In this document: one piece after another, positions 1 to 64,000 of the stretch | Numbering within the stretch: position 1 is the stretch's first letter | Layout of the letters: each line of letters opens with the position of its first letter | NCBI GenBank assembly: GCA_030824515.1 | Contig: JAVBXN010000036.1 | Coordinates: forward strand, 1 to 64,000 | From: Pelobacter sp. | GTDB lineage: Bacteria > Desulfobacterota > Desulfuromonadia > Geobacterales > Pseudopelobacteraceae | Direction of reading: 5' to 3' | DNA: 64,000 nucleotides | Program-made: the position numbers and the translations under genes | The notes under the pieces: model-generated | Database searches by the model: none | The model's input: only the letters and a program-made list of their open reading frames with translations | Told to the model about the DNA's origin: nothing

Positions 1-1
1 G

Positions 2-106
2 GTCAATTTATTCGAGAAAAAGCCCATTTCATCACTGGTTGCAGAGGCTCTCAAGCGAAAAAACGATGCATGTGATGACAACCAACTGAACTTATTCAGT
101 TATTAA
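2..106 (+). CDS. C-terminal end of an unidentified protein, cut by window start
   Basis: An open frame enters from the left edge and stops at TAA 104-106. The visible 34 residues are charged, include a KRKND stretch, and end in QLNLFSY. A Leu-Phe rich end of this kind is seen in several transposase families, and RHS loci often neighbour insertion sequences, so a transposase tail is one possibility, but nothing here proves it. A short inverted repeat (AACTGAA/TTCAGTT) overlaps the stop region. Reading the adjacent upstream sequence would settle the family. Confidence 0.3.
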   Translation, partial: VNLFEKKPISSLVAEALKRKNDACDDNQLNLFSY

Positions 107-113
107 CCGGACA

Positions 114-566
114 CTAGTGATTTTCGTTCTCGTTTCTTTCGCTCCCCGAGCTTGCACCTGTACCATAGCTTTTGCCAGTAACGGTACTGTAAATAAATGC
201 GTGGTTACCTCCAAGAGCTCCAACGATACCTTGTGCCGGTCTGTTGTAATATCGAAGTTCCAAACCCAAGGGATCAGTAAAATTAACCGGATTCCCATTC
301 ACATAAGCATAAGGATTAACCCCACCCTTGAGCCCAATCGGGTCGCGCTGCGTAAACCTCCCAATCGTCGGATCATAATACCGTGCCCGGTAATAGACAA
401 GCCCGGTCCCTTCGGCTTCGCTCAGGCCGAGGTCCGGCTCCCTGCCGGTATAGCCGTATTGCGGAATTGCGCCGGTTGAAACCAGCACATTGCCGTTGGC
501 ATCATAACTGTAGTCGCGCTGGTTTCGGTTTTCAAAGATCGGTTGAAATATCAGTTTGCCATTTTG
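114..566 (-). pseudogene. orphan RHS tip (core end plus alternative C-terminal domain)
   Basis: The frame is open from 566 down to the stop at 114-116 and has no convincing start codon or ribosome site; an in-frame stop lies at 567-569. It encodes the end of an RHS-associated core ([40 protein letters not shown]) followed by about 49 residues that differ from the neighbouring RHS protein and include GNHAFIYS and KSYGTG. The core part is nearly identical at DNA level to the core end of the large RHS gene at 1024-8154. Compared with that gene it has an eight-residue insertion (LGLSEAEG) after GREPD. Orphan tips of this kind are known in RHS/CDI loci as silent cassettes that can recombine onto the full-length gene. 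The tip itself may be truncated, since it ends in a short polar tail. Confidence 0.7.
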
Positions 567-591
567 TCAAGATGTCAGTACCTGACAACAC

Positions 592-993
592 CTATGAATT
601 CTTTGAGTTCTTTTTTTTAATAATGAGATCGATCACTTTACCAATCACAAGGAAAATAGGAGTAGCAAAGAGCATACATTTCCCAACGAATTGAGAGATC
701 ATGTAGAAAATTCCAAGTGATATAACCATATAAAGTAAAATCGAGATGCCAAAAATCAGTTTTACTTGCCAATGCTTTTGATCCTCTTCGGTACAAAACC
801 CAACTTTATCTGGGATTCTAATTACAATGATTAAATATGCCGACAGAAGGACCACAGGTATTACTGCACATAAAGTAAGCGCTAAGTCAGGTGATTTAGT
901 AATCAACATTGTAGAAACTAGTGTGATGACACATGAAAGCATAGTTAATAAAATTCCATATAGTATAGTTTTAACGTAGTCAAGCTTTGCCAT
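592..993 (-). CDS. four-helix membrane protein, candidate immunity protein for the RHS toxin tip
   Basis: A 133-residue protein with four hydrophobic segments (about residues 8-32, 37-58, 78-98 and 101-123) and a lysine-rich tail (KKKNSKNS). It starts 30 bases after the stop of the large RHS gene on the same strand, with a GAGGAA ribosome site before ATG 993. The position directly downstream of a toxin tip is where cognate immunity genes sit in polymorphic toxin systems. The DNA is visibly A+T-richer than the RHS body, as is usual for toxin/immunity cassettes. I recognise no family. Immunity function is inferred from position and from the membrane nature of both partners. Confidence 0.6.
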   Translation of the reverse strand: MAKLDYVKTILYGILLTMLSCVITLVSTMLITKSPDLALTLCAVIPVVLLSAYLIIVIRIPDKVGFCTEEDQKHWQVKLIFGISILLYMVISLGIFYMISQFVGKCMLFATPIFLVIGKVIDLIIKKKNSKNS

Positions 994-1023
994 AGTTAGG
1001 TTTCCTCGTCTATGGTGAAATAG

Positions 1024-4000
1024 CTAAAATTTGATTGCGAATGCCGCACCAACAGTATAATCGAGTACAGGCACAGTGACATTATTGAATATATGCTCTT
1101 GAATTGTATGCCCATTCAATTTGATATCATTGATGTATATTCCGGCAGAAAAACCTAGCGCAGCGCTACTAATGAAAACCCCTCCAACCGCTACAGCGCT
1201 TGCAGAAGAAAATGTGACCATAGGCCCACCAACAGCAATTAGAGTTGTAGCTGACCCAATTATTGATGCTCCTAAAGCTACAGTTGGTGAGCTTGTTGAA
1301 CCGGAAACCGCATCGGAAGCTACATTAACCAACAATGGTGTTCTTGCTGTGGCGGTGACACCGGAAGCCATCATATCTAAAAGTGACAGGCCTTGGCTCA
1401 ATTTATTAACTAGATCGTTTCCCTGAGAAAATTGAGCTGAGAGATCGGGGGTACTCTGAGTAGCTAAGCTCTGCGTACCAGCGCTTATTCCTGCATTCGA
1501 CTGGTATGAGTTACCTCCGCCAGGTTCTTGCGGCGTCAGCCCCGTCGGATCAACCAAATTCACCGGATTCCCGTTTACATAAGCATACGGATTGATCCCA
1601 CCCTTGAGCCCAATCGGGTCCCGCTGCGTAAACCTTCCAATTGCCGGATCATAATACCGTGCCCGATAATAGACAAGCCCGGTCTCATCCGGTTCCCTGC
1701 CGGTATAGCCATATTGTGGAATTGCGCCGGTTGAAGCCAGTACATTCCCCCAAACATCAAAGCGCTGTGTGCCGTCAGTGCCGCCCGTATTATTACTGAG
1801 GGCAACTACACTTCCCAAGCCATCCTGGTGGTAATACTGCGCTGCCGACTCCGTGGCCCTGATGATCGGATCGTCGGTATTCGGTCCGTGAGTGTAAATG
1901 GCGCTTGCTGACGTCCAGCCCGCATATTCCCCATAGATATCCGGCCCGTTGTAGAGATAGTTGTTTACCGTTGCGCCAACTGTTTTCTTTATTCGCCGCC
2001 CTTGATCGTCATAGTCATAGGTTTGTGTTTCAATGCCGGTCTTATCAACCTGAGCCAAACGATTCAGGGCGTCATAGGTCAGCGTGGTTGTGGTCGCTCC
2101 CTCGGTCTTCTGATACATGTTGCCGTTGTAATCGTACAGCATGCTTGCCAGCAGCGGACCTGTTTGGCTGTCCTGGCGGATTTCCTTCAGCTGGTTGGCG
2201 GCATCGTAAACATAGGCCGTAATAACCGGCGCGGTGGCGTTCACCTGTTTGATCGTGCGGTTGTTAAGCGGGTCGTAGCCATAGTTTTCCTGCTGGCTTG
2301 CCGTGCCGTTACTTACCTGGGTCAGACGGTTCAGTTCGTCATACAGATAGCTGTAGCTGGTGGTGGTTGTTGCTATCTTTTCGGTGTGGCTGTTGCGGTT
2401 GCCAACTCCGTCATAGATGTAATCATGCTGGCTGATGATAGCGGAACTGCTAGTGCGGTTGGCTACTTGCTTGAGGCTGTTGTCGGCATTGTAGCTGTAA
2501 CTTGCCGTTATTCCGTTGGGGAACCATTTCTCCGTCAACCTCCCCCCTGGGTCGTATCCGAAGGTGACATAGTCGAGGTTGGCGGCCCAGATGCCGGAAA
2601 GCCTGCCGACCGGATCATACAGGTAGTCGGTGCGGTTGCCGTCCGAGTCCTTCATCCAGTTCAGGAGTCCACCGGGACTGTAGTTGTAGGTGAGGGTCTT
2701 GTTGCCACGGCTGTCGGTAAAGGTGTTCAGCCGGTGGGCGGGGTCATAGGTATAGGAGTAGGTCGCTTCCGGCGTCCCGGCGGTGACGATCTGGCCCAAT
2801 GGGTTTCGGGTGTAGGTTGTGTTTCCGGCGGTGTTGGTTCTGGTCCGCATCTGATGACCGTAGTCCCAGGTGTAGCCGGTGACCTGCCCCTTGGCATCGG
2901 TCATGGTGGTGACATTGTTGTTTACGTCGTAAACAAAGGTTGAAAACTTGCCGAGAGGGTCGGTTTCTTTCAGCTTGCGGCCAAAGTCGTCGTATTGGTA
3001 GGTTATCTGCGTTGCAACCAAGTCGCTGACAGGGTTGGTTCCTGTGCTATCCGTTCTTCCAGCATCGACACGAACGAGATTCCCCAAGGTGTTATAATTG
3101 TAAGTGGTAACTGGCCTGATAACACCATAGGTCGCATCGCTGTACTGGGGACCGACAATCCTGGTGGGGCGGTTCAATTCGTCAAAGGTGGTCATGGTGG
3201 TGCGGGATGCGGAGCCGTCCGCCGGTATATCGGTAACCGTTGTTATGTTGCCGTTGGCGTCATAGTCGTACTGCATGGCGCGTCCGCTGCTAAAGGACTG
3301 GATTTTAGGCTGGGTGACCTTCTTCAGGCGGCCGTCCTTGCTGCTATCGAAGTATTCGTAGCTGACAACATTGCCGTTCGGGTCGGTGATTTTGCGCGGC
3401 TTGCCGGATAGATCCAGGGTCTTGGTGACGGCGTTGTTCTCCTGGTCGTAGGCCTTGAGGACGCGGTTATTCTCGTCGTATTCGAAGCTCAGGCTGTAAT
3501 TGTCCGGATTGATGATTTTAACGACATTCCCGGCCGTGTCGTACTGGTAGGCGGTGACATTCCCCGCGGAGTCAAGGCGGGTCTGTTTCCTGTCGGATAG
3601 ATCAAAACCGGCGCTACTGCTGTCCAGCAATGTTGGCTGCTCGTTATATGATATTACAAGTCGTTCTGCAGCGGGGTTGCCGTTGGGGTCATATTCGTAA
3701 TCGCGTTGATTGCCTGCGCCATCGGTTCCTCTTACCACTCGGTCAACGTCGTCATAGTCGAATGCTGTTGGATACCAGTCGGCGGTGATGCCGTTTTTTA
3801 TCCTGCCGAGGCTGTCGTAAACAAGGCCGGTCGAATCGTATTCAGCGCTGGTGATTGTTCCGTCGCCATTCTTGTCACCCCGTCGGGTAATGCTTACCAG
3901 GTTCAATCCTTGGACATTATTGACGGTGTCGCTGTAGCCGTACTCCAGTGTCGGGCCGGTCAATGTCGCGGGGTTGGCGATCTGGGCCGTGAAGTCTCGT

Positions 4001-7000
4001 ACTCTTCTGTTGGTTAGTGAATTCCCGTAAGCGTCATAACCGTTCACCGTCCAGGCAACTATCTCGGAAGCCACCGGAACATAGATCGTTGGGTCGATTG
4101 TTGCTCCCAGACCGCTCTTGAGCTTGATCTCCTGGAGAAGGTTGCCGTAAGTGTCATATTTGAAGATGGTATAGTTTCCTGCTGCGTCCTTGACTTTGCA
4201 TGGCTGGTTAAATGAGTTGAAGTAGCTGAATTGTACAGCTGTGCCGGAAGGATTGGTTATTTGTGTAACATTGCCGTTGGCATCGTACTGATAAGCGGTT
4301 AAATATCCCTCAGGGTCTTTCTTGGAGAGCCGGTTGTATGGGTTTGATGAGTCGTAGGTATATTCACGTTTTGCGCCATTTTCTTCTACAATTTTTTCCG
4401 GATTGCCGAACTCGTTAAAGAAGAAGCGCCGAGTAAAGCCGCGTTCGTTTACCTGTACGGTCTCTCGTCGAAAATCGTTATAGGTGAAGGTGTTGGTTTC
4501 ACCGAGAGTGTTGTAATGGCGGAAGGCCCGTCCATTGGAATAGTACTCAAACGTCATTGAGTTGCCGCGAGGCAGGGTATACTTCTTCAAGGCGTGGTTG
4601 ATGTTGATGCCGTCGGTATCCGAGTAATATTCATATCCGACAGGGTTCTGTTTTCCCGCAGCCGCCAGAGGATTCTTATATGAAGTAAGGTTGTTGTTTC
4701 CGTCGTATCCGTACTGGTGCTTGCGACCGGTCCAGTCGTTGACTTCGCTGATACGGCTTCCTGTATAAGTCAGGGTGATAACGCGGCCCAGGCCGTCGGT
4801 GATGGTAACTTTACCGGCAGGATACGCCACGGTCAGGGTGTTGTTGTTTCGGTCGCGAATGGAAATAAGCCGTGCCTTCTGGTTGACCGTACCGGCAACG
4901 TTTTCAAAGGTGTAGGTTAAACCGTTCTTCTCACGGATTGTATAAGTGCCGTTGGCGGCTTTCGCCACCAGGAAGTGAAATCCGTTGGGCTGGGTGAATA
5001 CACTCCCAACTGGAACACCGGTCCCATTTCCGGCCACCTTGATAAACTTCTCGGAGCCGGTGCCGTCGATCCAGCTAACCGCAGAGGTAATCAGATCCGA
5101 ATCGGCGGCCTCAGTTGTGCCGTTATAGTTGTCATCCTTGAAAGTGAGATAGTGGTTGAAGCTGTGAGTCCAACCGTAACCGAGTGGTCCGTCTTGTGGG
5201 TTTCTGCTGTTGTAGGAACGTTCAAAAACCAGCGGCAGCCCGCCTCGGCCTTTGAGAGAGAGATCACGTTCAGTGTGGTAGACGTTGCCGGTGACCATAT
5301 TGACCGGGTCGCCGCTTGTGGTGTCGTAGATGGTTGAGCCGTTGCCGATGGTGCCGTTTCCTACAGATAATGGGGCAGTAGTTGTTATAGTACCGGTGTT
5401 GGGTAACACGTATCCGGTGTCGGTCCCGGAATCGTATTCATATGAAATCGGAGTGGAGACCGTGTACCCTCCCGCATATTGATTGATAGCGTAGGTGCCT
5501 TGCATTCTACCATCAATGGCGAGGCTGTTTTTTTCTGCAACGAAGACAGCACCCTTCCAAGTTTGGTACTGGATAAGGCTCCGGGGAATGGTCAGTGTAT
5601 ATCCTTGAGAGATATAGCTGGAATAGATGCTGCTAACCTGAGTCGGGTTGTAGTTGAGAGATGAATCGACATTCGATGTAAACTTGGAACTGTTGGCTGC
5701 CCAATTGCTGCTGGTGAGAGTCATGACCTCGATACCAGTCTCCCTGGCGAACTGGATTCCACGGACGGTGGAAACTGCATCGAGACGCGAGTTTTCCTGC
5801 CAAATGTACGACTCATAAGCCGATGTGGTGTAGCCGAAAAGTTGGAAAGTCTTCCAGACCGCACCACCTGTGGAAAGGTCAAGGTTACGGGAAATGTTTC
5901 CAGGCATATCCACTAGAAAGCCAACGCGGTCAACTGCAAATGGCAGCTCGAAGAGATAATGAACCTTGGTCCGGGCACAAGTGAGTCCCAAGTGGTTGCC
6001 GTTCTCGCCCGTGCCGCCGTCCAGTTCGCCAATACGCTTGCTGGCGTCGGAAATGTATCTCAAGTACTTGAGGCCCACCAGATTGAGGAATTCTCCCTCG
6101 GTTTCCTCCAGGTTAGTCATGGGGTTGTCGGTGATTTTAACTTTGTCCAAGAGCAGCTTGGCTCGTTCGGACAGGAGTCGATCCGATGCTTGAAAGGCAT
6201 AGGCTTGAAGCGAATGATAGTTGGCTGCGCCGATGTTTTTAAATTGAACATGGTTAAGGTAGCATGGTGATGGAGAAATAGGATCATAAGTCGCGGGGCA
6301 ATTACCACCGGGGGCAAGCTCCTGAAGTTTGATGTCCAAAGTCAGTTGGTTGTCAACGGTACAGAGTCCAGCAGCAGTCGTCCCTATTGCCTTATCTACT
6401 CCTTCGCTCTTGATGACGGGCACCACGTTGATTGTGCAGGGAATGGCAGAGTCGAGGTTTCCATCGGTTTTCCAAGCGTCAAGAGCTGTCTGGTCACCAG
6501 AGGTGGCGCCCTTGTAGGAGAGTGTTGTACGTGTAAGTACCGTTTCGGGGAGTGAAAGGGTAGTAGTTGCCAGTGTTGTGCCGGCGCTGTTCATGGCACT
6601 GACGGTAAACTTGACTCTGTGGCTTTCCGGCACCTCCGCCGTGTCGGATGTGACTATTCCGTCACCCCATGGAGGAAAGTTAATGATCTCGTAGGGAGGA
6701 GCCGCTGGCAGAATATCCACTCGGCGAGGCAGTAAAACTCCCTTGTACGGAACATCCTCCAAGGTGTTGTTATTGTAATTGGGCGCAAGGACTTTGATTG
6801 CAGTTTCCATTTGTTGTTCATAGGCTTCGAACGGCAGGTAGTCGCTGCGGGTGGCAAGGTAGGTGCTGTAATCGAAGGAAACGTTGGTTGCAATTCCCGC
6901 TTGATAGTTCTTGTCCTTGACACTTGGGTCCAACGGTATCCAACGGTGACCTGCGTTGTCAAACTTCGCCCCTCGGTAGTGGGCATAGGGGACGCAGGCT

Positions 7001-8154
7001 TCGGCCCAAACGTGGGTGAACTGCACTTGTCCGGTTCCGGAATTTAGATATGTAGGTATACCACCGACACTGAGTGAATGAGCCGCCGCAGTCTGAGTCT
7101 TGACACCCAGCCAGCGCAATAACCGGTCTTCATTATCAGAGTTGACGGTGCCCTTGACGTAGCGTGCCGGGATATTGGAAGCCCGCAATAGAGCGATAAG
7201 AAGCGAAGTCTGATCTGTCGCGTTGCCTGCCTTGGCTACCAGAGTGCCTGTCGCCCCTTTCAGGGAACCGTAGTAAGGCTCGAACCTGATTTCATTGGCA
7301 ACATATTCTAAAATTCTGGCTGGAGAGAAGCCGAGTTGTTGAGCCAAGGCCTTTATTTCCGGTGTAAGCTTCACTTCTGGATTTTCGCCCAGGTCGGCGG
7401 CAGTATAGCCGCAGCTTAGTGCTTCACCAGGAACCGGGTCAGGTAGCGGGGCCAAAAGAGTATTACCGTTAAAAGCGTATAGGTTATTCAAGGAACGCGG
7501 CTGAGACATGAGAAAAGCCGGAGGAACGGCATGATTGTAGTCAGGTTGCTGGAACGGTCTGTTCTCATTGGAGCAGGTTGGAAGCGGCGCGCTTCCCAAT
7601 GCCTGCTCACGATCTTTTAACCTCCCGTGAAGGTTGTGTAGCTCCTTGCGGGCTTTGGCAACGACTATATCCCGGCCATGTTTATCCGGCGCAGTGCGCA
7701 CCGCCTCTAATGACCGGCTTAGCAGATCGAAACGCTCTTCAACCTTGATCAGCAGTGCGTCCCATGCCGCAACTTGCTCGGTTAGTCCCAGTGATGACAG
7801 GCGTTCCCTGGTGCTTGCAAACCTGGAGCGCAGTTCGGTTCGCAGCACACCGAGTTCGTTTGACTTGCCATGCAGGAGCATCAGTTTTGCCGCCAATGCC
7901 GTACCATCGCCGGTTGTGTGCTCCTCCACCTGGCGGAGAAGGTCCGCTGCTTCGTCAAGGTGGCGACTGAGCGCCTGGACAAGAGGGTCCATTGCTCCGC
8001 GCTGTAGACCAACAATTCGCGAGATTACTTCATCCGGTATAGGAGCCGGATCGCGATGCTCGGCTTTTGCCGGGAGGGACAATAATCCCGAAGTCAATAA
8101 AAACGAGCAGATGATGAATCCTGTCTGACGGAATAGCTTGGAATGAATGATCAT
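1024..8154 (-). CDS. giant RHS/YD-repeat protein with transglutaminase-like domain and hydrophobic toxin-like tip
   Basis: 2376 residues. A signal peptide occupies about residues 1-31 (hydrophobic run ending LPAKAEH). A helical charged region follows, then a transglutaminase-like fold at about 260-410 with the His (FTHVWAEAC) and Asp (WIPLDPS) of the triad; the usual Cys position reads GNATDQTS, so it is probably not an active enzyme. A DUF6531-type entry (DPVNMVTGNVYH) lies near residue 950, then some 1200 residues of YD repeats (for example YEYDPNGN, YQYDTAGN). The RHS core ends at about 2205 ([20 protein letters not shown]...DPTGL). The last 170 residues are Gly/Ala/Ser-rich with long hydrophobic stretches, and resemble a membrane-active tip more than a nuclease. 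The start ATG 8154 has GGAG nine bases upstream. It lies 28 bases after the cyclase-like gene, so the two are probably co-transcribed. RHS shells encapsulate and release C-terminal toxins in contact competition; that role is inferred here. Confidence 0.88.
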   Translation of the reverse strand: MIIHSKLFRQTGFIICSFLLTSGLLSLPAKAEHRDPAPIPDEVISRIVGLQRGAMDPLVQALSRHLDEAADLLRQVEEHTTGDGTALAAKLMLLHGKSNELGVLRTELRSRFASTRERLSSLGLTEQVAAWDALLIKVEERFDLLSRSLEAVRTAPDKHGRDIVVAKARKELHNLHGRLKDREQALGSAPLPTCSNENRPFQQPDYNHAVPPAFLMSQPRSLNNLYAFNGNTLLAPLPDPVPGEALSCGYTAADLGENPEVKLTPEIKALAQQLGFSPARILEYVANEIRFEPYYGSLKGATGTLVAKAGNATDQTSLLIALLRASNIPARYVKGTVNSDNEDRLLRWLGVKTQTAAAHSLSVGGIPTYLNSGTGQVQFTHVWAEACVPYAHYRGAKFDNAGHRWIPLDPSVKDKNYQAGIATNVSFDYSTYLATRSDYLPFEAYEQQMETAIKVLAPNYNNNTLEDVPYKGVLLPRRVDILPAAPPYEIINFPPWGDGIVTSDTAEVPESHRVKFTVSAMNSAGTTLATTTLSLPETVLTRTTLSYKGATSGDQTALDAWKTDGNLDSAIPCTINVVPVIKSEGVDKAIGTTAAGLCTVDNQLTLDIKLQELAPGGNCPATYDPISPSPCYLNHVQFKNIGAANYHSLQAYAFQASDRLLSERAKLLLDKVKITDNPMTNLEETEGEFLNLVGLKYLRYISDASKRIGELDGGTGENGNHLGLTCARTKVHYLFELPFAVDRVGFLVDMPGNISRNLDLSTGGAVWKTFQLFGYTTSAYESYIWQENSRLDAVSTVRGIQFARETGIEVMTLTSSNWAANSSKFTSNVDSSLNYNPTQVSSIYSSYISQGYTLTIPRSLIQYQTWKGAVFVAEKNSLAIDGRMQGTYAINQYAGGYTVSTPISYEYDSGTDTGYVLPNTGTITTTAPLSVGNGTIGNGSTIYDTTSGDPVNMVTGNVYHTERDLSLKGRGGLPLVFERSYNSRNPQDGPLGYGWTHSFNHYLTFKDDNYNGTTEAADSDLITSAVSWIDGTGSEKFIKVAGNGTGVPVGSVFTQPNGFHFLVAKAANGTYTIREKNGLTYTFENVAGTVNQKARLISIRDRNNNTLTVAYPAGKVTITDGLGRVITLTYTGSRISEVNDWTGRKHQYGYDGNNNLTSYKNPLAAAGKQNPVGYEYYSDTDGININHALKKYTLPRGNSMTFEYYSNGRAFRHYNTLGETNTFTYNDFRRETVQVNERGFTRRFFFNEFGNPEKIVEENGAKREYTYDSSNPYNRLSKKDPEGYLTAYQYDANGNVTQITNPSGTAVQFSYFNSFNQPCKVKDAAGNYTIFKYDTYGNLLQEIKLKSGLGATIDPTIYVPVASEIVAWTVNGYDAYGNSLTNRRVRDFTAQIANPATLTGPTLEYGYSDTVNNVQGLNLVSITRRGDKNGDGTITSAEYDSTGLVYDSLGRIKNGITADWYPTAFDYDDVDRVVRGTDGAGNQRDYEYDPNGNPAAERLVISYNEQPTLLDSSSAGFDLSDRKQTRLDSAGNVTAYQYDTAGNVVKIINPDNYSLSFEYDENNRVLKAYDQENNAVTKTLDLSGKPRKITDPNGNVVSYEYFDSSKDGRLKKVTQPKIQSFSSGRAMQYDYDANGNITTVTDIPADGSASRTTMTTFDELNRPTRIVGPQYSDATYGVIRPVTTYNYNTLGNLVRVDAGRTDSTGTNPVSDLVATQITYQYDDFGRKLKETDPLGKFSTFVYDVNNNVTTMTDAKGQVTGYTWDYGHQMRTRTNTAGNTTYTRNPLGQIVTAGTPEATYSYTYDPAHRLNTFTDSRGNKTLTYNYSPGGLLNWMKDSDGNRTDYLYDPVGRLSGIWAANLDYVTFGYDPGGRLTEKWFPNGITASYSYNADNSLKQVANRTSSSAIISQHDYIYDGVGNRNSHTEKIATTTTSYSYLYDELNRLTQVSNGTASQQENYGYDPLNNRTIKQVNATAPVITAYVYDAANQLKEIRQDSQTGPLLASMLYDYNGNMYQKTEGATTTTLTYDALNRLAQVDKTGIETQTYDYDDQGRRIKKTVGATVNNYLYNGPDIYGEYAGWTSASAIYTHGPNTDDPIIRATESAAQYYHQDGLGSVVALSNNTGGTDGTQRFDVWGNVLASTGAIPQYGYTGREPDETGLVYYRARYYDPAIGRFTQRDPIGLKGGINPYAYVNGNPVNLVDPTGLTPQEPGGGNSYQSNAGISAGTQSLATQSTPDLSAQFSQGNDLVNKLSQGLSLLDMMASGVTATARTPLLVNVASDAVSGSTSSPTVALGASIIGSATTLIAVGGPMVTFSSASAVAVGGVFISSAALGFSAGIYINDIKLNGHTIQEHIFNNVTVPVLDYTVGAAFAIKF

Positions 8155-8182
8155 ACGAATATCTCCGGTATTTAGCTTCGCG

Positions 8183-9745
8183 TTACTTGATTGTTATGTC
8201 GTCCACTGTTGCAGAGCCGCCAAAGATGGTGAGGGAACCGCTAATAGTGGTGACACCGGTTCTGCTTTCAAAAACATCATCGAAACCACCTGTGAGAAAC
8301 ACCTCTACATCCCGGTCCAAGGTAAGGTCCTCGTTCAAGATCACGTTCCTTGACTGTATGGTAACTGAACTTCCTTCCGGTTGTGCTAGATAGGCAGCCT
8401 GAAGGCTATCGAAATAGTTGACGGTCGTTGTGCGTACAAGCACGGGCAGCGGTGTAACTTCAATTTTACTGGAGGTGCTGGAACTGAGTCCGACTGAATC
8501 GTTTACCTTGTAAATAAAGTTAAATATGCCCGTTGTAATCGGCATTCCACTGATGACTCCGGTAGAGCTGCCTAATAAAAGCCCTTCAGGAAGGCCGTTT
8601 GAGGTTATGCTCCAAGTGTAAGGAGCAGTGCCTCCACTGACTGTCAGAGGCATGTTGAAAGCACGGTTAACCGGTATGGTCGCCAGCAGTACGGTTGTAT
8701 TGATGCCGGTAACACTGTCGCCGTTTCCTTTTACTAGATTGCGACCGTCTGCAACTTCAGGATTGGTAAGTAGCAGTGCCTCAACCGTATCGGGAATGCC
8801 GTCATTGTCGCTATCGACAAGAGTGGCTGTAGGAAAGGTTTGTAGCGCAAGTGCTGTTGAGAGTGGGTCGCCGCTCCAACTGCCGTCTGTTTGTTGCTGA
8901 GCTATTATAAAATTCCGGGCATTTTCCCTGTTAGTCTGAGCAGACATAGCGGCGGCGTTACCCGCATTTTGGGCTTCATTCAAGGCCAAGTATGCGAGAG
9001 CCGTTTCATAAGGGTTGCCCGTCGTGGCGGCTAAATCATCTGTAAAGCCGCCGTCTGCTTTCTGCCGGGCAACAAGCCAATTGACACCATTGGTAATGTT
9101 GGTATCGACATTCCAGCCTTTTGTTTTGTAACGGCTTAATGTTGCAATATTGTGGGAGGTGGGGATGACACGGCTGACTGAAGTTCCCGGTTCTCCGTAG
9201 ATTGAAGTATAGGACCAGCCACCGTCGGCGTTCTGTCTATTGCTTATAAAGCCGAGAGAGGTGCCAGTGTCAGCATATGAAGAATTGGTAATTGCGAGCG
9301 CATCCAGTGCCAGAGAGGTATCGGGGAAGCTGGCATAATACTGGTCGTAAGCGCCCCAACTTTTTGTTCTGAGGTGACGCATATTAATGAGTCTGGTTAT
9401 CAATGTTGCTGTATTGGACCCTGTTCGGTAGAGTGCCATACACTTCCGGGAGAGGCTATCGGTGCTCTGGGGGTCGGCGTTGGTGAGCCATGCCTGGGCA
9501 GTAGCTAAAGAGTACCCATGACTGACACCAGCATTAATGTAAGCTTCGAGAACAGCGGCGGTGGGTTGGGTCTGCAAATTACTGAGAGGAATCTTCCAAC
9601 TGCCGTCGCCTTGCTGGTTGGCAAAGAGCCAAGCGAGCCCTTTGTTGCGGGCCTGGTCGATCTCTTCCGGGGTTGCCGCTGTTGCTGATGCGGTAGCAAG
9701 CGCCAATAGAAATGCCACCGAAAGCGTTCTTGATATTACGGACAT
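8183..9745 (-). CDS. secreted prenyltransferase/squalene-cyclase-like repeat protein with Ig-like domain
   Basis: 520 residues from ATG 9745, which is preceded by AGGAGGGG; a GTG two codons earlier is possible but poorly spaced. A signal peptide (SVAFLLALATASATAATP) is followed by repeated alpha/alpha-toroid motifs of the terpene-cyclase/prenyltransferase beta type (GLAWLFANQQGDGSW, FISNRQNADGGW, WLVARQKADGGF, FIIAQQQTDGSW) at about 30-300. After these comes a putative Ig/cadherin-like segment (APYTWSITSNGLPEGLLL) at about 370-435 and a beta-rich end. The repeats form a QxxDGSW-type barrel that in secreted bacterial proteins is often non-enzymatic; no DXDD catalytic motif is evident. It heads the transcription unit that continues into the RHS gene, so a role in export, anchoring or processing of the RHS protein is plausible but unproven. 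Confidence 0.75.
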   Translation of the reverse strand: MSVISRTLSVAFLLALATASATAATPEEIDQARNKGLAWLFANQQGDGSWKIPLSNLQTQPTAAVLEAYINAGVSHGYSLATAQAWLTNADPQSTDSLSRKCMALYRTGSNTATLITRLINMRHLRTKSWGAYDQYYASFPDTSLALDALAITNSSYADTGTSLGFISNRQNADGGWSYTSIYGEPGTSVSRVIPTSHNIATLSRYKTKGWNVDTNITNGVNWLVARQKADGGFTDDLAATTGNPYETALAYLALNEAQNAGNAAAMSAQTNRENARNFIIAQQQTDGSWSGDPLSTALALQTFPTATLVDSDNDGIPDTVEALLLTNPEVADGRNLVKGNGDSVTGINTTVLLATIPVNRAFNMPLTVSGGTAPYTWSITSNGLPEGLLLGSSTGVISGMPITTGIFNFIYKVNDSVGLSSSTSSKIEVTPLPVLVRTTTVNYFDSLQAAYLAQPEGSSVTIQSRNVILNEDLTLDRDVEVFLTGGFDDVFESRTGVTTISGSLTIFGGSATVDDITIK

Positions 9746-10045
9746 GACCACCCCTCCTTCCCCAAAGCGTGGGGAAACGGTCTTGGCGATTACTTTTCTT
9801 CGCCCTGAACCGGCATGAATATATGAAGATCAGCTAATTAACCCTGCAAAACCAAATTTTTCAAATTATTCCGGGCATAGTTCAATTTGTGCGCCAACAC
9901 CGACAAAGCGCTATTGGTTGGCGGTTTGCCGTGATTATGCAGCTTATTGGCGGCTTACAGGACTGAAATTGGGGGAACAAAAGTGAAGGGTTTTTTACAC
10001 ATTTACGAAAAAAATCGAAATTGTGCTGAATTATCAGGTGGTTAT

Positions 10046-10091
10046 AAAAGTGTAAAGTTTCTTTCCATACTGCAGGTTTCTTTACACTTTT
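10046..10091. repeat. 12-bp perfect inverted repeat
   Basis: Arms AAAAGTGTAAAG (10046-10057) and CTTTACACTTTT (10080-10091) are perfectly complementary with a 22-base spacer. The A+T-rich arms and the position upstream of the minus-strand cyclase/RHS unit fit an operator. On the plus strand the last arm runs into T residues, so a weak terminator is an alternative. Confidence 0.5.
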
Positions 10092-10121
10092 TGTATAGTC
10101 GGATCTCATTTGAAAGGATCT

Positions 10122-10157
10122 GGGGAAGCGTTAGGGGACGGGGAAGCGTTAGGGGAC
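10122..10157. repeat. two perfect tandem copies of an 18-bp unit
   Basis: GGGGAAGCGTTAGGGGAC occurs at 10122-10139 and again at 10140-10157, followed by GTTCATAG. The GGGGACGTTCATAG-type ending resembles sequences found next to REP-associated tyrosine transposases, but no transposase is present here. It may be a remnant of such an element. Confidence 0.7.
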
Positions 10158-10197
10158 GTTCATAGCTGCTTTATTGCTTTAGGGAAAGAATAAGTAT

Positions 10198-10216
10198 CCC
10201 CCGGCACAGCCGGGGG
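10198..10216. repeat. REP-like GC hairpin, copy 1
   Basis: CCCCCGGC-ACA-GCCGGGGG is a perfect palindrome with a 3-base loop, followed by TTTT. The same core is repeated at 10362-10381. It could also act as a terminator on the plus strand, but no plus-strand gene ends here. Confidence 0.6.
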
Positions 10217-10361
10217 TTTTACGATTGCTGCCCCCTCAAAGGGGGCTGTCTGCAATCGGTTAAAGTCAAAACCCGAGAAAACTGGCATCGGTAGTTGAAA
10301 AACAGAGAACCTCTTTTTTGCGGGGTGAAGCATATTGCCGCATAAGTCAAACTATGGGAGT

Positions 10362-10381
10362 CCCCCGGCACAGCCGGTGGG
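10362..10381. repeat. REP-like GC hairpin, copy 2, one mismatch
   Basis: CCCCCGGCACAGCCGG followed by TGGG repeats the hairpin at 10198-10216 with one arm base changed. It lies directly downstream of the minus-strand TPR gene that ends at 10396, and may serve as its 3' end structure. Confidence 0.55.
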
Positions 10382-10395
10382 TTACCTATATGAAG

Positions 10396-12291
10396 TTACG
10401 TGCGCCCCAGCTTTCGCAGCCAATTCCGGGCCATGGCGGAATCGGGTTTGATCCGCAGTACATTGTAAAAATATTTGGCCGCCTCGTCATATCTGTTCTG
10501 CTTTGCCAGAAAAACCCCGAAATTAAAATTAGCCTCAACAGAATTTGGATCGATCGTCAGCGCCTGGCTGAAGTAGCCGGCCGCCTCGTTCAACCGCCCC
10601 TGCTTGGCCAGCTCCACACCCATATTAACCGGCACTTTGGTTGAATACGGATCAAGCCGCACCGCGACCAGATAGTGCTGCCGGGCCACATCTGGTTGTC
10701 CGTTTTTCATCAGCAGCAGCGCCATGCTGAGGTGAACATCGGCAGAGGAGGAATCCAGCTCCAGGGCCCGATCATAGAATTGCAGGGCGTCGTCTGTTTT
10801 TCCCATAGCACCCAGTGAACTGCCCATATTGACAATGGCCATCACATAATCCGGCTTGAGCCGCAAGGCCTCCCGGTAATGATCCAACGCCTCGTCGTAG
10901 CGCCCCTTGCGGGCCAGCACGGCCCCGGCGTTGTTGTGGGCAAATGCGGAGCGGGGCCAGATCCGCAACGCCTCCTGATAGAGCTTCAGGGCGGATTCGT
11001 AATCGCCGCTCTGGTCCATGGCAATACCGTAGTTGTTCAGGATCAGATAGTTGTCCCTGGTAACTTCCAGAGTATGGCGGTAAAGGGTGATATTGTCCCG
11101 CCAGTAGCCAAGCTGGCGCCAGGTAGCGGCGGTAGCGGAACAGACGGCAATCCCGGCAAGGATTCCCAGCACAAGCCGCTGCCTGCCCCAGCCCTGCAGC
11201 AATTGCGGGACGCCCCAGGCGATCATGATCAACAGACCGGTCAGCGGGATATAGGTATAGCGATCGGCATGGGACTGCCCGCCGACCTGGATCAGACCGA
11301 TCACCGGCAACAGCGTGATCAGGAACCAGAGCCAGCCCACCGCCAGCCAGGGGAAGCGCCGCCCCGCGAATATAACCCCTGCGGAAATCAGTAACAGCAG
11401 CAGGGCTGCGCCCACGAGCCGCCCCAACAGGATCGAAGTTGGAAAAGGGTAGAGCAGCGCCAGGTCATGGGGCCAGAAGGTGTCAGAAATATAGGTGGCG
11501 TAGGCGATGACGGCATTGCTGACGCGCAACCCGAGCGGCGCTTTATCCAGCGTCGCCATTGCGCCGCCATGGTGCTGGGCATAGACGGTCAGCACGGAAG
11601 AAAGTGCCGATAGCGCCAGGAAAGGGATTTTTTCTTTCAGCAGCCATTTAGCGGCAGGCTTTTCCTCCCCTTCCCCGGCCCCTCCCGGGCTGAAACGGCC
11701 CAACGGCCACCAGTCCAGCAGCAGCAGCACCAGCGGCAGGGTCACCAGCATCGGCTTGGTCATCAGCCCCAGGGCAAAGCAGGCCAGTGTGGCCAGGTAG
11801 CGGCCCATGCCCGGTTTTCGGGTGTAACGGGCATAGAGCAGCAGTGTCAACGTCCAGAAGAGTCCGCTGAGCACATCCTTGCGCTCGGCGACCCAGGCCA
11901 CCGACTCCACATGCAGCGGGTGCAGCGCAAACAAGGTTGCCACGAAGAGGCTCTGCCATGGGGCGGAGGTGACCTGTGCCAGCAGCAGGAACAACAGCAG
12001 GGCCGAAGCGGCATGAATGACAACGCTGGTCAGATGGTGGCCGCGCGGATTGAGGCCGAACAGCTGAACGTCGGTCATATGGGAAAGCCAGGTGAGCGGG
12101 TGCCAGTTGGAGGCGGTGGTGGAGGTGAAAGCCCAGGCGACGGTTCTTGGCTTGAGCCCGTCCTTGACCGCCGGGTTGTCGGTGACATAGATCGTATCGT
12201 CGAAATTTATGAATTCATGGCCGGCGGTCCGGGCAAACACGGCCAGGGTGACAAGCAGCATCAGGATGCAGAGCATGGTGGCTGGACGCAT
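10396..12291 (-). CDS. GT-C-like multi-pass membrane protein with C-terminal TPRs (paralogue 1)
   Basis: 631 residues. About ten to twelve hydrophobic segments fill residues 1-410, and tetratricopeptide repeats fill about 425-631 (for example AHNNAGAVLARKGRYDEAL, SVEANFNFGVFLAKQNRYD). The first loop carries an acidic pair (INFDDTIYV) followed by the family pattern HP...ESVAW...R...L (LHPLHVESVAWVAERKDVL), shared with three further proteins in this window. This architecture resembles TMTC/PMT-type GT-C enzymes, which move a sugar from a polyprenyl-phosphate donor to an acceptor outside the membrane. The start ATG 12291 has a GGAGGA site. The adjacent DPM1-like GT2 could make the lipid-linked donor. 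Glycosyltransferase activity is inferred; donor and acceptor are unknown. Confidence 0.72.
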   Translation of the reverse strand: MRPATMLCILMLLVTLAVFARTAGHEFINFDDTIYVTDNPAVKDGLKPRTVAWAFTSTTASNWHPLTWLSHMTDVQLFGLNPRGHHLTSVVIHAASALLLFLLLAQVTSAPWQSLFVATLFALHPLHVESVAWVAERKDVLSGLFWTLTLLLYARYTRKPGMGRYLATLACFALGLMTKPMLVTLPLVLLLLDWWPLGRFSPGGAGEGEEKPAAKWLLKEKIPFLALSALSSVLTVYAQHHGGAMATLDKAPLGLRVSNAVIAYATYISDTFWPHDLALLYPFPTSILLGRLVGAALLLLLISAGVIFAGRRFPWLAVGWLWFLITLLPVIGLIQVGGQSHADRYTYIPLTGLLIMIAWGVPQLLQGWGRQRLVLGILAGIAVCSATAATWRQLGYWRDNITLYRHTLEVTRDNYLILNNYGIAMDQSGDYESALKLYQEALRIWPRSAFAHNNAGAVLARKGRYDEALDHYREALRLKPDYVMAIVNMGSSLGAMGKTDDALQFYDRALELDSSSADVHLSMALLLMKNGQPDVARQHYLVAVRLDPYSTKVPVNMGVELAKQGRLNEAAGYFSQALTIDPNSVEANFNFGVFLAKQNRYDEAAKYFYNVLRIKPDSAMARNWLRKLGRT

Positions 12292-12363
12292 GGATGTTCC
12301 TCCGGGGTAAACAGATACCGTAGGCGTTGTGAAGTGTGCCCCAGTTTATATGTGGCCGCCGGA

Positions 12364-14172
12364 TTATCTGCTCAGCACGCGTTGCAGATTGTTCGCGGCA
12401 TTTATGTTCCGTGGATTGAGAGTGACGGCTTTTTTGAATTCCACAATGGCCTCTGCGGTCCGGCCGCTCCTGTCCAGGGCTATACCCAGATTGTTATGTA
12501 CTTCGTCGTAGTCCGGAACGATCGCGGCACAGGCCTGATATTCGCGGATCGCCTCGTCCAGTTTCCCCTGCCCCAGGTAGATATTCCCCAGATTGTAGCG
12601 GGCCATGGCGTCCGCAGGCTCCAGTGCCAACACCGTCCGGTACTCCTTGATGGCGCCTTCCGGATTCCCCAGCTGCCTGTAGACGATCCCCAGGTTGTTA
12701 TGCAGCTCATAATTGCGCGGCTCTATGGCAAGAGCCCTCCGCAGCTCGACGCCGGCCAGGTCCGGACGCCCCTGCATTCCGTAATAGAGGGCCAGGTTCT
12801 GATGGGGGCGCACCTTTGCCGGGCTCTTTGTGGCGGCATCCTGCCAGAGGCTGATTTCACTCTGCCAGACCCGGTTACGCAGCACTGTCGCGCCACATAG
12901 CGTGACCACCAGAATCCCGGCCAGAACGCGAAAAGCCTTACCATCCGGGGAGAACTTGCGTGACATGGCGGCACATATGGCGGCAAAGACCATCACCATG
13001 CCGACCGAGGGGAGGTAGAGCCGGTATTCGGCCTGAAGCTCCCCCAGCGGGATAATGCTGGATTCCACCGAAAGTGCCGTGAAGAACCAGATGATGCCGA
13101 AGGGGACTATCCTGGTTTCCGGCGCACAGTTGTCGCGCAAAGACCGGTACAGCCCGTAAACCGCCCAGGCCAGAAGCGCCATCAGCAGCAGTATAGACGC
13201 CAGCAACGGCAGCGAGGCCAACGAGTGCTGCACGGGGATGTCATGGTCGATATTCTGTCCGACAGGAAAGAAAAACAGCCTCAGGTACATGACGATCACC
13301 CGGAACTGGGTCAGCAGGTAGTCGCCACGCGAGATCTGGGACGCATCGGCAGCGGTGATGGTCCGCATGGTGCTGTCAAGGGCTGTAACGCTCCCCTGCT
13401 GGAAAAAAACCAGCAGCGGTATGACCGGAAGCGTCAGCGCCAGTGGGGCCAGTGAGCGCAAACGTTCACGCAGATCGGCACGGAAAAAGGACAGTTCGTA
13501 CAGTGCGATCAAAAACGGCAGGGTAAAGGAGAACTCCTTGCACATCATCCCGGCGGCGGCCGAGACTGCGGCCAGCGACCGATAACCGACGCGACCGGCA
13601 CCGGCCGGAGCGGTGCGGGACCGGACATATGCCGCCAGCGAGAGCAGCGAGAAGAATGACGCCAGCAGCACAAAACGCGAGGTAATGTAGGTCACCGCAT
13701 GCGTCTGGAGCGGGTGACACAGAAAAAGCATCGCCGCGACCAGCGCGAGCAGACGGCTGGAATCGTCCTCCACCTCCCTTCCTGCAATCCGGATTCCGCC
13801 AAAGGCGTGGCAAAGGATGCCATAGAGCAGCCAGGCATTCAGCATGTGCAGCAGCAGATTGGTGACATGGTATCCGGTCACGTTCAATCCGCCCAGGTGG
13901 TAATTGACTGCCAGCGACAGATACCCGAGAATGCGGGTCATGAAGGCAAAACGCAGGGCCGGGGGGATGCCGGTTGGAGACTGGGAACTCCCCCCGGTTA
14001 TTTCACCGGGAGAGAGGAATGTACTGAAATCCCGGATAGCCGGGTTGTTGACGACATAGGCATCGTCGTCAAACTGGAATGGAACCGAAAAGGTGTTGGC
14101 ATAGGCCAGCAGTCCGACCATGGCGATCAATATCGGTATCAGGTATGGTTTGCGGAACAGCCATTTCATCAT
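12364..14172 (-). CDS. GT-C-like multi-pass membrane protein with C-terminal TPRs (paralogue 2)
   Basis: 602 residues, with hydrophobic segments through about residue 430 and TPRs at about 440-602 (YELHNNLGIVYRQLGNPEGA, ARYNLGNIYLGQGKLDEA). It keeps the FDDDAYVVNNPAI acidic-pair loop and the HPLQTHAVTYITSR motif that matches the HP-x3-E/H-xV motif of its paralogues. It lies 72 bases upstream of paralogue 1 on the same strand and 26 bases downstream of the GT2 gene, so the three form one transcription unit. Two adjacent ATG codons (14172, 14169) could start it, with only a weak ribosome site. Function is inferred as for paralogue 1. Confidence 0.72.
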   Translation of the reverse strand: MMKWLFRKPYLIPILIAMVGLLAYANTFSVPFQFDDDAYVVNNPAIRDFSTFLSPGEITGGSSQSPTGIPPALRFAFMTRILGYLSLAVNYHLGGLNVTGYHVTNLLLHMLNAWLLYGILCHAFGGIRIAGREVEDDSSRLLALVAAMLFLCHPLQTHAVTYITSRFVLLASFFSLLSLAAYVRSRTAPAGAGRVGYRSLAAVSAAAGMMCKEFSFTLPFLIALYELSFFRADLRERLRSLAPLALTLPVIPLLVFFQQGSVTALDSTMRTITAADASQISRGDYLLTQFRVIVMYLRLFFFPVGQNIDHDIPVQHSLASLPLLASILLLMALLAWAVYGLYRSLRDNCAPETRIVPFGIIWFFTALSVESSIIPLGELQAEYRLYLPSVGMVMVFAAICAAMSRKFSPDGKAFRVLAGILVVTLCGATVLRNRVWQSEISLWQDAATKSPAKVRPHQNLALYYGMQGRPDLAGVELRRALAIEPRNYELHNNLGIVYRQLGNPEGAIKEYRTVLALEPADAMARYNLGNIYLGQGKLDEAIREYQACAAIVPDYDEVHNNLGIALDRSGRTAEAIVEFKKAVTLNPRNINAANNLQRVLSR

Positions 14173-14198
14173 TTCAGCACCATTGCAACACCGCCGGC

Positions 14199-14882
14199 CT
14201 AGCGCAGGAGGTTGTACTTGAGAATGCAGCGTATGGCCGACACACCATCTTTCCAGCCGATCTTCTTTCCCTCCTGGTAGGTTCGCCCGGAGTAGGAAAT
14301 GCCCACCTCGTAAATCCTGATATTCAGCTTGGAAATCTTTGCGGTTATTTCCGGTTCGAAACCGAAGCGATTCTCCTCGATCGTGATTTTTTGCAGGACT
14401 TCTCTCCGAAAGGCCTTGTAACAGGTCTCCATGTCGGTCAGATTCAGGTTGGTCAGCATGTTCGACAGCAACGTCAGGAACGAGTTGCCCAGCATATGCC
14501 AGAAATACAGTACGCGCCGGTAATCGCCGGTGACGAACCGGGAGCCGTAAACCACGTCCGCCTTGCCTTCCAGTATCGGCTGGATCAGCTTGGGATACTG
14601 TCCCGGATCATATTCCAGGTCGGCGTCCTGAATCACCACAATATCTCCGGTGGCATTCTTGAAGCCGCTCCGCAGAGCGGCGCCCTTGCCCATGTTGCGC
14701 TCGTGGCGCACAACCTTTGTCATTTCATCCGCCAACCCCGCTATGATCTGGGCGGTACCATCAGTGGAACAGTCATCAACCAGGATGATCTCGTTCACAA
14801 GCGGAACGGCGCGCACGCATTTGTACAGTTCATCTATGGTATCCTTCTCGTTGTACACCGGTATGACAACTGACAGTTTCAT
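14199..14882 (-). CDS. family 2 glycosyltransferase, polyprenyl-phosphate sugar synthase type (DPM1-like)
   Basis: 227 residues from ATG 14882, which has AAGGGTGA upstream; a longer frame to 14936 lacks a site. It starts [19 protein letters not shown], then [10 protein letters not shown], then [11 protein letters not shown] (the DxD metal/nucleotide site) and the downstream YGSRFVTGD, an arrangement typical of dolichol/undecaprenyl-phosphate mannosyl- or glucosyltransferases. It has no long C-terminal membrane domain, as in DPM1. The predicted job is to make the polyprenyl-phosphate sugar used by GT-C enzymes, and two such candidates follow directly downstream in the same direction. Confidence 0.88.
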
Positions 14883-14946
14883 GAATGATTTCACCCTTTT
14901 GTTTATTAGTTCATCCAAATGCCTTACGCCTTGCATGCGGCCTGTT

Positions 14947-15771
14947 TCACCAATCCGTTGCGGTATTCCAGTCAGGAAGATTCACACTCCATTCCAGCCA
15001 TCTGTTGTAGATTGGCAGGCTTGTGTACAGGCCAACGTCTTCGCAGAACTCCCTGGTAAATTTCCCGTTCACAGCCCTCTGGATCGCCTGGGACTGCACA
15101 CCGATCACCGAATAGGAAATGTTCCCGTCAGAATACCTGATAACTTTAAAAAGAGGGCTGCCGGAATCTCCCCGGCATGGCCCCGCCCCCGAAGGCTTCA
15201 GCTCAATATACCTGCCTTGTCCCGACAAGGAGAATTCCGTCCCCCTGGCAGCCAGCATCCTGAGAACGCCAGGATCATTTTTCCTGAGCTTGGTAACACC
15301 ATACCCCGCAGTGATATAGGTTTCGTCATCAACCGGAAAGCCATCTGTTTTCGTGGCGACATCTGCAGGAGAATATCCGCTGGGCGCCGCTGAAGCCAGC
15401 TTCATCAGGGCAATATCAAAGTTGCTGTTGCGCTTGTTTTTTCTCGGGTTATACATGGCAGGGATTTTTATGGCTGCGACCGGCACGCTCTTCGTATCTT
15501 TTTCCTGGCTGATTGCAAGTCCAAACAGGGCGATATAATCTTCAGGGTTATCGGACGAGTCAAAGCAGTGGGCCGCGGTCAGAACCACATCTGGCCGTAT
15601 CAGGGTTCCGGTGCATACCCCTCCGTCAGCGGTATTGTATATGCCCACCATATGTTTTTTGAAAGAGTCGCCGTTGCCGACAACGGTTCCGCCCACCATC
15701 GGGTAAGAGATAGTGTGCCATCCGAAGGCCAACAGGGTGCTGAAAAAAATAACCGGCCGTATTTTCACCAT
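14947..15771 (-). CDS. secreted trypsin-like serine protease (S1 family)
   Basis: 274 residues with an N-terminal signal peptide (about 1-25). The triad is visible: His in LTAAHCFD, Asp in NFDIALMKL and Ser in [10 protein letters not shown]. The zymogen-like start of the mature domain reads [10 protein letters not shown] rather than the classical IVGG. The protein is probably exported to the periplasm or beyond. It lies 64 bases upstream of the GT2 gene on the same strand, and nothing else in the region explains its substrate. Confidence 0.88.
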
Positions 15772-16097
15772 ATCCGCCCTGTTTGAGTTTTTGGCAGTTA
15801 AGTCGAGCCGGCAACAGAATCACGTTCCTGTCAGGGCAGCTTTACCTTGCAGTAACATGGGTGGCTCTGTCGCACTTCCAGAGGTAATGCACTGACTGTA
15901 CCGCTCAGCGGAGTTTTTGTTCCCGACGGGATTAGTTGCCGATAAAGCGTTGCGCTGCAGGCATTAACAGGCAGCAACCTGATTGATGCTTGTAAAAAAA
16001 CAGAGGCGCGAAAAAACTATCGTGGTGCGACAGAAGTTTATTAAAAAATTTTCGGCGAAATAGCGATGTTTTTTTTCACAATACCCGGACTCACCGG
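15772..16097. other. intergenic region, no feature recognised
   Basis: 326 bases between the protease start and the end of the next TPR membrane protein. It contains A-rich and T-rich runs near 15993-16077 but no clear hairpin, promoter pair or coding frame. Confidence 0.5.
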
Positions 16098-17741
16098 TTA
16101 TTTGACCGATACGGCATTAAAGGTTCTGATCAGCAGCGCCAGTCGCCGCTCGGCGTCCGCCTGGTATTCCTGATAGGTAAACGGCACATCTTTCAGAAAC
16201 TGCTGGTAATGTTTCAGGGCCTTCTGCGACTGTCCGCTTTTTTCATAGATTTTACCCAGGTTGTAATGTGCCATGGATATATCGGGCGCCGACACGCCGG
16301 ACGGGGCCTTCAAGGCGGCGATGTAATACTGCTCGGCCTTCTGCAGGTTGCCCTGCATGGCCGCCATGGTTCCCAATTGGGCCAGGGCCTCCGCATAACC
16401 CGGGTCCAGGGACAGGGCTTTCTCCCATTCTTTTCCGGCTGCGACCATGTCTCCACTGTCCTTATAGGCCGTGCCCAGGTAATAGTGAACGACCGGAGAT
16501 GCGGGATCACTCCTGGCCCCACTTGAGAAAAGGCTAAGGTTATTCTTCCAGTCAATATTGCGCTGGATGGTTGCAGCCGCACACACCACCGCGATAACCG
16601 CCACCGTTCCCCGGACCAGATTCCGGTTCAACTGTCGTGAGTTGAGCCATGCTATGAAAGAACCGGAAATAATGAAAAATCCGGCCGATGGCAGATAGAG
16701 AAAGCGTTCTGAGATCAATCCGCTCGGAATAGGAATGACATTGGAGATCGGCACGTAATTGATGATCAACCAGATCAGCCCGAACAGCGCAGCCCGGTTG
16801 CGGCTGCGTATGATCATGGCTGCCATGGCCAACACGGCCAGCCAGGCCGGTAAGTACCATGGCGGCAGGAACATCCCGCCATTTGCAGGAACCCTGTGAA
16901 AGATGTTCAGATCGGCAGGAAAAAACAGCAAACCGAGATATTGGGGAACAATGTGATAGTTCTGCGCCAGGCGACTGTAGAGCGGGGCCGCGGGTGCGTC
17001 GCTTAATTCAGCCCCCCCGTGCAGAGAGTACGTTCGCAATGCAAAGTATACCAGCGCGGATAACATAAAGGGTGCCAGGGCAGACAGCCGTTCTCTCCAT
17101 GGCCTGAATTCATACTGTTCCTCGGGCAGCGGAATCATGCAATAAATGGCAATCACGGCGATCAGCATGAAGCCGGTCTCTTTGCTGAGCAGGGCGCAGA
17201 AGAAGAAAAACGCCGGCATAATGGGCCGGCGCAGGTTCTCCATCCTTGCCTCAACAAAGGCAAACAGTGACAACAGGCTGAAAAAGAGCGCCAGCAGCGT
17301 GTTCCGGGCAGAGATGAAGTTGACCGCTTCAGTATTGGCCGGATGCACGGCAAAAAGCAAGGCTGCCATCAACGCGGCGTTTTTGTCCGCCAGGAACCTG
17401 TAGCACAGCAGATAGAGCAGGATCACGTTACCCAGATGGATGATTATGTTGACGCCATGATACCAGGACGGATTCAGGCCGGCCAGGTGGTAGTCGAACA
17501 GATAGGTGGCACGGTTGAGAGGTCTGTAATACGGCTTGATCAGGTCGGGAGCCAGAAATACTTCGGGGATGTTGCTCAGACTGAGTGTCTGCGGGTTATT
17601 GACGATTATATCCTCATCATCCAGCACGAATCCGTTGAAAACACTGACGGCATAAACGAGCAGGGTAACGGCGGCCAGAAAGGATAGCGACTTCCAGAGA
17701 GGGGAATGCCTGTTGAAGGGGATGCGGGCCAGTTTTACCAT
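16098..17741 (-). CDS. GT-C-like multi-pass membrane protein with C-terminal TPRs (paralogue 3)
   Basis: 547 residues from ATG 17741; the frame extends to a TTG at 17840, but the added residues look non-coding. Hydrophobic segments run through about residue 400, followed by TPRs (VVHYYLGTAYKDSGD, SMAHYNLGKIYEKSGQ). It carries the family markers FVLDDEDIIVNNP (acidic pair) and HPANTEAVNFISARNTLL. It faces away from the small Sel1 gene across a shared promoter region. As with its paralogues, polyprenyl-phosphate-dependent sugar transfer is inferred from fold and motifs only. Confidence 0.72.
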   Translation of the reverse strand: MVKLARIPFNRHSPLWKSLSFLAAVTLLVYAVSVFNGFVLDDEDIIVNNPQTLSLSNIPEVFLAPDLIKPYYRPLNRATYLFDYHLAGLNPSWYHGVNIIIHLGNVILLYLLCYRFLADKNAALMAALLFAVHPANTEAVNFISARNTLLALFFSLLSLFAFVEARMENLRRPIMPAFFFFCALLSKETGFMLIAVIAIYCMIPLPEEQYEFRPWRERLSALAPFMLSALVYFALRTYSLHGGAELSDAPAAPLYSRLAQNYHIVPQYLGLLFFPADLNIFHRVPANGGMFLPPWYLPAWLAVLAMAAMIIRSRNRAALFGLIWLIINYVPISNVIPIPSGLISERFLYLPSAGFFIISGSFIAWLNSRQLNRNLVRGTVAVIAVVCAAATIQRNIDWKNNLSLFSSGARSDPASPVVHYYLGTAYKDSGDMVAAGKEWEKALSLDPGYAEALAQLGTMAAMQGNLQKAEQYYIAALKAPSGVSAPDISMAHYNLGKIYEKSGQSQKALKHYQQFLKDVPFTYQEYQADAERRLALLIRTFNAVSVK

Positions 17742-17961
17742 GTCACTCGTTTTCCGTACTGGAGAGGTTGCGGTTGAGATCCGCCACAAGCAGCGTGTTC
17801 TGCCTTGTGCCATCATATGGCCAAGGTCAGTATATCCCAAACATCAAAGCGCGCAACCTGCAACACGAACAGACGCTCAGTCAGCAGGTCCTGACACCGT
17901 ATTAACGGCACAATCAATTGTCGCGGTTTCGCCAAGTGCCGGGCAGCAATCACCACAGCTA

Positions 17962-17987
17962 TTGACATTGATCCATGCTGCTATTAA
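17962..17987 (+). promoter_or_regulatory. possible sigma-70 promoter for the small Sel1 gene
   Basis: TTGACA at 17962-17967 and TATTAA at 17982-17987 with a 14-base spacer; shifting to TTAACA gives 16. It lies about 90 bases before the start of the Sel1 gene at 18075, in the 333-base divergent intergenic region 17742-18074, which otherwise shows nothing recognisable. Confidence 0.3.
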
Positions 17988-18074
17988 CATTCGCTCAGCG
18001 TCCAAATCAACGGAACCCTTTTGAACCAGTTTACAACAACTTGCAAGCAATCAGACCGTACGGGAGGAATGATG

Positions 18075-18485
18075 ATGCCAAGATCAGTATTAACCATGTT
18101 GTGTTGTGCCTGCTTCCTGCTGACAGTTCCAATCTCTTCTCAAGCGTCGTACTTTGACGGCATGGAAGCCTACCGGACAAACGATTATAAGACCGCCCTG
18201 CGGGAGTTCAAAGCATCGGACGATGACGTCAAATCCGAATATATGCTCGGAGTCATGTTCGAGAAGGGACAGGGAGTCAAAACAGATTTTGCAGAGTCGG
18301 CGGCCTGGTACCTCAAAGCAGCCGACAAGGGCAACGCAGCCGCCCAGTACCGCCTGGGGCGTTTCTACGAGCGGGGCCAGGGAGTCGAGCAGAACCGGGA
18401 GGAAGCCCTGAAAATGTACCGGAAATCCGCCCGCCAGGGATACCAGGATGCCAAACAGGCACTAAAAAGAATTGAAGGCAAGTAG
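18075..18485 (+). CDS. small secreted Sel1/TPR-repeat protein
   Basis: 136 residues. Three consecutive ATG codons (18069, 18072, 18075) follow GGGAGG; the third has the best spacing. A signal peptide (SVLTMLCCACFLLTVPISSQA) precedes three to four Sel1-like repeats (YMLGVMFEKGQGVKTD, AQYRLGRFYERGQGVEQN). Such repeats form helical solenoids that bind partner proteins, usually in the periplasm. It is a short relative of the 621-residue Sel1 protein at 22844. The partner is unknown. Confidence 0.8.
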   Translation: MPRSVLTMLCCACFLLTVPISSQASYFDGMEAYRTNDYKTALREFKASDDDVKSEYMLGVMFEKGQGVKTDFAESAAWYLKAADKGNAAAQYRLGRFYERGQGVEQNREEALKMYRKSARQGYQDAKQALKRIEGK

Positions 18486-18531
18486 CTACGCATAGAATAC
18501 GCGCTGGCTTACGGCTAATGCGGCGACGTCC

Positions 18532-20865
18532 CTACAAACGTCGCCGTTCCACGAGCACCAATGCAATCAGGGCCACTCCGCCAATCAGGCTGAACAGCAG
18601 GCCGAACTGAACTTCTCGCGGTTCATAGTCCATTTCTAGTACATGCTTTCCTGAAGGCCACGGCACGGCCCGAACCAGAAAATCCGCCCGCCATATCGGC
18701 ACCTCCCTGCCGTCTATTCTTGCGCGCCAACCAGGCCAATACGAATCATTGACAACCAGAATACCATTGCCATTGGATGTTGCCTCAATTCGAAGGGAGT
18801 TACTCCTTCGGTCAGTGGCAAGCACAGTCCCGGTTCCAAGGTTTCCTGCCGCTGGAGAGCCTTCCAGAATCACCGTAGATTCCCCCCGCTCAAGCACCGA
18901 GGTCAATGCATCCAATGCCTCATTATCGCCTGAGACCGGCTTGACTTTCTCTGCGAACATTGCCCAGGGACGGTGGGGAACCTGCCACCCAGTAAAGTCC
19001 CATTCAAAATTTTCCAGCACTTTGATTCCCCCAGCACTTGCAGCCATTGCAATATCGGCTTCTTTGGCTGAATAAGGGTTCTTTATAATAACGTGAGTCA
19101 ACGAATAGCGCCTCAAGGCTCGCACGGACTGGATTCCAAACTGCTGGTTCAGCGTAGTTATCAACTGATCGAAACGCCGCGGGCGTAACCCGGTATAGGT
19201 GTTGAACTGATCGATATGAGAGGGAACGTTATAAGACGGCGCTCCCATATGTGATTGGCCGCCTGTCTGGGCGTCGAGCTCATCGATCCCTTTCGGGTAA
19301 TGGTAGTTCTCCTCAAGCGGAGTTGAAATCCTGGTTGGTTCTCCTGCGGTTCTTATGCGTGACAGCGGGAAAGGATCATGTATGTTGCGCGCTCCGCTAT
19401 GAAAGGCACAGGGGGCGCTGAAAAGCGATTGCGCGAATACCAGTCCTGCGGCTGACAGTGGAAAAAAGGTACGCATTACATCCCAGCGGCGGGCTGCAGC
19501 GACAAGGCCGGCCAGTGCGAGCAGTGCCACCCCGGCATGAGTCAGCCCGCTGGAAAGATTGTTGATCACGTGCGGAGCGGCATCACTGGCGCCGCTTTCC
19601 GTCAATCTTGATTCCAGTCCGGGCCAATTGGCCAGCAACAGTGCCAACACAAGGAGAACCAACCCCGCACTTCCAGCAAACAGCGCAAATGATTTTGAGG
19701 GGCGTTGCGCGATACGCTCTACGCCAAAAGCGGCAAGAAGCGAACAACACAGGGTCAGGGGGCCGACCATCTTCTCCGCATAACGGAACTTGCCCCAAAC
19801 CGGGATGAAATGCGTGAGTTGTTCCGCACCAAGACTGCTTCCCAGTGCCAGCCAGAGCGCAATTAACGCTGAAATTGCAAGTATCCTGGTTACGCGTGAT
19901 CGTACTGTACCCGCTGCTGCAAGGAGAAGTATGCCGCCCCCGATATGGACGCTTGGCAGGAAAGGCATCTCCAGTCCCGGCCTCGCGAGTCCACCCAGCC
20001 ACATGAATACGGGCCATTTCGTCACCCCCATGTCCGGATTGCCAAAAAATCCTGGTGCCAAGAACTCGATGATGCGCCAGGGCGGCAGGGCCCACTGAAT
20101 CCGGTCGATTGCATCAAGTTCTATCCCGCGGGATGTTTCGCGCAAGAACAGCATCGTCGGGATCAGTTGTATGGCGGCAAGTGCCGTTCCGACGGCCACC
20201 CCTGTCATAGCCCTCCGGAAACCACGACCTGCCCCTGCATCAACGGCCAAAACAACACCTAACAGAAAAGATGCGATAGTCCACTGAGGATCGCCGGCAA
20301 AATGCATCACCGCCGATGCCACCGCGGCCATGACAACTCCAAATCGGCGCCCCTCTCCGGCCATCCGGATTCCGGCAATGCACCATGGCGCGGTGGCTGC
20401 AGCACACAGATATTGGGTGTTTGAACTCAATCCCAGTACATATCCGGAAAGTCCATACCCGAGGCCGGACAGGGCCGCCGCTCCGTAAGAAACTCCAAGG
20501 AAACGTGCCAGCACCGCTCCCCCAAGAGCAGCCAGCATGATGTAGATAATAATAAAAACATCCATTCCTGCCCGGGGAAACAGGAAAGCGCCGATCACAG
20601 ACACCGGGTGGAGAACTCCGTGCATCATTTGAGCAAATAGCGGGATACCGATGACTTCATACGGATTCCACAAGGGTAATTGAAAATTTCTCAGCGCTTC
20701 CACCACGAGCGGCCGGACCGGCTGGAAAAGTTTTGAGGAGTCGCGCCAGACAAGGGAGTAACCTGATATGAGAATCGACAGCGCCGGTATGAGTGCCGCT
20801 GCAGCTACTGCTAAAATCCAGACTAAAAACGTGCGCTTCGGCATTTTATGGCTTGCTCCGAACAT
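18532..20865 (-). CDS. YfhO-like large membrane protein
   Basis: About 777 residues from ATG 20865, which is preceded by a GGGGGG site; ATG 20883 and 20844 are alternatives. Around eleven hydrophobic segments fill residues 1-480, including the family-like early motif LWNPYEVIGIPLFAQ. A large extracytoplasmic beta domain follows at about 490-745, and a last membrane helix lies near the C terminus. YfhO-type proteins are GT-C-fold enzymes proposed to glycosylate cell-envelope polymers in Gram-positives. The start overlaps the end of paralogue 4 (stop at 20846), which implies translational coupling. It fits the surrounding set of putative lipid-linked sugar transferases. Confidence 0.7.
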   Translation of the reverse strand: MFGASHKMPKRTFLVWILAVAAAALIPALSILISGYSLVWRDSSKLFQPVRPLVVEALRNFQLPLWNPYEVIGIPLFAQMMHGVLHPVSVIGAFLFPRAGMDVFIIIYIMLAALGGAVLARFLGVSYGAAALSGLGYGLSGYVLGLSSNTQYLCAAATAPWCIAGIRMAGEGRRFGVVMAAVASAVMHFAGDPQWTIASFLLGVVLAVDAGAGRGFRRAMTGVAVGTALAAIQLIPTMLFLRETSRGIELDAIDRIQWALPPWRIIEFLAPGFFGNPDMGVTKWPVFMWLGGLARPGLEMPFLPSVHIGGGILLLAAAGTVRSRVTRILAISALIALWLALGSSLGAEQLTHFIPVWGKFRYAEKMVGPLTLCCSLLAAFGVERIAQRPSKSFALFAGSAGLVLLVLALLLANWPGLESRLTESGASDAAPHVINNLSSGLTHAGVALLALAGLVAAARRWDVMRTFFPLSAAGLVFAQSLFSAPCAFHSGARNIHDPFPLSRIRTAGEPTRISTPLEENYHYPKGIDELDAQTGGQSHMGAPSYNVPSHIDQFNTYTGLRPRRFDQLITTLNQQFGIQSVRALRRYSLTHVIIKNPYSAKEADIAMAASAGGIKVLENFEWDFTGWQVPHRPWAMFAEKVKPVSGDNEALDALTSVLERGESTVILEGSPAAGNLGTGTVLATDRRSNSLRIEATSNGNGILVVNDSYWPGWRARIDGREVPIWRADFLVRAVPWPSGKHVLEMDYEPREVQFGLLFSLIGGVALIALVLVERRRL

Positions 20866-22537
20866 CTGCTGTGCCCCCCGCATCTATGAAAAGCAGCAGT
20901 TCACGTGTTTGAAGGAGGTGCGCATGATAGGCCTGGTTGCGTGGGGCCAACTTTACAGCTGTTTCGAAACTGCGCATGGCCTCATTTAACAGTCCCTTGT
21001 TTGCCAGAGAATTTCCCATGTTGAAATAGGCCTTGTCGGATTGGGGATTCAGCCATATCGCCATGCGGAATTGCTCGATGGCACTGTCATTCATTCCCTT
21101 TGTTCCATAGGCGACCCCAAGATTGTTATACGTGTTGGACACATCGTTCCTGATAGCGGTTCCTGCTTTGAGCGAATGAACCTGAGGATACAGTCTCAAT
21201 GCAATGCTGAACTGGTTGATGGCCTCATCCACCAGTTTTTGCTGCAGAAGCCCTTCTCCGAAACCATCATGAGTGAACGCTACACGGGGCGCCTTGTTGA
21301 CCGCATCGCCCCAGAGCGTAAAACTGTTTTGCCAGACACCAACCCGGAGATAGCTTGCTACCGCGCATGCCACAATCGCCACTGACAGCCCGAACGTGCG
21401 CGGCAAGGGCCAATTGGAGTCTCCCAACCCCATCCAGGTGGCACGCGGGAGTACGGTAATACTCAGACAAACGGCAGCACCCAGCATCGGAAAATATAGA
21501 TAGCGATCATTCATCAATGTCACGATAGGAATGATCTGGCTAACCGGAATCAGTCCTGCGAAGAACAGTGCATACCAGAAAAATGACTGCCGCTTATGCC
21601 GGTAGAGCCACAATCCGAGACACAGGAGCAGCAGGCATGCTCCTGCAGCCAATGAAACTTCCGGGTCTATGCCGGATTTGATAGTCACATCATAGAAGGC
21701 GCTCAGATTGACGGGCCAGAAGACTAATTTCAGATAGCGCACCAGCACCGGGATCATAGTCAGAAACGTGGAAAATGGACCGCCACCATGAAAGGATGTA
21801 ATTCCGCCGTGCATTTCAGAGTGACTAAGCAACGCAACTGCAACGGTCAAGGCGGCGAGGATCACGAAAGGCAATACGTGGAAAAAGGTTTTTTTGAGAT
21901 GCCTCTCGCAACCGTAACACAGATCGAAAAGCACGATCACCAACGGCATGATCACAACTACAGATTTTGTCAGCAACGCAGCCAGGAAGGCAAGCAATGA
22001 AAGGAGGTACCACCCCAGGCCGGTTCTCTCGCTATCGTGCTGAGACTCACGGTAGCAGATCAGGCTGACAAGGAAGAAGAACATTGCCAGCACGGTTTTT
22101 CTCTCCGCAACCCAGACTACTGCCTCAACCTGCACCGGATGAAGGAGGAAAATCAGAGCCGAGAAAAATGCCCAGGCCATATCCCCTGACAGACGCCTGA
22201 GGAAACCCAGCAGAAGCATTCCGTTTAGTGTGTGCAGCAAGATATTGGTGAATATGAATCCCGATGGCCGCAATCCCCAGATTTCGTAATCGATCATGTA
22301 GGACACCAGGTGGATCGGGGCGTAGTTGCCCAAAAAAAATGTCGTGAAAGCCGTTTTCAAATGATCCGGTGTCAGCCCTCTGATAACCTCGTTTTCCAGG
22401 ATATACTGCCGGTCATCCCAGTTGATCAGGAAATCGTGCCCTAACGCCGGCCAGAAGATCGCGAACGATATTACAGCCAGCAGGACCAGTAGCAGAAAAT
22501 TGCGTTCCTTTTCGTTTAAACGGATGATGTTTGACAT
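20846..22537 (-). CDS. GT-C-like multi-pass membrane protein with C-terminal TPRs (paralogue 4)
   Basis: 563 residues from ATG 22537. The frame extends to 22651, but the extra residues are polar and unlike the paralogues. It begins with a hydrophobic segment, then INWDDRQYILENE (acidic pair), then HPVQVEAVVWVAERKTVL, close to paralogue 1. TPRs occupy about 430-550 (NNLGVAYGTKGMNDSA, KAYFNMGNSLANKGLLNEA). It is the first gene of a two-gene unit with the YfhO-like protein. Confidence 0.72.
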   Translation of the reverse strand: MSNIIRLNEKERNFLLLVLLAVISFAIFWPALGHDFLINWDDRQYILENEVIRGLTPDHLKTAFTTFFLGNYAPIHLVSYMIDYEIWGLRPSGFIFTNILLHTLNGMLLLGFLRRLSGDMAWAFFSALIFLLHPVQVEAVVWVAERKTVLAMFFFLVSLICYRESQHDSERTGLGWYLLSLLAFLAALLTKSVVVIMPLVIVLFDLCYGCERHLKKTFFHVLPFVILAALTVAVALLSHSEMHGGITSFHGGGPFSTFLTMIPVLVRYLKLVFWPVNLSAFYDVTIKSGIDPEVSLAAGACLLLLCLGLWLYRHKRQSFFWYALFFAGLIPVSQIIPIVTLMNDRYLYFPMLGAAVCLSITVLPRATWMGLGDSNWPLPRTFGLSVAIVACAVASYLRVGVWQNSFTLWGDAVNKAPRVAFTHDGFGEGLLQQKLVDEAINQFSIALRLYPQVHSLKAGTAIRNDVSNTYNNLGVAYGTKGMNDSAIEQFRMAIWLNPQSDKAYFNMGNSLANKGLLNEAMRSFETAVKLAPRNQAYHAHLLQTRELLLFIDAGGTADVRSKP

Positions 22538-22682
22538 GTGATTGCCTTGACCGCCTCGGTTTGGTTTCTCAGGCTCGTTCCATTTACTTTTACCATTATT
22601 CACTGAAAAACATACCTTCGTGAAAAAACAGTTGCCGCCGGCTTTATCCAATGGCCCGCCATTTCGAGGAGCAAATTAGTTG

Positions 22683-22710
22683 TTGTAAATTATTGATGTA
22701 TAACTATAAT
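22683..22710 (+). promoter_or_regulatory. probable sigma-70 promoter for the large Sel1 gene
   Basis: TTGTAA (22683-22688) and a perfect TATAAT (22705-22710) with a 16-base spacer, 134 bases before ATG 22844. The rest of the divergent region 22538-22843 shows nothing else I can name. Confidence 0.4.
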
Positions 22711-22843
22711 AGCAATCATTACCCATCCGGAATAATCAAAAACACTCTTCACATATCGTCTGACAGTCTACGCAAGTGTTGTCGCTACCCGATCCATGAT
22801 GCCCCCGTCCACCTCACCGACCAACAGGGAGGAATAGCAATAT

Positions 22844-24709
22844 ATGTCCAATTATTTCAATTACAAAGCGACCTGCGCAGCCACAATTACCTTACTGGCA
22901 TTAACCTGCACAACCCTGTCGGTAGTGAGGCCGGCCCTGGCCGCAAGTGTTGAAGAGCAGACCCGCTTCATACTCTCCAAACTGCCGGAAACAGCCGGGT
23001 TGGTTCATCGGGCAACCATCGACAATGATCCGGCCGCGATGACTTCCATCGGCAAGCTCTTCCGGGAAGGACGTGAGGTGCCGCGGAACGACCCGGCGGC
23101 AGCCTTCTGGTTCGGCAGGGCTGCCGACAGGGACGACCCAGAGGCATATTATGAGCTGGGACTTATGTATCTGGCAGGTGAAGGGGTTGAAAAGGACGAA
23201 AAATCGGCGGCTCGCTGGATGCGTATGTCGGCCGTACAGGGAAACGCAACGGCACAGTACCGTTTAGCGCAGTTATATGATGGTTACAACGGTTTCACTC
23301 CGGACTTTGTGAAAGCCGCCAAGTGGTACAGAGAAGCTGCCGACAAGGGGATTACCAAGGCGTGCTACCATCTCGCGCTGCTGTACGAGTCGGGAAAAGG
23401 AGTGGCGAAAGACGACGCGGCTGCAGCCGACTGGTATCGCATGGCGGCGGAAAAGGGGCACGCCGAGGCCCGGTATCGTTTATCGGTGATGCTTCAGGAA
23501 GGTCGCGGCGTCAACAGGAATCAGGAGCAGTCTCTGGATTGGCTCAAAAAAGCCGTCGATCAAGGACTTTCTCTGGCTCAATACCGTTTGGGGATGATGC
23601 AGCTGGATGGCAGGGACTTGATCAGAAATGAAGCCGGGGGAGCGGAGTTGATTTCAATGGCCGCCAGCCAGGGGCTGGTCGAAGCGCTCTACGCCAAAGC
23701 GGTCATGCTCCAGGAAGGGCGTCTGCTGGCAAAGGATGAGGCACAGGCGGCCAGCCTGATCAGGGAATCAGCCGCAAAGGGACTGGCGGCAGCCCAATAC
23801 CGTTTGGCTGAAATGTTACAGCAAGGCCGCACGTTAAAGAAAGATGAACTCTCGGCGGCCGGGTGGTACCGCAAGGCTTCTGAGCAGGGTCTGTGCGATG
23901 CACAGTATCAACTGGCTTTGATGCTCGAAGAAGGGCGTGCAATCGACAGGAATGAAGCTGAAGCGGCCGGGTGGTACAAGAAATCCGCGGAGCAGTCCAA
24001 AGCCGACGCCCAGTATCGCCTGGCTGTTTTGCTTGAGGAGGGGCGAGGCATCGATAAAAATGAAGAATCCGCGGCGAAGTGGTATCAGAAAGCCGCCGAA
24101 CAGGGCATAGCGCTCGCCTCATATCGCCTGGGCATGTTGTTCCTGGAGGGAAGAGGCGTCAAGAGGAACGAGGCCAATGCATCCGTATGGTTAAAAAAAG
24201 CGGCCGATAATGGCATCGTTGACGCCGGCTACCGCCTTGGTATGCTTTACCACTCCGGCCTGGGAGGGCCGCGCGATGAAGCCCGGGCTGTAACCTTTTT
24301 TACTCAGGCCGCCCAGCAGGGACATACACAGGCGCAAGCGATACTTGGTTTCATCTCTGAAAATGGATTGGGAGTCAGACAGGAGTACCAGGTCGCTGTT
24401 CAGTGGTATCAAAAAGCCGCCGAAAAGGGCAATAGCGATGCACAGTTCAATCTCGGCAATTTATATGCCCGTGGCGACGGAGTCGCAAAATCCTATTCCA
24501 GCGCGCTTGAATTGTACCGTAAGGCGGCGGAGCAGGGCCATTCCATGGCGGCATACAACATAGGCACCCTGTATGTGAATGGCCTGGGAGTCGAGGTTGA
24601 CCAGCAGACGGCGGCGGAGTGGTTCAGGCGTTCGGCGCAACTGGGAAACCTCCCCGCGAAACAGATGCTTCAGGCAATATTATCAAACAGAATACCGAAA
24701 ACGCCATAA
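22844..24709 (+). CDS. large secreted Sel1-repeat protein
   Basis: 621 residues with a signal peptide (about 1-35, ending RPALAAS) and roughly fifteen Sel1-like repeats of about 36 residues covering nearly the whole mature protein (typical unit AAKWYQKAAEQG...YRLGMLFLEGRG). ATG 22844 follows AGGGAGGA. Proteins of this kind scaffold envelope complexes; none of the repeats carries an enzymatic domain. The next gene, 40 bases downstream, encodes a nine-haem cytochrome in the same direction, so the two may be co-expressed. Confidence 0.85.
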   Translation: MSNYFNYKATCAATITLLALTCTTLSVVRPALAASVEEQTRFILSKLPETAGLVHRATIDNDPAAMTSIGKLFREGREVPRNDPAAAFWFGRAADRDDPEAYYELGLMYLAGEGVEKDEKSAARWMRMSAVQGNATAQYRLAQLYDGYNGFTPDFVKAAKWYREAADKGITKACYHLALLYESGKGVAKDDAAAADWYRMAAEKGHAEARYRLSVMLQEGRGVNRNQEQSLDWLKKAVDQGLSLAQYRLGMMQLDGRDLIRNEAGGAELISMAASQGLVEALYAKAVMLQEGRLLAKDEAQAASLIRESAAKGLAAAQYRLAEMLQQGRTLKKDELSAAGWYRKASEQGLCDAQYQLALMLEEGRAIDRNEAEAAGWYKKSAEQSKADAQYRLAVLLEEGRGIDKNEESAAKWYQKAAEQGIALASYRLGMLFLEGRGVKRNEANASVWLKKAADNGIVDAGYRLGMLYHSGLGGPRDEARAVTFFTQAAQQGHTQAQAILGFISENGLGVRQEYQVAVQWYQKAAEKGNSDAQFNLGNLYARGDGVAKSYSSALELYRKAAEQGHSMAAYNIGTLYVNGLGVEVDQQTAAEWFRRSAQLGNLPAKQMLQAILSNRIPKTP

Positions 24710-24749
24710 TCGTACTGTTCTCCAATTCAATCCCGAGGGGATATAACGC

Positions 24750-25550
24750 GTGAAGCCATTACGGTTGCCTGCCACATTTCCTGCCGCGCTTGTTGCAACG
24801 CTCGTTTTACTGATTACCATTCCTGCCGCTGCCCTGGAAGTTCTGGACTATGTCTATTCGGTCCGGGAGGGAGGAACGGTTGTTTTCAGCCATGACAAGC
24901 ACTTCAAGGCGCTTTTGCCCAAGGACTCGGTAAGTGGCGATTCCTGCACAATTTGCCATACGACCATCTACAGTACTCGCGGCAAGCGTACATTCACAAT
25001 GGCCGAGATGTATAAAGGCCGGTCATGCGGAGCCTGCCACGGCAAACGTGCTTTTTCACTTTCAAAGTGCGGAGTGTGCCACACGGTAAAGGATGTGACT
25101 TATCGTGTCTTTCCGACCGGTGATGTCGTTTTCCCCCATACCGCTCATATATCAAAAATTCAATGCGATGTCTGTCATCCACGTCTGTTCAAAGCAGGCC
25201 GGAACCGCCCGGTCGGCATGGCGGCGATGGAAAAGGGCAAATCATGCGGCGCCTGTCACAATGCCAAAAAGGCTTTTGCTCTGGAAGACTGTTCCCGGTG
25301 CCATCTGGCCGGCAATGTGCTGATGAAGGCGAAAAAGCCGTGGGCGGTCACCTTCAGCCATGCGGCCCACCTGCCCGCATACAAATGCATTGATTGCCAT
25401 CCGGGTATTTTCAGGCTTGGCTACGAGAAGTCCAGGCCACGCATGACCATGACGGACATGAGCAACGGCAAATCGTGCGGGGCCTGCCATGATGACCGGA
25501 CAGCCTTCACGGCACGCCTAAACTGCCACAGATGCCACGGCAACATGTAA
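24750..25550 (+). CDS. periplasmic nine-haem c-type cytochrome with repeated three-haem modules
   Basis: 266 residues starting at GTG 24750. A signal peptide (about 1-30) precedes nine CXXCH motifs: CTICH, CGACH, CGVCH, CDVCH, CGACH, CSRCH, CIDCH, CGACH and CHRCH. They fall into three tandem modules, each with a VxFxHxxHxxxxxC start and a GKSCGACH/GRSCGACH centre, reminiscent of c7-type triheme domains. The distal His ligands lie in FSHDKHF, FPHTAHI and FSHAAHL. It is probably a periplasmic electron carrier of the kind abundant in Geobacter; no partner is indicated. Confidence 0.88.
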   Translation: MKPLRLPATFPAALVATLVLLITIPAAALEVLDYVYSVREGGTVVFSHDKHFKALLPKDSVSGDSCTICHTTIYSTRGKRTFTMAEMYKGRSCGACHGKRAFSLSKCGVCHTVKDVTYRVFPTGDVVFPHTAHISKIQCDVCHPRLFKAGRNRPVGMAAMEKGKSCGACHNAKKAFALEDCSRCHLAGNVLMKAKKPWAVTFSHAAHLPAYKCIDCHPGIFRLGYEKSRPRMTMTDMSNGKSCGACHDDRTAFTARLNCHRCHGNM

Positions 25551-25645
25551 TACGGGCCAGATGTAGTAATGAAAACTATAAGCAGGGGTAACATCGAAAA
25601 CAATTATGGAAGGATGGCAGCAGATTTGTCATGATTATTCGAAAC

Positions 25646-25674
25646 AAAAAGGGCCTGACAGTGAAGTCAGGCCC
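25646..25674 (-). terminator. original chromosomal terminator of tRNA-Lys, now separated from it
   Basis: Stem GGGCCTGAC/GTCAGGCCC (25651-25659 and 25666-25674), with the run of five A at 25646-25650 giving a U-tract on the minus strand. It lies directly after the truncated tRNA-Lys 3' copy. Its architecture matches the terminator at 34361-34391, but the stem sequence differs. Confidence 0.75.
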
Positions 25675-25729
25675 TGTAATGTTTGGTGAGCCGCGTTGGG
25701 GTCGAACCAACGACCACCTGATTAAAAGT
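25672..25729. repeat. left attachment site: 58-bp copy of the tRNA-Lys 3' end
   Basis: Identical over 58 bases to 34389-34446. It contains the last 46 bases of tRNA-Lys (minus strand, CCA at 25684-25686) and 12 bases beyond. The identity stops at the anticodon stem, where the left copy continues into element sequence (GAAATC) and the right copy into the tRNA 5' half. It is one boundary of the integrated element. Confidence 0.9.
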
Positions 25730-25912
25730 GAAATCAAATAACATACTAATATTTTTATTGTTTTTCATTGCCTTGATTCCATACCGCCTTGCGGGTTATA
25801 TTCTTTTTCGTAGTCTTTCCCCGTTTTCTCTGTTTTTATTTCGTTACATTACAAAAACATGACACTTTGTGGCTTTCTCTGTAACCCCTTTTATTTAAAT
25901 AAAGTATGGAAG

Positions 25913-25999
25913 GTCACAACCGTCACAAAGGACACAAACAAAGAATTAAAAAGAGCTTGAACCCGTGACTGTATCAGTGACCATAAAAATGAAGGTCAC
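25913..25999. promoter_or_regulatory. cluster of five GTCAC/GTGAC repeats near the left end of the element
   Basis: GTCAC starts at 25913, 25922 and 25995; the inverted form GTGAC starts at 25965 and 25977. Contexts include GGTCACAAC, CGTCACAAAG, AGTGACC and GGTCACT. They lie between the left att site and the first gene. The same pentamer is clustered upstream of the integrase. Likely a binding array for an element-encoded protein, as in recombination-directionality arms or a replication origin. Confidence 0.55.
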
Positions 26000-26041
26000 T
26001 GAAGCACGGCATAATGTCATTGCACTAAAAGAGGCTTGAAT

Positions 26042-26746
26042 ATGCACGTTGAAGAAATGGCCGGGGAAGACCTGTGGAGATCAGCCGTCAAAATGTTTGG
26101 GTCCGCTGAATCTTACCCCCATTTTCCGGCTAAAATAGACGAAGATTGGAGAAAACAATATTACCAAGCTCAATATTTGGCGCGATTGAAGACTGATTAC
26201 CAAAAAGATAAAAACCCGCTTTATTTACTCAAAACAATTTCCTATTCCAATGAAGCGCAATTCCCTTTGCCCTTTTGGGCACATAATATTTTACGGGATG
26301 CCGCTTTAGAGTTTGAGCGTGGTGCAGGAAATATAACATTCGATGAAATTATCGGGTTGAAGCCTGGAAGGGGCAGAAACGGCCACCTGTTAAAGCAAAT
26401 GAAAAGTGAAAGTCAGAAATGGCGGGCCGCTTTCTCAATCAATGAACTCCATAAATATTTTGGATTCTCTTTGCCGGTCACTTATAAACTATTAAGTATT
26501 GGCGGGATTGAAAGTGATTTTACTTACGAACCCCGGACATTTCTTTCAATAGACCGACTTGAAGAAATATATAAATCAAAGATTGATGTTTTTGATTTTG
26601 ATGAACCTGAATCACCAGATGATAAGCTTTCAGAACTCTATGACAGAGGATATGCCGATTTAATATTTATAAACGAAATAGTTTTGAAAGAAGCCGGGCT
26701 TTATAATTCTGCCGTTCGTTCGCTCAAAAGACTATCTGGGGGGTAA
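26042..26746 (+). CDS. hypothetical element protein with a possible HTH motif
   Basis: 234 residues from ATG 26042, preceded by AAGAGG; a TTG two codons upstream is unlikely. No family is recognised. Near residue 140 the sequence INELHKYFGFSLPVTYKLLSIGGI followed by FLSIDRLEEIYK resembles the winged-helix arrangement of excisionase/MerR-type DNA-binding proteins, so it may bind the nearby GTCAC repeats. A+T content is visibly higher than in the following operon. It stands alone ahead of a 20-base palindrome that separates it from the operon. Confidence 0.6.
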   Translation: MHVEEMAGEDLWRSAVKMFGSAESYPHFPAKIDEDWRKQYYQAQYLARLKTDYQKDKNPLYLLKTISYSNEAQFPLPFWAHNILRDAALEFERGAGNITFDEIIGLKPGRGRNGHLLKQMKSESQKWRAAFSINELHKYFGFSLPVTYKLLSIGGIESDFTYEPRTFLSIDRLEEIYKSKIDVFDFDEPESPDDKLSELYDRGYADLIFINEIVLKEAGLYNSAVRSLKRLSGG

Positions 26747-26803
26747 TAATCCCCGAAATATCCCCCCGCGAAATCCTCTAATTCTTTCCCCATACTGCAA
26801 ACA

Positions 26804-26823
26804 AAGAAAGCGCCCGCTTTCTT
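26804..26823. promoter_or_regulatory. 20-bp palindrome between first gene and operon
   Basis: Arms AAGAAAGCG and CGCTTTCTT are perfect with a CC spacer. The palindrome ends in TTGACC-like sequence, a possible -35, and sits 30 bases before the excisionase-like gene. It could be an operator of the replication operon or a terminator of the preceding gene. Confidence 0.45.
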
Positions 26824-26853
26824 GACCTACTATGCAGAAAGGGGAAAAAATCC

Positions 26854-27099
26854 ATGTCAACACCCACCGCCGGAAACCAACAACAAGAACCCGCCGAATC
26901 TGAAAGATACGCACCCGTCAAAGAGGGGGCCGCCTTCCTGGGGGTCCCGGTCAACACCTTTTACAAAATGTGTCTTGCCCGTCTGATTCCGTCTTACAAA
27001 ATGGGGAAGCTTCGCCGCGTCAAGCTGTCAGAGGTCGCCGCCTTCGCTGAATCGCACCGGGTTGAAGCAAAACCAAGCCGTTGTGGAGGGGCGCTATGA
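26854..27099 (+). CDS. excisionase/AlpA-like small HTH protein
   Basis: 81 residues. After a polar start it shows the HTH_17 pattern APVKEGAAFLGVPVNTFYKM, then YKMGKLRRVKLSEVAAF, the winged-helix signature of excisionases and AlpA-type activators. ATG 26854 follows AGGGG. It is the first gene of the replication operon. AlpA-like proteins switch on excision and transcription in P4-like satellites and PICIs; that role is inferred here. Its stop overlaps the next start (ATGA). Confidence 0.75.
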   Translation: MSTPTAGNQQQEPAESERYAPVKEGAAFLGVPVNTFYKMCLARLIPSYKMGKLRRVKLSEVAAFAESHRVEAKPSRCGGAL

Positions 27100-27329
27100 A
27101 AATTATAAGTATTGTTTCGGCTGTTCCGGGTTGGAAATCAAAATTCACTGATGAAACTGGCAAGCCATTCTTCAGAGATGTTGCAGTTTGGGCGGTTGTT
27201 GAAGAGGAAGGTGTTACCGCAATCACCGGATTTTCTGATAGCAATTTAGAAACGAATTGGCCTGATGATGAGCAAGAGGGTTTCGACGGATGGTTGTTCA
27301 TTCCTGAAGGCGCTTGTCATGGGAAATAA
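27096..27329 (+). CDS. small hypothetical protein
   Basis: 77 residues from ATG 27096, overlapping the previous stop by four bases. It is acidic towards the end and includes VAVWAVVEEEGVTAITGFSD and GFDGWLFIPEG, suggesting a small beta-rich fold. No family is recognised. Its end overlaps the primase start at 27319, so it is translationally embedded in the operon. Confidence 0.65.
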   Translation: MKIISIVSAVPGWKSKFTDETGKPFFRDVAVWAVVEEEGVTAITGFSDSNLETNWPDDEQEGFDGWLFIPEGACHGK

Positions 27330-28170
27330 CCGAAAACAAACCATTATTGATGCCGGGATATTTCCCGCCGTCATGCGTGAACTGTTCCCAAATATGCAGC
27401 CCACCGGCAAAGATCAGGCGCTTGTCAGTTGTCCTTTTCACCAGGATGAAAGCCCGTCCCTTTCCGTCAACCTTTCCGCCGGGTTGTTTCATTGTTTCGC
27501 TTGCGGGGCAAAGGGAAACGGATTTGACTTGTTCATGAAGGTCCGGGGCTGTGATTTCAAGACAGCCCTTCACGACCTGGAAAGCCGCGCCGGGATCACC
27601 ACGGGCCGCCCGTCAACCACGTCACCAAAACCCGCCGCCGGATCCCCGGCAACCACCACCGCGCCGCCGGTCAAGCCGCGCCGGGTTGCCACCTTCTTTT
27701 ATACCGATGCCACCGGAAAGAAGCGATACGGCAAAGAACGATGGGAACCAGCCAGGGACGGGAAACGAAGCAAGGAGTTTTTCTTTTTCCATTTCGATAA
27801 AGCCGGGACCCGTCAAAAAGGTTTCAAAGGTGAACACCTTCTTTACCGGCTTCATGAGATCGTCAAGGCGGATCAGGTTTTTGTATTTGAGGGAGAAGGC
27901 AAAGCAAATTTAGCAGCTTCATGGGGGCTTGCCGCAACCTGCCTTGACACCGGGGCTGAAAGTAAATGGCGGGATTCCTACACTCCACACCTTGCCGGGA
28001 AAGATGTTGTCATAGTCCCGGATAATGACAAGGCCGGGGAAGAATATCTTCAGAAAATAGCGCGGGCGCTTCATGGCGTTGCGCGGTCCGTCCGGGTCTT
28101 GCGCTTGCCGGGCTTGATCGAAAAGCAAGACGTGATTGATTGGGCGCGCCTTCAGGAAGGGGCCGCTTAA
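27319..28170 (+). CDS. CHC2 zinc-finger/TOPRIM DNA primase
   Basis: 283 residues from ATG 27319. The CHC2-type zinc finger is clear at about residues 30-65 (VSCPFHQDESPS...LFHCFACGAKGN). The TOPRIM part follows at about 170-260 with VFVFEGEGKANLAA (the catalytic Glu) and VVIVPDNDKAGEEY (the DxD). It is shorter than chromosomal DnaG and lacks the helicase-binding C terminus, as phage and island primases do. It overlaps the next start (TAATG at 28168-28172), so primase and ATPase are made together. It would prime element replication. Confidence 0.88.
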   Translation: MGNNRKQTIIDAGIFPAVMRELFPNMQPTGKDQALVSCPFHQDESPSLSVNLSAGLFHCFACGAKGNGFDLFMKVRGCDFKTALHDLESRAGITTGRPSTTSPKPAAGSPATTTAPPVKPRRVATFFYTDATGKKRYGKERWEPARDGKRSKEFFFFHFDKAGTRQKGFKGEHLLYRLHEIVKADQVFVFEGEGKANLAASWGLAATCLDTGAESKWRDSYTPHLAGKDVVIVPDNDKAGEEYLQKIARALHGVARSVRVLRLPGLIEKQDVIDWARLQEGAA

Positions 28171-29828
28171 TGACCGCAACCGCTGCCGATGCAAAGGGGC
28201 GCTTCATGGCGCTTGTGCCGTCTGCTGTCACCTGGGAGCCGGAAGAGGCTGAAGCCGTCAAAGATGCCAGGGAAAAGCGCCGCAAGCGTGACCTTGCCCC
28301 TTCTTCTTCACCGGATGAAGCCGGGGGAAGGGGCGCTGATTTGGTCATTCCTATAATTGAGGATTGTCCGCTGTATGTTGACGACACCGGGACCGCCTTT
28401 GTCTGGATTGGGGGAAAGTTGCACCCGCTGGACACAAAGAACCGGGAGCTTGCCGAAGTCATAACGTATCAGTGCCGGGAGATCACCGGAAAATTTCCGT
28501 CAAAGGAAGCCGTCAACACCGCAATTTCCTACTTTGCAGAAAAGGCGCGCCGTGAAGGTGTACCGCTGGAACTGTTCAACCGCGTGGGGGAGCGTGACGG
28601 GCATTATTATTATGACCTGGGGAACGGGCGCGCCGTGGAGATTGGGCCGGGGTCATGGCGGATCACTACCGCGCCGGTTATGTTTCGCCGGATGAATCAC
28701 CAGCAAGCGCAACCGGACCCTTTGCCGGGCGGGGACCCGTGGCGCTTCTTTGATTTTTGCCGTTTGCCGAAAGAGCTTCACCTTTTGGCAATGGTTACAA
28801 TTTGCACTTGTTTTATTCCCCGGATCAGTCACCCCGCAATTCACGTTACCGGATCACAAGGCGCGGGCAAAAGCTTTGCTTCCCGTCTGTTGAAACAGCT
28901 TGTTGACCCGTCCGCCGTCATGCTGTCAACCATGCCGCGTAAAATTGAAGATATGCTTTTGCTGATATGGCGCTATTACGTCCCCATTTTTGACAACGTG
29001 AGCGGATTTAATGCTGAAATCGGGGACGTGTTTTGTTCGATTATTTCCGGCGGGGTTATTGAAAAACGGACCCTGCACACTGATAGCGACACAACCATAA
29101 TGAAGGCAAGCGGGGTTATTGTCTTTTCTTCCATTACCAGCTTACATGACCGCCCGGACCTGCACGAAAGAACAATCAAGCTTGAGCTTGAACGCATACC
29201 AAAGGAAGAGCGCCGAACAGAGCGCCGCCTGTGGGGGGAATTTGAAGCCGCTCTTCCGGGGATATTGGGCGGGGTCTTTGACCTGATAGCAAAGTCAATG
29301 CAGATTTTCCCGAACGTGGAACTTCAGGAGCTTCCCCGCATGGCGGATTATGCAACCTGGGGTTATGCCATTGCCGAAGCAATGGGGGGCCGTGGCGCTG
29401 GATTTATGATTGATTACACCGGCAACGCCACCCTTGCCACCGCTGATTTACTGGAACACAACACCTTCTTTTCTTCGATTGTGCAAGCAATGGAAAGGCC
29501 AGGGCCGGGCGGATTGTCCGGGACGTTCAAAGAGATTTTATGTGAGCTGTTGGAAATTGCCGCGCCGGGCGGATCAGGAGCCAGGGCGCTTGAAAAAGAT
29601 CGGTCTTTCCCTTCCTCACCCCGGAGCTTCAGGAAGCACCTGGAACGGTTGAAGGTCCCGCTTGAAGATATGGGGATTACTTACACCATTGACAACCACC
29701 GGACCAACAAAGGCCGCGCCGCTGTTGAATTCCGCAAGCGTGACCCGGAACCAAAACAGAACACCGCGCCGGATCAGGAAGCGCCGGGCCTTGATGATAT
29801 GGTTTTTGAAGAGGGGGAAATCTTTTGA
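28170..29828 (+). CDS. P-loop replicative ATPase/helicase of the element
   Basis: 552 residues from ATG 28170. A Walker A motif, VTGSQGAGKSFASRLL, lies near residue 230, a probable Walker B, YVPIFDNVSGF, near 270, and a sensor-like SGVIVFSSI near 310. The first 200 residues lack a recognised domain. The pairing with a primase and the spacing of motifs are those of superfamily 3 or DUF927-like helicases in satellites and mobile islands. It ends in an acidic tail (DDMVFEEGEIF). Probable initiator/helicase; the exact family needs a profile search. Confidence 0.75.
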   Translation: MTATAADAKGRFMALVPSAVTWEPEEAEAVKDAREKRRKRDLAPSSSPDEAGGRGADLVIPIIEDCPLYVDDTGTAFVWIGGKLHPLDTKNRELAEVITYQCREITGKFPSKEAVNTAISYFAEKARREGVPLELFNRVGERDGHYYYDLGNGRAVEIGPGSWRITTAPVMFRRMNHQQAQPDPLPGGDPWRFFDFCRLPKELHLLAMVTICTCFIPRISHPAIHVTGSQGAGKSFASRLLKQLVDPSAVMLSTMPRKIEDMLLLIWRYYVPIFDNVSGFNAEIGDVFCSIISGGVIEKRTLHTDSDTTIMKASGVIVFSSITSLHDRPDLHERTIKLELERIPKEERRTERRLWGEFEAALPGILGGVFDLIAKSMQIFPNVELQELPRMADYATWGYAIAEAMGGRGAGFMIDYTGNATLATADLLEHNTFFSSIVQAMERPGPGGLSGTFKEILCELLEIAAPGGSGARALEKDRSFPSSPRSFRKHLERLKVPLEDMGITYTIDNHRTNKGRAAVEFRKRDPEPKQNTAPDQEAPGLDDMVFEEGEIF

Positions 29829-29839
29829 AGGGAATTGAG

Positions 29840-30019
29840 ATGAAGAAATTATTTGTCACCGCACATATGAAAGACCGCCACTGTCCATTAACCCGGAAAA
29901 GATGCCTTGCCGGAAATTGCGCCCTGTGGAGTGATGAAGGCTTTCGGCGGATATACAGCCGGGAATATCGGGGTTGTTTTGCTGTCGGCTATTGCACCTT
30001 GACCAGGGGCCGGAAATGA
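29840..30019 (+). CDS. 59-residue cysteine-rich protein
   Basis: Start ATG 29840, eleven bases after the ATPase stop and preceded by GAAGGGAATTGAG. It has five cysteines (CPLTRKRC, GNCALW, RGCFAVGYC), compatible with a small zinc-binding knuckle. It overlaps the next gene by ATGA. No family is recognised. Confidence 0.6.
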   Translation: MKKLFVTAHMKDRHCPLTRKRCLAGNCALWSDEGFRRIYSREYRGCFAVGYCTLTRGRK

Positions 30020-30417
30020 AGGTTGAATTCGTCAAAGACTTTGAAGCCCGGACCACCGCCGGGAACCGGACCGTTATCGCCGGGACGGTCATTGACCTGG
30101 GGGAAGAGAAGGCAGGCAAGCTGATTGCCGCCGGGGTTGCAAGGGCTGTTGACCTTATCCCTTCATTTAACCCGGATGCCTTGCCGTATATCGACAACCG
30201 GGGCCGCCTTGTCATTCCCTTTGATTGTCCGCCGCGTTACAGATATTGGGCGGGCGGTCAATCGGTCCGGGACACCTTGAAGGAAATCTTTGAAGAGCGC
30301 GCCGCGTGTTTGCCGCGTGATGATTCGATGACCAGGGAACAGGCCGAAGAGGAAGCCGCCCGGATCATGTCAAAGTATTCCGGGGATTATCATAAAGAGA
30401 AGGAACCACAAAAATGA
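30016..30417 (+). CDS. hypothetical protein with small N-terminal beta domain
   Basis: 133 residues from ATG 30016. The N terminus (about 1-50) has the look of a small SH3-like fold used in phage genes (FEARTTAGNRTVIAGTVIDL). A middle segment, FDCPPRYRYWAGGQSVRDTL, and a helical charged end follow. It overlaps both neighbours by four bases. Function unknown. Confidence 0.65.
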   Translation: MKVEFVKDFEARTTAGNRTVIAGTVIDLGEEKAGKLIAAGVARAVDLIPSFNPDALPYIDNRGRLVIPFDCPPRYRYWAGGQSVRDTLKEIFEERAACLPRDDSMTREQAEEEAARIMSKYSGDYHKEKEPQK

Positions 30418-30584
30418 ATTATGCCATTGAACAGGCGCGCCGAAGATGGGCCGCCATGACACCCGCTCAACGTCAAAGGGAGATTGAAAAATATGAAGCG
30501 TGGCTTGAAGTTTGGGAGTTTCGGCAAGCAATGAGACAAATTGAGGAAAGGAGAAAGAGAGATGAAAGGGACCGAAGCAAATAG
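30414..30584 (+). CDS. 56-residue charged helical protein
   Basis: A short frame starting at ATG 30414, which overlaps the previous stop (ATGA), and ending at TAG 30582-30584 inside the next gene. The product is almost entirely Arg/Glu-rich helix (AIEQARRRWAAMTPAQ, RQIEERRKRDERDR). Overlaps at both ends support a real gene in a compact operon. No family is recognised. Confidence 0.6.
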   Translation: MNYAIEQARRRWAAMTPAQRQREIEKYEAWLEVWEFRQAMRQIEERRKRDERDRSK

Positions 30585-31179
30585 GACTATGGGAATGATG
30601 AAAAACAGCACACCGGAACGCTTCAGGAGCCGCAAGGAGGCGCTTCTGTGGTTACAGAGCCGGGGACAGATCAGCCAGGGCAAGTTTTATACTGATTGCA
30701 CCGCCGGGCATTTAACCATTTACCCGGACAAAAGCCTGTCAAAGTTTCAGGTTGCCGAGTATGCAGAAAAGGTTTTCGGGTTTGCCCGGCAAGAACCACC
30801 ACGAAAGGCGGTCCAAAAGATAAACAGGCGCGCCCTGCCACTGTCTGCCGGGCTTTTAGGAAGCGGGCAAGGGCTGTCTATGGACCTAAACGCGAACGGG
30901 GCTGATATAGCGGATAGCAAGAACGGAATTGACAATGTTGACGTGTCCCTGAAGTTAGACACACCGGAGCACTTCGTTGATGAACAAGAACCGGGCCGGG
31001 GAATAATCAGAATAAACGCCGTCCTGAATTTTACCTTAACAGGGGATTTGCAAAGGATGGTTGCCGGATTATTGGATATTGAAGAAGAGCGGATCAATGG
31101 GGCAATTGCCGGGGCGCTTGTTGAACTCATGGGGGAAGGGATCACGAAAGGGGGCTGTCATGTTCAAAATTCAAATTAA
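30562..31179 (+). CDS. hypothetical protein, possibly small-terminase-like DNA-binding protein
   Basis: 205 residues from ATG 30562, with AGGAG upstream. The N-terminal 70 residues (RSRKEALLWLQSRGQISQGK, then KFYTDCTAGHLTIYPDKSLS) look like a compact winged-helix DNA-binding unit of the kind that opens small terminase subunits; the last 80 residues are acidic and helical. Small terminases recognise packaging sites, and satellites such as SaPIs and PICIs carry their own to redirect helper packaging. The match is by impression only and needs a profile or structure search. It overlaps the tail gene by 20 bases. Confidence 0.45.
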   Translation: MKGTEANRTMGMMKNSTPERFRSRKEALLWLQSRGQISQGKFYTDCTAGHLTIYPDKSLSKFQVAEYAEKVFGFARQEPPRKAVQKINRRALPLSAGLLGSGQGLSMDLNANGADIADSKNGIDNVDVSLKLDTPEHFVDEQEPGRGIIRINAVLNFTLTGDLQRMVAGLLDIEEERINGAIAGALVELMGEGITKGGCHVQNSN

Positions 31180-31804
31180 GGTTGACGAAGACCTGAAGCG
31201 CCTTCTTGACCCTGCCACCATACAGAAGGCAACTGCAAGCGCCTTGAACAAGGTCATGAATCAGGCAAAGGCTGCCGCCGTCAACGCCGTCACGGATCGT
31301 TGGAATATTAAGAAGAGCGACCTAACAACAACCGGAACCGGAAAAGCCCGGTTGAAGATCACGCGGGCAACGTGGGAAAGCCAGGTCGCCACCCTGAATA
31401 TATCAGGCCGCCCGCTGTCCCTGTCACTCTTTGCACCGCGTCAAGTCATAGGGGCAACCGTACGTTCACGCCTGGGAAACGCAATCAAGACGGGCAAGGT
31501 CACGGGCCGGATGAAGAAGGCCGGACCTATCCCGCAAGGTGTACTTGTTCAACTGTTGAAAGGTCAAACAACATACCTTCACAAGTCATTCCTTGCCAGT
31601 GTCCGGGCCGGTAATGCCGGGAACCATATAGGAGTTTTTAACCGCATGGGCAAAAGCCGCCTTCCCATATTAGAGAAGCGCCTTATTTCTGTGCCTTCTA
31701 TGTTTGCAAAGGGGAATATCATTCAGGAAGTTGAAAAGGTTGTGAATGAAAAGTTTGATGGGATATTTCGGCATGAACTGGATTATTACCTGAAGCGGGG
31801 TTGA
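31160..31804 (+). CDS. lambda gpZ-like minor tail protein (tail completion)
   Basis: 214 residues from ATG 31160, with a GGGGG-rich site. Basic, with ATIQKATASALNKVMNQAKA near the N terminus, IPQGVLVQLLKG in the middle and a ...FRHELDYYLKR end. This arrangement matches the prophage minor tail protein Z family (lambda gpZ), which finishes the tail so that it can join the head and eject DNA. It is the only recognisable virion gene in the element and the last gene of the operon. A lone tail-completion protein in an island without other structural genes is unusual. Confidence 0.7.
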   Translation: MFKIQIKVDEDLKRLLDPATIQKATASALNKVMNQAKAAAVNAVTDRWNIKKSDLTTTGTGKARLKITRATWESQVATLNISGRPLSLSLFAPRQVIGATVRSRLGNAIKTGKVTGRMKKAGPIPQGVLVQLLKGQTTYLHKSFLASVRAGNAGNHIGVFNRMGKSRLPILEKRLISVPSMFAKGNIIQEVEKVVNEKFDGIFRHELDYYLKRG

Positions 31805-31927
31805 ACCCGGCATAATGCCAAGATCATAACCGGGACCGTTCCCGCTTCATTTCGTTATGTTCCCCGCGCCCCTACACATTCAAGGAAGAGCGGTTGAAAA
31901 AGAATGTCACGCCGGGGCTAGGAAAAA

Positions 31928-31986
31928 CGCGGGTCCTTTGGGGGGTTTTCTCCATGCGGGCGGCTAAGCGCGCAGAGTGTGGGACC
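31928..31986. other. cos-like packaging-site candidate
   Basis: A GC-rich block with GGGTCCTTTGGGGGG at 31931-31945, GCGGGCGGC at 31956-31964, AAGCGCGC just after, and a GGTCC/GGACC inverted pair at its edges (31932-31936, 31982-31986). GCGGGCG-type cores are known at cohesive ends of some lambdoid phages. It lies directly after the tail gene in non-coding DNA. The identification rests on resemblance only. Confidence 0.35.
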
Positions 31987-32222
31987 ATTTAAAATCTGTG
32001 AACCAGATGAAAAAATGAGGGTTTGCATGGTTTCCATGTGTTTCACCCTGTTATTTCAACCAGAGCAAAAGTACCTGATATTTCCAAACGCCGCACAAAG
32101 TTACAAGCCGCCCGTTTGATTGTCAATCAGATGGCCGGGTTTATTCAGGCTAAATTTCAGTATGTTGCGTTATTGTGTCATGTTGATTGTCATGTAAAAG
32201 ATCAGGACAAAATCAGGAAGCA

Positions 32223-32255
32223 AAAAACCCCTTCCATGACCTGAAAGGGGTTTTT
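32223..32255. terminator. bidirectional hairpin terminator
   Basis: AAAAACCCCTT (32223-32233) pairs with AAGGGGTTTTT (32245-32255) around an 11-base loop, with T runs for both strands. It can end the plus-strand operon and the minus-strand regulator transcript. Confidence 0.75.
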
Positions 32256-32286
32256 GATTACCGGGCCAGGATCACCACCGGAACCA

Positions 32287-32309
32287 GGGCCGCCCGTCAA
32301 CCACGTCAC
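32287..32309. repeat. 23-bp copy of a primase-gene segment in non-coding DNA
   Basis: Bases 32287-32309 are identical to 27603-27625 inside the primase gene. A second 20-bp identity (ATTGCCGCGCCGGGCGGATC) links 32392-32411 with the ATPase gene near 29561-29580. Both lie in the 160 bases after the terminator. Confidence 0.7.
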
Positions 32310-32417
32310 AAACGCGCCGGGCCTTTCAGTGACCATGCTCTTCTATTTTCACCGGGGAATTATGGGGGGAAAGGGGATTCTATAACAGGATTGCCGCGCC
32401 GGGCGGATCGGGCCGGG

Positions 32418-32606
32418 CTACTTCTTCACCTGGGGAGAAGGGACCGCGTGACCATGCTTTTCAAGATATTCTTCAGCCGCCGTTTCAATGACCACGTTCA
32501 AGGGTTGTTCAAGATCAAGGGCAAGATGCCGAAGCGCCTTGATGATTTCAGGCCGTAACCGCAAGCCAGATTGAACCCTGTTTATGTCACTCTTTGGGCG
32601 CGCCAT
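32418..32606 (-). CDS. ribbon-helix-helix (CopG/Arc-like) regulator
   Basis: 62 residues from ATG 32606. The pattern VQSGLRLRPEIIKALRHLALD followed by NVVIETAAEEYLEKHG is a ribbon-helix-helix dimer unit. It is the only minus-strand gene of the element and faces the 123-residue protein across an A+T-rich divergent region with inverted repeats, the normal layout of a repressor controlling a lysogeny-like switch. The ribosome site is weak. Confidence 0.7.
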   Translation of the reverse strand: MARPKSDINRVQSGLRLRPEIIKALRHLALDLEQPLNVVIETAAEEYLEKHGHAVPSPQVKK

Positions 32607-32686
32607 GCCTGGGAATATACCTTGTCCTTTTGTTTATTGTCAATTTAACAATAAGGTATAAACATATTGAAATATAATAAATACAA

Positions 32687-32712
32687 TGGTAATAATTATA
32701 TAAATGTTACCA
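32687..32712. promoter_or_regulatory. operator-like inverted repeat in the divergent switch region
   Basis: TGGTAA (32687-32692) and TTACCA (32707-32712) are an inverted pair 14 bases apart in very A+T-rich DNA, with -10-like TATAAT at 32673-32678 nearby. A second small inverted repeat (ATTGT/ACAAT) lies near 32636-32652. This is the likely control region between the ribbon-helix-helix gene and the plus-strand gene. Confidence 0.5.
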
Positions 32713-32731
32713 AAAACAAAAGGGGGCCACA

Positions 32732-33103
32732 ATGCCAGGTATTGAAAGAGTGACGGAAGCGGGTAAAGGCAATCTATTTCACGTTATACACTATGGCGGA
32801 ATTGAATATACAACCACCGCTGAAGCCGCCGCCCGGAAGATTATTGACGAAATTGAACCTTTACTTGATGACGTGTCAGCCGGGCTTCAGTTTTTGGCCG
32901 GGTCCCTGGAACGGGCGGCAAATGAAGAACGGGGAGGACTTAGGCAATGGCAAGTAATGGGGATTTTGGGACTTATCAGGGGGATTCAAGGACGCGCCGC
33001 CGGGGTTGAACTTGATTTACGGGCTGCAATTGACGTTTTGAGGGCCTTTGGAAAATCAGAACGTCACAAAGAAAGTCACGGTCAAAGTCACGCTGTTTTA
33101 TAA
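32732..33103 (+). CDS. hypothetical element protein
   Basis: 123 residues from ATG 32732, with an AGGGGG site. A short beta start (FHVIHYGGIEYTTT) precedes three helices and a charged tail (KSERHKESHGQSH). The tail codons coincide with the first GTCAC repeats of the iteron-like array. No family is recognised. It lies upstream of the integrase and across from the ribbon-helix-helix gene. Confidence 0.6.
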   Translation: MPGIERVTEAGKGNLFHVIHYGGIEYTTTAEAAARKIIDEIEPLLDDVSAGLQFLAGSLERAANEERGGLRQWQVMGILGLIRGIQGRAAGVELDLRAAIDVLRAFGKSERHKESHGQSHAVL

Positions 33104-33141
33104 ATTAAATCGGGCTGTTGTGACCTTGTGACCGAAGTGAC
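33063..33141. promoter_or_regulatory. six GTCAC/GTGAC repeats, iteron-like array before the integrase
   Basis: GTCAC starts at 33063, 33075 and 33087, exactly 12 bases apart; inverted GTGAC starts at 33120, 33128 and 33137. Three copies point one way and three the other around an A+T-rich centre (TTTTATAAATTAAAT). The array overlaps the end of the preceding gene and lies 60 bases before the integrase start. Either a replication origin (iterons around an A+T-rich core) or the operator region of the integrase gene. Confidence 0.65.
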
Positions 33142-33201
33142 CATTATTCACGCTTATATTTATTGCTTTTATGTTTGCACATGCTGAAAGGAGCCGAAAC
33201 C

Positions 33202-34356
33202 ATGCCGAAGATCAGGAAGACAAAAGGTATATATCGCCGGGGCCGGGTTTACTGGATCACATTCATGGGGCTTGATGGTAAGCAGAAATATGAAAGCACC
33301 GGAAGCGACCTGAAAGCAGATGCCGAGCTTCTTCTTGCACAACGCCGGGTTGACATTGACCAGGGGAAGGAACCTATCACGCGCCGCCGGGATCGGAACT
33401 ACACCTTCAGCCAGCTTGCGGAAAAATACAAGCCGTTCATTGCAAACCAGAAAGGGGCCGCCACAAAATCAGGCTTCATTTCGCATTTTGAAAAAGATTT
33501 CGGAACGCTGAAGCTGAATAATTTCAACCTTGCGCTTGTGGAGGGTTGGCAATCTCGGAAGTTATCTGAAAACCGCCCGGAGAGAAAAAAAGGCAACGGT
33601 GAATTGCCACCACTGAAACCGGCAAGCGTGAACCGCGCCCTTGCTTGCCTGAAGCACATGTTCACGAAGGCGCTTGATTGGGAAATGATTTCAGATGACG
33701 TTTTCAAGCGGGTCCGCAAGGTCAAGCTTTCACCGGAAAACAACCGCCGCTTGCGTTACCTGTCTTTTGAAGAAAGCGCCACCCTGCTAAATTCATGCGA
33801 TAAGCATCTGAAGCCGATTGTTGCTTTTGCCCTTAACACGGGATGCCGCCGGGGTGAAATTCTGGGGTTGACCTGGGACCGGGTAGACCTGAAGCATGGC
33901 TTCATTCTGCTTGATGATACGAAGAGCGGGAAGCGCCGGGAAATACCAATAAATGCAACCGTCCGGGCCGTTCTTCAAGGGATTGTCAGAAGGCTTGATG
34001 TTCCGTATGTGTTTGTGAACCCGGAAACCGTCAAGGAGCGCCCGCCAGTAAAAGAAGGCGGGAAAAAGCGCCCGGCTTCAGGCCGATATTATGACCTGAA
34101 GAAATCCTTTGCCACCGCTTGCCGGAAAGCAGGAATCAAGGACTTTCATTTTCACGACTTGCGCCACACTTTTGCAAGCCAGCTTGTAATGAACGGGGTT
34201 GACATTACCACCGTTTCAAAACTCCTGGGACACGCAAACCTGACAATGACCCTTCGATATGCCCACCTTGCACAAGGCCACCTGAAGAGCGCGGTTGACG
34301 TATTAAGCCGACTTTCTTCTTCACATGACAATTTACATGACAAAGCCGCTGTTTAG
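33202..34356 (+). CDS. tyrosine site-specific recombinase (integrase)
   Basis: 384 residues from ATG 33202, preceded by AAAGGAG. It has an N-terminal arm domain, a SAM-like core-binding domain (about 60-170) and a catalytic domain with all expected residues: Arg in NTGCRRGEILGL, Lys in DDTKSGKRREIP, HxxR in FHDLRHTFAS, His in LLGHANLT and Tyr in LRYAHL. It sits 33 bases from the right attachment site and points at it. Integration into the tRNA-Lys 3' end is evident from the flanking repeats. Confidence 0.95.
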   Translation: MPKIRKTKGIYRRGRVYWITFMGLDGKQKYESTGSDLKADAELLLAQRRVDIDQGKEPITRRRDRNYTFSQLAEKYKPFIANQKGAATKSGFISHFEKDFGTLKLNNFNLALVEGWQSRKLSENRPERKKGNGELPPLKPASVNRALACLKHMFTKALDWEMISDDVFKRVRKVKLSPENNRRLRYLSFEESATLLNSCDKHLKPIVAFALNTGCRRGEILGLTWDRVDLKHGFILLDDTKSGKRREIPINATVRAVLQGIVRRLDVPYVFVNPETVKERPPVKEGGKKRPASGRYYDLKKSFATACRKAGIKDFHFHDLRHTFASQLVMNGVDITTVSKLLGHANLTMTLRYAHLAQGHLKSAVDVLSRLSSSHDNLHDKAAV

Positions 34357-34360
34357 ACAC

Positions 34361-34391
34361 AAAAAGGGACTTACGATTTAACGTAAGTCCC
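34361..34391 (-). terminator. element-borne terminator of tRNA-Lys
   Basis: Stem GGGACTTACG/CGTAAGTCCC (34366-34375 and 34382-34391), with the A run at 34361-34365 giving a U-tract for minus-strand transcripts. It replaces the chromosomal terminator that was displaced to 25646-25674. It also lies just after the integrase stop. Confidence 0.75.
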
Positions 34392-34446
34392 TGTAATGTT
34401 TGGTGAGCCGCGTTGGGGTCGAACCAACGACCACCTGATTAAAAGT
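34389..34446. repeat. right attachment site: 58-bp repeat within tRNA-Lys
   Basis: Identical to 25672-25729. It forms the 3' part of the functional tRNA-Lys gene and the element boundary. Confidence 0.9.
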
Positions 34447-34476
34447 CAGGTGCTCTACCGACTGAGCTAGCGGCTC
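34401..34476 (-). tRNA. tRNA-Lys (anticodon UUU)
   Basis: 76 bases including an encoded CCA. On the minus strand it begins GAGCCGCTAGCTCAG, has the anticodon stem-loop CCTGA-CTTTTAA-TCAGG and the T loop GGTTCGACC, and ends GCGGCTCACCA. The acceptor stem GAGCCGC/GCGGCTC pairs fully. Its 3' 46 bases come from the integrated element's attachment site, so the gene is intact and functional after integration. Confidence 0.97.
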
Positions 34477-34549
34477 AAAGAGAAACAGATTTTTACTACA
34501 TCACCCACACATAGTCAACACTTTTTTTGTAAATTTGAATATTGATTGT

Positions 34550-35824
34550 TTATCCCTGTTTTCCATTTAACTGGGATATGTTGCGTTTCTGATGTTTATC
34601 CAGGTACATCAACTCATCCGCACGCTTAAGCGCCGCCACCAACTCATCACCTGAAAAGGCTGTCGCAATGCCAAGGGATAATCCGCCGCCATGCAACTTA
34701 GAATCGTATGACTCAACATTACTTCTGATACGATCCACAGCATCCTGCGCAGTTTGCCGGTCAGTGTTGGGAAGCAATACGGCAAACTCGTCTCCTCCTA
34801 TTCTCGCGACAACATCTGCTGCTCGAAATACCGTCAAGATGGCTGTGGCTGTGGCCTGAATCAATTGATCGCCAGCATCGTGCCCCTTTGTATCATTAAC
34901 GGTCTTCAGGCCATCGACATCAGCGACAATGATACTGACAGGATACTCACGGCTGGATGCCAGCCTTTTCATCTCTGCATCAAAATATACGCGATTATAC
35001 AGGCCCGTCAGAGAATCATGCGTACTTAGATAATGCAGGCTTTCCTCGTACTTTTTTCGATCGGTGATATCCTGCGCCACCTTCAGATACTTGAATATGT
35101 TTCCGGCGGAATCGAATACCGGACTGATTTTCACCCATTCCCAATATACCTGTCCGTTCTTGCGCCGGTTGGCAAGCTCACACTCCCATTCCTTCCCGGA
35201 TGTTATCGTTTTCCACAAATCCTGGTAAACTTCGGGAGGATTGATTTCCGACTTCAAAAAGCGGGGATTCCGGCCGATCACCTCATCTTTTTCGTAACCA
35301 GTGACCCTGCAAAACATCGCATTTACATATTCGATACTACCGTCCAGCGAGGCAATCACTACCGGGGCCGGAGCCTGTTCCATGGCCTGAGACAGAAGCT
35401 GGATCATCTCACTCTGTTTCTGTACGCGCCGCTCCATCTGAATTAAATCGTTGCATTGACCGATAGTCTGCGATAATTTCGCGAAGTCCACCGGCTTCTG
35501 CGCAAACTGGCTTATGCCGATTGCAATGCATTCAAGCAGGTATTCGGTGTCGCTGTAGGCAGTCAGGACGATGATATGGCAATCGGGTTTGATCATGCGG
35601 ATCTGACTGGCCATCTCCAACCCATCCATCCTGGGCATCATAATATCCGAAAGAACGACATCCGGCATATGCAGCCTGTATAGGGCAAGTCCTTCAACGC
35701 CATCGGACGCCACATACAGCGTGCGCACTATCCGCCTCAAGAGGCCGGACACCTGTTCGCGCGTACTCTGTTCATCCTCAACATACAATAAAGATATATC
35801 GTATTTTTCAATTTGGCCTTGCAT
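34550..35824 (-). CDS. response regulator with PAS and GGDEF domains (diguanylate cyclase)
   Basis: 424 residues. The receiver domain occupies about 1-125, with acidic residues VEDE, phospho-acceptor VLSDIMMPRMDG and QKPVDF lysine. The PAS domain is at about 145-260 (VTGYEKDEVIGRNPRFLKSE). The GGDEF domain is at about 265-424 with ARIGGDEFAVLL and an intact RxxD inhibitory site (FRAADVV) five residues upstream. It makes cyclic di-GMP in response to phosphorylation or a PAS signal. It is a single gene next to the tRNA, with no cognate kinase in the window. Confidence 0.93.
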   Translation of the reverse strand: MQGQIEKYDISLLYVEDEQSTREQVSGLLRRIVRTLYVASDGVEGLALYRLHMPDVVLSDIMMPRMDGLEMASQIRMIKPDCHIIVLTAYSDTEYLLECIAIGISQFAQKPVDFAKLSQTIGQCNDLIQMERRVQKQSEMIQLLSQAMEQAPAPVVIASLDGSIEYVNAMFCRVTGYEKDEVIGRNPRFLKSEINPPEVYQDLWKTITSGKEWECELANRRKNGQVYWEWVKISPVFDSAGNIFKYLKVAQDITDRKKYEESLHYLSTHDSLTGLYNRVYFDAEMKRLASSREYPVSIIVADVDGLKTVNDTKGHDAGDQLIQATATAILTVFRAADVVARIGGDEFAVLLPNTDRQTAQDAVDRIRSNVESYDSKLHGGGLSLGIATAFSGDELVAALKRADELMYLDKHQKRNISQLNGKQG

Positions 35825-35933
35825 GCCTGATATTATCTCCGGTATTGATGACCACGATACTTTGGTTTAGTTTAGCCGGATTTTTATTAGATGCAAGCAA
35901 TAATAGTTTCCAATACTTAGTTCAGGGGCTTTA

Positions 35934-37073
35934 ATGGAATATATATCTCTGCTTCAATCACGCAATTATGAGATCAACCGCCTCAGACGTGACTTAATCC
36001 AGCTGCTTGAGCCCCTGGGCGGGATCTCCGCTTTCGTAAATCGTGGAGAGCGTATTTTGCTGAAACCCAATATGCTTTCGGCAAAAAAACCAGAGCAGGC
36101 TGTAACAACCCATCCTGCTCTGGTAAGGGTGGTTGCCGAACTTGTCCGGGAGGCCGGTGGTATTGTGCTGATAGGAGACAGCCCCGGAATCGGCGGCTTC
36201 ATACGCGTTGCGGAAAAAAGCGGAATTGCCGCGGCAGCCCGTGAAAGCGGCGCGACTCTGGTGGAATTCAACGATGTCGTCAGCCTCAAAGGATCGGGAA
36301 CATTCCGGCAATTACAACTTTCAAAAGCTTATATGGAGGCTGACAAGGTCATCAATCTTCCAAAGCTGAAAACCCATGAAATGATGACAATGACCTGCGC
36401 TGTCAAGAATCTGTTCGGAGCGGTGGTCGGCACGGAAAAAGCCGGATGGCACCTGAAAGCCGGCACGTCACGGGAACAATTCGCACGGCTGCTGCTCGAG
36501 ATCTACCTGCATAAGAAACCGGCGCTGAATATTGTCGATGCTATCCTGGCAATGGAGGGGGACGGGCCCGGCAGCGGCACTCCGCTACAGCTCGGAATAT
36601 TGATTGCCGGAGTTAATCCGGTCGCCGTTGACCTGGTTGCCGGCAAACTGGCGGGCATACCTTTCGACCTGCTCTACCTGGAACAGCAAGCGAGGGCCAT
36701 GGGACTCCCCGGCTCGAGCCTCGATCAAATCACAGTTTGCGGCACTCCGCTTGAAACCCTGCAAGGGGCGCGCTTCAAACTTCCCAAAGGGCTTGACGTA
36801 CAGTTCGGGCTGCCCGATTTTCTCAAGAGATCGCTGAAAAGGTACTTGACCTCATTTCCCGCCGCGGAAAGAGACAAGTGCACGCTTTGCGGGATATGCC
36901 GCGATGCCTGCCCCCCAACGGCCATCACCATAAAAAACAGCGTGCTGTCCGTAGACAATGCACGCTGCATTCGTTGCTGGTGTTGTCGGGAACTGTGCCC
37001 GTCCGATGCCATGGCAGTAAACAGGAGCCTGCTGCTTACAGTATTGACAGCCCTGAGTAAAAGAAAAAACTGA
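35934..37073 (+). CDS. DUF362 protein with C-terminal 2[4Fe-4S] ferredoxin domain
   Basis: 379 residues. The DUF362 domain fills about 15-280 (LLKPNMLSAKKPEQAVTTHP, INLPKLKTHEMMTMT). Two ferredoxin motifs lie at about 320-365: CTLCGICRDACP and CIRCWCCRELCP. The family is common in anaerobes; its reaction is unknown. It is transcribed away from the GGDEF gene, and convergently with the DksA-type gene that ends three bases away. Confidence 0.88.
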   Translation: MEYISLLQSRNYEINRLRRDLIQLLEPLGGISAFVNRGERILLKPNMLSAKKPEQAVTTHPALVRVVAELVREAGGIVLIGDSPGIGGFIRVAEKSGIAAAARESGATLVEFNDVVSLKGSGTFRQLQLSKAYMEADKVINLPKLKTHEMMTMTCAVKNLFGAVVGTEKAGWHLKAGTSREQFARLLLEIYLHKKPALNIVDAILAMEGDGPGSGTPLQLGILIAGVNPVAVDLVAGKLAGIPFDLLYLEQQARAMGLPGSSLDQITVCGTPLETLQGARFKLPKGLDVQFGLPDFLKRSLKRYLTSFPAAERDKCTLCGICRDACPPTAITIKNSVLSVDNARCIRCWCCRELCPSDAMAVNRSLLLTVLTALSKRKN

Positions 37074-37075
37074 AC

Positions 37076-37663
37076 TTAACCTTCATCCTCTTCGGATCCG
37101 ATCGGAATTTCACGATAAGCGCGTTCTTCCTCAACGCGCTTGGTCTGTGCTTGCATTTTTTCCAGATCGGACTTGCATTTGACACAATGGCGCGTAAAAG
37201 GCATTGCCTTCAACCTTCCGAGCGGAATTTCCTCGTCACACTCTTCACAGATACCGTAATCACCTTCATCAATCCGTAACAGAGCCTCGTCGATGTTATG
37301 CACTTTTTCGCGTTCGCGATCGCCTAACAGAAGACCCAGTTCCCTGTCACGTTCCGAGGAAGCCTGGTCATAGATATCGCCCCCCGGTTCAATAGCTGCT
37401 ACAGCCTCGGTACCGTTCCGGACCGATTTGCTGATTTCGCGAAGGGTGTCTTCCTTGATTTTTGTCAGCAACAACCGGATTTCTTCCCATTTCTGGTCCT
37501 TAAGATGCAGTGATGAAACTGCTGCTGTTCCTTCCTGACCACCCGCAACTGGCGCCTGCTCGGGTATAACTACCTCAGTGTTCTCTTCTGCATGGACAGC
37601 TGACATCGCTTGATCAGCCAACTCGGGAGCCGTCTCTTGTTTTGCTTTCGGTTTTGTTGCCAT
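37076..37663 (-). CDS. DksA/TraR-type zinc-finger transcription regulator
   Basis: 195 residues from ATG 37663, with GGAG upstream. An acidic, low-complexity N-terminal extension of about 75 residues precedes a coiled-coil (WEEIRLLLTKIKEDTLREI) with the DksA-type acidic tip region, then the C4 zinc finger CEECDEEIP...HCVKCKSDLE. DksA proteins insert into the RNA polymerase secondary channel and act with ppGpp. The long N-terminal extension is unusual compared with E. coli DksA. Confidence 0.88.
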   Translation of the reverse strand: MATKPKAKQETAPELADQAMSAVHAEENTEVVIPEQAPVAGGQEGTAAVSSLHLKDQKWEEIRLLLTKIKEDTLREISKSVRNGTEAVAAIEPGGDIYDQASSERDRELGLLLGDREREKVHNIDEALLRIDEGDYGICEECDEEIPLGRLKAMPFTRHCVKCKSDLEKMQAQTKRVEEERAYREIPIGSEEDEG

Positions 37664-37800
37664 AGTGTGTCGTCTCCGCACATTGCTTAGGGTGGTTTTA
37701 CCTGAAAAAAGGCGGCAAACTATTACAAAAAACTGACGGTTTGTCAAGCTTGGCAGATCAGTCGTAAGAATAAAGGGGCGCGCGGCGCATCAGATCGGTT

Positions 37801-38175
37801 TTAGCGGCTGATCGGGAGTCCATTGCGATACCATCCGACAATGCCATCGGTCATGTTGTAAACTTCCCTGTTGCCACGCCGGGAGAGATAGTCAGCCACC
37901 GGCTTGGAACGGGATCCCACCGCACAGTAAACCAGGACAGGCCTGTTTTTAGGCACTTCATTGACACGGCGCTCAAACTCTCCGATTGGTATCAACACTG
38001 ACCCGGCCAGTCTGGCCTGGCTGTATTCCTGAGGCGTACGCACATCAAGCAGATAAATATTCTTGTTTTTGTCGAGCAAAACTTTTGCATCACGGGAGCT
38101 AATATCGCGCTCCGCGCACCATGCCTGTGTTGTAAGTGCCAGAAGGATCAGCAACACCAGCGATATATTTTTCAT
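37801..38175 (-). CDS. secreted single-domain rhodanese
   Basis: 124 residues from ATG 38175, with AAAGGA nine bases upstream. A signal peptide (about 1-21, ending QAWCAERD) precedes one rhodanese domain with the active-site Cys loop VYCAVGSRSK and the LLDVRTPQEYSQARL motif. It is periplasmic, with sulfur- or redox-related function expected. It lies 33 bases after the metallo-beta-lactamase-fold gene on the same strand. Confidence 0.88.
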   Translation of the reverse strand: MKNISLVLLILLALTTQAWCAERDISSRDAKVLLDKNKNIYLLDVRTPQEYSQARLAGSVLIPIGEFERRVNEVPKNRPVLVYCAVGSRSKPVADYLSRRGNREVYNMTDGIVGWYRNGLPISR

Positions 38176-38208
38176 TTGCAATATTCCTTTAATATTTTAC
38201 TGAATTCG

Positions 38209-39042
38209 TCAAACTTCCAGTGAATAGCCGACCATGGCCACCTGGAACTCCTTTGGAAGTTCCCTGGACAGGCGCGCTGAAGCGGCAAAGCCGGTGCAAT
38301 GACTTGCAGCCAGTTTTTTTATACCCAGCGCCTTGATCGCGGCAATCGTCTGCTCGACCTGGTCCTGGCCACAGAAGCCAAGATGGGTGCCTCCAATAAT
38401 GGCATGAATATCTCTTCTACCGGTCACGTATGCGATATGCTCCAGAGTGTTAACCAGGCCGGCATGACAACAACCGAGAATAATTACCAGCCCCTTTTCG
38501 GTCTCAAGTATCAGTGACTGATCATCCGGGGTGTTGTCCAACTCCTGGCCGGTGCAATCGCAGTAGAGGCCCTGATCCCCCTTCTCAAAACTCGTCACCC
38601 GCGGGACTTCGCCAGTAAGATAGACTGATGGCGCAATCTCTCTAAATTCCTTTGAAAGTTCGAATGAGGCACCGGCTGCCTCCAGTTCTTCACGACTGCT
38701 CGGCATGCCGATCGGGTAACACTCTCCGGTATCCTTGACGCGATGGCGCTGCCTGAAGATGCAGGGATGGCCGTAAACCATCAGCGGACCGGACATCCCG
38801 AGCAGCGGCATCAGTCCTCCGGCATGATCGTAATGGCCATGGGATATGACCACTTTTTGCACACTAGACAGATCCTTTTTCATGCGGCCGGCATTGTGCA
38901 ACAAAGTCAGGCCCTGTCCGGTATCAAAGAGGATCGGCGCACCATCTGCAGGCTCTATCAGAACCGAGAATCCGTGTTCACCCATGGTGCCGGCCAGGCT
39001 TCCGACCGTGTTTTCACAGAGAATGGTAACTCGAAAGCTCAT
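38209..39042 (-). CDS. metallo-beta-lactamase-fold hydrolase, dihydropterin-phosphate-synthase-like
   Basis: 277 residues. Metal site HGHYDHAGG at about 68-76, with later ligands in LGCCHAGLVNT and ASHCTG. The overall layout (short LFDTGQG beta start, long loop, late GGTHLGF) matches the family annotated as 7,8-dihydropterin-6-methyl-4-(beta-D-ribofuranosyl)-aminobenzene-5'-phosphate synthase-like, whose true substrates are mostly unknown. Its ATG overlaps the stop of the upstream small membrane gene (ATGA). Confidence 0.85.
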   Translation of the reverse strand: MSFRVTILCENTVGSLAGTMGEHGFSVLIEPADGAPILFDTGQGLTLLHNAGRMKKDLSSVQKVVISHGHYDHAGGLMPLLGMSGPLMVYGHPCIFRQRHRVKDTGECYPIGMPSSREELEAAGASFELSKEFREIAPSVYLTGEVPRVTSFEKGDQGLYCDCTGQELDNTPDDQSLILETEKGLVIILGCCHAGLVNTLEHIAYVTGRRDIHAIIGGTHLGFCGQDQVEQTIAAIKALGIKKLAASHCTGFAASARLSRELPKEFQVAMVGYSLEV

Positions 39043-39263
39043 TTACAGCACCTGCTCTGTGGAAATCTTGGCACGCCCATCTTCAGCAGGATGTTGAACA
39101 TCGGGCAAAACTGGGTAAAACCGGATTGAAACAGGTTCAGGCCGACGAATCCGGTAAACCAGAGCCAGTTGGTTGAATGGAAGTGGGCCAACAGCAATGA
39201 GATCATAATGAATGAACCGGCCACGATGCGTACTATACGTTCAACGTAGAATTCTTCTTTCAT
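39039..39263 (-). CDS. DUF2892/YgaP-like small membrane protein
   Basis: 74 residues from ATG 39263, preceded by AGAGGA. Two membrane helices (IVRIVAGSFIMISLLLAH, and WLWFTGFVGLNLFQSGF), then CPMFNILLKMGV. The FVGLNLFQSGFTQFCP signature is typical of DUF2892 proteins, which often travel with rhodaneses, as here. It is probably part of a small sulfur/redox operon running from 39705 to 37801. Confidence 0.85.
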   Translation of the reverse strand: MKEEFYVERIVRIVAGSFIMISLLLAHFHSTNWLWFTGFVGLNLFQSGFTQFCPMFNILLKMGVPRFPQSRCCK

Positions 39264-39276
39264 GGTGTATTCCTCT

Positions 39277-39705
39277 CTATTTTCTTCCCAGCATTTCAGC
39301 AATCTTTCCGGCTACTTCCCCGGTAAGAACCGGGCAGACCCCTTTGGGGTTTTGGGTACGAATAGTCTTGCAGCAGGTCACTCCGTATCGCTCCTTGAAC
39401 CAGGCATGCAGTTCCCTCGTCAGGTGCGTGGTGGTTTTCTTGTCCTGCTGCACCAGTCCGATGGCAACCGTGCCGCCCGACACCGCTCCGCAGAGACATC
39501 CGGCGCCGGAACCGCCGCCGAATCCTGAAACCGTGCCGACCACGGCTTCCGGCGTCTGCGGCGAAAAGTGTTTGCGGATGGTCTCCAACACCGCTTCTGC
39601 GCAGTGATATTTGCCGGAGCGGTACAGCAACTCGGCCTCCAGCTGGCATATTTCTGCCAGCTCCATCCCTTCCAAAGAAGGTTTTGCCTTTTTCGACCAG
39701 AACAT
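39277..39705 (-). CDS. C_GCAxxG_C_C family redox protein
   Basis: 142 residues from ATG 39705, with GGAAAGG. The conserved cysteines are YHCAEAVL, GCLCGAVSGG, VTCCKTI and VCPVLTGE, which define the C_GCAxxG_C_C family of putative redox-active proteins. It heads a four-gene run with DUF2892, MBL-fold and rhodanese genes. Confidence 0.88.
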   Translation of the reverse strand: MFWSKKAKPSLEGMELAEICQLEAELLYRSGKYHCAEAVLETIRKHFSPQTPEAVVGTVSGFGGGSGAGCLCGAVSGGTVAIGLVQQDKKTTTHLTRELHAWFKERYGVTCCKTIRTQNPKGVCPVLTGEVAGKIAEMLGRK

Positions 39706-39748
39706 TCAAACTACCTTTCCTTACAGCTATCAGTCCAGAATCTTTTCT

Positions 39749-42700
39749 CTATGCTTCTCTTGCTTTTTGATGCCGTTCCTTCCAGTTCTGAACCATATAG
39801 TAGAGGATCGGTATGGTTACACGAGAGAGCGTCGTAGATGCTATCTCCCCGAACATCATCGCCAGCGCCAACCCCTGGAAGATCGGATCGAAGACAATCA
39901 CGAAACTGCCGACTACAACCGCAGCCCCTGTCAGCAGCATCGGCCTGAAGCGCACCGCGCCGGCTTCGATGATCGACTCGTCCAGTGCCATCCCCTCGCG
40001 GCGCTTCATCTCGGCGAAGTCAATCAGAATGATCGAGTTGCGCACGATGATTCCAGCCAGCGCAATAAAGCCGATCATCGAGGTGGCTGTGAAGAAGGCA
40101 CCGAAGACGGCATGTCCCGGTAAAATACCGATCAATGTCAGCGGGATCGGGGCCATGATCACCAATGGTGTGGTAAAGTCCTTGAACCAGGCCACCACCA
40201 GGATGTAGATCAACACCATCACCGCCACGAAAGCGATGCCCAGATCGCGGAAAACCTCGTAGGTGATGTGCCATTCACCGTCCCACTTCATGCCCATCTT
40301 CTCTTCACTCCAAGGCTGTCTGGATGCCAGGACTTCGATCTTTGAACCATCCGGTGTCGGCAGGTTCTTGATCTCCTTCTGCATCTTTAGTATCGCATAG
40401 ACCGGAGCCTCGATCTGACCGGCCACATCGCCGATCACATAGATCACGTTTTTCATGTTCTTGCGATAGAGCGTCTTCTGCTCGGTCCCGGTCGTGACCC
40501 GTACCAGTTGTGAAAGCGGCACCAAACCACGCGATCCGGGGACGTTTATCGTGGACAGGTCGGCCACGGAACTGCGCTGCCCCGCCGGCAGTCTCAGATG
40601 GATGGCAACCTGTTCCTTTTCCTTTGGCAGGTGCAGAATCCCGACGCTCTGTCCACCAAGCGCAATCGCCAGGGTGCGGGCCACGTCATCAACTGAAATG
40701 CCGGACAGGGCCGCCTTCTCGCGGTCCACAACAAAGGTGGCCTTGTCCTGGTCATCCTCACGGTACATGTCTACGTCAACTACACCGGCGGTCCTTTTAA
40801 GGATATCCCTGACCTTGCCGGCGATGCCAGCGCGGCTGCTGTCATCCGGACCATAAATCTCTGCCACCAGCGTGGCCAGCACCGGCGGTCCGGGAGGAAT
40901 TTCGGCCACCTTGACCCGGGCGCCGTATTTGTCCGCAATGGCTTTAACCAGCGGGCGGATGCGCTTGGCTATGTCGTGGGACTGATCCTTGCGTTCCTCC
41001 TTGGGGAGCAGGTTCACCTGGATGTCGGCCAGGTTGCTGGCCTTGCGCAAGTAGTAGTGCCGCACCAACCCGTTGAAGTTGAAGGGGGCGCTGGCGCCGA
41101 CATACATCTGGAAGTCGGTCACCTCCGGCACGTTGCGCAGGGCGTCCCCCATTTCGCGCGTAATCCGGGCGGTATGCTCAAGTGAAGTGCCGTCCGGAGC
41201 GTCAATGATTACCTGCAACTCGTTCTTGTTGTCGAACGGCAGCATCTTGACCGTCACCGCCTTGAAGTAGATCAGCGAGCAGGAAAAAAGCAGCAGGACA
41301 GCTACCACCGTCAGGAAACCGTAACGCAGGGGCTTCTGATGTATAAGTTTACCCATCCATTTGCGGTAGAACAGCGTAAGCTTGGAGTCTTTCGGTTGTG
41401 CATCCGAATCGTGATGCGACTCTCCCTTCATGAAGCGGAAGGCAAAATATGGGGTTACGGTAAATGCTATCAGCATCGAGAAAAGCATGGCCATGCTGGC
41501 GCCGACCGGGATCGGGCGCATGTAGGGCCCCATCAGGCCTCCGACGAACCCCATCGGCAGGATCGATGCAATCACGGCAAAGGTGGCCAGGACGGTCGGG
41601 TTTCCGATTTCGTCCACCGCCTTGATGGCCGCCTCCAGCGGTTTCATCACGGTGGTAGTAAAGTAGCGGTGGATGTTCTCGACCACCACGATGGCATCGT
41701 CCACCAGTATTCCGATCGAGAAGATCAGGGCAAACAGTGTGATGCGGTTCAAGGTGTAGCCGATCAGGTAAAAGATCAGCATGGTCAAAGCCAGTGTGAC
41801 CGGAATGGCTATGGCTGCCACGGCTCCGGCGCGCCACCCCATGAAGATCGCAATCAGGATAGTGACCGAAATGGCCGCCAGGAACATGTGGAATAACAGT
41901 TCGTTATTCTTCTCCTTGGCGGTTTCGCCGTAGTTGCGGGTTATTGTTACCTGAACGTCGGAGGGGATCAGTTTCCCCTTGAGAGACTCGACTTTTTTTA
42001 CCAGGTCCTCGGCCACCCAGGTGGCGTTGGCCCCTTTCCTCTTGGCCACCGAGACTGTTACCGCGGCGTAATCCTGTTTCGAATTTCCGGTCAGTTTTTT
42101 ATGGGACGCACTTGCTCCCAGCCCCATGAAGACGTAGTCCTGCGGTTCTTGAACACCATCCTGAACCAGGGCAACATCGGACAGATAAACCGGCTTGCCA
42201 CCATGGACACCCACGACCAGCTGCTTGACCGCATCGGCGTTTTCAAGGAATCCGACCGACTCCACCAGGGTCTCTCTGTCTGCGACCGCAAATGAGCCAG
42301 AGGAGAGCGTGGAGTTGCCCTTTTGCAATGCGCCTGCCACCTGCAGCGGCGACAGGCCGTAACCTGCCAGCCTGGGGGCATCCAACATGACGCGAACCTG
42401 ACGGGCCAAGCCGCCGGTGATTTTGGCTTCGGCGCTGTTCTCGCTTTTCTTCAGCTGGTCACAGAGTTCCATGGCAAGCAAACGCAGGGTGCCGTGGTCG
42501 TAACGTTCCGACCAGAGCGTCAGCGCCAGTATGGGAACGTCATCGATGGCTTTCGGCGACACCAGCGGCTCCCCTGCTCCGGGAGGAAGCACATTGCGAT
42601 TGCTCATTACCTTGTTGTAAAGCTTGACCAGCGACTCCTCCATCGGTTGGCCAACCAGGAAGCGCACCGTGATGATGCCCATGCCGGGACGACTCATGGA

Positions 42701-42961
42701 GTAGAGGTACTCGACCCCCTTGATTTCCCACAGCTTGGCCTCGAACGGCTTGACCACCCGTTCCTGAACCTCCTGTGGCGATGATCCGGGCATGGGCAGA
42801 TAAACGTCCACCATCGGTACGCTGATCTGTGGTTCTTCCTCGCGGGGGGTCATCTTGATCGCAAAGAAGCCCAGAAGCAACGAGGCTATTACAATCAACG
42901 GAGTCAGCTTGGAGTCAATGAAGGCTCTGGCGATTTTTCCGGCAAAACCTAGATTTTGCAT
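39749..42961 (-). CDS. RND efflux pump, inner-membrane transporter
   Basis: 1070 residues with the full AcrB/MexB-type plan: a first helix (FIDSKLTPLIVIASLLLGFFAI), a large periplasmic loop, a TM cluster with the proton-relay pair in GILVDDAIVVVENIH at about 420, a second loop and the final TM block. It lies three bases after the adaptor gene and is the last gene of the three-gene unit. The substrate cannot be read. The N-terminal EEEPQISVPMVDV motif is typical of the less-studied environmental RND group. Confidence 0.95.
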   Translation of the reverse strand: MQNLGFAGKIARAFIDSKLTPLIVIASLLLGFFAIKMTPREEEPQISVPMVDVYLPMPGSSPQEVQERVVKPFEAKLWEIKGVEYLYSMSRPGMGIITVRFLVGQPMEESLVKLYNKVMSNRNVLPPGAGEPLVSPKAIDDVPILALTLWSERYDHGTLRLLAMELCDQLKKSENSAEAKITGGLARQVRVMLDAPRLAGYGLSPLQVAGALQKGNSTLSSGSFAVADRETLVESVGFLENADAVKQLVVGVHGGKPVYLSDVALVQDGVQEPQDYVFMGLGASASHKKLTGNSKQDYAAVTVSVAKRKGANATWVAEDLVKKVESLKGKLIPSDVQVTITRNYGETAKEKNNELLFHMFLAAISVTILIAIFMGWRAGAVAAIAIPVTLALTMLIFYLIGYTLNRITLFALIFSIGILVDDAIVVVENIHRYFTTTVMKPLEAAIKAVDEIGNPTVLATFAVIASILPMGFVGGLMGPYMRPIPVGASMAMLFSMLIAFTVTPYFAFRFMKGESHHDSDAQPKDSKLTLFYRKWMGKLIHQKPLRYGFLTVVAVLLLFSCSLIYFKAVTVKMLPFDNKNELQVIIDAPDGTSLEHTARITREMGDALRNVPEVTDFQMYVGASAPFNFNGLVRHYYLRKASNLADIQVNLLPKEERKDQSHDIAKRIRPLVKAIADKYGARVKVAEIPPGPPVLATLVAEIYGPDDSSRAGIAGKVRDILKRTAGVVDVDMYREDDQDKATFVVDREKAALSGISVDDVARTLAIALGGQSVGILHLPKEKEQVAIHLRLPAGQRSSVADLSTINVPGSRGLVPLSQLVRVTTGTEQKTLYRKNMKNVIYVIGDVAGQIEAPVYAILKMQKEIKNLPTPDGSKIEVLASRQPWSEEKMGMKWDGEWHITYEVFRDLGIAFVAVMVLIYILVVAWFKDFTTPLVIMAPIPLTLIGILPGHAVFGAFFTATSMIGFIALAGIIVRNSIILIDFAEMKRREGMALDESIIEAGAVRFRPMLLTGAAVVVGSFVIVFDPIFQGLALAMMFGEIASTTLSRVTIPILYYMVQNWKERHQKAREA

Positions 42962-42964
42962 AGT

Positions 42965-44080
42965 CTACTCCACCTTTGCCCCTTCGCTTATCTTCTCGGC
43001 GCCCGAAACCACGACGCGCTCCCCGGCGGACAGACCGGACAGAATCTCGACCCTGTTGCCAATTGTCTTGCCAAGCTTTACCAGACGCATGCGGGCAATA
43101 TTCTGGCTGTCGATGATCCAGACCGAAGCCAGATTGCCGCGTTCAATAACCGCGCTTTTTGCCACCACCAGACCGTTGACGGAACTTCCGAGCATGATGG
43201 AGCCTCTTCCGAACATGCCGGACTTCAGCAACCTGCCGCCCAGATTAATCTTGGCCATGAAAGTACGACTGACCGGATCGGCGGAGGGGACAATATCACT
43301 TATTTTAGTGGTAAAAACACTGTCGGTAGCATCCAGGCGCACCTGAGTCACGGTTCCTGGCCTGACTTTGGCAACCATGGATTCCGGAATGGCCAACTCC
43401 AGCTGGTAGCTCCCCTCGTCCTCGATGGTCATCAGTGGCTGGGCAGGGAAGACCGTAGCACCAAGATCTGCCTGCTTGCTGGTGATGATGCCTGAGATCG
43501 GCGCGATTATCCTGGTATAGCCGGCCATGGTTCCGGCCGCCAGGGATCCTTCCTGAGCCTGTCTCAATCGGGCTTCGGCCCTGGATACGCCATGGGTTGC
43601 CAATTCCCGTTCAGTCTGCTTGACGTCAAACTCCTGTCGGCTGATGGCCTGCTCACTAAATAGCTTGCTGAAACGGTCAAAGGTGGTATCGGCCAACTTC
43701 TTTCTGGACTGGGCTTCCTCAAGAGCACGACGGGCCTCGTCGATACCGGCGGTGGCAGCCGCGGCAGTAGCCTGATTTTCCATGGCATCCAGTTGGGCCA
43801 GGACCTGCCCCTTCCGCACCCGATCCCCTTCACGGACCTTCAGCACACTGATAACGCCGGGAACACGTGCTGATACAACCGCACTGGTTCTGGCACGTAC
43901 CGTACCGACCACATCCAGCATCTCCGGTACGGCAACAGTCCGGATCGTCTCCAGGGTAATCCCCTTGACTGAAACCGCCGGGCTTTTTTGATTATTATCC
44001 GATTCATGCTTGCTTGCGCATCCGCCTCCAACAAGTGCAATTGCCAGCAGAATTGCCATAAGCGGCATTTGATTGATCAT
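42965..44080 (-). CDS. RND efflux periplasmic adaptor (membrane fusion protein)
   Basis: 371 residues. A lipoprotein-type start (LAIALVGGGCASK) precedes a biotinyl-lipoyl-like half (PGVISVLKVREGDRVRKGQVLAQLD), a coiled-coil hairpin, and the second half-motif (PISGIITSKQADLGATVFPAQPLM) with beta-barrel and membrane-proximal domains. It overlaps the outer-membrane gene by four bases (ATGA) and precedes the pump. Confidence 0.93.
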   Translation of the reverse strand: MINQMPLMAILLAIALVGGGCASKHESDNNQKSPAVSVKGITLETIRTVAVPEMLDVVGTVRARTSAVVSARVPGVISVLKVREGDRVRKGQVLAQLDAMENQATAAAATAGIDEARRALEEAQSRKKLADTTFDRFSKLFSEQAISRQEFDVKQTERELATHGVSRAEARLRQAQEGSLAAGTMAGYTRIIAPISGIITSKQADLGATVFPAQPLMTIEDEGSYQLELAIPESMVAKVRPGTVTQVRLDATDSVFTTKISDIVPSADPVSRTFMAKINLGGRLLKSGMFGRGSIMLGSSVNGLVVAKSAVIERGNLASVWIIDSQNIARMRLVKLGKTIGNRVEILSGLSAGERVVVSGAEKISEGAKVE

Positions 44081-45411
44081 TTGAGCATCTCCTTCAGAAA
44101 TGTGCCGGAATTGTAATAGACGCGTCCGCCAGCCAGGGCATGGCCGGTTTCCATCTCCACCAGGTTGGCCCTGGCCTGATTGAGGACCGTCTGGGAATCC
44201 AGCAATTCCAGCATGGTGGCCAAAGAGTTCTCATAACGTTTAGTTATCAGGCGTACCGTTTCCTCGGCATCCACCAGCGCGTGCCGCGCAACTTCAAGAC
44301 GCTTGCCCGCCTCCTCGCGCCTCAGCTGGCTTTCCTTCGACTGATATCGCACTTCATTAGCCTTGTTATCAAACATCTCCCGTGCAGCCGAACGGGCGGC
44401 AACCGCCCTGGAGCGCTCCGCACCACGGCGAAATCCGTCAAAAAGCTGCCATTTAAGGGTGGCGCCAGCAATCCAGGCATCATTATCGATACCGAACGGC
44501 GCATCCTTGGAGTTCAACTGATAGGAAGCAAATGCTGCCAAAGAAGGCAGATACTCGCTATTTGCCAGCTTCACAGCAGCCTCGGACTTTTCAATTTCCG
44601 TTTGGTACTGTTTCAAATCCGCCCGGGTCTCAAGAGCAAGCCCGGTGGTATCTTCACTCAATAACATCGCAAATGTATTTTCCGACTCCGTGGGTACCTC
44701 AAAGCTCTGATCCTCAGGCCAACCGATGGTTATCGCCAGTCGTAACTTGGACAGCACCAGATTGTTTCTGGCGGTGATGAGCTGCTGTTCAACCATTGAC
44801 AGGTGCGTACGGGCTCTCAACTCATCCGATCGCAACCCGACACCGGCAGCCGTCCTGACCGTGGCGAGCCTCATATTTTCAAGGGCATCTGCCACCGCTT
44901 TGTCAGCGGCTTTGAGCTGAGCCTCCGACTTCCGGGCCTCCAGATAGAGGCTGAACACCTGAAACGCGGTGTCCTGACGGGCCGATTCAAGTCCCAGTTC
45001 GGACTTTTCAGCTTCCTTGGCCGCAATACTGGCAAGCGGAGACAGGGACGGCACAAATAGCGGTTGCTGCAGTTGCAAAGTAGTTTTGAAGTCCTGCCAT
45101 GTGGAGGGATGATTCAGGTTATTGATCTTGAAATCGTCCTGACTGAAGCGCGCCTGATCGAGCTTCATCATGAAAGTCTGGGTTGGTGCGTTGGAAGCAG
45201 CCAGCGTTTCCTCCAGGGAGATCACCGGAAAATAGCGGGAATTGGCAATAATGCTCATTTGCCGGGCGGCGGTAACCTCATGCCCGACAGCCCTTATAAA
45301 ATGGTTTTTTTCAAGAGCCAGGGATATTGCATCTTTTACTGTGAGGGTCTGCGCTTCTACTTTCCCGACCAGAAGCAGCAACAGGGCCGCAAATAAATAA
45401 CCAGCTTTCAT
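44077..45411 (-). CDS. TolC-family outer-membrane efflux protein
   Basis: 444 residues from ATG 45411, with GGAG upstream; the frame extends further but without a site. A signal peptide (about 1-20) precedes two internally repeated OEP halves with long helices (ALEKNHFIRAVGHEVTAARQ, and LANSEYLPSLAAFASYQ). First gene of the efflux operon. Confidence 0.93.
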   Translation of the reverse strand: MKAGYLFAALLLLLVGKVEAQTLTVKDAISLALEKNHFIRAVGHEVTAARQMSIIANSRYFPVISLEETLAASNAPTQTFMMKLDQARFSQDDFKINNLNHPSTWQDFKTTLQLQQPLFVPSLSPLASIAAKEAEKSELGLESARQDTAFQVFSLYLEARKSEAQLKAADKAVADALENMRLATVRTAAGVGLRSDELRARTHLSMVEQQLITARNNLVLSKLRLAITIGWPEDQSFEVPTESENTFAMLLSEDTTGLALETRADLKQYQTEIEKSEAAVKLANSEYLPSLAAFASYQLNSKDAPFGIDNDAWIAGATLKWQLFDGFRRGAERSRAVAARSAAREMFDNKANEVRYQSKESQLRREEAGKRLEVARHALVDAEETVRLITKRYENSLATMLELLDSQTVLNQARANLVEMETGHALAGGRVYYNSGTFLKEMLK

Positions 45412-45439
45412 ATCCAGCTCCGATGTCAATATATGAAAA

Positions 45440-45468
45440 ACAATATATATTATGTTGCGCGTTGTCAA
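45440..45468 (-). promoter_or_regulatory. promoter of the RND efflux operon
   Basis: On the minus strand TTGACA (45463-45468) is followed after 15-17 bases by A+T-rich TATATT/TATTGT, about 30 bases before the TolC-family start. The surrounding alternating AT tract could also hold a regulator site. Confidence 0.5.
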
Positions 45469-45473
45469 GACAT

Positions 45474-45506
45474 AAAAAAACGCCAGGGCATCGAGCCGTG
45501 GCGTTT
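45474..45506 (-). terminator. rho-independent terminator after pal
   Basis: AAACGCCA/TGGCGTTT stem with an inner GGGC/GCC step and a run of seven T on the minus strand, 25 bases after the pal stop. It closes the Tol-Pal transcription unit ahead of the efflux promoter. Confidence 0.85.
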
Positions 45507-45530
45507 CATAATTCCAGTTGTTTCGGGAAG

Positions 45531-46124
45531 TTATTTAACTACAACAAACTCGCTGCGACGGTTTTTAGCCCATGCGGCTTCATCATTTCCCTGGACTGCG
45601 GGTTTTTCCTTACCATAGCTGATGATGGAGAGCCGGTCTGGTTTTACGCCGAGGGTGACAAGGTACTGAAGTGACGATTTTGCGCGACGCTCGCCCAGGG
45701 CCAGGTTGTATTCAGCCGAACCACGCTCGTCACAGTGGCCTTCGATCTGGATTTTCGCATCGGCTTGTGATTTCAGCATGATCTCGGCGTTTTTCGAAAG
45801 CACGTCACGGGCATCCTTACGCAGATCTGATTTATCGAAATCAAAATAGATCGTTTCAAATGCCGCTTCAGCCACGGAAGCCTTGGCAGCCTGCTGCTCA
45901 ACCTGTTTCGCCGGAGCAATGGGCTCTTCCATCGGCTTGGACTGCTCCACCAGTTTGGGCTGCTCCGTTGGCTTTACTTCCTGCTTGACAGCCTCAGCCT
46001 TTGCCGGTTCAGCCTTCGGCACAATACCTTCTTCGCCTTTTACCACTTCCTTGTTTGCACAACCGCCGACCAGCAGTGCGGCCAAGGCGATCCCGGTTAA
46101 CATAGCTAACATGTTTTTTCTCAT
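45531..46124 (-). CDS. pal: peptidoglycan-associated lipoprotein Pal
   Basis: 197 residues. The lipobox LLVGGCANK puts the lipidated Cys at about residue 22. A Pro/Lys/Glu-rich linker is followed by the OmpA-type peptidoglycan-binding domain at about 85-197, with QIEGHCDERGSAEYN and LGERRAKS. AAGGAG precedes ATG 46124. Last gene of tolQRAB-pal; it tethers the outer membrane to the wall and helps constriction at division. Confidence 0.96.
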   Translation of the reverse strand: MRKNMLAMLTGIALAALLVGGCANKEVVKGEEGIVPKAEPAKAEAVKQEVKPTEQPKLVEQSKPMEEPIAPAKQVEQQAAKASVAEAAFETIYFDFDKSDLRKDARDVLSKNAEIMLKSQADAKIQIEGHCDERGSAEYNLALGERRAKSSLQYLVTLGVKPDRLSIISYGKEKPAVQGNDEAAWAKNRRSEFVVVK

Positions 46125-46247
46125 ACGATTCTCCTTGTGCTGTCAAATGAGGCGCAACGCCTTGAAATCATCAAATTCTGGTGAATTATACATAACATCG
46201 TTAGTTTTGCAATCTATAATAACAAAAAACACATTTATTCAAGTACT

Positions 46248-47525
46248 TCAGCGCGGTGACCAGACCGGCTGGGAATAGCCGCCCTTAGACTGGCTGACCC
46301 TCGTCTGCCCGCTGCCGTCTGCCCGCATCACGTAAATTCCGTCACCACCACTCCGCTTTGAGCTGAAGGCGATAAATCTTCCATCCGGTGACCAGGTAGG
46401 ATTTTCGTTGCTCCCTTCACTGGTCAACTGGGTGTCTCCGTTACCGTCCGGGTTTATGGTATAGATCTGAAAACCGCCCTGAGATCGGGTATAGGCGATC
46501 CTGTCTCCCTTGGGGGACCAGCGTGGATTGACATTATAACCGCCGGACGTGGTCAAACGCCTGGCATTACCTCCACCCGCGTCCATTACAAATATCTGGG
46601 GCTTACCGAGACGATCGGATACAAATGCAATCTGCCGGCCGTCTGGCGACCACCCCGGATACACCTCCAGAGCGGAACTTACCGTAAGTCGGACGGGATT
46701 GCCACCGTCCTTGCCGATCGTGTATATTTCAGCATCTCCATCCTTGCTGAGCGCCAGAGCGATTTTACTTCCGTCCGGAGACCAGCTGCCGGTTATATTA
46801 AGTCCCCTGCGGTTGGAAAGCGGCACCTCAGCGGTACTGGACAGCGCACGCCGGTAGAGATCCGGGTTGCCACGCTTGTATGAGGTAAATATTATTTCCC
46901 TGCCATTCGGAGCAAAGTCCGGATTGAGATTAATGGAACCGTTTCTGGTCAATGGGAGCAGGTTATGCCCATCCCAATCCATGATCGAAATCTCCTTGTT
47001 TCCTGACTGGGCCGACACAAAAGCGATCCTGGATGTGAAGCATCCTTTTTCTCCGGTGATCGTCAGGAGCATTTCATCGGCAAAAGAGTGGGCAAAACGC
47101 CGCAGTTCCTTTGTTTTTCCCAGATAACGTCTTGCCGTCATCATTTTCCGGTTGGGCACATCATACAGACGGAACTCAACCGTCAGTTCATCACCCTTAA
47201 TGCTGTATTCACTACGCACCAGCAGGTCGTAACCGCCATTCAACCAGGGAGTAAAATCGGTATCCGCCGCGGATATCCCGGTGGAAAGCGGCAGCAGTCC
47301 GCTGCTCTCTGCTGCGACCACTCCGGACATGTTCATGTCAAATTGCAAAACTTCGGATATTTCCCTGCCGGATTCGACGGAGGATGATGCGGACAGCGCA
47401 TGCGGTGTGTCAACGGCCAGCTTCATCTGGCGGTTGCCGGGGGCGGTAACCTCTATATAACCCGATTGCGCTCCAATAATTGACGGGAAGGTCAGAAACA
47501 ACATTAAACAGAGAAGATAACGCAT
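46248..47525 (-). CDS. tolB: TolB, periplasmic beta-propeller of the Tol-Pal system
   Basis: 425 residues from ATG 47525 (GAGG upstream); a longer frame to 47636 runs into tolA and is not used. Signal peptide (about 1-19), a small N-terminal alpha/beta domain, then six blades with WSPDGRQIAFVSDR-type repeats. It follows tolA by seven bases and precedes pal. Confidence 0.96.
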   Translation of the reverse strand: MRYLLCLMLFLTFPSIIGAQSGYIEVTAPGNRQMKLAVDTPHALSASSSVESGREISEVLQFDMNMSGVVAAESSGLLPLSTGISAADTDFTPWLNGGYDLLVRSEYSIKGDELTVEFRLYDVPNRKMMTARRYLGKTKELRRFAHSFADEMLLTITGEKGCFTSRIAFVSAQSGNKEISIMDWDGHNLLPLTRNGSINLNPDFAPNGREIIFTSYKRGNPDLYRRALSSTAEVPLSNRRGLNITGSWSPDGSKIALALSKDGDAEIYTIGKDGGNPVRLTVSSALEVYPGWSPDGRQIAFVSDRLGKPQIFVMDAGGGNARRLTTSGGYNVNPRWSPKGDRIAYTRSQGGFQIYTINPDGNGDTQLTSEGSNENPTWSPDGRFIAFSSKRSGGDGIYVMRADGSGQTRVSQSKGGYSQPVWSPR

Positions 47526-47532
47526 GAAAACC

Positions 47533-48306
47533 TCATTTTCCACGAGTGGGTGTAATCCCCTGTGGCTTGAAAACAAACACACCTTCGAACAGCTTTTTGT
47601 CGGGAGGGGGGGGGAACTTCTCGCTGGCCATATCAATGGCCCGCATCACCGCCAACTCAAAGGCACGATCGCCACTGCTGCGCTCGGACACACGCCTGGT
47701 CAGCTTACCGCCCGAGTCAATAAACAGGCGCACGATCATTTCCGGGTTTTTGCTGGAATAGCTGATGGTATTACGAAAGGCGTCTTTCAGGCGGGACTGG
47801 ATATAGGCGGTATAATCACTCCCCTGCTCCGTGCCGCTGGCTGCCGGCATGCCGGACCGGCCGCTGCCGGCCGATTTGAGCTTGCTGCGCAGCCGATCTA
47901 TCACGGCCTCCTCGCGGCGGGCTTCGGCACTTCTCGCTATTTTAGCAATCCGCTCAGCCAGCGCGGCATCAGCATTTGCATCGGGACTCTTGGCCGTTTT
48001 GGCATCCGGCTTGGCTGGCGCCGCCCCCTGTTTAGGCTTCTCGGGCAGACTCATTTCTCTGGCCGGGGCAGCGGGTGGAGGTGGCGATATATCAGCCTCG
48101 TTTCCCTTTTGCATCGGGTTGCCGGCACGAGGATCGGCCACCGGCAGGTTGACCACGTCCACGTAATACGTCTCCTGGATAGCCATGTTCACCGGAAACA
48201 ATTTGCCCCACCACACCAGCAATAAAAAAACCGCCAAGTGAATGACGGTGGAAACGATGCAACTGACACCCATGCCGGTGTCTGCTCTGGACTGCCGAGA
48301 GTTCAT
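47533..48306 (-). CDS. tolA: TolA-type energy transducer (TonB-like C-terminal domain)
   Basis: 257 residues. N-terminal membrane anchor (CIVSTVIHLAVFLLLVWWG), a Pro/Ala/Lys linker and helical segment, and a C-terminal TonB/TolA box (IVRLFIDSGGKLTRRVSERSSG). Its ATG shares one base with the tolR stop. Shorter than E. coli TolA, as is usual outside the gammaproteobacteria. Confidence 0.9.
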   Translation of the reverse strand: MNSRQSRADTGMGVSCIVSTVIHLAVFLLLVWWGKLFPVNMAIQETYYVDVVNLPVADPRAGNPMQKGNEADISPPPPAAPAREMSLPEKPKQGAAPAKPDAKTAKSPDANADAALAERIAKIARSAEARREEAVIDRLRSKLKSAGSGRSGMPAASGTEQGSDYTAYIQSRLKDAFRNTISYSSKNPEMIVRLFIDSGGKLTRRVSERSSGDRAFELAVMRAIDMASEKFPPPPDKKLFEGVFVFKPQGITPTRGK

Positions 48307-48719
48307 TATTTGGCTGCCGGTTCCGTCACCATGCCGAGACGTTCGATACCGGCACCCTTGATATCTGCCATTGCCCGGACAACTTCGCCGTATGGCACAC
48401 CGGCGTCAGCCTTGAGAAAGACCTCTTTCTTGGCTCGCGTGGCAAACATGGTTGTAAGATTCGACCTGAGGTCACCGATCGGCACCTCATCCTTGTTGAT
48501 ATAAACCTTGCCTGACTTGTCCACACTGACCACAACCGCCTCTTCTGCCGGCGTCATGGCCTTGGTATCGGCCTTGGGAAGATTGACCTGCACTCCCTGC
48601 TGCATCATCGGAGCGGTTACCATAAAGATCACCAGAAGCACCAACATGACATCAACCAACGGAGTAACGTTGATTTCAGCCATCAAACTGCGATTGTCGT
48701 TCTGTCCTCCCATGGCCAT
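48306..48719 (-). CDS. tolR: TolR/ExbD-type proton-channel subunit
   Basis: 137 residues. A single helix carries the protonatable Asp (NVTPLVDVMLVLLVIFMV), followed by the ExbD/TolR periplasmic domain. Its stop overlaps tolA; it starts three bases after tolQ. Confidence 0.95.
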   Translation of the reverse strand: MAMGGQNDNRSLMAEINVTPLVDVMLVLLVIFMVTAPMMQQGVQVNLPKADTKAMTPAEEAVVVSVDKSGKVYINKDEVPIGDLRSNLTTMFATRAKKEVFLKADAGVPYGEVVRAMADIKGAGIERLGMVTEPAAK

Positions 48720-48722
48720 GAT

Positions 48723-49409
48723 CTATTTCCCCGCTATGTTACGCTGAACGATATTCAAAAATTCTGTGGAGAAATTGTCCATTTCCTTAATCAACACCCT
48801 GATTTTATGTTGGAAATGGTTGTAGGCCATGACAGCGGGAATAGCGGCTACCAGGCCGATGGCAGTTGCGATCAGCGCCTCGGCGATACCGGGTGCGACG
48901 ACGGCCAACGACGCGGAACCGGTCCGACCGATCCCTTCAAAAGCGGTCATAATGCCCCAGACCGTTCCGAACAGCCCGATAAAAGGAGAGGTTGAACCGG
49001 TGGTGGCCAGAAAAGTCAGGTATTTTTCAAGACGGGTGATTTCAGAATTGGTGGCGCGGCGCAGAGCGCGGGACACGTTCTCGACCCCGCCTAGATCGGT
49101 ACTGAGTGCACTGCCTTCGCTGACGCCTCCGCCTTCAACAACTTTTTTGAGTTCGCCGTACCCCTCGTTGAACAGCACGGTTAAAGGTGAGCTGGCAAAA
49201 CGGTCCACCTGCGATGCAATGGCATCAAAACGCTTGGATTTCCAGAAAAAATCCATAAACCGGACTGACTCGCTGTTGGCCCGGTGAACCTGAAACAGTT
49301 TGAACATGATGATAGCCCACGAAACCACCGAAAAACTGATCAGGATCAGCAGAACAATTTTTACAATCAGGCCGGTGCCGGTTAATAAGGCCACGGATGT
49401 TACCTCCAT
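48723..49409 (-). CDS. tolQ: TolQ/ExbB/MotA-type proton-channel subunit
   Basis: 228 residues, three membrane helices (first VKIVLLILISFSVVSWAIIMF), the cytoplasmic loop, and the conserved ...SPFIGLFGTVWGIMTAF region of helix 2. First gene of tolQRAB-pal; a TTGACT/TTGACA sequence lies 35-50 bases upstream. The ribosome site is weak. Confidence 0.95.
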   Translation of the reverse strand: MEVTSVALLTGTGLIVKIVLLILISFSVVSWAIIMFKLFQVHRANSESVRFMDFFWKSKRFDAIASQVDRFASSPLTVLFNEGYGELKKVVEGGGVSEGSALSTDLGGVENVSRALRRATNSEITRLEKYLTFLATTGSTSPFIGLFGTVWGIMTAFEGIGRTGSASLAVVAPGIAEALIATAIGLVAAIPAVMAYNHFQHKIRVLIKEMDNFSTEFLNIVQRNIAGK

Positions 49410-49474
49410 AAGCGTGATAAAGTTGAAAACCTAGTACTTCGAACGTGTCAAGTCAAGTTAAAACAAGCTTTAAC

Positions 49475-50683
49475 TCAACAACTATCACCGCTCAACTTGG
49501 TTGCAATACTGTCTAGAATCCTTTCAGCCAGCGCATCCTTGGACATCAAAGGGCAATCCTCGCTGCTGCCGTCCCTGAAAAGCAACAGCGCACGGTTGTT
49601 CTCCGCATTGAAACCAGCGTCGGCCCGGCTGACATCGTTGGCCACGATCATGTCAAGATTCTTCTCTCTCATTTTTTTTGCAGCATACTCAGCCAGGTTA
49701 TCAGTCTCCGCGGCAAATCCGACCAAAAACGGCCGCTGATTCATGGCACCCAATCCCGCCAGAATATCCGGGTTTTTAACAAGCTCGATGGTTATGTCGT
49801 CATGTTGTTTCTTGACCTTGGTCGCCATTCTTTCTACAGGACGATAATCAGCCACGGCCGCTGCCTTGATAACAACATCACAGCGGCTTACATGCGACAT
49901 GATCGCTGCCTGCATTTCACGGGCACTTACCACGAGAACAGACTCGACTCCGTATGGAGCTGGCAGACAGGTCGGTCCGCTGACCAATATAACACTCGCT
50001 CCGCGGCGGACTGATGCGCGCGCCAAGGCATACCCCATTTTCCCGGAAGAGTGATTGCTGATGTAGCGGACCGGGTCTAGCTCTTCACGAGTCGGACCGG
50101 CCGTGACCATGATCGTACGACCGGCCAGATCCTTGTCTGACAATGCCGCCAGAGCTGCCTCGAATATAACCTCTGGCGCCGCCAGTTTTCCTTGGCCTTC
50201 CCAGCCGCAGGCCAGAGATCCGCAGACCGGATCGACAAACAGGTAACCCAGACGGCCAAGCCGCGCTTCGTTTTCACGGTATATCGGGTTGGTATACATG
50301 TTGACGTTCATTGCAGGAGCAATGAGAACCGGAGCCTTGGTGGCCATGACGGTGGTAGTGAGCATGTCATCGGCAATGCCGCAGGCGATCTTTCCGATCA
50401 CGTTGGCGGTAGCCGGGGCAACAACGAAGAGATCGGCACGATCAGCCAGTGAGATGTGGCCGATCTCCCTTTCGGCGATCAAGTTGAACAGCTCGGTATG
50501 AACCGGGTTCGAAGAAAGCGTCTGGAATGTCAGGGGAGTGACGAATTCCTGGGCGGCGCGGGTCATGATCACGTGTACGTCCGCGCCAGCCTTGGTCAAC
50601 AACCGCAACAGCTCGATCGCCTTGTAGACAGCAATACCACCGCTGACGGCCAGTACTACACATTTATCCTTCAGGTTATTCAC
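49475..50683 (-). CDS. coaBC: bifunctional phosphopantothenoylcysteine decarboxylase/synthetase
   Basis: 402 residues starting at GTG 50683 after AGG. The CoaC half (1-185) has the flavin fold with VVAPATANVIGKIACGIADD, APAMN and the reactive Cys in VCGSLACGWEGQG. The CoaB half (190-402) has the TAGPTREELDPVRYISN and NHSSGKMGYALA nucleotide signature. Both steps lead from phosphopantothenate to 4'-phosphopantetheine on the CoA pathway. Confidence 0.96.
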   Translation of the reverse strand: MNNLKDKCVVLAVSGGIAVYKAIELLRLLTKAGADVHVIMTRAAQEFVTPLTFQTLSSNPVHTELFNLIAEREIGHISLADRADLFVVAPATANVIGKIACGIADDMLTTTVMATKAPVLIAPAMNVNMYTNPIYRENEARLGRLGYLFVDPVCGSLACGWEGQGKLAAPEVIFEAALAALSDKDLAGRTIMVTAGPTREELDPVRYISNHSSGKMGYALARASVRRGASVILVSGPTCLPAPYGVESVLVVSAREMQAAIMSHVSRCDVVIKAAAVADYRPVERMATKVKKQHDDITIELVKNPDILAGLGAMNQRPFLVGFAAETDNLAEYAAKKMREKNLDMIVANDVSRADAGFNAENNRALLLFRDGSSEDCPLMSKDALAERILDSIATKLSGDSC

Positions 50684-50691
50684 AAAAAACC

Positions 50692-51315
50692 TCAGAAATA
50701 CGGGTTACAGCGTTTCTCATGGCCAATAGTGGTATCCGGTCCATGCCCTGGAAATGCGACCACATCATCCGGCAGAGTAAACAACCTGGTACGAATCGAC
50801 TCCAAAAGCTGTTCATGGGATCCACCCGGCAGGTCTGTGCGGCCGATCGAATCGGCAAAGAGTGTATCACCTGTTATAATCTTATTTTCTTTCTCGAAGT
50901 ACAGGCAGCAGCCCCCCTGAGTATGGCCAGGTGTATGCAGAACCTTCAACCGGCAGTTCCCGAAACTGATCTCCATTCCATCGGTCAGAAACTCGTCCGA
51001 CTCCGGCGAGTTTTCTCCATGCATACCATACATGCGAGCCACTTCGGAGACTCTTCCCAGCATCGGCGCATCACTCTGGTGGATAAGGAGACGGGCTCCG
51101 AAAGCCGTTACTGCCTCGCGATTACCTCCCACGTGATCAAAATGACCGTGTGTGTTAATTATGGCATGCACGTTCAGGCCATGCTTTCGGACGGCCTGTT
51201 CGATAAGCTCAACATCTCCTCCAGGATCAACCACGATGCCTTCTCGTGTATCTTCACATCCCAGAACAAAGCAGTTTACGGATAGTGGACCAACCACTAT
51301 CTCTTCAAAAATCAT
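50692..51315 (-). CDS. glyoxalase-II-like metallo-beta-lactamase-fold hydrolase
   Basis: 207 residues with NTHGHFDHVGG at about 54-64, later His in HTPGHTQGG, GDTLFADSIGRTD and FPGHGPDT. This is the short hydroxyacylglutathione-hydrolase-like form common in anaerobes. It lies upstream of coaBC with an eight-base gap, so co-transcribed. Confidence 0.9.
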   Translation of the reverse strand: MIFEEIVVGPLSVNCFVLGCEDTREGIVVDPGGDVELIEQAVRKHGLNVHAIINTHGHFDHVGGNREAVTAFGARLLIHQSDAPMLGRVSEVARMYGMHGENSPESDEFLTDGMEISFGNCRLKVLHTPGHTQGGCCLYFEKENKIITGDTLFADSIGRTDLPGGSHEQLLESIRTRLFTLPDDVVAFPGHGPDTTIGHEKRCNPYF

Positions 51316-51395
51316 ATCCGGTTCCCCCTACAGATTGACAACTTGAATTAACCTGCTAAAATGCCTCCCTGATGAACTCAGGAGGATTAATCACC

Positions 51396-51584
51396 ATGAA
51401 CAGAAAACCATTTGTAGACCAGGACAGCTGCATCAGTTGCGGACTATGCGTATCAACATGTCCTGGAGTATTCAGATTCAACAACTCCGGAAAATCAGAA
51501 GTTTACTGTCCGGATGGCGACTCCGAGCAGCAGATCCAGCAGGCGATCGATGGCTGCCCGGTTCAGTGCATCAGCTGGAAATAA
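51396..51584 (+). CDS. small [4Fe-4S] ferredoxin
   Basis: 62 residues from ATG 51396 (AGGAGG upstream). One cluster motif, CISCGLCVSTCPG, with the fourth Cys in GCPVQC, as in Desulfovibrio-type single-cluster ferredoxins. The next gene, 27 bases on, encodes rubredoxin. Confidence 0.93.
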   Translation: MNRKPFVDQDSCISCGLCVSTCPGVFRFNNSGKSEVYCPDGDSEQQIQQAIDGCPVQCISWK

Positions 51585-51611
51585 CACACCACACAGAAAA
51601 GGAGTATTCTC

Positions 51612-51770
51612 ATGGAACGTTGGATCTGCACTATCTGCCAGTACGTCTACGACCCGGAAACGGGAGATCCTGACCACGGCATTGCCCCCGGCACACCTTT
51701 CGGTTCATTGCCGGACGACTGGACCTGCCCTCTCTGCGGAGCAGGCAAAGATGTTTTTGAGCAGGAGTAA
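51612..51770 (+). CDS. rubredoxin
   Basis: 52 residues from ATG 51612 to TAA 51768-51770, with AAGGAG upstream. Both knuckles are present (CTICQYVYD and CPLCGAGKD) with the usual [15 protein letters not shown] between them. Full family length. It is paired with the ferredoxin, so a low-potential soluble electron pair, perhaps for oxygen or superoxide defence. Confidence 0.96.
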
Positions 51771-51782
51771 TCGGGAAATATG

Positions 51783-51813
51783 AATAGAGGCGCTTCGCGC
51801 CTCTATTTTTTCA
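51783..51813. terminator. hairpin terminator after rubredoxin, shared with opposite gene
   Basis: AATAGAGGCGC (51783-51793) pairs with GCGCCTCTATT (51797-51807) around a TTC loop, followed by T residues. It ends the plus-strand ferredoxin-rubredoxin unit and overlaps the stop of the convergent 59-residue gene. Confidence 0.85.
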
Positions 51814-51982
51814 ATTCAGCCGGTTTGATGATATCAATCACATGCTCTCCAGCCACCACCTTGACCCTCCAGACTAATCCGCATGTCCCACATTCCTTGA
51901 CAGGTGATTCTTCGGCTGAAAATCCGCTGGAGTGAGTATCCAGGTCAACTGCAGTTCTGTCTCCGCAATTCGGGCATTTCAT
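51803..51982 (-). CDS. 59-residue zinc-ribbon protein
   Basis: A short frame from ATG 51982 (GGAGG upstream) to TAG 51803-51805. Two Cys pairs (MKCPNCGDR and KECGTCGLVW) make a zinc ribbon, followed by a short beta end (VKVVAGEHVIDII). It lies 33 bases upstream of the stop of nothing else on its strand; the aminotransferase gene upstream ends at 52016. Function unknown. Confidence 0.8.
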   Translation of the reverse strand: MKCPNCGDRTAVDLDTHSSGFSAEESPVKECGTCGLVWRVKVVAGEHVIDIIKPAELKK

Positions 51983-52015
51983 CTGCGCTACCTCCGTGTA
52001 GTTTCCGCTGTATTG

Positions 52016-53089
52016 TTATGCCAACTCTGGCATGATAGTAACTATTTCGCTAAAGAGCTCATTGAGATCGCCCCTGGTCATATCGCCCATATGGGCAATT
52101 CGAAAGGTTTTGCCCTTGATTTTGCCATATCCGTCGTCAAATGCAAAGCCGGCATCGCCCAGTTTTTTCTTTAGCAGGGCAAGATCAATGCCACGACTGT
52201 TGCTGCTACATGTCAGGGTTTGCGAACAGTAGCGCAATTCCGGAAAAAGCTCGAAACCACGACTGGTAACCCAGCCCCGCACATAATCGGCCAGGTCGGC
52301 ATGGCGCGCCCAGCGCGCCTCAAGGCCTTCCGCAAAGATTCGTTCCAGTTGTCGGTCCATGGCATAAATCAGTGAAATGCATGGAGTTGATGGAGTGTTG
52401 TCCTTATCGTCGTTTGCGGCAAATTCCGTAAAATCGAAATAATACCCACGCCCCTCCATGAGAGCTGCCCGCTGCAGAGCCTTTTCACTGGCCGTGAAAA
52501 CCGCCAGACCAGGCGGCAATGCAAAAGCTTTTTGAACCCCAAAAATGCAACTGTCGATCCCCAGTTCATCAACCGGCACCCTGACTGCGCTCATTGAAGA
52601 AACCGTATCCACAATAAACATTACATCGGGAAATTTTTTCATTACCTCGGCAATTTCCGCCAGAGGCGACATGACTCCGGTTGAGGTTTCGTTATGGATC
52701 ATGGTCATGCTATCGTATTTGCCGGTTGACAGCGCCAGCTCAACAGCTTCCGGAGTAACCGGCTTGCCCCAATCGAAGCGGATGGCGTCGGCCTTTTTAC
52801 CGCAACGCAGTGTCACATCATGCCATTTATCCGAGAAAGCGCCATTACAAAAATTGGCACAACGAGTTCCGACGAGGTTACGGATAGCACCCTCCATCAC
52901 ACCAAAGGCACTGGAGGTGGCCAGGAACACCCTGCCATCGGTGAAAAGCAGTTTTTTTAGTCCGGAAGTAACACGACCGTGAAGCTCCGCATATTCCTTC
53001 ATGCGGTGGCCAATCATTGGTGACGACATGGCTGCCAGGATATCGGGATGAATCTCAACGGGACCGGGGATAAATAATTTTTTGTGCAT
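52016..53089 (-). CDS. class V (PLP) aminotransferase, alanine-glyoxylate/serine type
   Basis: 357 residues from ATG 53089; two earlier ATG codons (53134, 53122) lack ribosome sites. It opens KKLFIPGPVEIHPDILAAM, the signature of the alanine-glyoxylate/serine-pyruvate/phosphonate transaminase group. PLP-binding Asp in FIVDTVSSM and Lys in FGVQKAFALPPG are in place. The reaction in this organism (serine or glycine metabolism) is not fixed by the sequence. Confidence 0.9.
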   Translation of the reverse strand: MHKKLFIPGPVEIHPDILAAMSSPMIGHRMKEYAELHGRVTSGLKKLLFTDGRVFLATSSAFGVMEGAIRNLVGTRCANFCNGAFSDKWHDVTLRCGKKADAIRFDWGKPVTPEAVELALSTGKYDSMTMIHNETSTGVMSPLAEIAEVMKKFPDVMFIVDTVSSMSAVRVPVDELGIDSCIFGVQKAFALPPGLAVFTASEKALQRAALMEGRGYYFDFTEFAANDDKDNTPSTPCISLIYAMDRQLERIFAEGLEARWARHADLADYVRGWVTSRGFELFPELRYCSQTLTCSSNSRGIDLALLKKKLGDAGFAFDDGYGKIKGKTFRIAHMGDMTRGDLNELFSEIVTIMPELA

Positions 53090-53645
53090 GATTTGCCGTG
53101 CTCCAATGTACTTGTGAGTCATATCGGATTGCATATTTTACGGTTAATCAAGCTAGCAAATGACTTTGCTAAAGTCAAGATTACTGCCATTAATATATTA
53201 CTATTGGCGGATATACTTCCAATCACTATGGCTTAACACACGGCATGTAAATCAAACGCATTTTTACGATCTCGCTCAAGCAGACAAGCCGTTTTCAAGC
53301 AATCTGATAAAAACAGCAACTATCACACCTTAACATCGAAATCCATCTTGCCAAACATTTCCAGAACGGCATATTACTTTACACTCACACAATATGACAC
53401 ACACCAGATTTCACGTACATATTATGCGTATACACTCAACTTAATTAATAACAAGACTAATCATATGAAAGTAATACATTATTTGGCATATGACTTCGCC
53501 TACATTATTCGTTTTATTCGTTGATTTTGTCATAACCGTAGTGTATAGACAAATGTCCACTGTATACTTTTCATATACACTTCGACCAACGCCTATTAGT
53601 ATCATATAATTGGTAATCGAATATCTTAGCATGGAGGAATCATTG
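53090..53645. promoter_or_regulatory. A+T-rich 556-base control region of the CbcL-like gene
   Basis: Long A+T-rich intergenic DNA. A perfect TATAAT lies at 53605-53610 with TCGACC at 53582-53587 (17-base spacer), giving a start about 30 bases before ATG 53646. Immediately upstream, GTGTATA (53541-53547) and TATACAC (53574-53580) form an inverted pair around a GTATAC, and another GTATACAC lies at 53428-53435. This looks like a regulated promoter with an operator at the -35 edge. Confidence 0.5.
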
Positions 53646-55502
53646 ATGTTGCACAGACACTACCGTCTCATCCCTTTACTGTTCCTGTTGATTGCATCTG
53701 TCTTACCGGCAGCTGCAGAACAGGGCATGGCCATTGACCCAGCCACTTGCCTAGGCTGTCACAGCGACAAGATATCCATGAGGGCTTTTGCTGCTTCAGT
53801 ACATGGTAAAAATGCCTGCACCAGCTGTCATGTTGACATCACTGATCTCGCCAAGCACATGAAAAAAGAGATCAAAGTCCAGAAAGTACAGTGTGAGCGC
53901 TGCCACAAGAAGCAGAATGCCGAGCATTATGCCAGCGTGCATGCAGCCAAGGGAGTTATGTGCGCTGATTGCCATACAGACATCCACACCCATAACTACT
54001 GGAAGAACGACAAGCGAATTGCAGTGGCCAAATGTGTACAGTGCCACGACAAAGAATCAGTTTACCAGAAGTCGGTTCACGGCAAGGCCGTAGCAGCCGG
54101 CAACATGGACTCCGCGGCCTGTACCGACTGCCACAACTTGCACGACATAAAACCTCTTGGCGCTAAAGGTTCGCATCTGGAGCGAGAGTTCCACACCAAA
54201 GTCTGCATGAAGTGTCACAGCGACCAGAAGATGATGGATAGAAACAAGGTCTTTAACGTAGCTGTCAAGTCCTATATGGAAAGCTATCACGGAAAGAACT
54301 ACCGCCTCGGCTTCCCGGAAAAGGTTGCAGGCTGCTCGGATTGCCACACCGCCCACTCTGTATTACCGATGTCGGACCCGGCTTCCAGCGTCAACAAGGC
54401 CAACCTGGTGAAAACCTGCGCCCAGTGCCACTCCAAGGCTACTGTCCTGTTCACCAAGTTTTACTCCCATGGTGAAATGACTGATCGCCACAAGTATCCG
54501 ATCCTGTTCTACACCTTTGTTGCAATGACAGGCCTGCTGGTCACCACATTTGCAGCATTCTGGATTCACACCTTGCTATGGATGTTCCGCGGCTTTGTTG
54601 AAAACAGGGAAAAAGCGGCCAAGCTTGCCGCCGGCACGCATCACCACGTAATACCTGATGCCCACAAGCAGTACCGTCGTTTCAACAGACTACACATCTT
54701 CCTGCATATTCTGGTTATCACCAGCTTCCTGCTGCTGTCACTGACAGGCCTGCCGCTCAAGTTCAGCACCCAGCCATGGGCCGTCGAAATGATGAGATTC
54801 TATGGTGGGTCTGCTAACGCCGCTCTTCTGCACCGCTTAGGCGCGGCAATCACTTTTGTCTACTTCGGTTCTGCACTGGTGATGAGCTTCAACTTCCTGT
54901 TTATCAGGAAGGACATACCCGGCAACCCGATTCAGCGCCTGTTCGGGCCGGATTCACTCTGCTTCAACCTGCGCGATATTTTTGATGTCACCGCAATGGT
55001 AAAGTGGTTCTTCTTCATGGGACCAAAACCGACATTTGAACGCTGGACATACTGGGAGAAATTCGACTTCATCGCAGTGTTCTGGGGTATGTTCGCCATC
55101 GGCGGCTCTGGCCTGATGCTCTGGTTCCCCGAGTTTTTCGGACTATTTTTACCCGGCTGGGCTTTCAACGTGGCCACGATTGTCCATTCGGACGAGGCAT
55201 TGCTGGCAACCGGATTCATCTTCTCGGTTCACTTCTTCAACACCCACGGGCGCCCGGAAAAGTTCCCGATGGACTTTGTCATCTTCAATGGCCAGATTGC
55301 AAAAGAAGAGATGCTTGAGGAGCGTGGTGACCAGTGGAAACGCTACGAACAACTGGGCATAACAGAGAAGTTTGCCTGCAAACGCACCAGCGGAGTTATC
55401 TATGACTTCCTGGTAAAAGGCTTCGGATTCTGCGCCCTCTTCACAGGAATCAGCCTGCTGCTGCTGATGATCCTCGCCTTTTTGAGCGGCGGCGGGCACT
55501 AA
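53646..55502 (+). CDS. cbcL: CbcL-like inner-membrane nine-haem cytochrome c fused to b-type domain
   Basis: 618 residues from ATG 53646 (GGAGGA upstream). Signal peptide (about 1-22), then nine CXXCH motifs (CLGCH, CTSCH, CERCH, CADCH, CVQCH, CTDCH, CMKCH, CSDCH, CAQCH) up to about residue 265. A membrane domain follows at about 275-610, of the HydC/FdnI diheme cytochrome b type, with helix histidines such as [11 protein letters not shown] and [11 protein letters not shown]. In Geobacter sulfurreducens CbcL oxidises menaquinol when external acceptors are of low potential. The name rests on architecture and neighbours; close relatives with the same layout exist. Confidence 0.8.
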
Positions 55503-55524
55503 CAAGTAGCATCACAGACACCTG

Positions 55525-55563
55525 AAACAACAACGGGGGGCTATCAGCCCCCCGTTGTTGTTT
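55525..55563 (+). terminator. strong hairpin terminator after the CbcL-like gene
   Basis: An 18-base perfect stem (55525-55542 with 55546-55563) around an ATC loop; the core is ACGGGGGGCT/AGCCCCCCGT, flanked by repeated AAC/GTT. It can also stop minus-strand transcription arriving from the convergent NrfD-type gene. Confidence 0.9.
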
Positions 55564-55777
55564 ACCTGACTTGTTCTTCCCGTTTCAGCCCGTCAACCGT
55601 TCTTTGTGCAAACCGGTCCTTGTCATATTTACCAATCGAAATTACAAAGGGGATACAACCTTGGGGCATCCCCCAAATGTTTTGTATCGAGAGTAAACCT
55701 TCTCCTCTCACCTGACCACTTGGTGATATCTTCACGTTCCAAACTGGCTACAACTTCCGCACCATATGACAAATAGT

Positions 55778-57031
55778 TCAGTGCGTATCTTTCACTCCAA
55801 AAACCGGCAAGACCCTGGTTACCAGGAAGAACAACACGAATGGCGTAATGATTACCGCAAGCGCGCCAAACAAACCCTCCTTGAGTGTTTCAAGGCTGTT
55901 CGGCCAAATAGGCAGACGATACTCCATGAATCCGGAGAATGACGCGGAAAAAGCCTGTCCGCCGATAACGACATTCCAGCGCATCATGAAAACCCCCATC
56001 AGAACGAGCAGAGAACCCACCAAGGCCCTCCGGATAGTCAAGCCCGGCAACAGAAAGATGATGAACGGCAACACGTTTCCGAATCCATACTGCAGAACGA
56101 AGATTTTGAAAAAATCCTTTTCGTAAATGACACTGCGCAGGATGTCCCAGGATTTGACAGCCGTATAATTACGGAAGATCAGGTCCAGCAATTCAAGAGT
56201 AATCGCCAGAACCATAAACATCAGTAAATATTTGGATGTCAACGTGACTGTTTGAATTTCAGCGCTTCTCAACTCCTCGTTGGAAGGTAGCCGCGGATCA
56301 TTTTTTCGTTTCCATGCGGAAATCTGCTTACGGATCTCCATGGCAATAATGTAGGTAACGATACAGAGCGCAACCCCTGACACCACTGCCGAGCAGATGA
56401 AGATGACCGGCATCAGTGGCGTCATCCAGAGCGCATTAGCCTTGACTGAGCCGAATATGAAACCTGCATAACCGTGCAGAAAGCAAGCCACAGGTATACC
56501 GATGCCGGCCAGAATACCCACGGCGCGCTCGTCTTTGTGAATGGCCTCCGGGCTGAGATCCATCGCCCCCATGGCAAGCAGCGAATATAGAAAAAACTGG
56601 GCCGACTCGACATTGCCACGGCGCTGTTTCGATCTTAGCTCCAATACCGTTTCCACAATAAACCGTCGGTAAACGAACCATATCTCCGAAATGACAATCA
56701 TTCCATAGGTCGTAAACACAATACCGAACGCGGCAATGGCCGAAGTAAAATGGGGGGTCATCATCACATAGATGCCACGCTGCGGTTGCTGCAGATGCAG
56801 CAGCAGAGGCAGCATGGCAACCGGGAGCAGCGCCAGCGAGAACACCAGTGAAAATCTCGCTATCTCCTTTAACTGTTTGACTCCGAACACATGGTAAAGG
56901 GAAGACAGCACGAATGCTCCAGCCACCAGGCCGGTCATGAATGGATACATGACGATCTGGATTGACCAGTAGATATATTCGTTGGGATAGACAAACAATT
57001 CCTTTATGGTCCAAGCCTCACCGTGTACCAT
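55778..57031 (-). CDS. cbcU: NrfD/polysulfide-reductase-type integral membrane subunit (CbcU-like)
   Basis: 417 residues, ten predicted membrane helices (for example WSIQIVMYPFMTGLVAGAFVLSSLY), no cofactor motif. NrfD/PsrC proteins bind menaquinol and pass electrons to an Fe-S partner. It begins two bases after the Fe-S gene (GGGAGG before ATG 57031). The set tetrahaem c / Fe-S / NrfD in one operon is that of the Cbc4 complex of Geobacter; the letter assignment is by analogy. Confidence 0.75.
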   Translation of the reverse strand: MVHGEAWTIKELFVYPNEYIYWSIQIVMYPFMTGLVAGAFVLSSLYHVFGVKQLKEIARFSLVFSLALLPVAMLPLLLHLQQPQRGIYVMMTPHFTSAIAAFGIVFTTYGMIVISEIWFVYRRFIVETVLELRSKQRRGNVESAQFFLYSLLAMGAMDLSPEAIHKDERAVGILAGIGIPVACFLHGYAGFIFGSVKANALWMTPLMPVIFICSAVVSGVALCIVTYIIAMEIRKQISAWKRKNDPRLPSNEELRSAEIQTVTLTSKYLLMFMVLAITLELLDLIFRNYTAVKSWDILRSVIYEKDFFKIFVLQYGFGNVLPFIIFLLPGLTIRRALVGSLLVLMGVFMMRWNVVIGGQAFSASFSGFMEYRLPIWPNSLETLKEGLFGALAVIITPFVLFFLVTRVLPVFGVKDTH

Positions 57032-57033
57032 GG

Positions 57034-57828
57034 CTATTTTACCTCCCTTGAAAGTCCAAGATAAAACACCTGCGGCTTGGTACCGAATTCTTCCTTCAAC
57101 ACATTGACCTGCTCGGATGTGATTATCCTGCTTACCGGGTCTTCAGGATCCCTGATGTTGCCGATCTTGCGGGCTCCAAACGGACAGGCATCCACACAGG
57201 CCGGCTTCATGCCTTTGGTTATTCTGTGGTAGCAGAAGTTGCACTTTTCAGCCACATGATATACCGGATGGAAAAATCGCACACCATACGGACATCCCAT
57301 TACACAATAGCCACAACCGATACACCATGAACGATCAACCAGAACTATTCCGTCCCCGGTCTGATAAGTTGCTCCAACCGGACAAACCTGGACACAGGCC
57401 GGATTGTCGCATTGGTTGCAAAGCTTAGGAACAAAAAATGCCTTGGCTATTGATGCAGGGTCAATTTCCTTGTCTCCCAGATGACCTTGATCAATCTTCT
57501 GTGTTGTAAATCCATCCTTGGCCCCCCTGGGTGAATCAATCGCCGTCTGGCCATCCTTCGTAACAACATAGCGTTCCACCCAGGTTCGGGTCACATTGGC
57601 ATCGTACGGAACTTCGTTCTCAACTTTGCAGGCTTTTACACAGAAACCACAGCCGACACACTTATGGATATCGACCAGAAATACCCAGCGGACATTACTC
57701 TTATCATCACTACCACTTTTTTCCGCCAGCAGACGTTTCGGATTAAAAACTTCCAGTGCAGCAAGCGGGATAACCAAACCGCCGGCAACAATCATTGTCT
57801 TTTTGCAAAAATCTCGACGATTCATCAT
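57034..57828 (-). CDS. cbcT: Tat-exported four-cluster Fe-S subunit (CbcT-like)
   Basis: 264 residues. Twin-arginine leader MNRRDFCKK followed by a hydrophobic segment. Ferredoxin cluster motifs: CVGCGFCVKAC, CNQCDNPACVQVC, CIGCGYCVMGC and CNFCYHRITKG...CVDACP. NrfC/PsrB-type electron-transfer subunit. Its ATG overlaps the stop of the tetrahaem gene, and the NrfD partner follows directly. Confidence 0.82.
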   Translation of the reverse strand: MMNRRDFCKKTMIVAGGLVIPLAALEVFNPKRLLAEKSGSDDKSNVRWVFLVDIHKCVGCGFCVKACKVENEVPYDANVTRTWVERYVVTKDGQTAIDSPRGAKDGFTTQKIDQGHLGDKEIDPASIAKAFFVPKLCNQCDNPACVQVCPVGATYQTGDGIVLVDRSWCIGCGYCVMGCPYGVRFFHPVYHVAEKCNFCYHRITKGMKPACVDACPFGARKIGNIRDPEDPVSRIITSEQVNVLKEEFGTKPQVFYLGLSREVK

Positions 57829-58313
57829 GACCTGGCCTCCCGCTTCTGGTTCATCGCTTTCGGATTATGCGGGATGTGGCACAGCACACATTCCGCCGAA
57901 GGATAGTGTTTTTCCGGGTCAATTCCCGGGATGCCCCCACGTAGAGTTCCTTTATAGGGAAGATACGAATGACAACGTATGCACAGTTTCCTGCTGCGAT
58001 CAATATTCATGCCGAGCGGATCCTCAGGATGGTCATAATTGGGGCCATGGCAATTCTCGCAACTGATCGCGGCATGCACCGATTTTATTAGTTCATCATG
58101 TTTGTCCTTGTGGCATCCGGCACAGACCCTGGCAGTTTTGTATTTTACCCGGATGGCCTTCCACTCCGCCTCATTAGACTTGCGATGCCAGCCATACATG
58201 TAACCCCTCTCGTAAACTCCAAAGTCCTCCGGAACAACCAGCGCCCTGGTCATCAAAATGCCACATACCACTACCAGAACGATAAGCAATGGTCGCCAAA
58301 CATGGTTTTTCAT
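57825..58313 (-). CDS. cbcS: membrane-anchored tetrahaem cytochrome c (CbcS-like)
   Basis: 162 residues from ATG 58313 (GGGGGTG upstream). One N-terminal helix (PLLIVLVVVCGILMTRAL) is probably an uncleaved anchor, followed by CAGCH, CENCH, CIRCH and CVLCH with further His ligands (HKDKHDEL, SVHAAI). First gene of the three-gene Cbc4-like operon and the likely electron exit to the periplasm. Confidence 0.78.
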   Translation of the reverse strand: MKNHVWRPLLIVLVVVCGILMTRALVVPEDFGVYERGYMYGWHRKSNEAEWKAIRVKYKTARVCAGCHKDKHDELIKSVHAAISCENCHGPNYDHPEDPLGMNIDRSRKLCIRCHSYLPYKGTLRGGIPGIDPEKHYPSAECVLCHIPHNPKAMNQKREARS

Positions 58314-58593
58314 ATTCACACCCCCGACAAATCACTTGCTTAATGAGATCAGCCACCACCGTTTGTAAACTGCTTACAATACGTTGTTTTTTAGAACAAC
58401 GTTTATGTTATCAGTCAGCCACCTTTTGTCAACAGTTCTCACCGAATCTTGACTTGTTTTCTAGGCTAGCGACAAATCGCTTGAAAAGTATTTGACAGAC
58501 CATACGGGCATAATGTAGCATGCCCAGCCTTCCGAGCACTTATATTATCGATTTAGCAGGTTATTAATATTTATCAAGAGGAGTTGTAAACGC

Positions 58594-60150
58594 ATGGCCA
58601 TTCGTAAATCTGCCGGGTACGCCTGGAACCTGATCAGCCTTGTTGGTATCATCCTGGCGCTAACCGCCACAGCGCTCATCATCGCCTTTACGGCAATGGA
58701 GCTGATAACCGGCATAGAACATCCTTACCTGGGAATCATGACCTACTTCATTTTCCCGGGCATGCTCATCTTCGGCCTTTTGCTGGTTCCAATCGGAGCC
58801 TGGAGGGTTCGCAACCAACGGCGCAAAGCGGTTTTGGAAGGAATGTTGACGCTTGAAGAGGAGATACCCCAATTTCCCCGCCTAGATCTTAACGATCCTG
58901 CCCGCCGCCGCATGGTTATTTTCTTTGTCCTGGCGACAGTAGTTTTTTTCGTGGTTGTCTCGGTTGCATCAATCAAGGGATTTGAATTCACCGAATCGCC
59001 AACTTTCTGCGGCGAACTCTGCCATACGGTTATGGAACCCGAGCATACCGCCTGGCAGAACTCTCCCCATGCCAAGGTCAAATGCGTGGAATGCCATGTC
59101 GGCCCGGGCGCCGACTGGTATGTCAAAGCCAAAATCTCCGGTCTGCGTCAGGTGTGGGTAGTTTTGAACAAATCCTGGCCGACACCTATCCACACGCCGA
59201 TCGAGCATCTGCGTCCCGCTCGGGGCACCTGTGAGCATTGCCACTGGCCGGAGAAATTTTACGCTGGGCGCCAGAAGGTATTTTATCACTATGCTCCAAA
59301 TGAAGAGAACTCTCCGCGGGAAACCAACATGCTGATCAAGATCGGCGGTTCTCCCAAAACACCTAACGCTATGGGCATTCACTGGCATATCGGCCGCGAA
59401 GTGACCTTTATTGCAGGCGATGTAAAACGCCTTACCATTCCGTATGTTGCGGTAAAAGGTGATGACGGCAAATTAACCGAGTACATGGACACAGAAAAAC
59501 CGCTTACCAAAGACGAGATCGCAAAGGCTAAAAAACGGCTGATGGACTGCACCGACTGCCATAACCGCCCAACCCACATCTACCACTCACCGGATGTGGA
59601 GATGGATCTTCACTTTGTTTCCAACAAGATCGACAGAAAGCTGCCTTATGTAAAGAAAGTGGCAGTTGAGCTTCTCAGCCGTACATACAAGACCAAGCAT
59701 GAGGCTTTTACAGCCATAACAGCAGAACTTCCGGCTTATTATGCCAAGAACTACCCGAAAATTGCCCAGGAGAAGGGTGCTGCGATCACCCAGGCGGTTG
59801 AACAGGTCAAGGACATCTATTCACGTAACTTCTTCCCGGAAATGAAGGTCCAGTGGAACACCTATCCAAACCATATCGGACATTTCTACACTCCGGGCTG
59901 TTTCCGCTGCCATGACGGAAAACATAAAACCGCCACGGGCAGGGTAATCTCCAAAGACTGCAAATTGTGTCACGAAGTTCTGAGCCAGACCCAGGAGAAC
60001 ATCCCTGCCGGCGCAAAGGTGACAGACTTTGTCCATCCCGTTGATATCGGCAATGAGCTGCACAAAACAAACTGCAGCGAATGTCACTCCGCTCCTGATC
60101 ATGGTCAAGCGGCAGCCGGCCATAGCGCCGGTGGCGGCAAAAATCATTAA
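58594..60150 (+). CDS. imcH: ImcH-like NapC/NirT-family seven-haem inner-membrane cytochrome
   Basis: 518 residues (AGAGGAG before ATG 58594). Three hydrophobic segments in the first 135 residues (NLISLVGIILALTATALIIA; FPGMLIFGLLLVPIGAW; MVIFFVLATVVFFVVVSVA) are followed by seven haem sites: one CX3CH (CGELCH) and six CXXCH (CVECH, CEHCH, CTDCH, CFRCH, CKLCH, CSECH). The first two have the NapC-like spacing. ImcH of Geobacter sulfurreducens has this plan and is needed for electron transfer to acceptors of higher potential. It is transcribed divergently from the CbcS-like gene. Confidence 0.87.
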   Translation: MAIRKSAGYAWNLISLVGIILALTATALIIAFTAMELITGIEHPYLGIMTYFIFPGMLIFGLLLVPIGAWRVRNQRRKAVLEGMLTLEEEIPQFPRLDLNDPARRRMVIFFVLATVVFFVVVSVASIKGFEFTESPTFCGELCHTVMEPEHTAWQNSPHAKVKCVECHVGPGADWYVKAKISGLRQVWVVLNKSWPTPIHTPIEHLRPARGTCEHCHWPEKFYAGRQKVFYHYAPNEENSPRETNMLIKIGGSPKTPNAMGIHWHIGREVTFIAGDVKRLTIPYVAVKGDDGKLTEYMDTEKPLTKDEIAKAKKRLMDCTDCHNRPTHIYHSPDVEMDLHFVSNKIDRKLPYVKKVAVELLSRTYKTKHEAFTAITAELPAYYAKNYPKIAQEKGAAITQAVEQVKDIYSRNFFPEMKVQWNTYPNHIGHFYTPGCFRCHDGKHKTATGRVISKDCKLCHEVLSQTQENIPAGAKVTDFVHPVDIGNELHKTNCSECHSAPDHGQAAAGHSAGGGKNH

Positions 60151-60170
60151 CGACTTCAGCAACTACGTTA

Positions 60171-60206
60171 AAGGCCCCGAAGAAAACTTCGGGGCCTTTC
60201 TCTTTT
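60171..60206 (+). terminator. rho-independent terminator after imcH
   Basis: AAGGCCCCGAAG (60171-60182) pairs with CTTCGGGGCCTT (60187-60198) around AAAA, followed by a T-rich tract. Confidence 0.92.
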
Positions 60207-60235
60207 TTTCTTCTAACTGTATTTAAATTCTCAGG

Positions 60236-60400
60236 CTATAACTCCTCAAATGCCTCTGTATCTTTATCCGCGTCCTCGATGACCTCGCACTCTCCATCAG
60301 CAGCATCATCCATAAAGGCTTTCAGGAACAGACGATTATCATCGATTGTTTTTTTGACATCACCCAGCAGCTTGTCAAGATCATCAGGAATCGTTGACAT
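60236..60400 (-). CDS. 54-residue acidic protein
   Basis: Starts at ATG 60400, seven bases after the trxB stop, with AGGA upstream. Asp/Glu-rich with a short helix (LDKLLGDVKKTIDDNRLFLKA). The longer frame upstream lies inside trxB and is not used. No family is recognised. Confidence 0.65.
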   Translation of the reverse strand: MSTIPDDLDKLLGDVKKTIDDNRLFLKAFMDDAADGECEVIEDADKDTEAFEEL

Positions 60401-60407
60401 GACAATC

Positions 60408-61472
<1,065 letters not shown>

Positions 61473-61480
61473 TTAAATAT

Positions 61481-62686
61481 ATGCCCCTGACGGACCTGAT
61501 TTACGATGCATATGACCGACTCAAAAAGCGGGTTCGCCGCAGCGAGTTGATCTATTCGCACTACTATACCGAACAACTGGGAATACCACTATATTTCAAG
61601 TGTGAAAACCTGCAGAGAACGGGGTCATTCAAAATCAGGGGAGCGCTCAACTTCATGACTTCCCAGCCCCGTGAAAAACTTGCCAATGGAGTGATTACGG
61701 CTTCTGCCGGCAATCATGCCCAGGGAGTGGCCTTCTCGGCAGATCTGCTGGGGGTTGCCGCAACGGTTTATATGCCAGAGATCACCCCTCCTCAAAAAGT
61801 TCAGGCCACACGCGATTACGGCGCCGAGGTGGTTTTGACCGGCCGCAACTTCGACGAAGCCTGCACGGCTGCCCTGAAAGCCCAGAAAAACAACGGCGCT
61901 CTGTTCGTACACCCTTTTGATGACGAGCTGGTCATGGCGGGACAGGGAACCATTGCATTGGAAATTCTCGAAGAGTTGCAGGATGTTCGCAACCTGATAA
62001 TCCCGGTTGGTGGTGGCGGCCTGATCGCCGGCATGGCCACCGCGATCCGTGATAAAGCGCCACACGTAAGAATTATCGGCGTAGAGTCCGTTGCGGCGGC
62101 TTCAATGTCGGCATCTTTTGCCTCACGAAATCCGACAGAGAAGCCGGTCAGCGTCACCTTGGCAGATGGCATTGCAGTAAAGCTGCCCGGTTCCCGAACT
62201 GTGCCGATAATCTGCGATCTTGTTGATGAAATAGTCCAGGTTGAAGAGGAGGAAATCGCCCTGGCGATTGTTTCTCTGTTGGAAAAGACAAAAATGCTGG
62301 TTGAGGGAGCAGGGGCGGTCACACTGGCCGCGATACAAAACCGCAGGATACCTGAGATCGAGGGCAAGACCGTGTGCCTGCTATCTGGCGGCAACATCGA
62401 TGTGAAAACCATCTCACAGGTCGTCGAACGCGGGCTTATTGCCGGTGGGCGCTACCTCAAGCTGACAATTGAGCTGGATGACCATCCCGGCGCACTGGCT
62501 ACACTGGCTGAAAACATAGCAGGCACTCGTGCGAATATTTTTCACATCACCCACGACCGGCGTTCAAAAACCCTGGCTATCGGCAGGACCGACGTTTCGC
62601 TCGAGCTGGAAACGCGCGGCTATGAGCATATCAAGGAAATAGTCAGCTATCTGGAAGGGAAAGGCTACAACCTTGCAGTCATGTAA
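61481..62686 (+). CDS. ilvA: threonine ammonia-lyase with ACT domain
   Basis: 401 residues. Fold type II PLP enzyme: Lys in GSFKIRGA, GGGGL phosphate loop (PVGGGGLIAG), and a C-terminal ACT domain at about 330-401 (LTIELDDHPGALATLAENI). This short form with one ACT domain converts threonine to 2-oxobutyrate for isoleucine synthesis or threonine catabolism. The last 14 bases overlap the next gene. Confidence 0.92.
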   Translation: MPLTDLIYDAYDRLKKRVRRSELIYSHYYTEQLGIPLYFKCENLQRTGSFKIRGALNFMTSQPREKLANGVITASAGNHAQGVAFSADLLGVAATVYMPEITPPQKVQATRDYGAEVVLTGRNFDEACTAALKAQKNNGALFVHPFDDELVMAGQGTIALEILEELQDVRNLIIPVGGGGLIAGMATAIRDKAPHVRIIGVESVAAASMSASFASRNPTEKPVSVTLADGIAVKLPGSRTVPIICDLVDEIVQVEEEEIALAIVSLLEKTKMLVEGAGAVTLAAIQNRRIPEIEGKTVCLLSGGNIDVKTISQVVERGLIAGGRYLKLTIELDDHPGALATLAENIAGTRANIFHITHDRRSKTLAIGRTDVSLELETRGYEHIKEIVSYLEGKGYNLAVM

Positions 62687-64000
62687 CGCAGATGCACCGG
62701 CAGAGCAGGCACGGGAGCTGTTTTCGAAGGGTTGCTCATTACTAAAAAACGGAGACCCGGCCGCAGCCCTGAGTTACTTTCTGCAAATTCAGAAACTTGC
62801 AGCCCCGAACCCGACAGTTCTTCTGTATTCAGGGTCCGCTCTGCATGAACTTCAACGATACGATGAAGCCGTTTGTGCTTACCGAAGTGCTCTACGACTG
62901 GATCCGAACATGGGGGAAGCCCACAACAACCTGGGCAACTCACTCATGGCACTCGGCCGCTTTGCGGAGGCAACAGAAAGTTTTGAAGCAGCTGCCCGCC
63001 TGCTACCCTCATCTCCAGTCCCGCTGACAGCAGTGGCAACCGCACAACAGGCCACCGGTAAAATCATCGAAGCGGAGACGAGTTGCCGGGAGGCACTGAC
63101 TCTCAAGCCGGACTTTAGCGAGGCACACTGGAATCTTGCATTGAACCTGCTTCTGCAAGGCAACTATTCCGAAGGTTGGCAGGAGTACGAATGGCGCTGG
63201 CTCAAAGGCGGCTTTACATCGCCAAGGCGACATACGGATATTAAACAGTGGAATGGCGCCACGCTAAGTGGCAGCACTATCCTGCTGCACGCCGAGCAAG
63301 GGTTTGGAGATGCGATCCAGTTCGTACGCTACGCTCCGCTTGTATCACAACAGGGTGGGACGGTCGTGCTGGAATGCCATCCCCAGCTGGTTTCACTTTT
63401 TCAGGAGATCGCCGGAGTGAAGCTGGTTATCCCCTTCGGCGCAGCACCGGCAGGGGCAGACTATCAGGCTCCACTTCTGTCGTTGCCTCACATTTTCAAA
63501 ACCACGCTTGATAACATCCCGGCCATAACTCCGTATTTGTATGCCCCCCCGGAATACAGCAGAAAATGGGTATCACTCATGTCGGGGTATCGTAACACAC
63601 GTCGGATCGGATTAGTGTGGGCCGGCAAAAGCTACCCGGACCCGTTAAGGTCCTGCAGATTATCGGATTTTACCCCGATTGGCGCTTTAGATAATTTCAC
63701 TTTTTTCTCGCTACAGATCGGAGAAGGAGAGGAACAAAGCGCATGCCCACCGGACAACATGAAATTAATTGATCTGACCGCCAATATTAATGATTTCTCT
63801 GACACAGCTGCCCTGATTGACCAACTGGACCTGGTAATCTCGATTGATACTGCCACAGCCCACCTGTCTGCGGCTCTTGGCAGACCAACCTGGCTGCTGC
63901 TACCGTTTGCGCCCGACTGGCGTTGGCTGTTACGCCGCAATGACTCGCCATGGTATCCTACCATACGGGTTTTTCGGCAGGAACAGCAAGGCATGGGGTG
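62673..64000 (+). CDS. TPR protein fused to GT9/GT41-like glycosyltransferase domain, 3' end beyond window
   Basis: The frame is open to the right edge. The best start is TTG 62673, with AAGG eight bases upstream, inside the end of ilvA and in another frame, which suggests translational coupling. TPRs occupy about residues 12-165 (EAHNNLGNSLMALGRFAEA, EAHWNLALNLLLQGNYSEG). After GWQEYEWRW comes a Rossmann-type half typical of bacterial O-GlcNAc-transferase/heptosyltransferase-like proteins: ILLHAEQGFGDAIQFVRYAP, then RRIGLVWAGKSYPD and LDLVISIDTATAHLSAALG. It would transfer a sugar in the cytoplasm, possibly to a protein. The acceptor is unknown. At least 442 residues are present. Confidence 0.78.
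   Translation, partial: MQSCNADAPAEQARELFSKGCSLLKNGDPAAALSYFLQIQKLAAPNPTVLLYSGSALHELQRYDEAVCAYRSALRLDPNMGEAHNNLGNSLMALGRFAEATESFEAAARLLPSSPVPLTAVATAQQATGKIIEAETSCREALTLKPDFSEAHWNLALNLLLQGNYSEGWQEYEWRWLKGGFTSPRRHTDIKQWNGATLSGSTILLHAEQGFGDAIQFVRYAPLVSQQGGTVVLECHPQLVSLFQEIAGVKLVIPFGAAPAGADYQAPLLSLPHIFKTTLDNIPAITPYLYAPPEYSRKWVSLMSGYRNTRRIGLVWAGKSYPDPLRSCRLSDFTPIGALDNFTFFSLQIGEGEEQSACPPDNMKLIDLTANINDFSDTAALIDQLDLVISIDTATAHLSAALGRPTWLLLPFAPDWRWLLRRNDSPWYPTIRVFRQEQQGMG

Follow-up and report, generated by a model that had tools for sequence, protein, structure and literature searches.

The window, a 64-kb stretch of DNA from a Geobacter-like bacterium, contains an insert of 8.7 kb within its tRNA-Lys gene. 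This gene (ttt; 34401..34476, minus strand) is the only tRNA that ARAGORN finds in the window. The insert is bounded by two direct repeats of 64 nt (25666..25729 and 34383..34446), which are 97% identical, agree exactly over 58 nt and have a spacing of 8717. The left attachment repeat is a copy of the 3' half of tRNA-Lys with some downstream bases and the right one overlaps the intact tRNA. In a relative (G084) the tRNA-Lys is uninterrupted and both flanks are colinear with those of the window, at 85% and 87%. G084 thus represents the empty site and confirms the integration in tRNA-Lys proposed in the sequence-only reading, which had also described the 58-bp repeat around an insert of about 8.8 kb.

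Paired TACATGACA-like repeats, the putative arm sites of the integrase, lie at the left end (25845..25864, plus strand, 11 bp apart) and at the right end (34322..34342, plus strand, 12 bp apart). A third pair, also 12 bp apart, is internal (32176..32196, minus strand), as is one in two related elements, G135 and G130 C9. At the integrase end such pairs are shared with G135, G130 C9 and L031. The three pairs are the only ones in the 64 kb and all fall within the element, one near either end and the third internal; 200 mononucleotide shuffles yielded a mean of 0.015 and a maximum of 1. A non-coding block (32100..32197) is 77-79% conserved over 98 bp in two sister elements.

The insert encodes a tyrosine integrase (33202..34356, plus strand; Phage_integrase 1.7e-33; alternative upstream start at 33163) and an AlpA/excisionase-like HTH regulator (26854..27099, plus strand; HTH_17 1.5e-9; TIGR01764 excisionase 1.4e-8), both of which had been recognised from the sequence alone. 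The integrase matches that of the G135 element at 74-78% and the HTH protein matches the G130 C226 element at 74% over 72 aa. A ribbon-helix-helix regulator (32418..32606, minus strand) is 81% identical to its G135 counterpart and scores 9e-4 with RHH_1, 1 bit below the Pfam cut-off. The remaining small genes are all on the plus strand. Neither orfA (26036..26746, 236 aa) nor orfC (27096..27329, 77 aa) nor orfL (32732..33103, 123 aa) has a relative among the compared loci. No family was found for orfA in Pfam, PHROG, PADLOC or NCBIfam, nor for orfL in Pfam or PADLOC; orfC has no PADLOC match and only weak matches elsewhere (WW 0.023, phrog_9822 0.094). The product of orfF (29825..30019; 64 aa, or 59 from an inner ATG) is 46% identical over 39 aa to the G130 C226 element. 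Relatives of orfG (30016..30417, 133 aa) occur in five related elements at 52-65% over the aligned parts, and orfH (30414..30584, 56 aa) is an open reading frame.

Replication appears to be served by two adjacent genes on the plus strand. The first encodes a CHC2 zinc-finger and TOPRIM primase (27319..28170; CHC2 6e-17), as assigned earlier; the TOPRIM matches fall below their cut-offs. The second (28170..29828) encodes the predicted P-loop ATPase, which has no match in Pfam, PHROG, PADLOC or NCBIfam. Its AlphaFold2 model (pLDDT 83) matches SF3/D5-type helicases, among them the SaPI5 primase-helicase (7ola); in a viral structure library it best matches a phage protein (5e-34). The protein is therefore described here as an SF3/D5-type helicase, the partner of the primase. 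Its family is found at 62 loci in genome contigs, some of them adjoining restriction-like genes as judged by eye, and at 19 loci in viral contigs at 26-32% identity; a scan of the viral contigs with the window's helicase itself returned no relative. No close copy of the element was found in 141 genomes of the order, in which the best helicase reaches 58%.

Further along the insert lie two phage-type genes. The product of orfI (30562..31179, plus strand) has at its N-terminus the DNA-binding part of TerS, the small terminase. A TerS profile built from five prophages matches it at 3e-17 over the N-terminal part only and matches the TerS of the G135 satellite at 2e-51 over its full length. A frameshifted TerS was considered and rejected, because a genome-wide TerS search reached only residues 21-83; the C-terminus has thus been replaced and not shifted. 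The replacement resembles the product of a separate 92-aa gene that precedes gpZ in the G130 C61 element. The C-terminal part of TerS binds the large terminase (TerL). Since orfI does not have this part, its role in packaging is uncertain. A scan of viral contigs with the G135 TerS found no relative.

The other phage gene encodes a gpZ-like tail completion protein of 214 aa (31160..31804, plus strand), identified by Minor_tail_Z (PF06763; 4.6e-8, 33.5 bits against a cut-off of 23.9) and by PHROG 27, 'tail completion or Neck1' (5.6e-23). The family profile spans nearly the full length of the protein, which is itself full length and aligns throughout with phage gpZ. The gene is the single gpZ match in the host genome. 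Scans of viral contigs with this sequence, and with an alignment of gpZ from two phages, found no relative; across ten aligned gpZ sequences conservation is too low for use as a query. A single-sequence structure model (pLDDT 37) is too poor for fold comparison. A tree of 18 gpZ sequences places the protein without support and leaves 7 of its 15 inner branches open; the gpZ type of G130 C61 was left out of it, a profile comparison of that type with the other giving an E value of 1e-4 and a probability of 58. The sequence-only reading thus identified the gpZ-like gene correctly. It had named gpZ as the only recognisable virion gene and missed the TerS-derived packaging gene directly before it; the features that it did list are right, and the paired end repeats were its other omission.

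Sister elements share a core of primase, helicase, orfG and integrase beside other tRNA genes. Gene lists in the compared loci follow a longest-ORF rule that includes spurious frames, and many gene names were assigned by eye. The closest sister, G135, lies beside tRNA-Arg; its stretch from TerS to the integrase has a full TerS, no gpZ and no large terminase. TerS without TerL is a PICI-like feature. The G130 C226 element likewise has TerS without TerL in the stretch examined. Related integrases are found beside tRNA-Met (G102 C225, 49-bp repeat) and tRNA-Gly (G102 C156, 48-bp repeat). The tRNA-Met sister carries a restriction-modification gene in place of gpZ, with no TerS or gpZ match. A 170-aa protein of the tRNA-Gly island was tried as a TerS and set aside as weak (phrog_51 6e-6, no Pfam TerS match). 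On this comparison gpZ is not part of the conserved core of these elements. The cassette 'built around' a tail-completion protein that had been proposed thus reduces to one gene, which the closest sister does without.

Phages with such TerS and gpZ proteins have the order int-gpZ-D5-CHC2 primase-clamp-TerS-TerL-portal, contiguous in viral contigs L221 and L222 and in pieces in other prophages and contigs. In four prophage contigs TerS is directly upstream of TerL, which is a GpA protein by Pfam scan in two and by a GpA family search in all four. The phage relatives of orfI therefore precede TerL. The gpZ of these phages is mostly an early-region gene outside the tail cassette, which also speaks against reading the window gene as part of one. 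Their replication proteins (D5_N/DUF5906) differ from those of the window, the CHC2 finger apart. The gene order of the insert was not found in any prophage or viral contig examined. The helper prophage sought in the host genome was not found either: PF03354 and PF05876 have no match and phrog_2 has two weak ones (4e-5 and 3e-4). With no clear terminase in the genome, no resident helper is known.

The insert resembles Gram-negative PICIs, whose published description (PMC6092414) lists Int, AlpA, a primase-replication module, a specific att site, packaging by a helper and, in some, TerS. By its sequence the insert occupies a specific att site in a tRNA gene and encodes a tyrosine integrase, an AlpA-type regulator and a replication module of its own. 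It differs in its replication proteins, in a TerS homologue reduced to the N-terminal part (full in G135) and in the gpZ-like gene. PICIs are packaged by way of a TerS homologue or a helper cos/pac site and are further characterised by phage-dependent induction and high-frequency packaging into infectious particles. Apart from the primase, helicase and integrase no ORF of the insert reaches 250 aa, too short in each case for a large terminase, portal or capsid protein of ordinary size; Pfam and PHROG likewise recognise none of the three there. It therefore contains neither the terminase, portal, capsid and tail genes of a complete prophage nor the capsid, portal and terminase set of a capsid-forming PICI. 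P4-like satellites carry genes of the Psu, Delta and Sid type. No such family is among the Pfam matches of the element, a result limited to the types that Pfam covers, and no mobilisation or conjugation family is among them.

Redirection of packaging and of capsid size is an established trait of satellites. A lone capsid gene, like that of some islands in this analysis, has been described for PmCI172 and SaPIbov5 (PMC6092414). Capsid-forming PICIs resemble the window element in encoding part of the virion, but by their published account (PMC10690885) encode head and packaging sets, of which the window has none. The claim of novelty for a tail gene needs trimming, as Vibrio PLE satellites that remodel the helper tail were reported in 2026 (PMC12987554). 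According to that description the PLEs too encode a tail-assembly part of the helper particle, namely a tape measure, a chaperone and sometimes a baseplate hub, whereas the window gene encodes a tail completion protein; putative tape-measure genes are also mentioned in PLE-like elements and some capsid-forming PICIs. Tail completion proteins act in the neck (PMC11661146, PMC11099176). In SaPI1 particles derived from 80-alpha the protein is described there with DNA and the tape measure (PMC11661146), and it comes from the helper, whereas here it is encoded by the element. No satellite-encoded tail-completion gene was found in the literature searched.

We propose, with a probability of roughly 0.6, that the insert represents a phage satellite of PICI-like type, one that replicates itself, is packaged by a helper via the TerS-derived protein and supplies its own gpZ for the neck. 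The integrase and the AlpA-like protein would excise the element at the tRNA-Lys repeats, as suggested by the genes present, the duplicated att sequence and the arm-like pairs. The primase and the helicase, by family and fold, would copy it. A helper of the lineage int-gpZ-D5-primase-clamp-TerS-TerL(GpA)-portal would then package the satellite DNA, which the TerS-derived protein may mark, unless it blocks the mark of the helper itself. By analogy with the 80-alpha/SaPI1 neck structure, the satellite gpZ would lie in the neck, with the end of the packaged DNA on one side and the tape-measure protein on the other, and allow helper heads and tails to close correctly around satellite DNA. Of the earlier proposal of a satellite hijacking a tailed helper, the satellite-type island is supported (Int, AlpA, primase with SF3-type helicase, tRNA site with its empty counterpart, sisters at other tRNA genes, TerS-derived gene, no recognisable TerL, portal or capsid) and the gpZ-centred cassette is not.

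The truncation of TerS would also suit an interference role, in which both proteins are decoys: orfI would cover the packaging site of the helper, and the gpZ-like protein would poison the assembly of the neck. The island would then use them for its own protection or that of its host and build no particles with them. Satellites and prophages that interfere with the assembly of tails or virions have been reported (PMC12987554, PMC11364771, PMC10884400), and another sister has a restriction-modification gene. Against this stand the full length of gpZ and its alignment throughout with phage gpZ, and we regard this role as unlikely.

The same truncation, together with the lack of a resident helper, could mark the decay of a gpZ-early prophage by deletion to int, replication genes, part of TerS and gpZ. 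Both phage genes have relatives in that lineage, and the helicase has relatives in viral contigs. Those prophages, however, use D5_N/DUF5906 proteins and not the window's helicase, gpZ here follows TerS and is not beside replication genes, and the core of primase, helicase, orfG and integrase is common to sisters at other tRNA genes; a deletion remnant is thus very improbable. An ordinary integrative island that is not phage-packaged, and that acquired two phage genes by chance among its cargo, would explain the wide distribution of the helicase family, in places near restriction-like genes, and the tRNA-Met sister with its restriction-modification gene and no TerS or gpZ match. This, too, is quite improbable in view of TerS without TerL in two sisters, within the stretches examined, and of the lack of mobilisation and conjugation families among the Pfam matches.

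Genes of the gpZ type are also found in four other islands (G138, G130 C61, G333 and viral contig L228), none with a recognisable TerL or portal and some with a putative tape-measure or capsid gene. The tape-measure-like protein of G333/L228 has no tblastn match in phages or plasmids, is not matched by phrog_2335 or PF10145 and recovers only L228 itself in the viral contigs; the chaperone-like gene next to it has no match. Against four tape measures it gives E values of 0.015 to 0.27, three controls giving 0.25 to 0.37. A tentative and somewhat doubtful extension of the satellite reading is that gpZ-type genes are a recurrent tool, taken from phages independently by several satellite lineages and combined either with TerS as a marker of the DNA end, as in the window, or with a tape-measure protein, a single capsid protein or both, as in the four islands. 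The satellites would rebuild the DNA-head-tail junction of the helper such that the neck recognises the satellite genome end or the altered tail of the satellite. If a satellite does encode its tail completion protein, the neck, where DNA meets the tape measure, becomes a further satellite target, and the recurrence of gpZ in separate islands makes this idea testable. The early position of gpZ in the phage lineage raises the question of why a tail protein adjoins replication genes. Many phages that may be gpZ donors encode it in the early region.

The direct repeat that the sequence-only reading placed at the borders of the insert was confirmed as two 64-nt copies (25666-25729 and 34383-34446; 97% identity, 8717 bp spacing). 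The right copy overlaps an intact tRNA-Lys gene (34401-34476, minus strand) over the gene's 3' half. In G084, a genome of the same genus, there is a single uninterrupted tRNA-Lys, and the sequences that flank the insert in the window are contiguous around it (85% and 87% identity). An intact tRNA adjoins the right flank in G075 and G077 too, where the left-flank match spans only about 90 bp.

Repeats similar to TACATGACA form pairs with a spacing of 11-12 bp at 25845/25856, at 34322/34334 and, on the minus strand, at 32176/32188. The whole 64 kb contains no pairs besides these three, and the average over 200 mononucleotide shuffles was 0.015 pairs, with a maximum of 1. Single sites number 20 versus 9.9 expected, a count reached in 0 of 100 shuffles. 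Pairs are also found close to both copies of the 49-bp tRNA-Met repeat of the related element in G102 (L031) and at the integrase end of those in G135 and G130 (contig C9). The related element of G122 (L030) has one pair, distant from its integrase. Judged from sequence, the terminal pairs are putative arm sites of the integrase.

The tail-completion-like gene gpZ (31160-31804) had been regarded as the only recognisable virion gene of the insert. It remains one, but a putative packaging gene derived from a small terminase (TerS), orfI (30562-31179), had been overlooked. Over approximately 60 residues orfI matches proteins of two related elements, one of 206 aa in G135 and another in G130 C226 (60-63%). 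The 206-aa protein has matches in 8 of the 141 genomes of the order, the window's genome included. In four prophage contigs (G080, G136, G130 C129 and G094 C18) a relative lies directly upstream of a 626-634-aa gene, which is listed by the GpA family search in all four and is a GpA-type large terminase (TerL) by Pfam scan in both tested (G136 and G080). A profile was built from these four prophage TerS and a fifth from G021, where the TerL is located about 4 kb further on. This profile matches the 206-aa protein over its full length (2e-51), the G130 C226 protein (3e-27) and an orphan in G081 (3e-26), as well as proteins in G087 (4e-39) and G001 (9e-18), each encoded a few hundred bases before TerL. 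The position before a GpA TerL and the profile matches thus identify the family as TerS, a type that Pfam, PHROG and NCBIfam do not recognise. In orfI the match is confined to the N-terminal part (3e-17). The C-terminal part is weakly similar (E 0.007) to a stand-alone 92-aa gene located before gpZ in the G130 C61 element. We read orfI as a putative fusion of the DNA-binding part of TerS with another small domain. The orphan in G081 (contig C5, L150, 9429-9992, minus strand) adjoins genes that by eye are RHH-like and methylase-like; the GpA terminase search gave no match in this genome, and the locus is possibly another satellite.

Family matches identify an AlpA-like HTH protein and a CHC2/TOPRIM primase in the element. 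The 552-aa P-loop protein has no match in any family database searched. Its structure was modelled from 33 sequences (pLDDT 83), and the best 25 Foldseek matches in the PDB include the NrS-1 C-terminal region, viral SF3/D5 helicases and the SaPI5 primase-helicase 7ola (E 4e-9 to 1.4e-7). The TM-scores to 7ola chains A-C are moderate (0.52-0.58 on target) and the rmsd is large, so the model supports the SF3/D5 class and not the details. In a viral structure library an ATP-binding protein from an uncultured Caudovirales phage ranks first (5e-34), and relatives with 26-32% identity occur in 19 viral contigs. The helicase family is therefore not restricted to satellites. A second relative (37%) is found in the window's own genome (contig C8, L034, 9134-11107); the same locus contains an integrase relative and large genes suggestive, by eye, of a defence island.

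The same replication core is shared by several related elements. The G135 element, beside a tRNA-Arg, contains a primase-helicase, the 133-aa orfG (30016-30417 in the window), a full TerS, an 84-aa gene, an RHH gene, a RadC-like gene and an integrase that is 74-78% identical to the window's. No gpZ was found in the part examined, the left end lying off the contig. Primase and helicase are fused into one protein in the locus L029, and the called G135 frame likewise contains both. In G130, alpA to TerS lie on one contig (C226) and RHH and integrase on another (C9), which we take to be one element. The G102 C225 element (tRNA-Met) combines the core with a restriction-modification gene, and neither TerS nor gpZ was matched in it. 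G122 and G130 C61 also have the core in common with the window. Another contig of G102 (C156, L172) carries a 7.7-kb tRNA-Gly island (7874-15607). It has a 48-bp repeat, its integrase shares 52% identity with that of the window, and one of its proteins is weakly TerS-like (phrog_51 6e-6). At the start of G130 C9 (L171, 1-560) a tandem-repeat-like array with a unit of about 137 bp by eye adjoins the sister element, and a similar peptide motif occurs upstream of alpA in the locus L028.

The window gpZ matches Pfam Minor_tail_Z and PHROG 27 across nearly the whole protein. Matches at E <= 0.01 were found in 13 of 50,697 phage records, and relatives in 10 of the 141 genomes of the order, again counting the window's. 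Six of the other nine (G094, G089, G021, G001, G004 and G087) have gpZ less than 1 kb from a D5-type replication gene, checked by Pfam in all six; in three of these (G087, G001 and G021) a GpA terminase follows downstream on the same contig. One (G138) has gpZ within a satellite-like island, and the remaining two are G136 and G012. The G012 relative (contig C34, L038, 3240-3899) adjoins a coiled-coil-like ORF, with no recognised phage genes alongside. The viral contigs L221 and L222 have int, gpZ, D5, primase, clamp, TerS, TerL and portal contiguously, and in L224 gpZ precedes D5; apart from these and L228, no contig of the viral-contig scan gave a gpZ match. In neither the G080 nor the G094 structural cassette was a gpZ seen adjoining the tail-terminator gene. 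These arrangements indicate that gpZ is mostly early-encoded in this lineage. Another gpZ type sits in the early region of the G080 prophage. Sulfurimonas phage SNW-1 has gpZ between replication genes and TerS, while Vibrio phage X29 and the G365 phage have it within the structural region. The gpZ type of the window is uncommon, as only 6 of 395 sampled genomes of the phylum carry it at E 1e-8, the window's and G138 among them. In this sample the G309 gpZ comes from a short contig, and chromosomal genes surround the G227 match.

Four other islands (G130 C61, G138, G333 and the viral contig L228) carry gpZ with no recognisable large terminase or portal, and tblastn with a GpA-type TerL and three portals gave no match in them. 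Unnamed ORFs of at least 300 aa occur only in G138 (a restriction-like one of 390 aa and one of 308 aa); L228 has an unnamed ORF of 290 aa. G130 C61 encodes a capsid protein (Phage_capsid_4 1.5e-41), a primase-helicase, a tape measure (PHROG 4e-54), an AAA protein, a weak alpA match (0.002) and, by eye, HicAB-like genes and repressors. Since the integrase lies at the start of the contig, the island is open at that end. Its gpZ belongs to another branch (PHROG 1924 9e-24, PHROG 27 5e-10) and has its closest relative in the early-region gpZ of the G080 prophage (43-46%). G138 has a tape measure (2.8e-29; top phage match in the G136 phage contig, 62% over 110 aa), a DUF927 primase, gpZ, an AlpA-like gene and, by eye, an integrase. 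Copies of a 14-bp repeat lie 18.9 kb apart, at the island edge and the 5' end of smc; because this stretch contains four other repeats of 14-16 bp, position alone favours it as a boundary. In G333, a complete chromosome from another family, 45-bp tRNA-Arg repeats flank 15.7 kb containing gpZ, a D5 helicase, a capsid domain (43% identical to the capsid portion of the Pseudomonas phage MD8 protease-capsid protein) and, named by eye, alpA-like, tape-measure-like and chaperone-like genes. L228 has the same gene order, which argues against decay although its integrase frame is broken by a stop, with 70% identity to G333 in the capsid, 50% in the tape-measure-like protein (named by eye only in both) and 59% in the chaperone-like protein. 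Its D5 is 54% identical to the G094 prophage protein. In the gpZ tree G333 groups with L228 (100/100) and G138 with the G136 phage (100/99); the window sequence is placed apart from both, unsupported. From these sequences we infer that islands acquired gpZ separately at least three times, and the window gpZ is likely a fourth acquisition.

In the neck of SaPI1 particles produced with 80-alpha, the tail completion protein lies with the DNA and interacts with the tape measure; for lambda gpZ, a specific contact with one end of the DNA has been suggested (PMC11661146). Particles of lambda and SPP1 lacking this protein look normal and are mostly non-infectious (PMC11099176). Given these contacts and the loss of infectivity, a satellite that differs from its helper in DNA end or tape measure could need a tail completion protein of its own. 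Among the listed titles and abstract openings of mostly non-subscription papers, retrieved with a few term combinations, none describes a satellite that itself encodes a tail completion protein. Two Pfam families and one PHROG gave no clear terminase in the host genome (62 contigs, listed as 100% complete), which points to a helper from outside or one unlike the tested terminase families.

Elsewhere in the window, five large ORFs (580-783 aa; 10396-22651, minus strand) look like membrane protein paralogues by eye, and several have a similar stretch containing FDD close to the start. A 2376-aa ORF (1024-8154, minus strand) lies close to a short ORF (114-488) that is RHS-like by eye.
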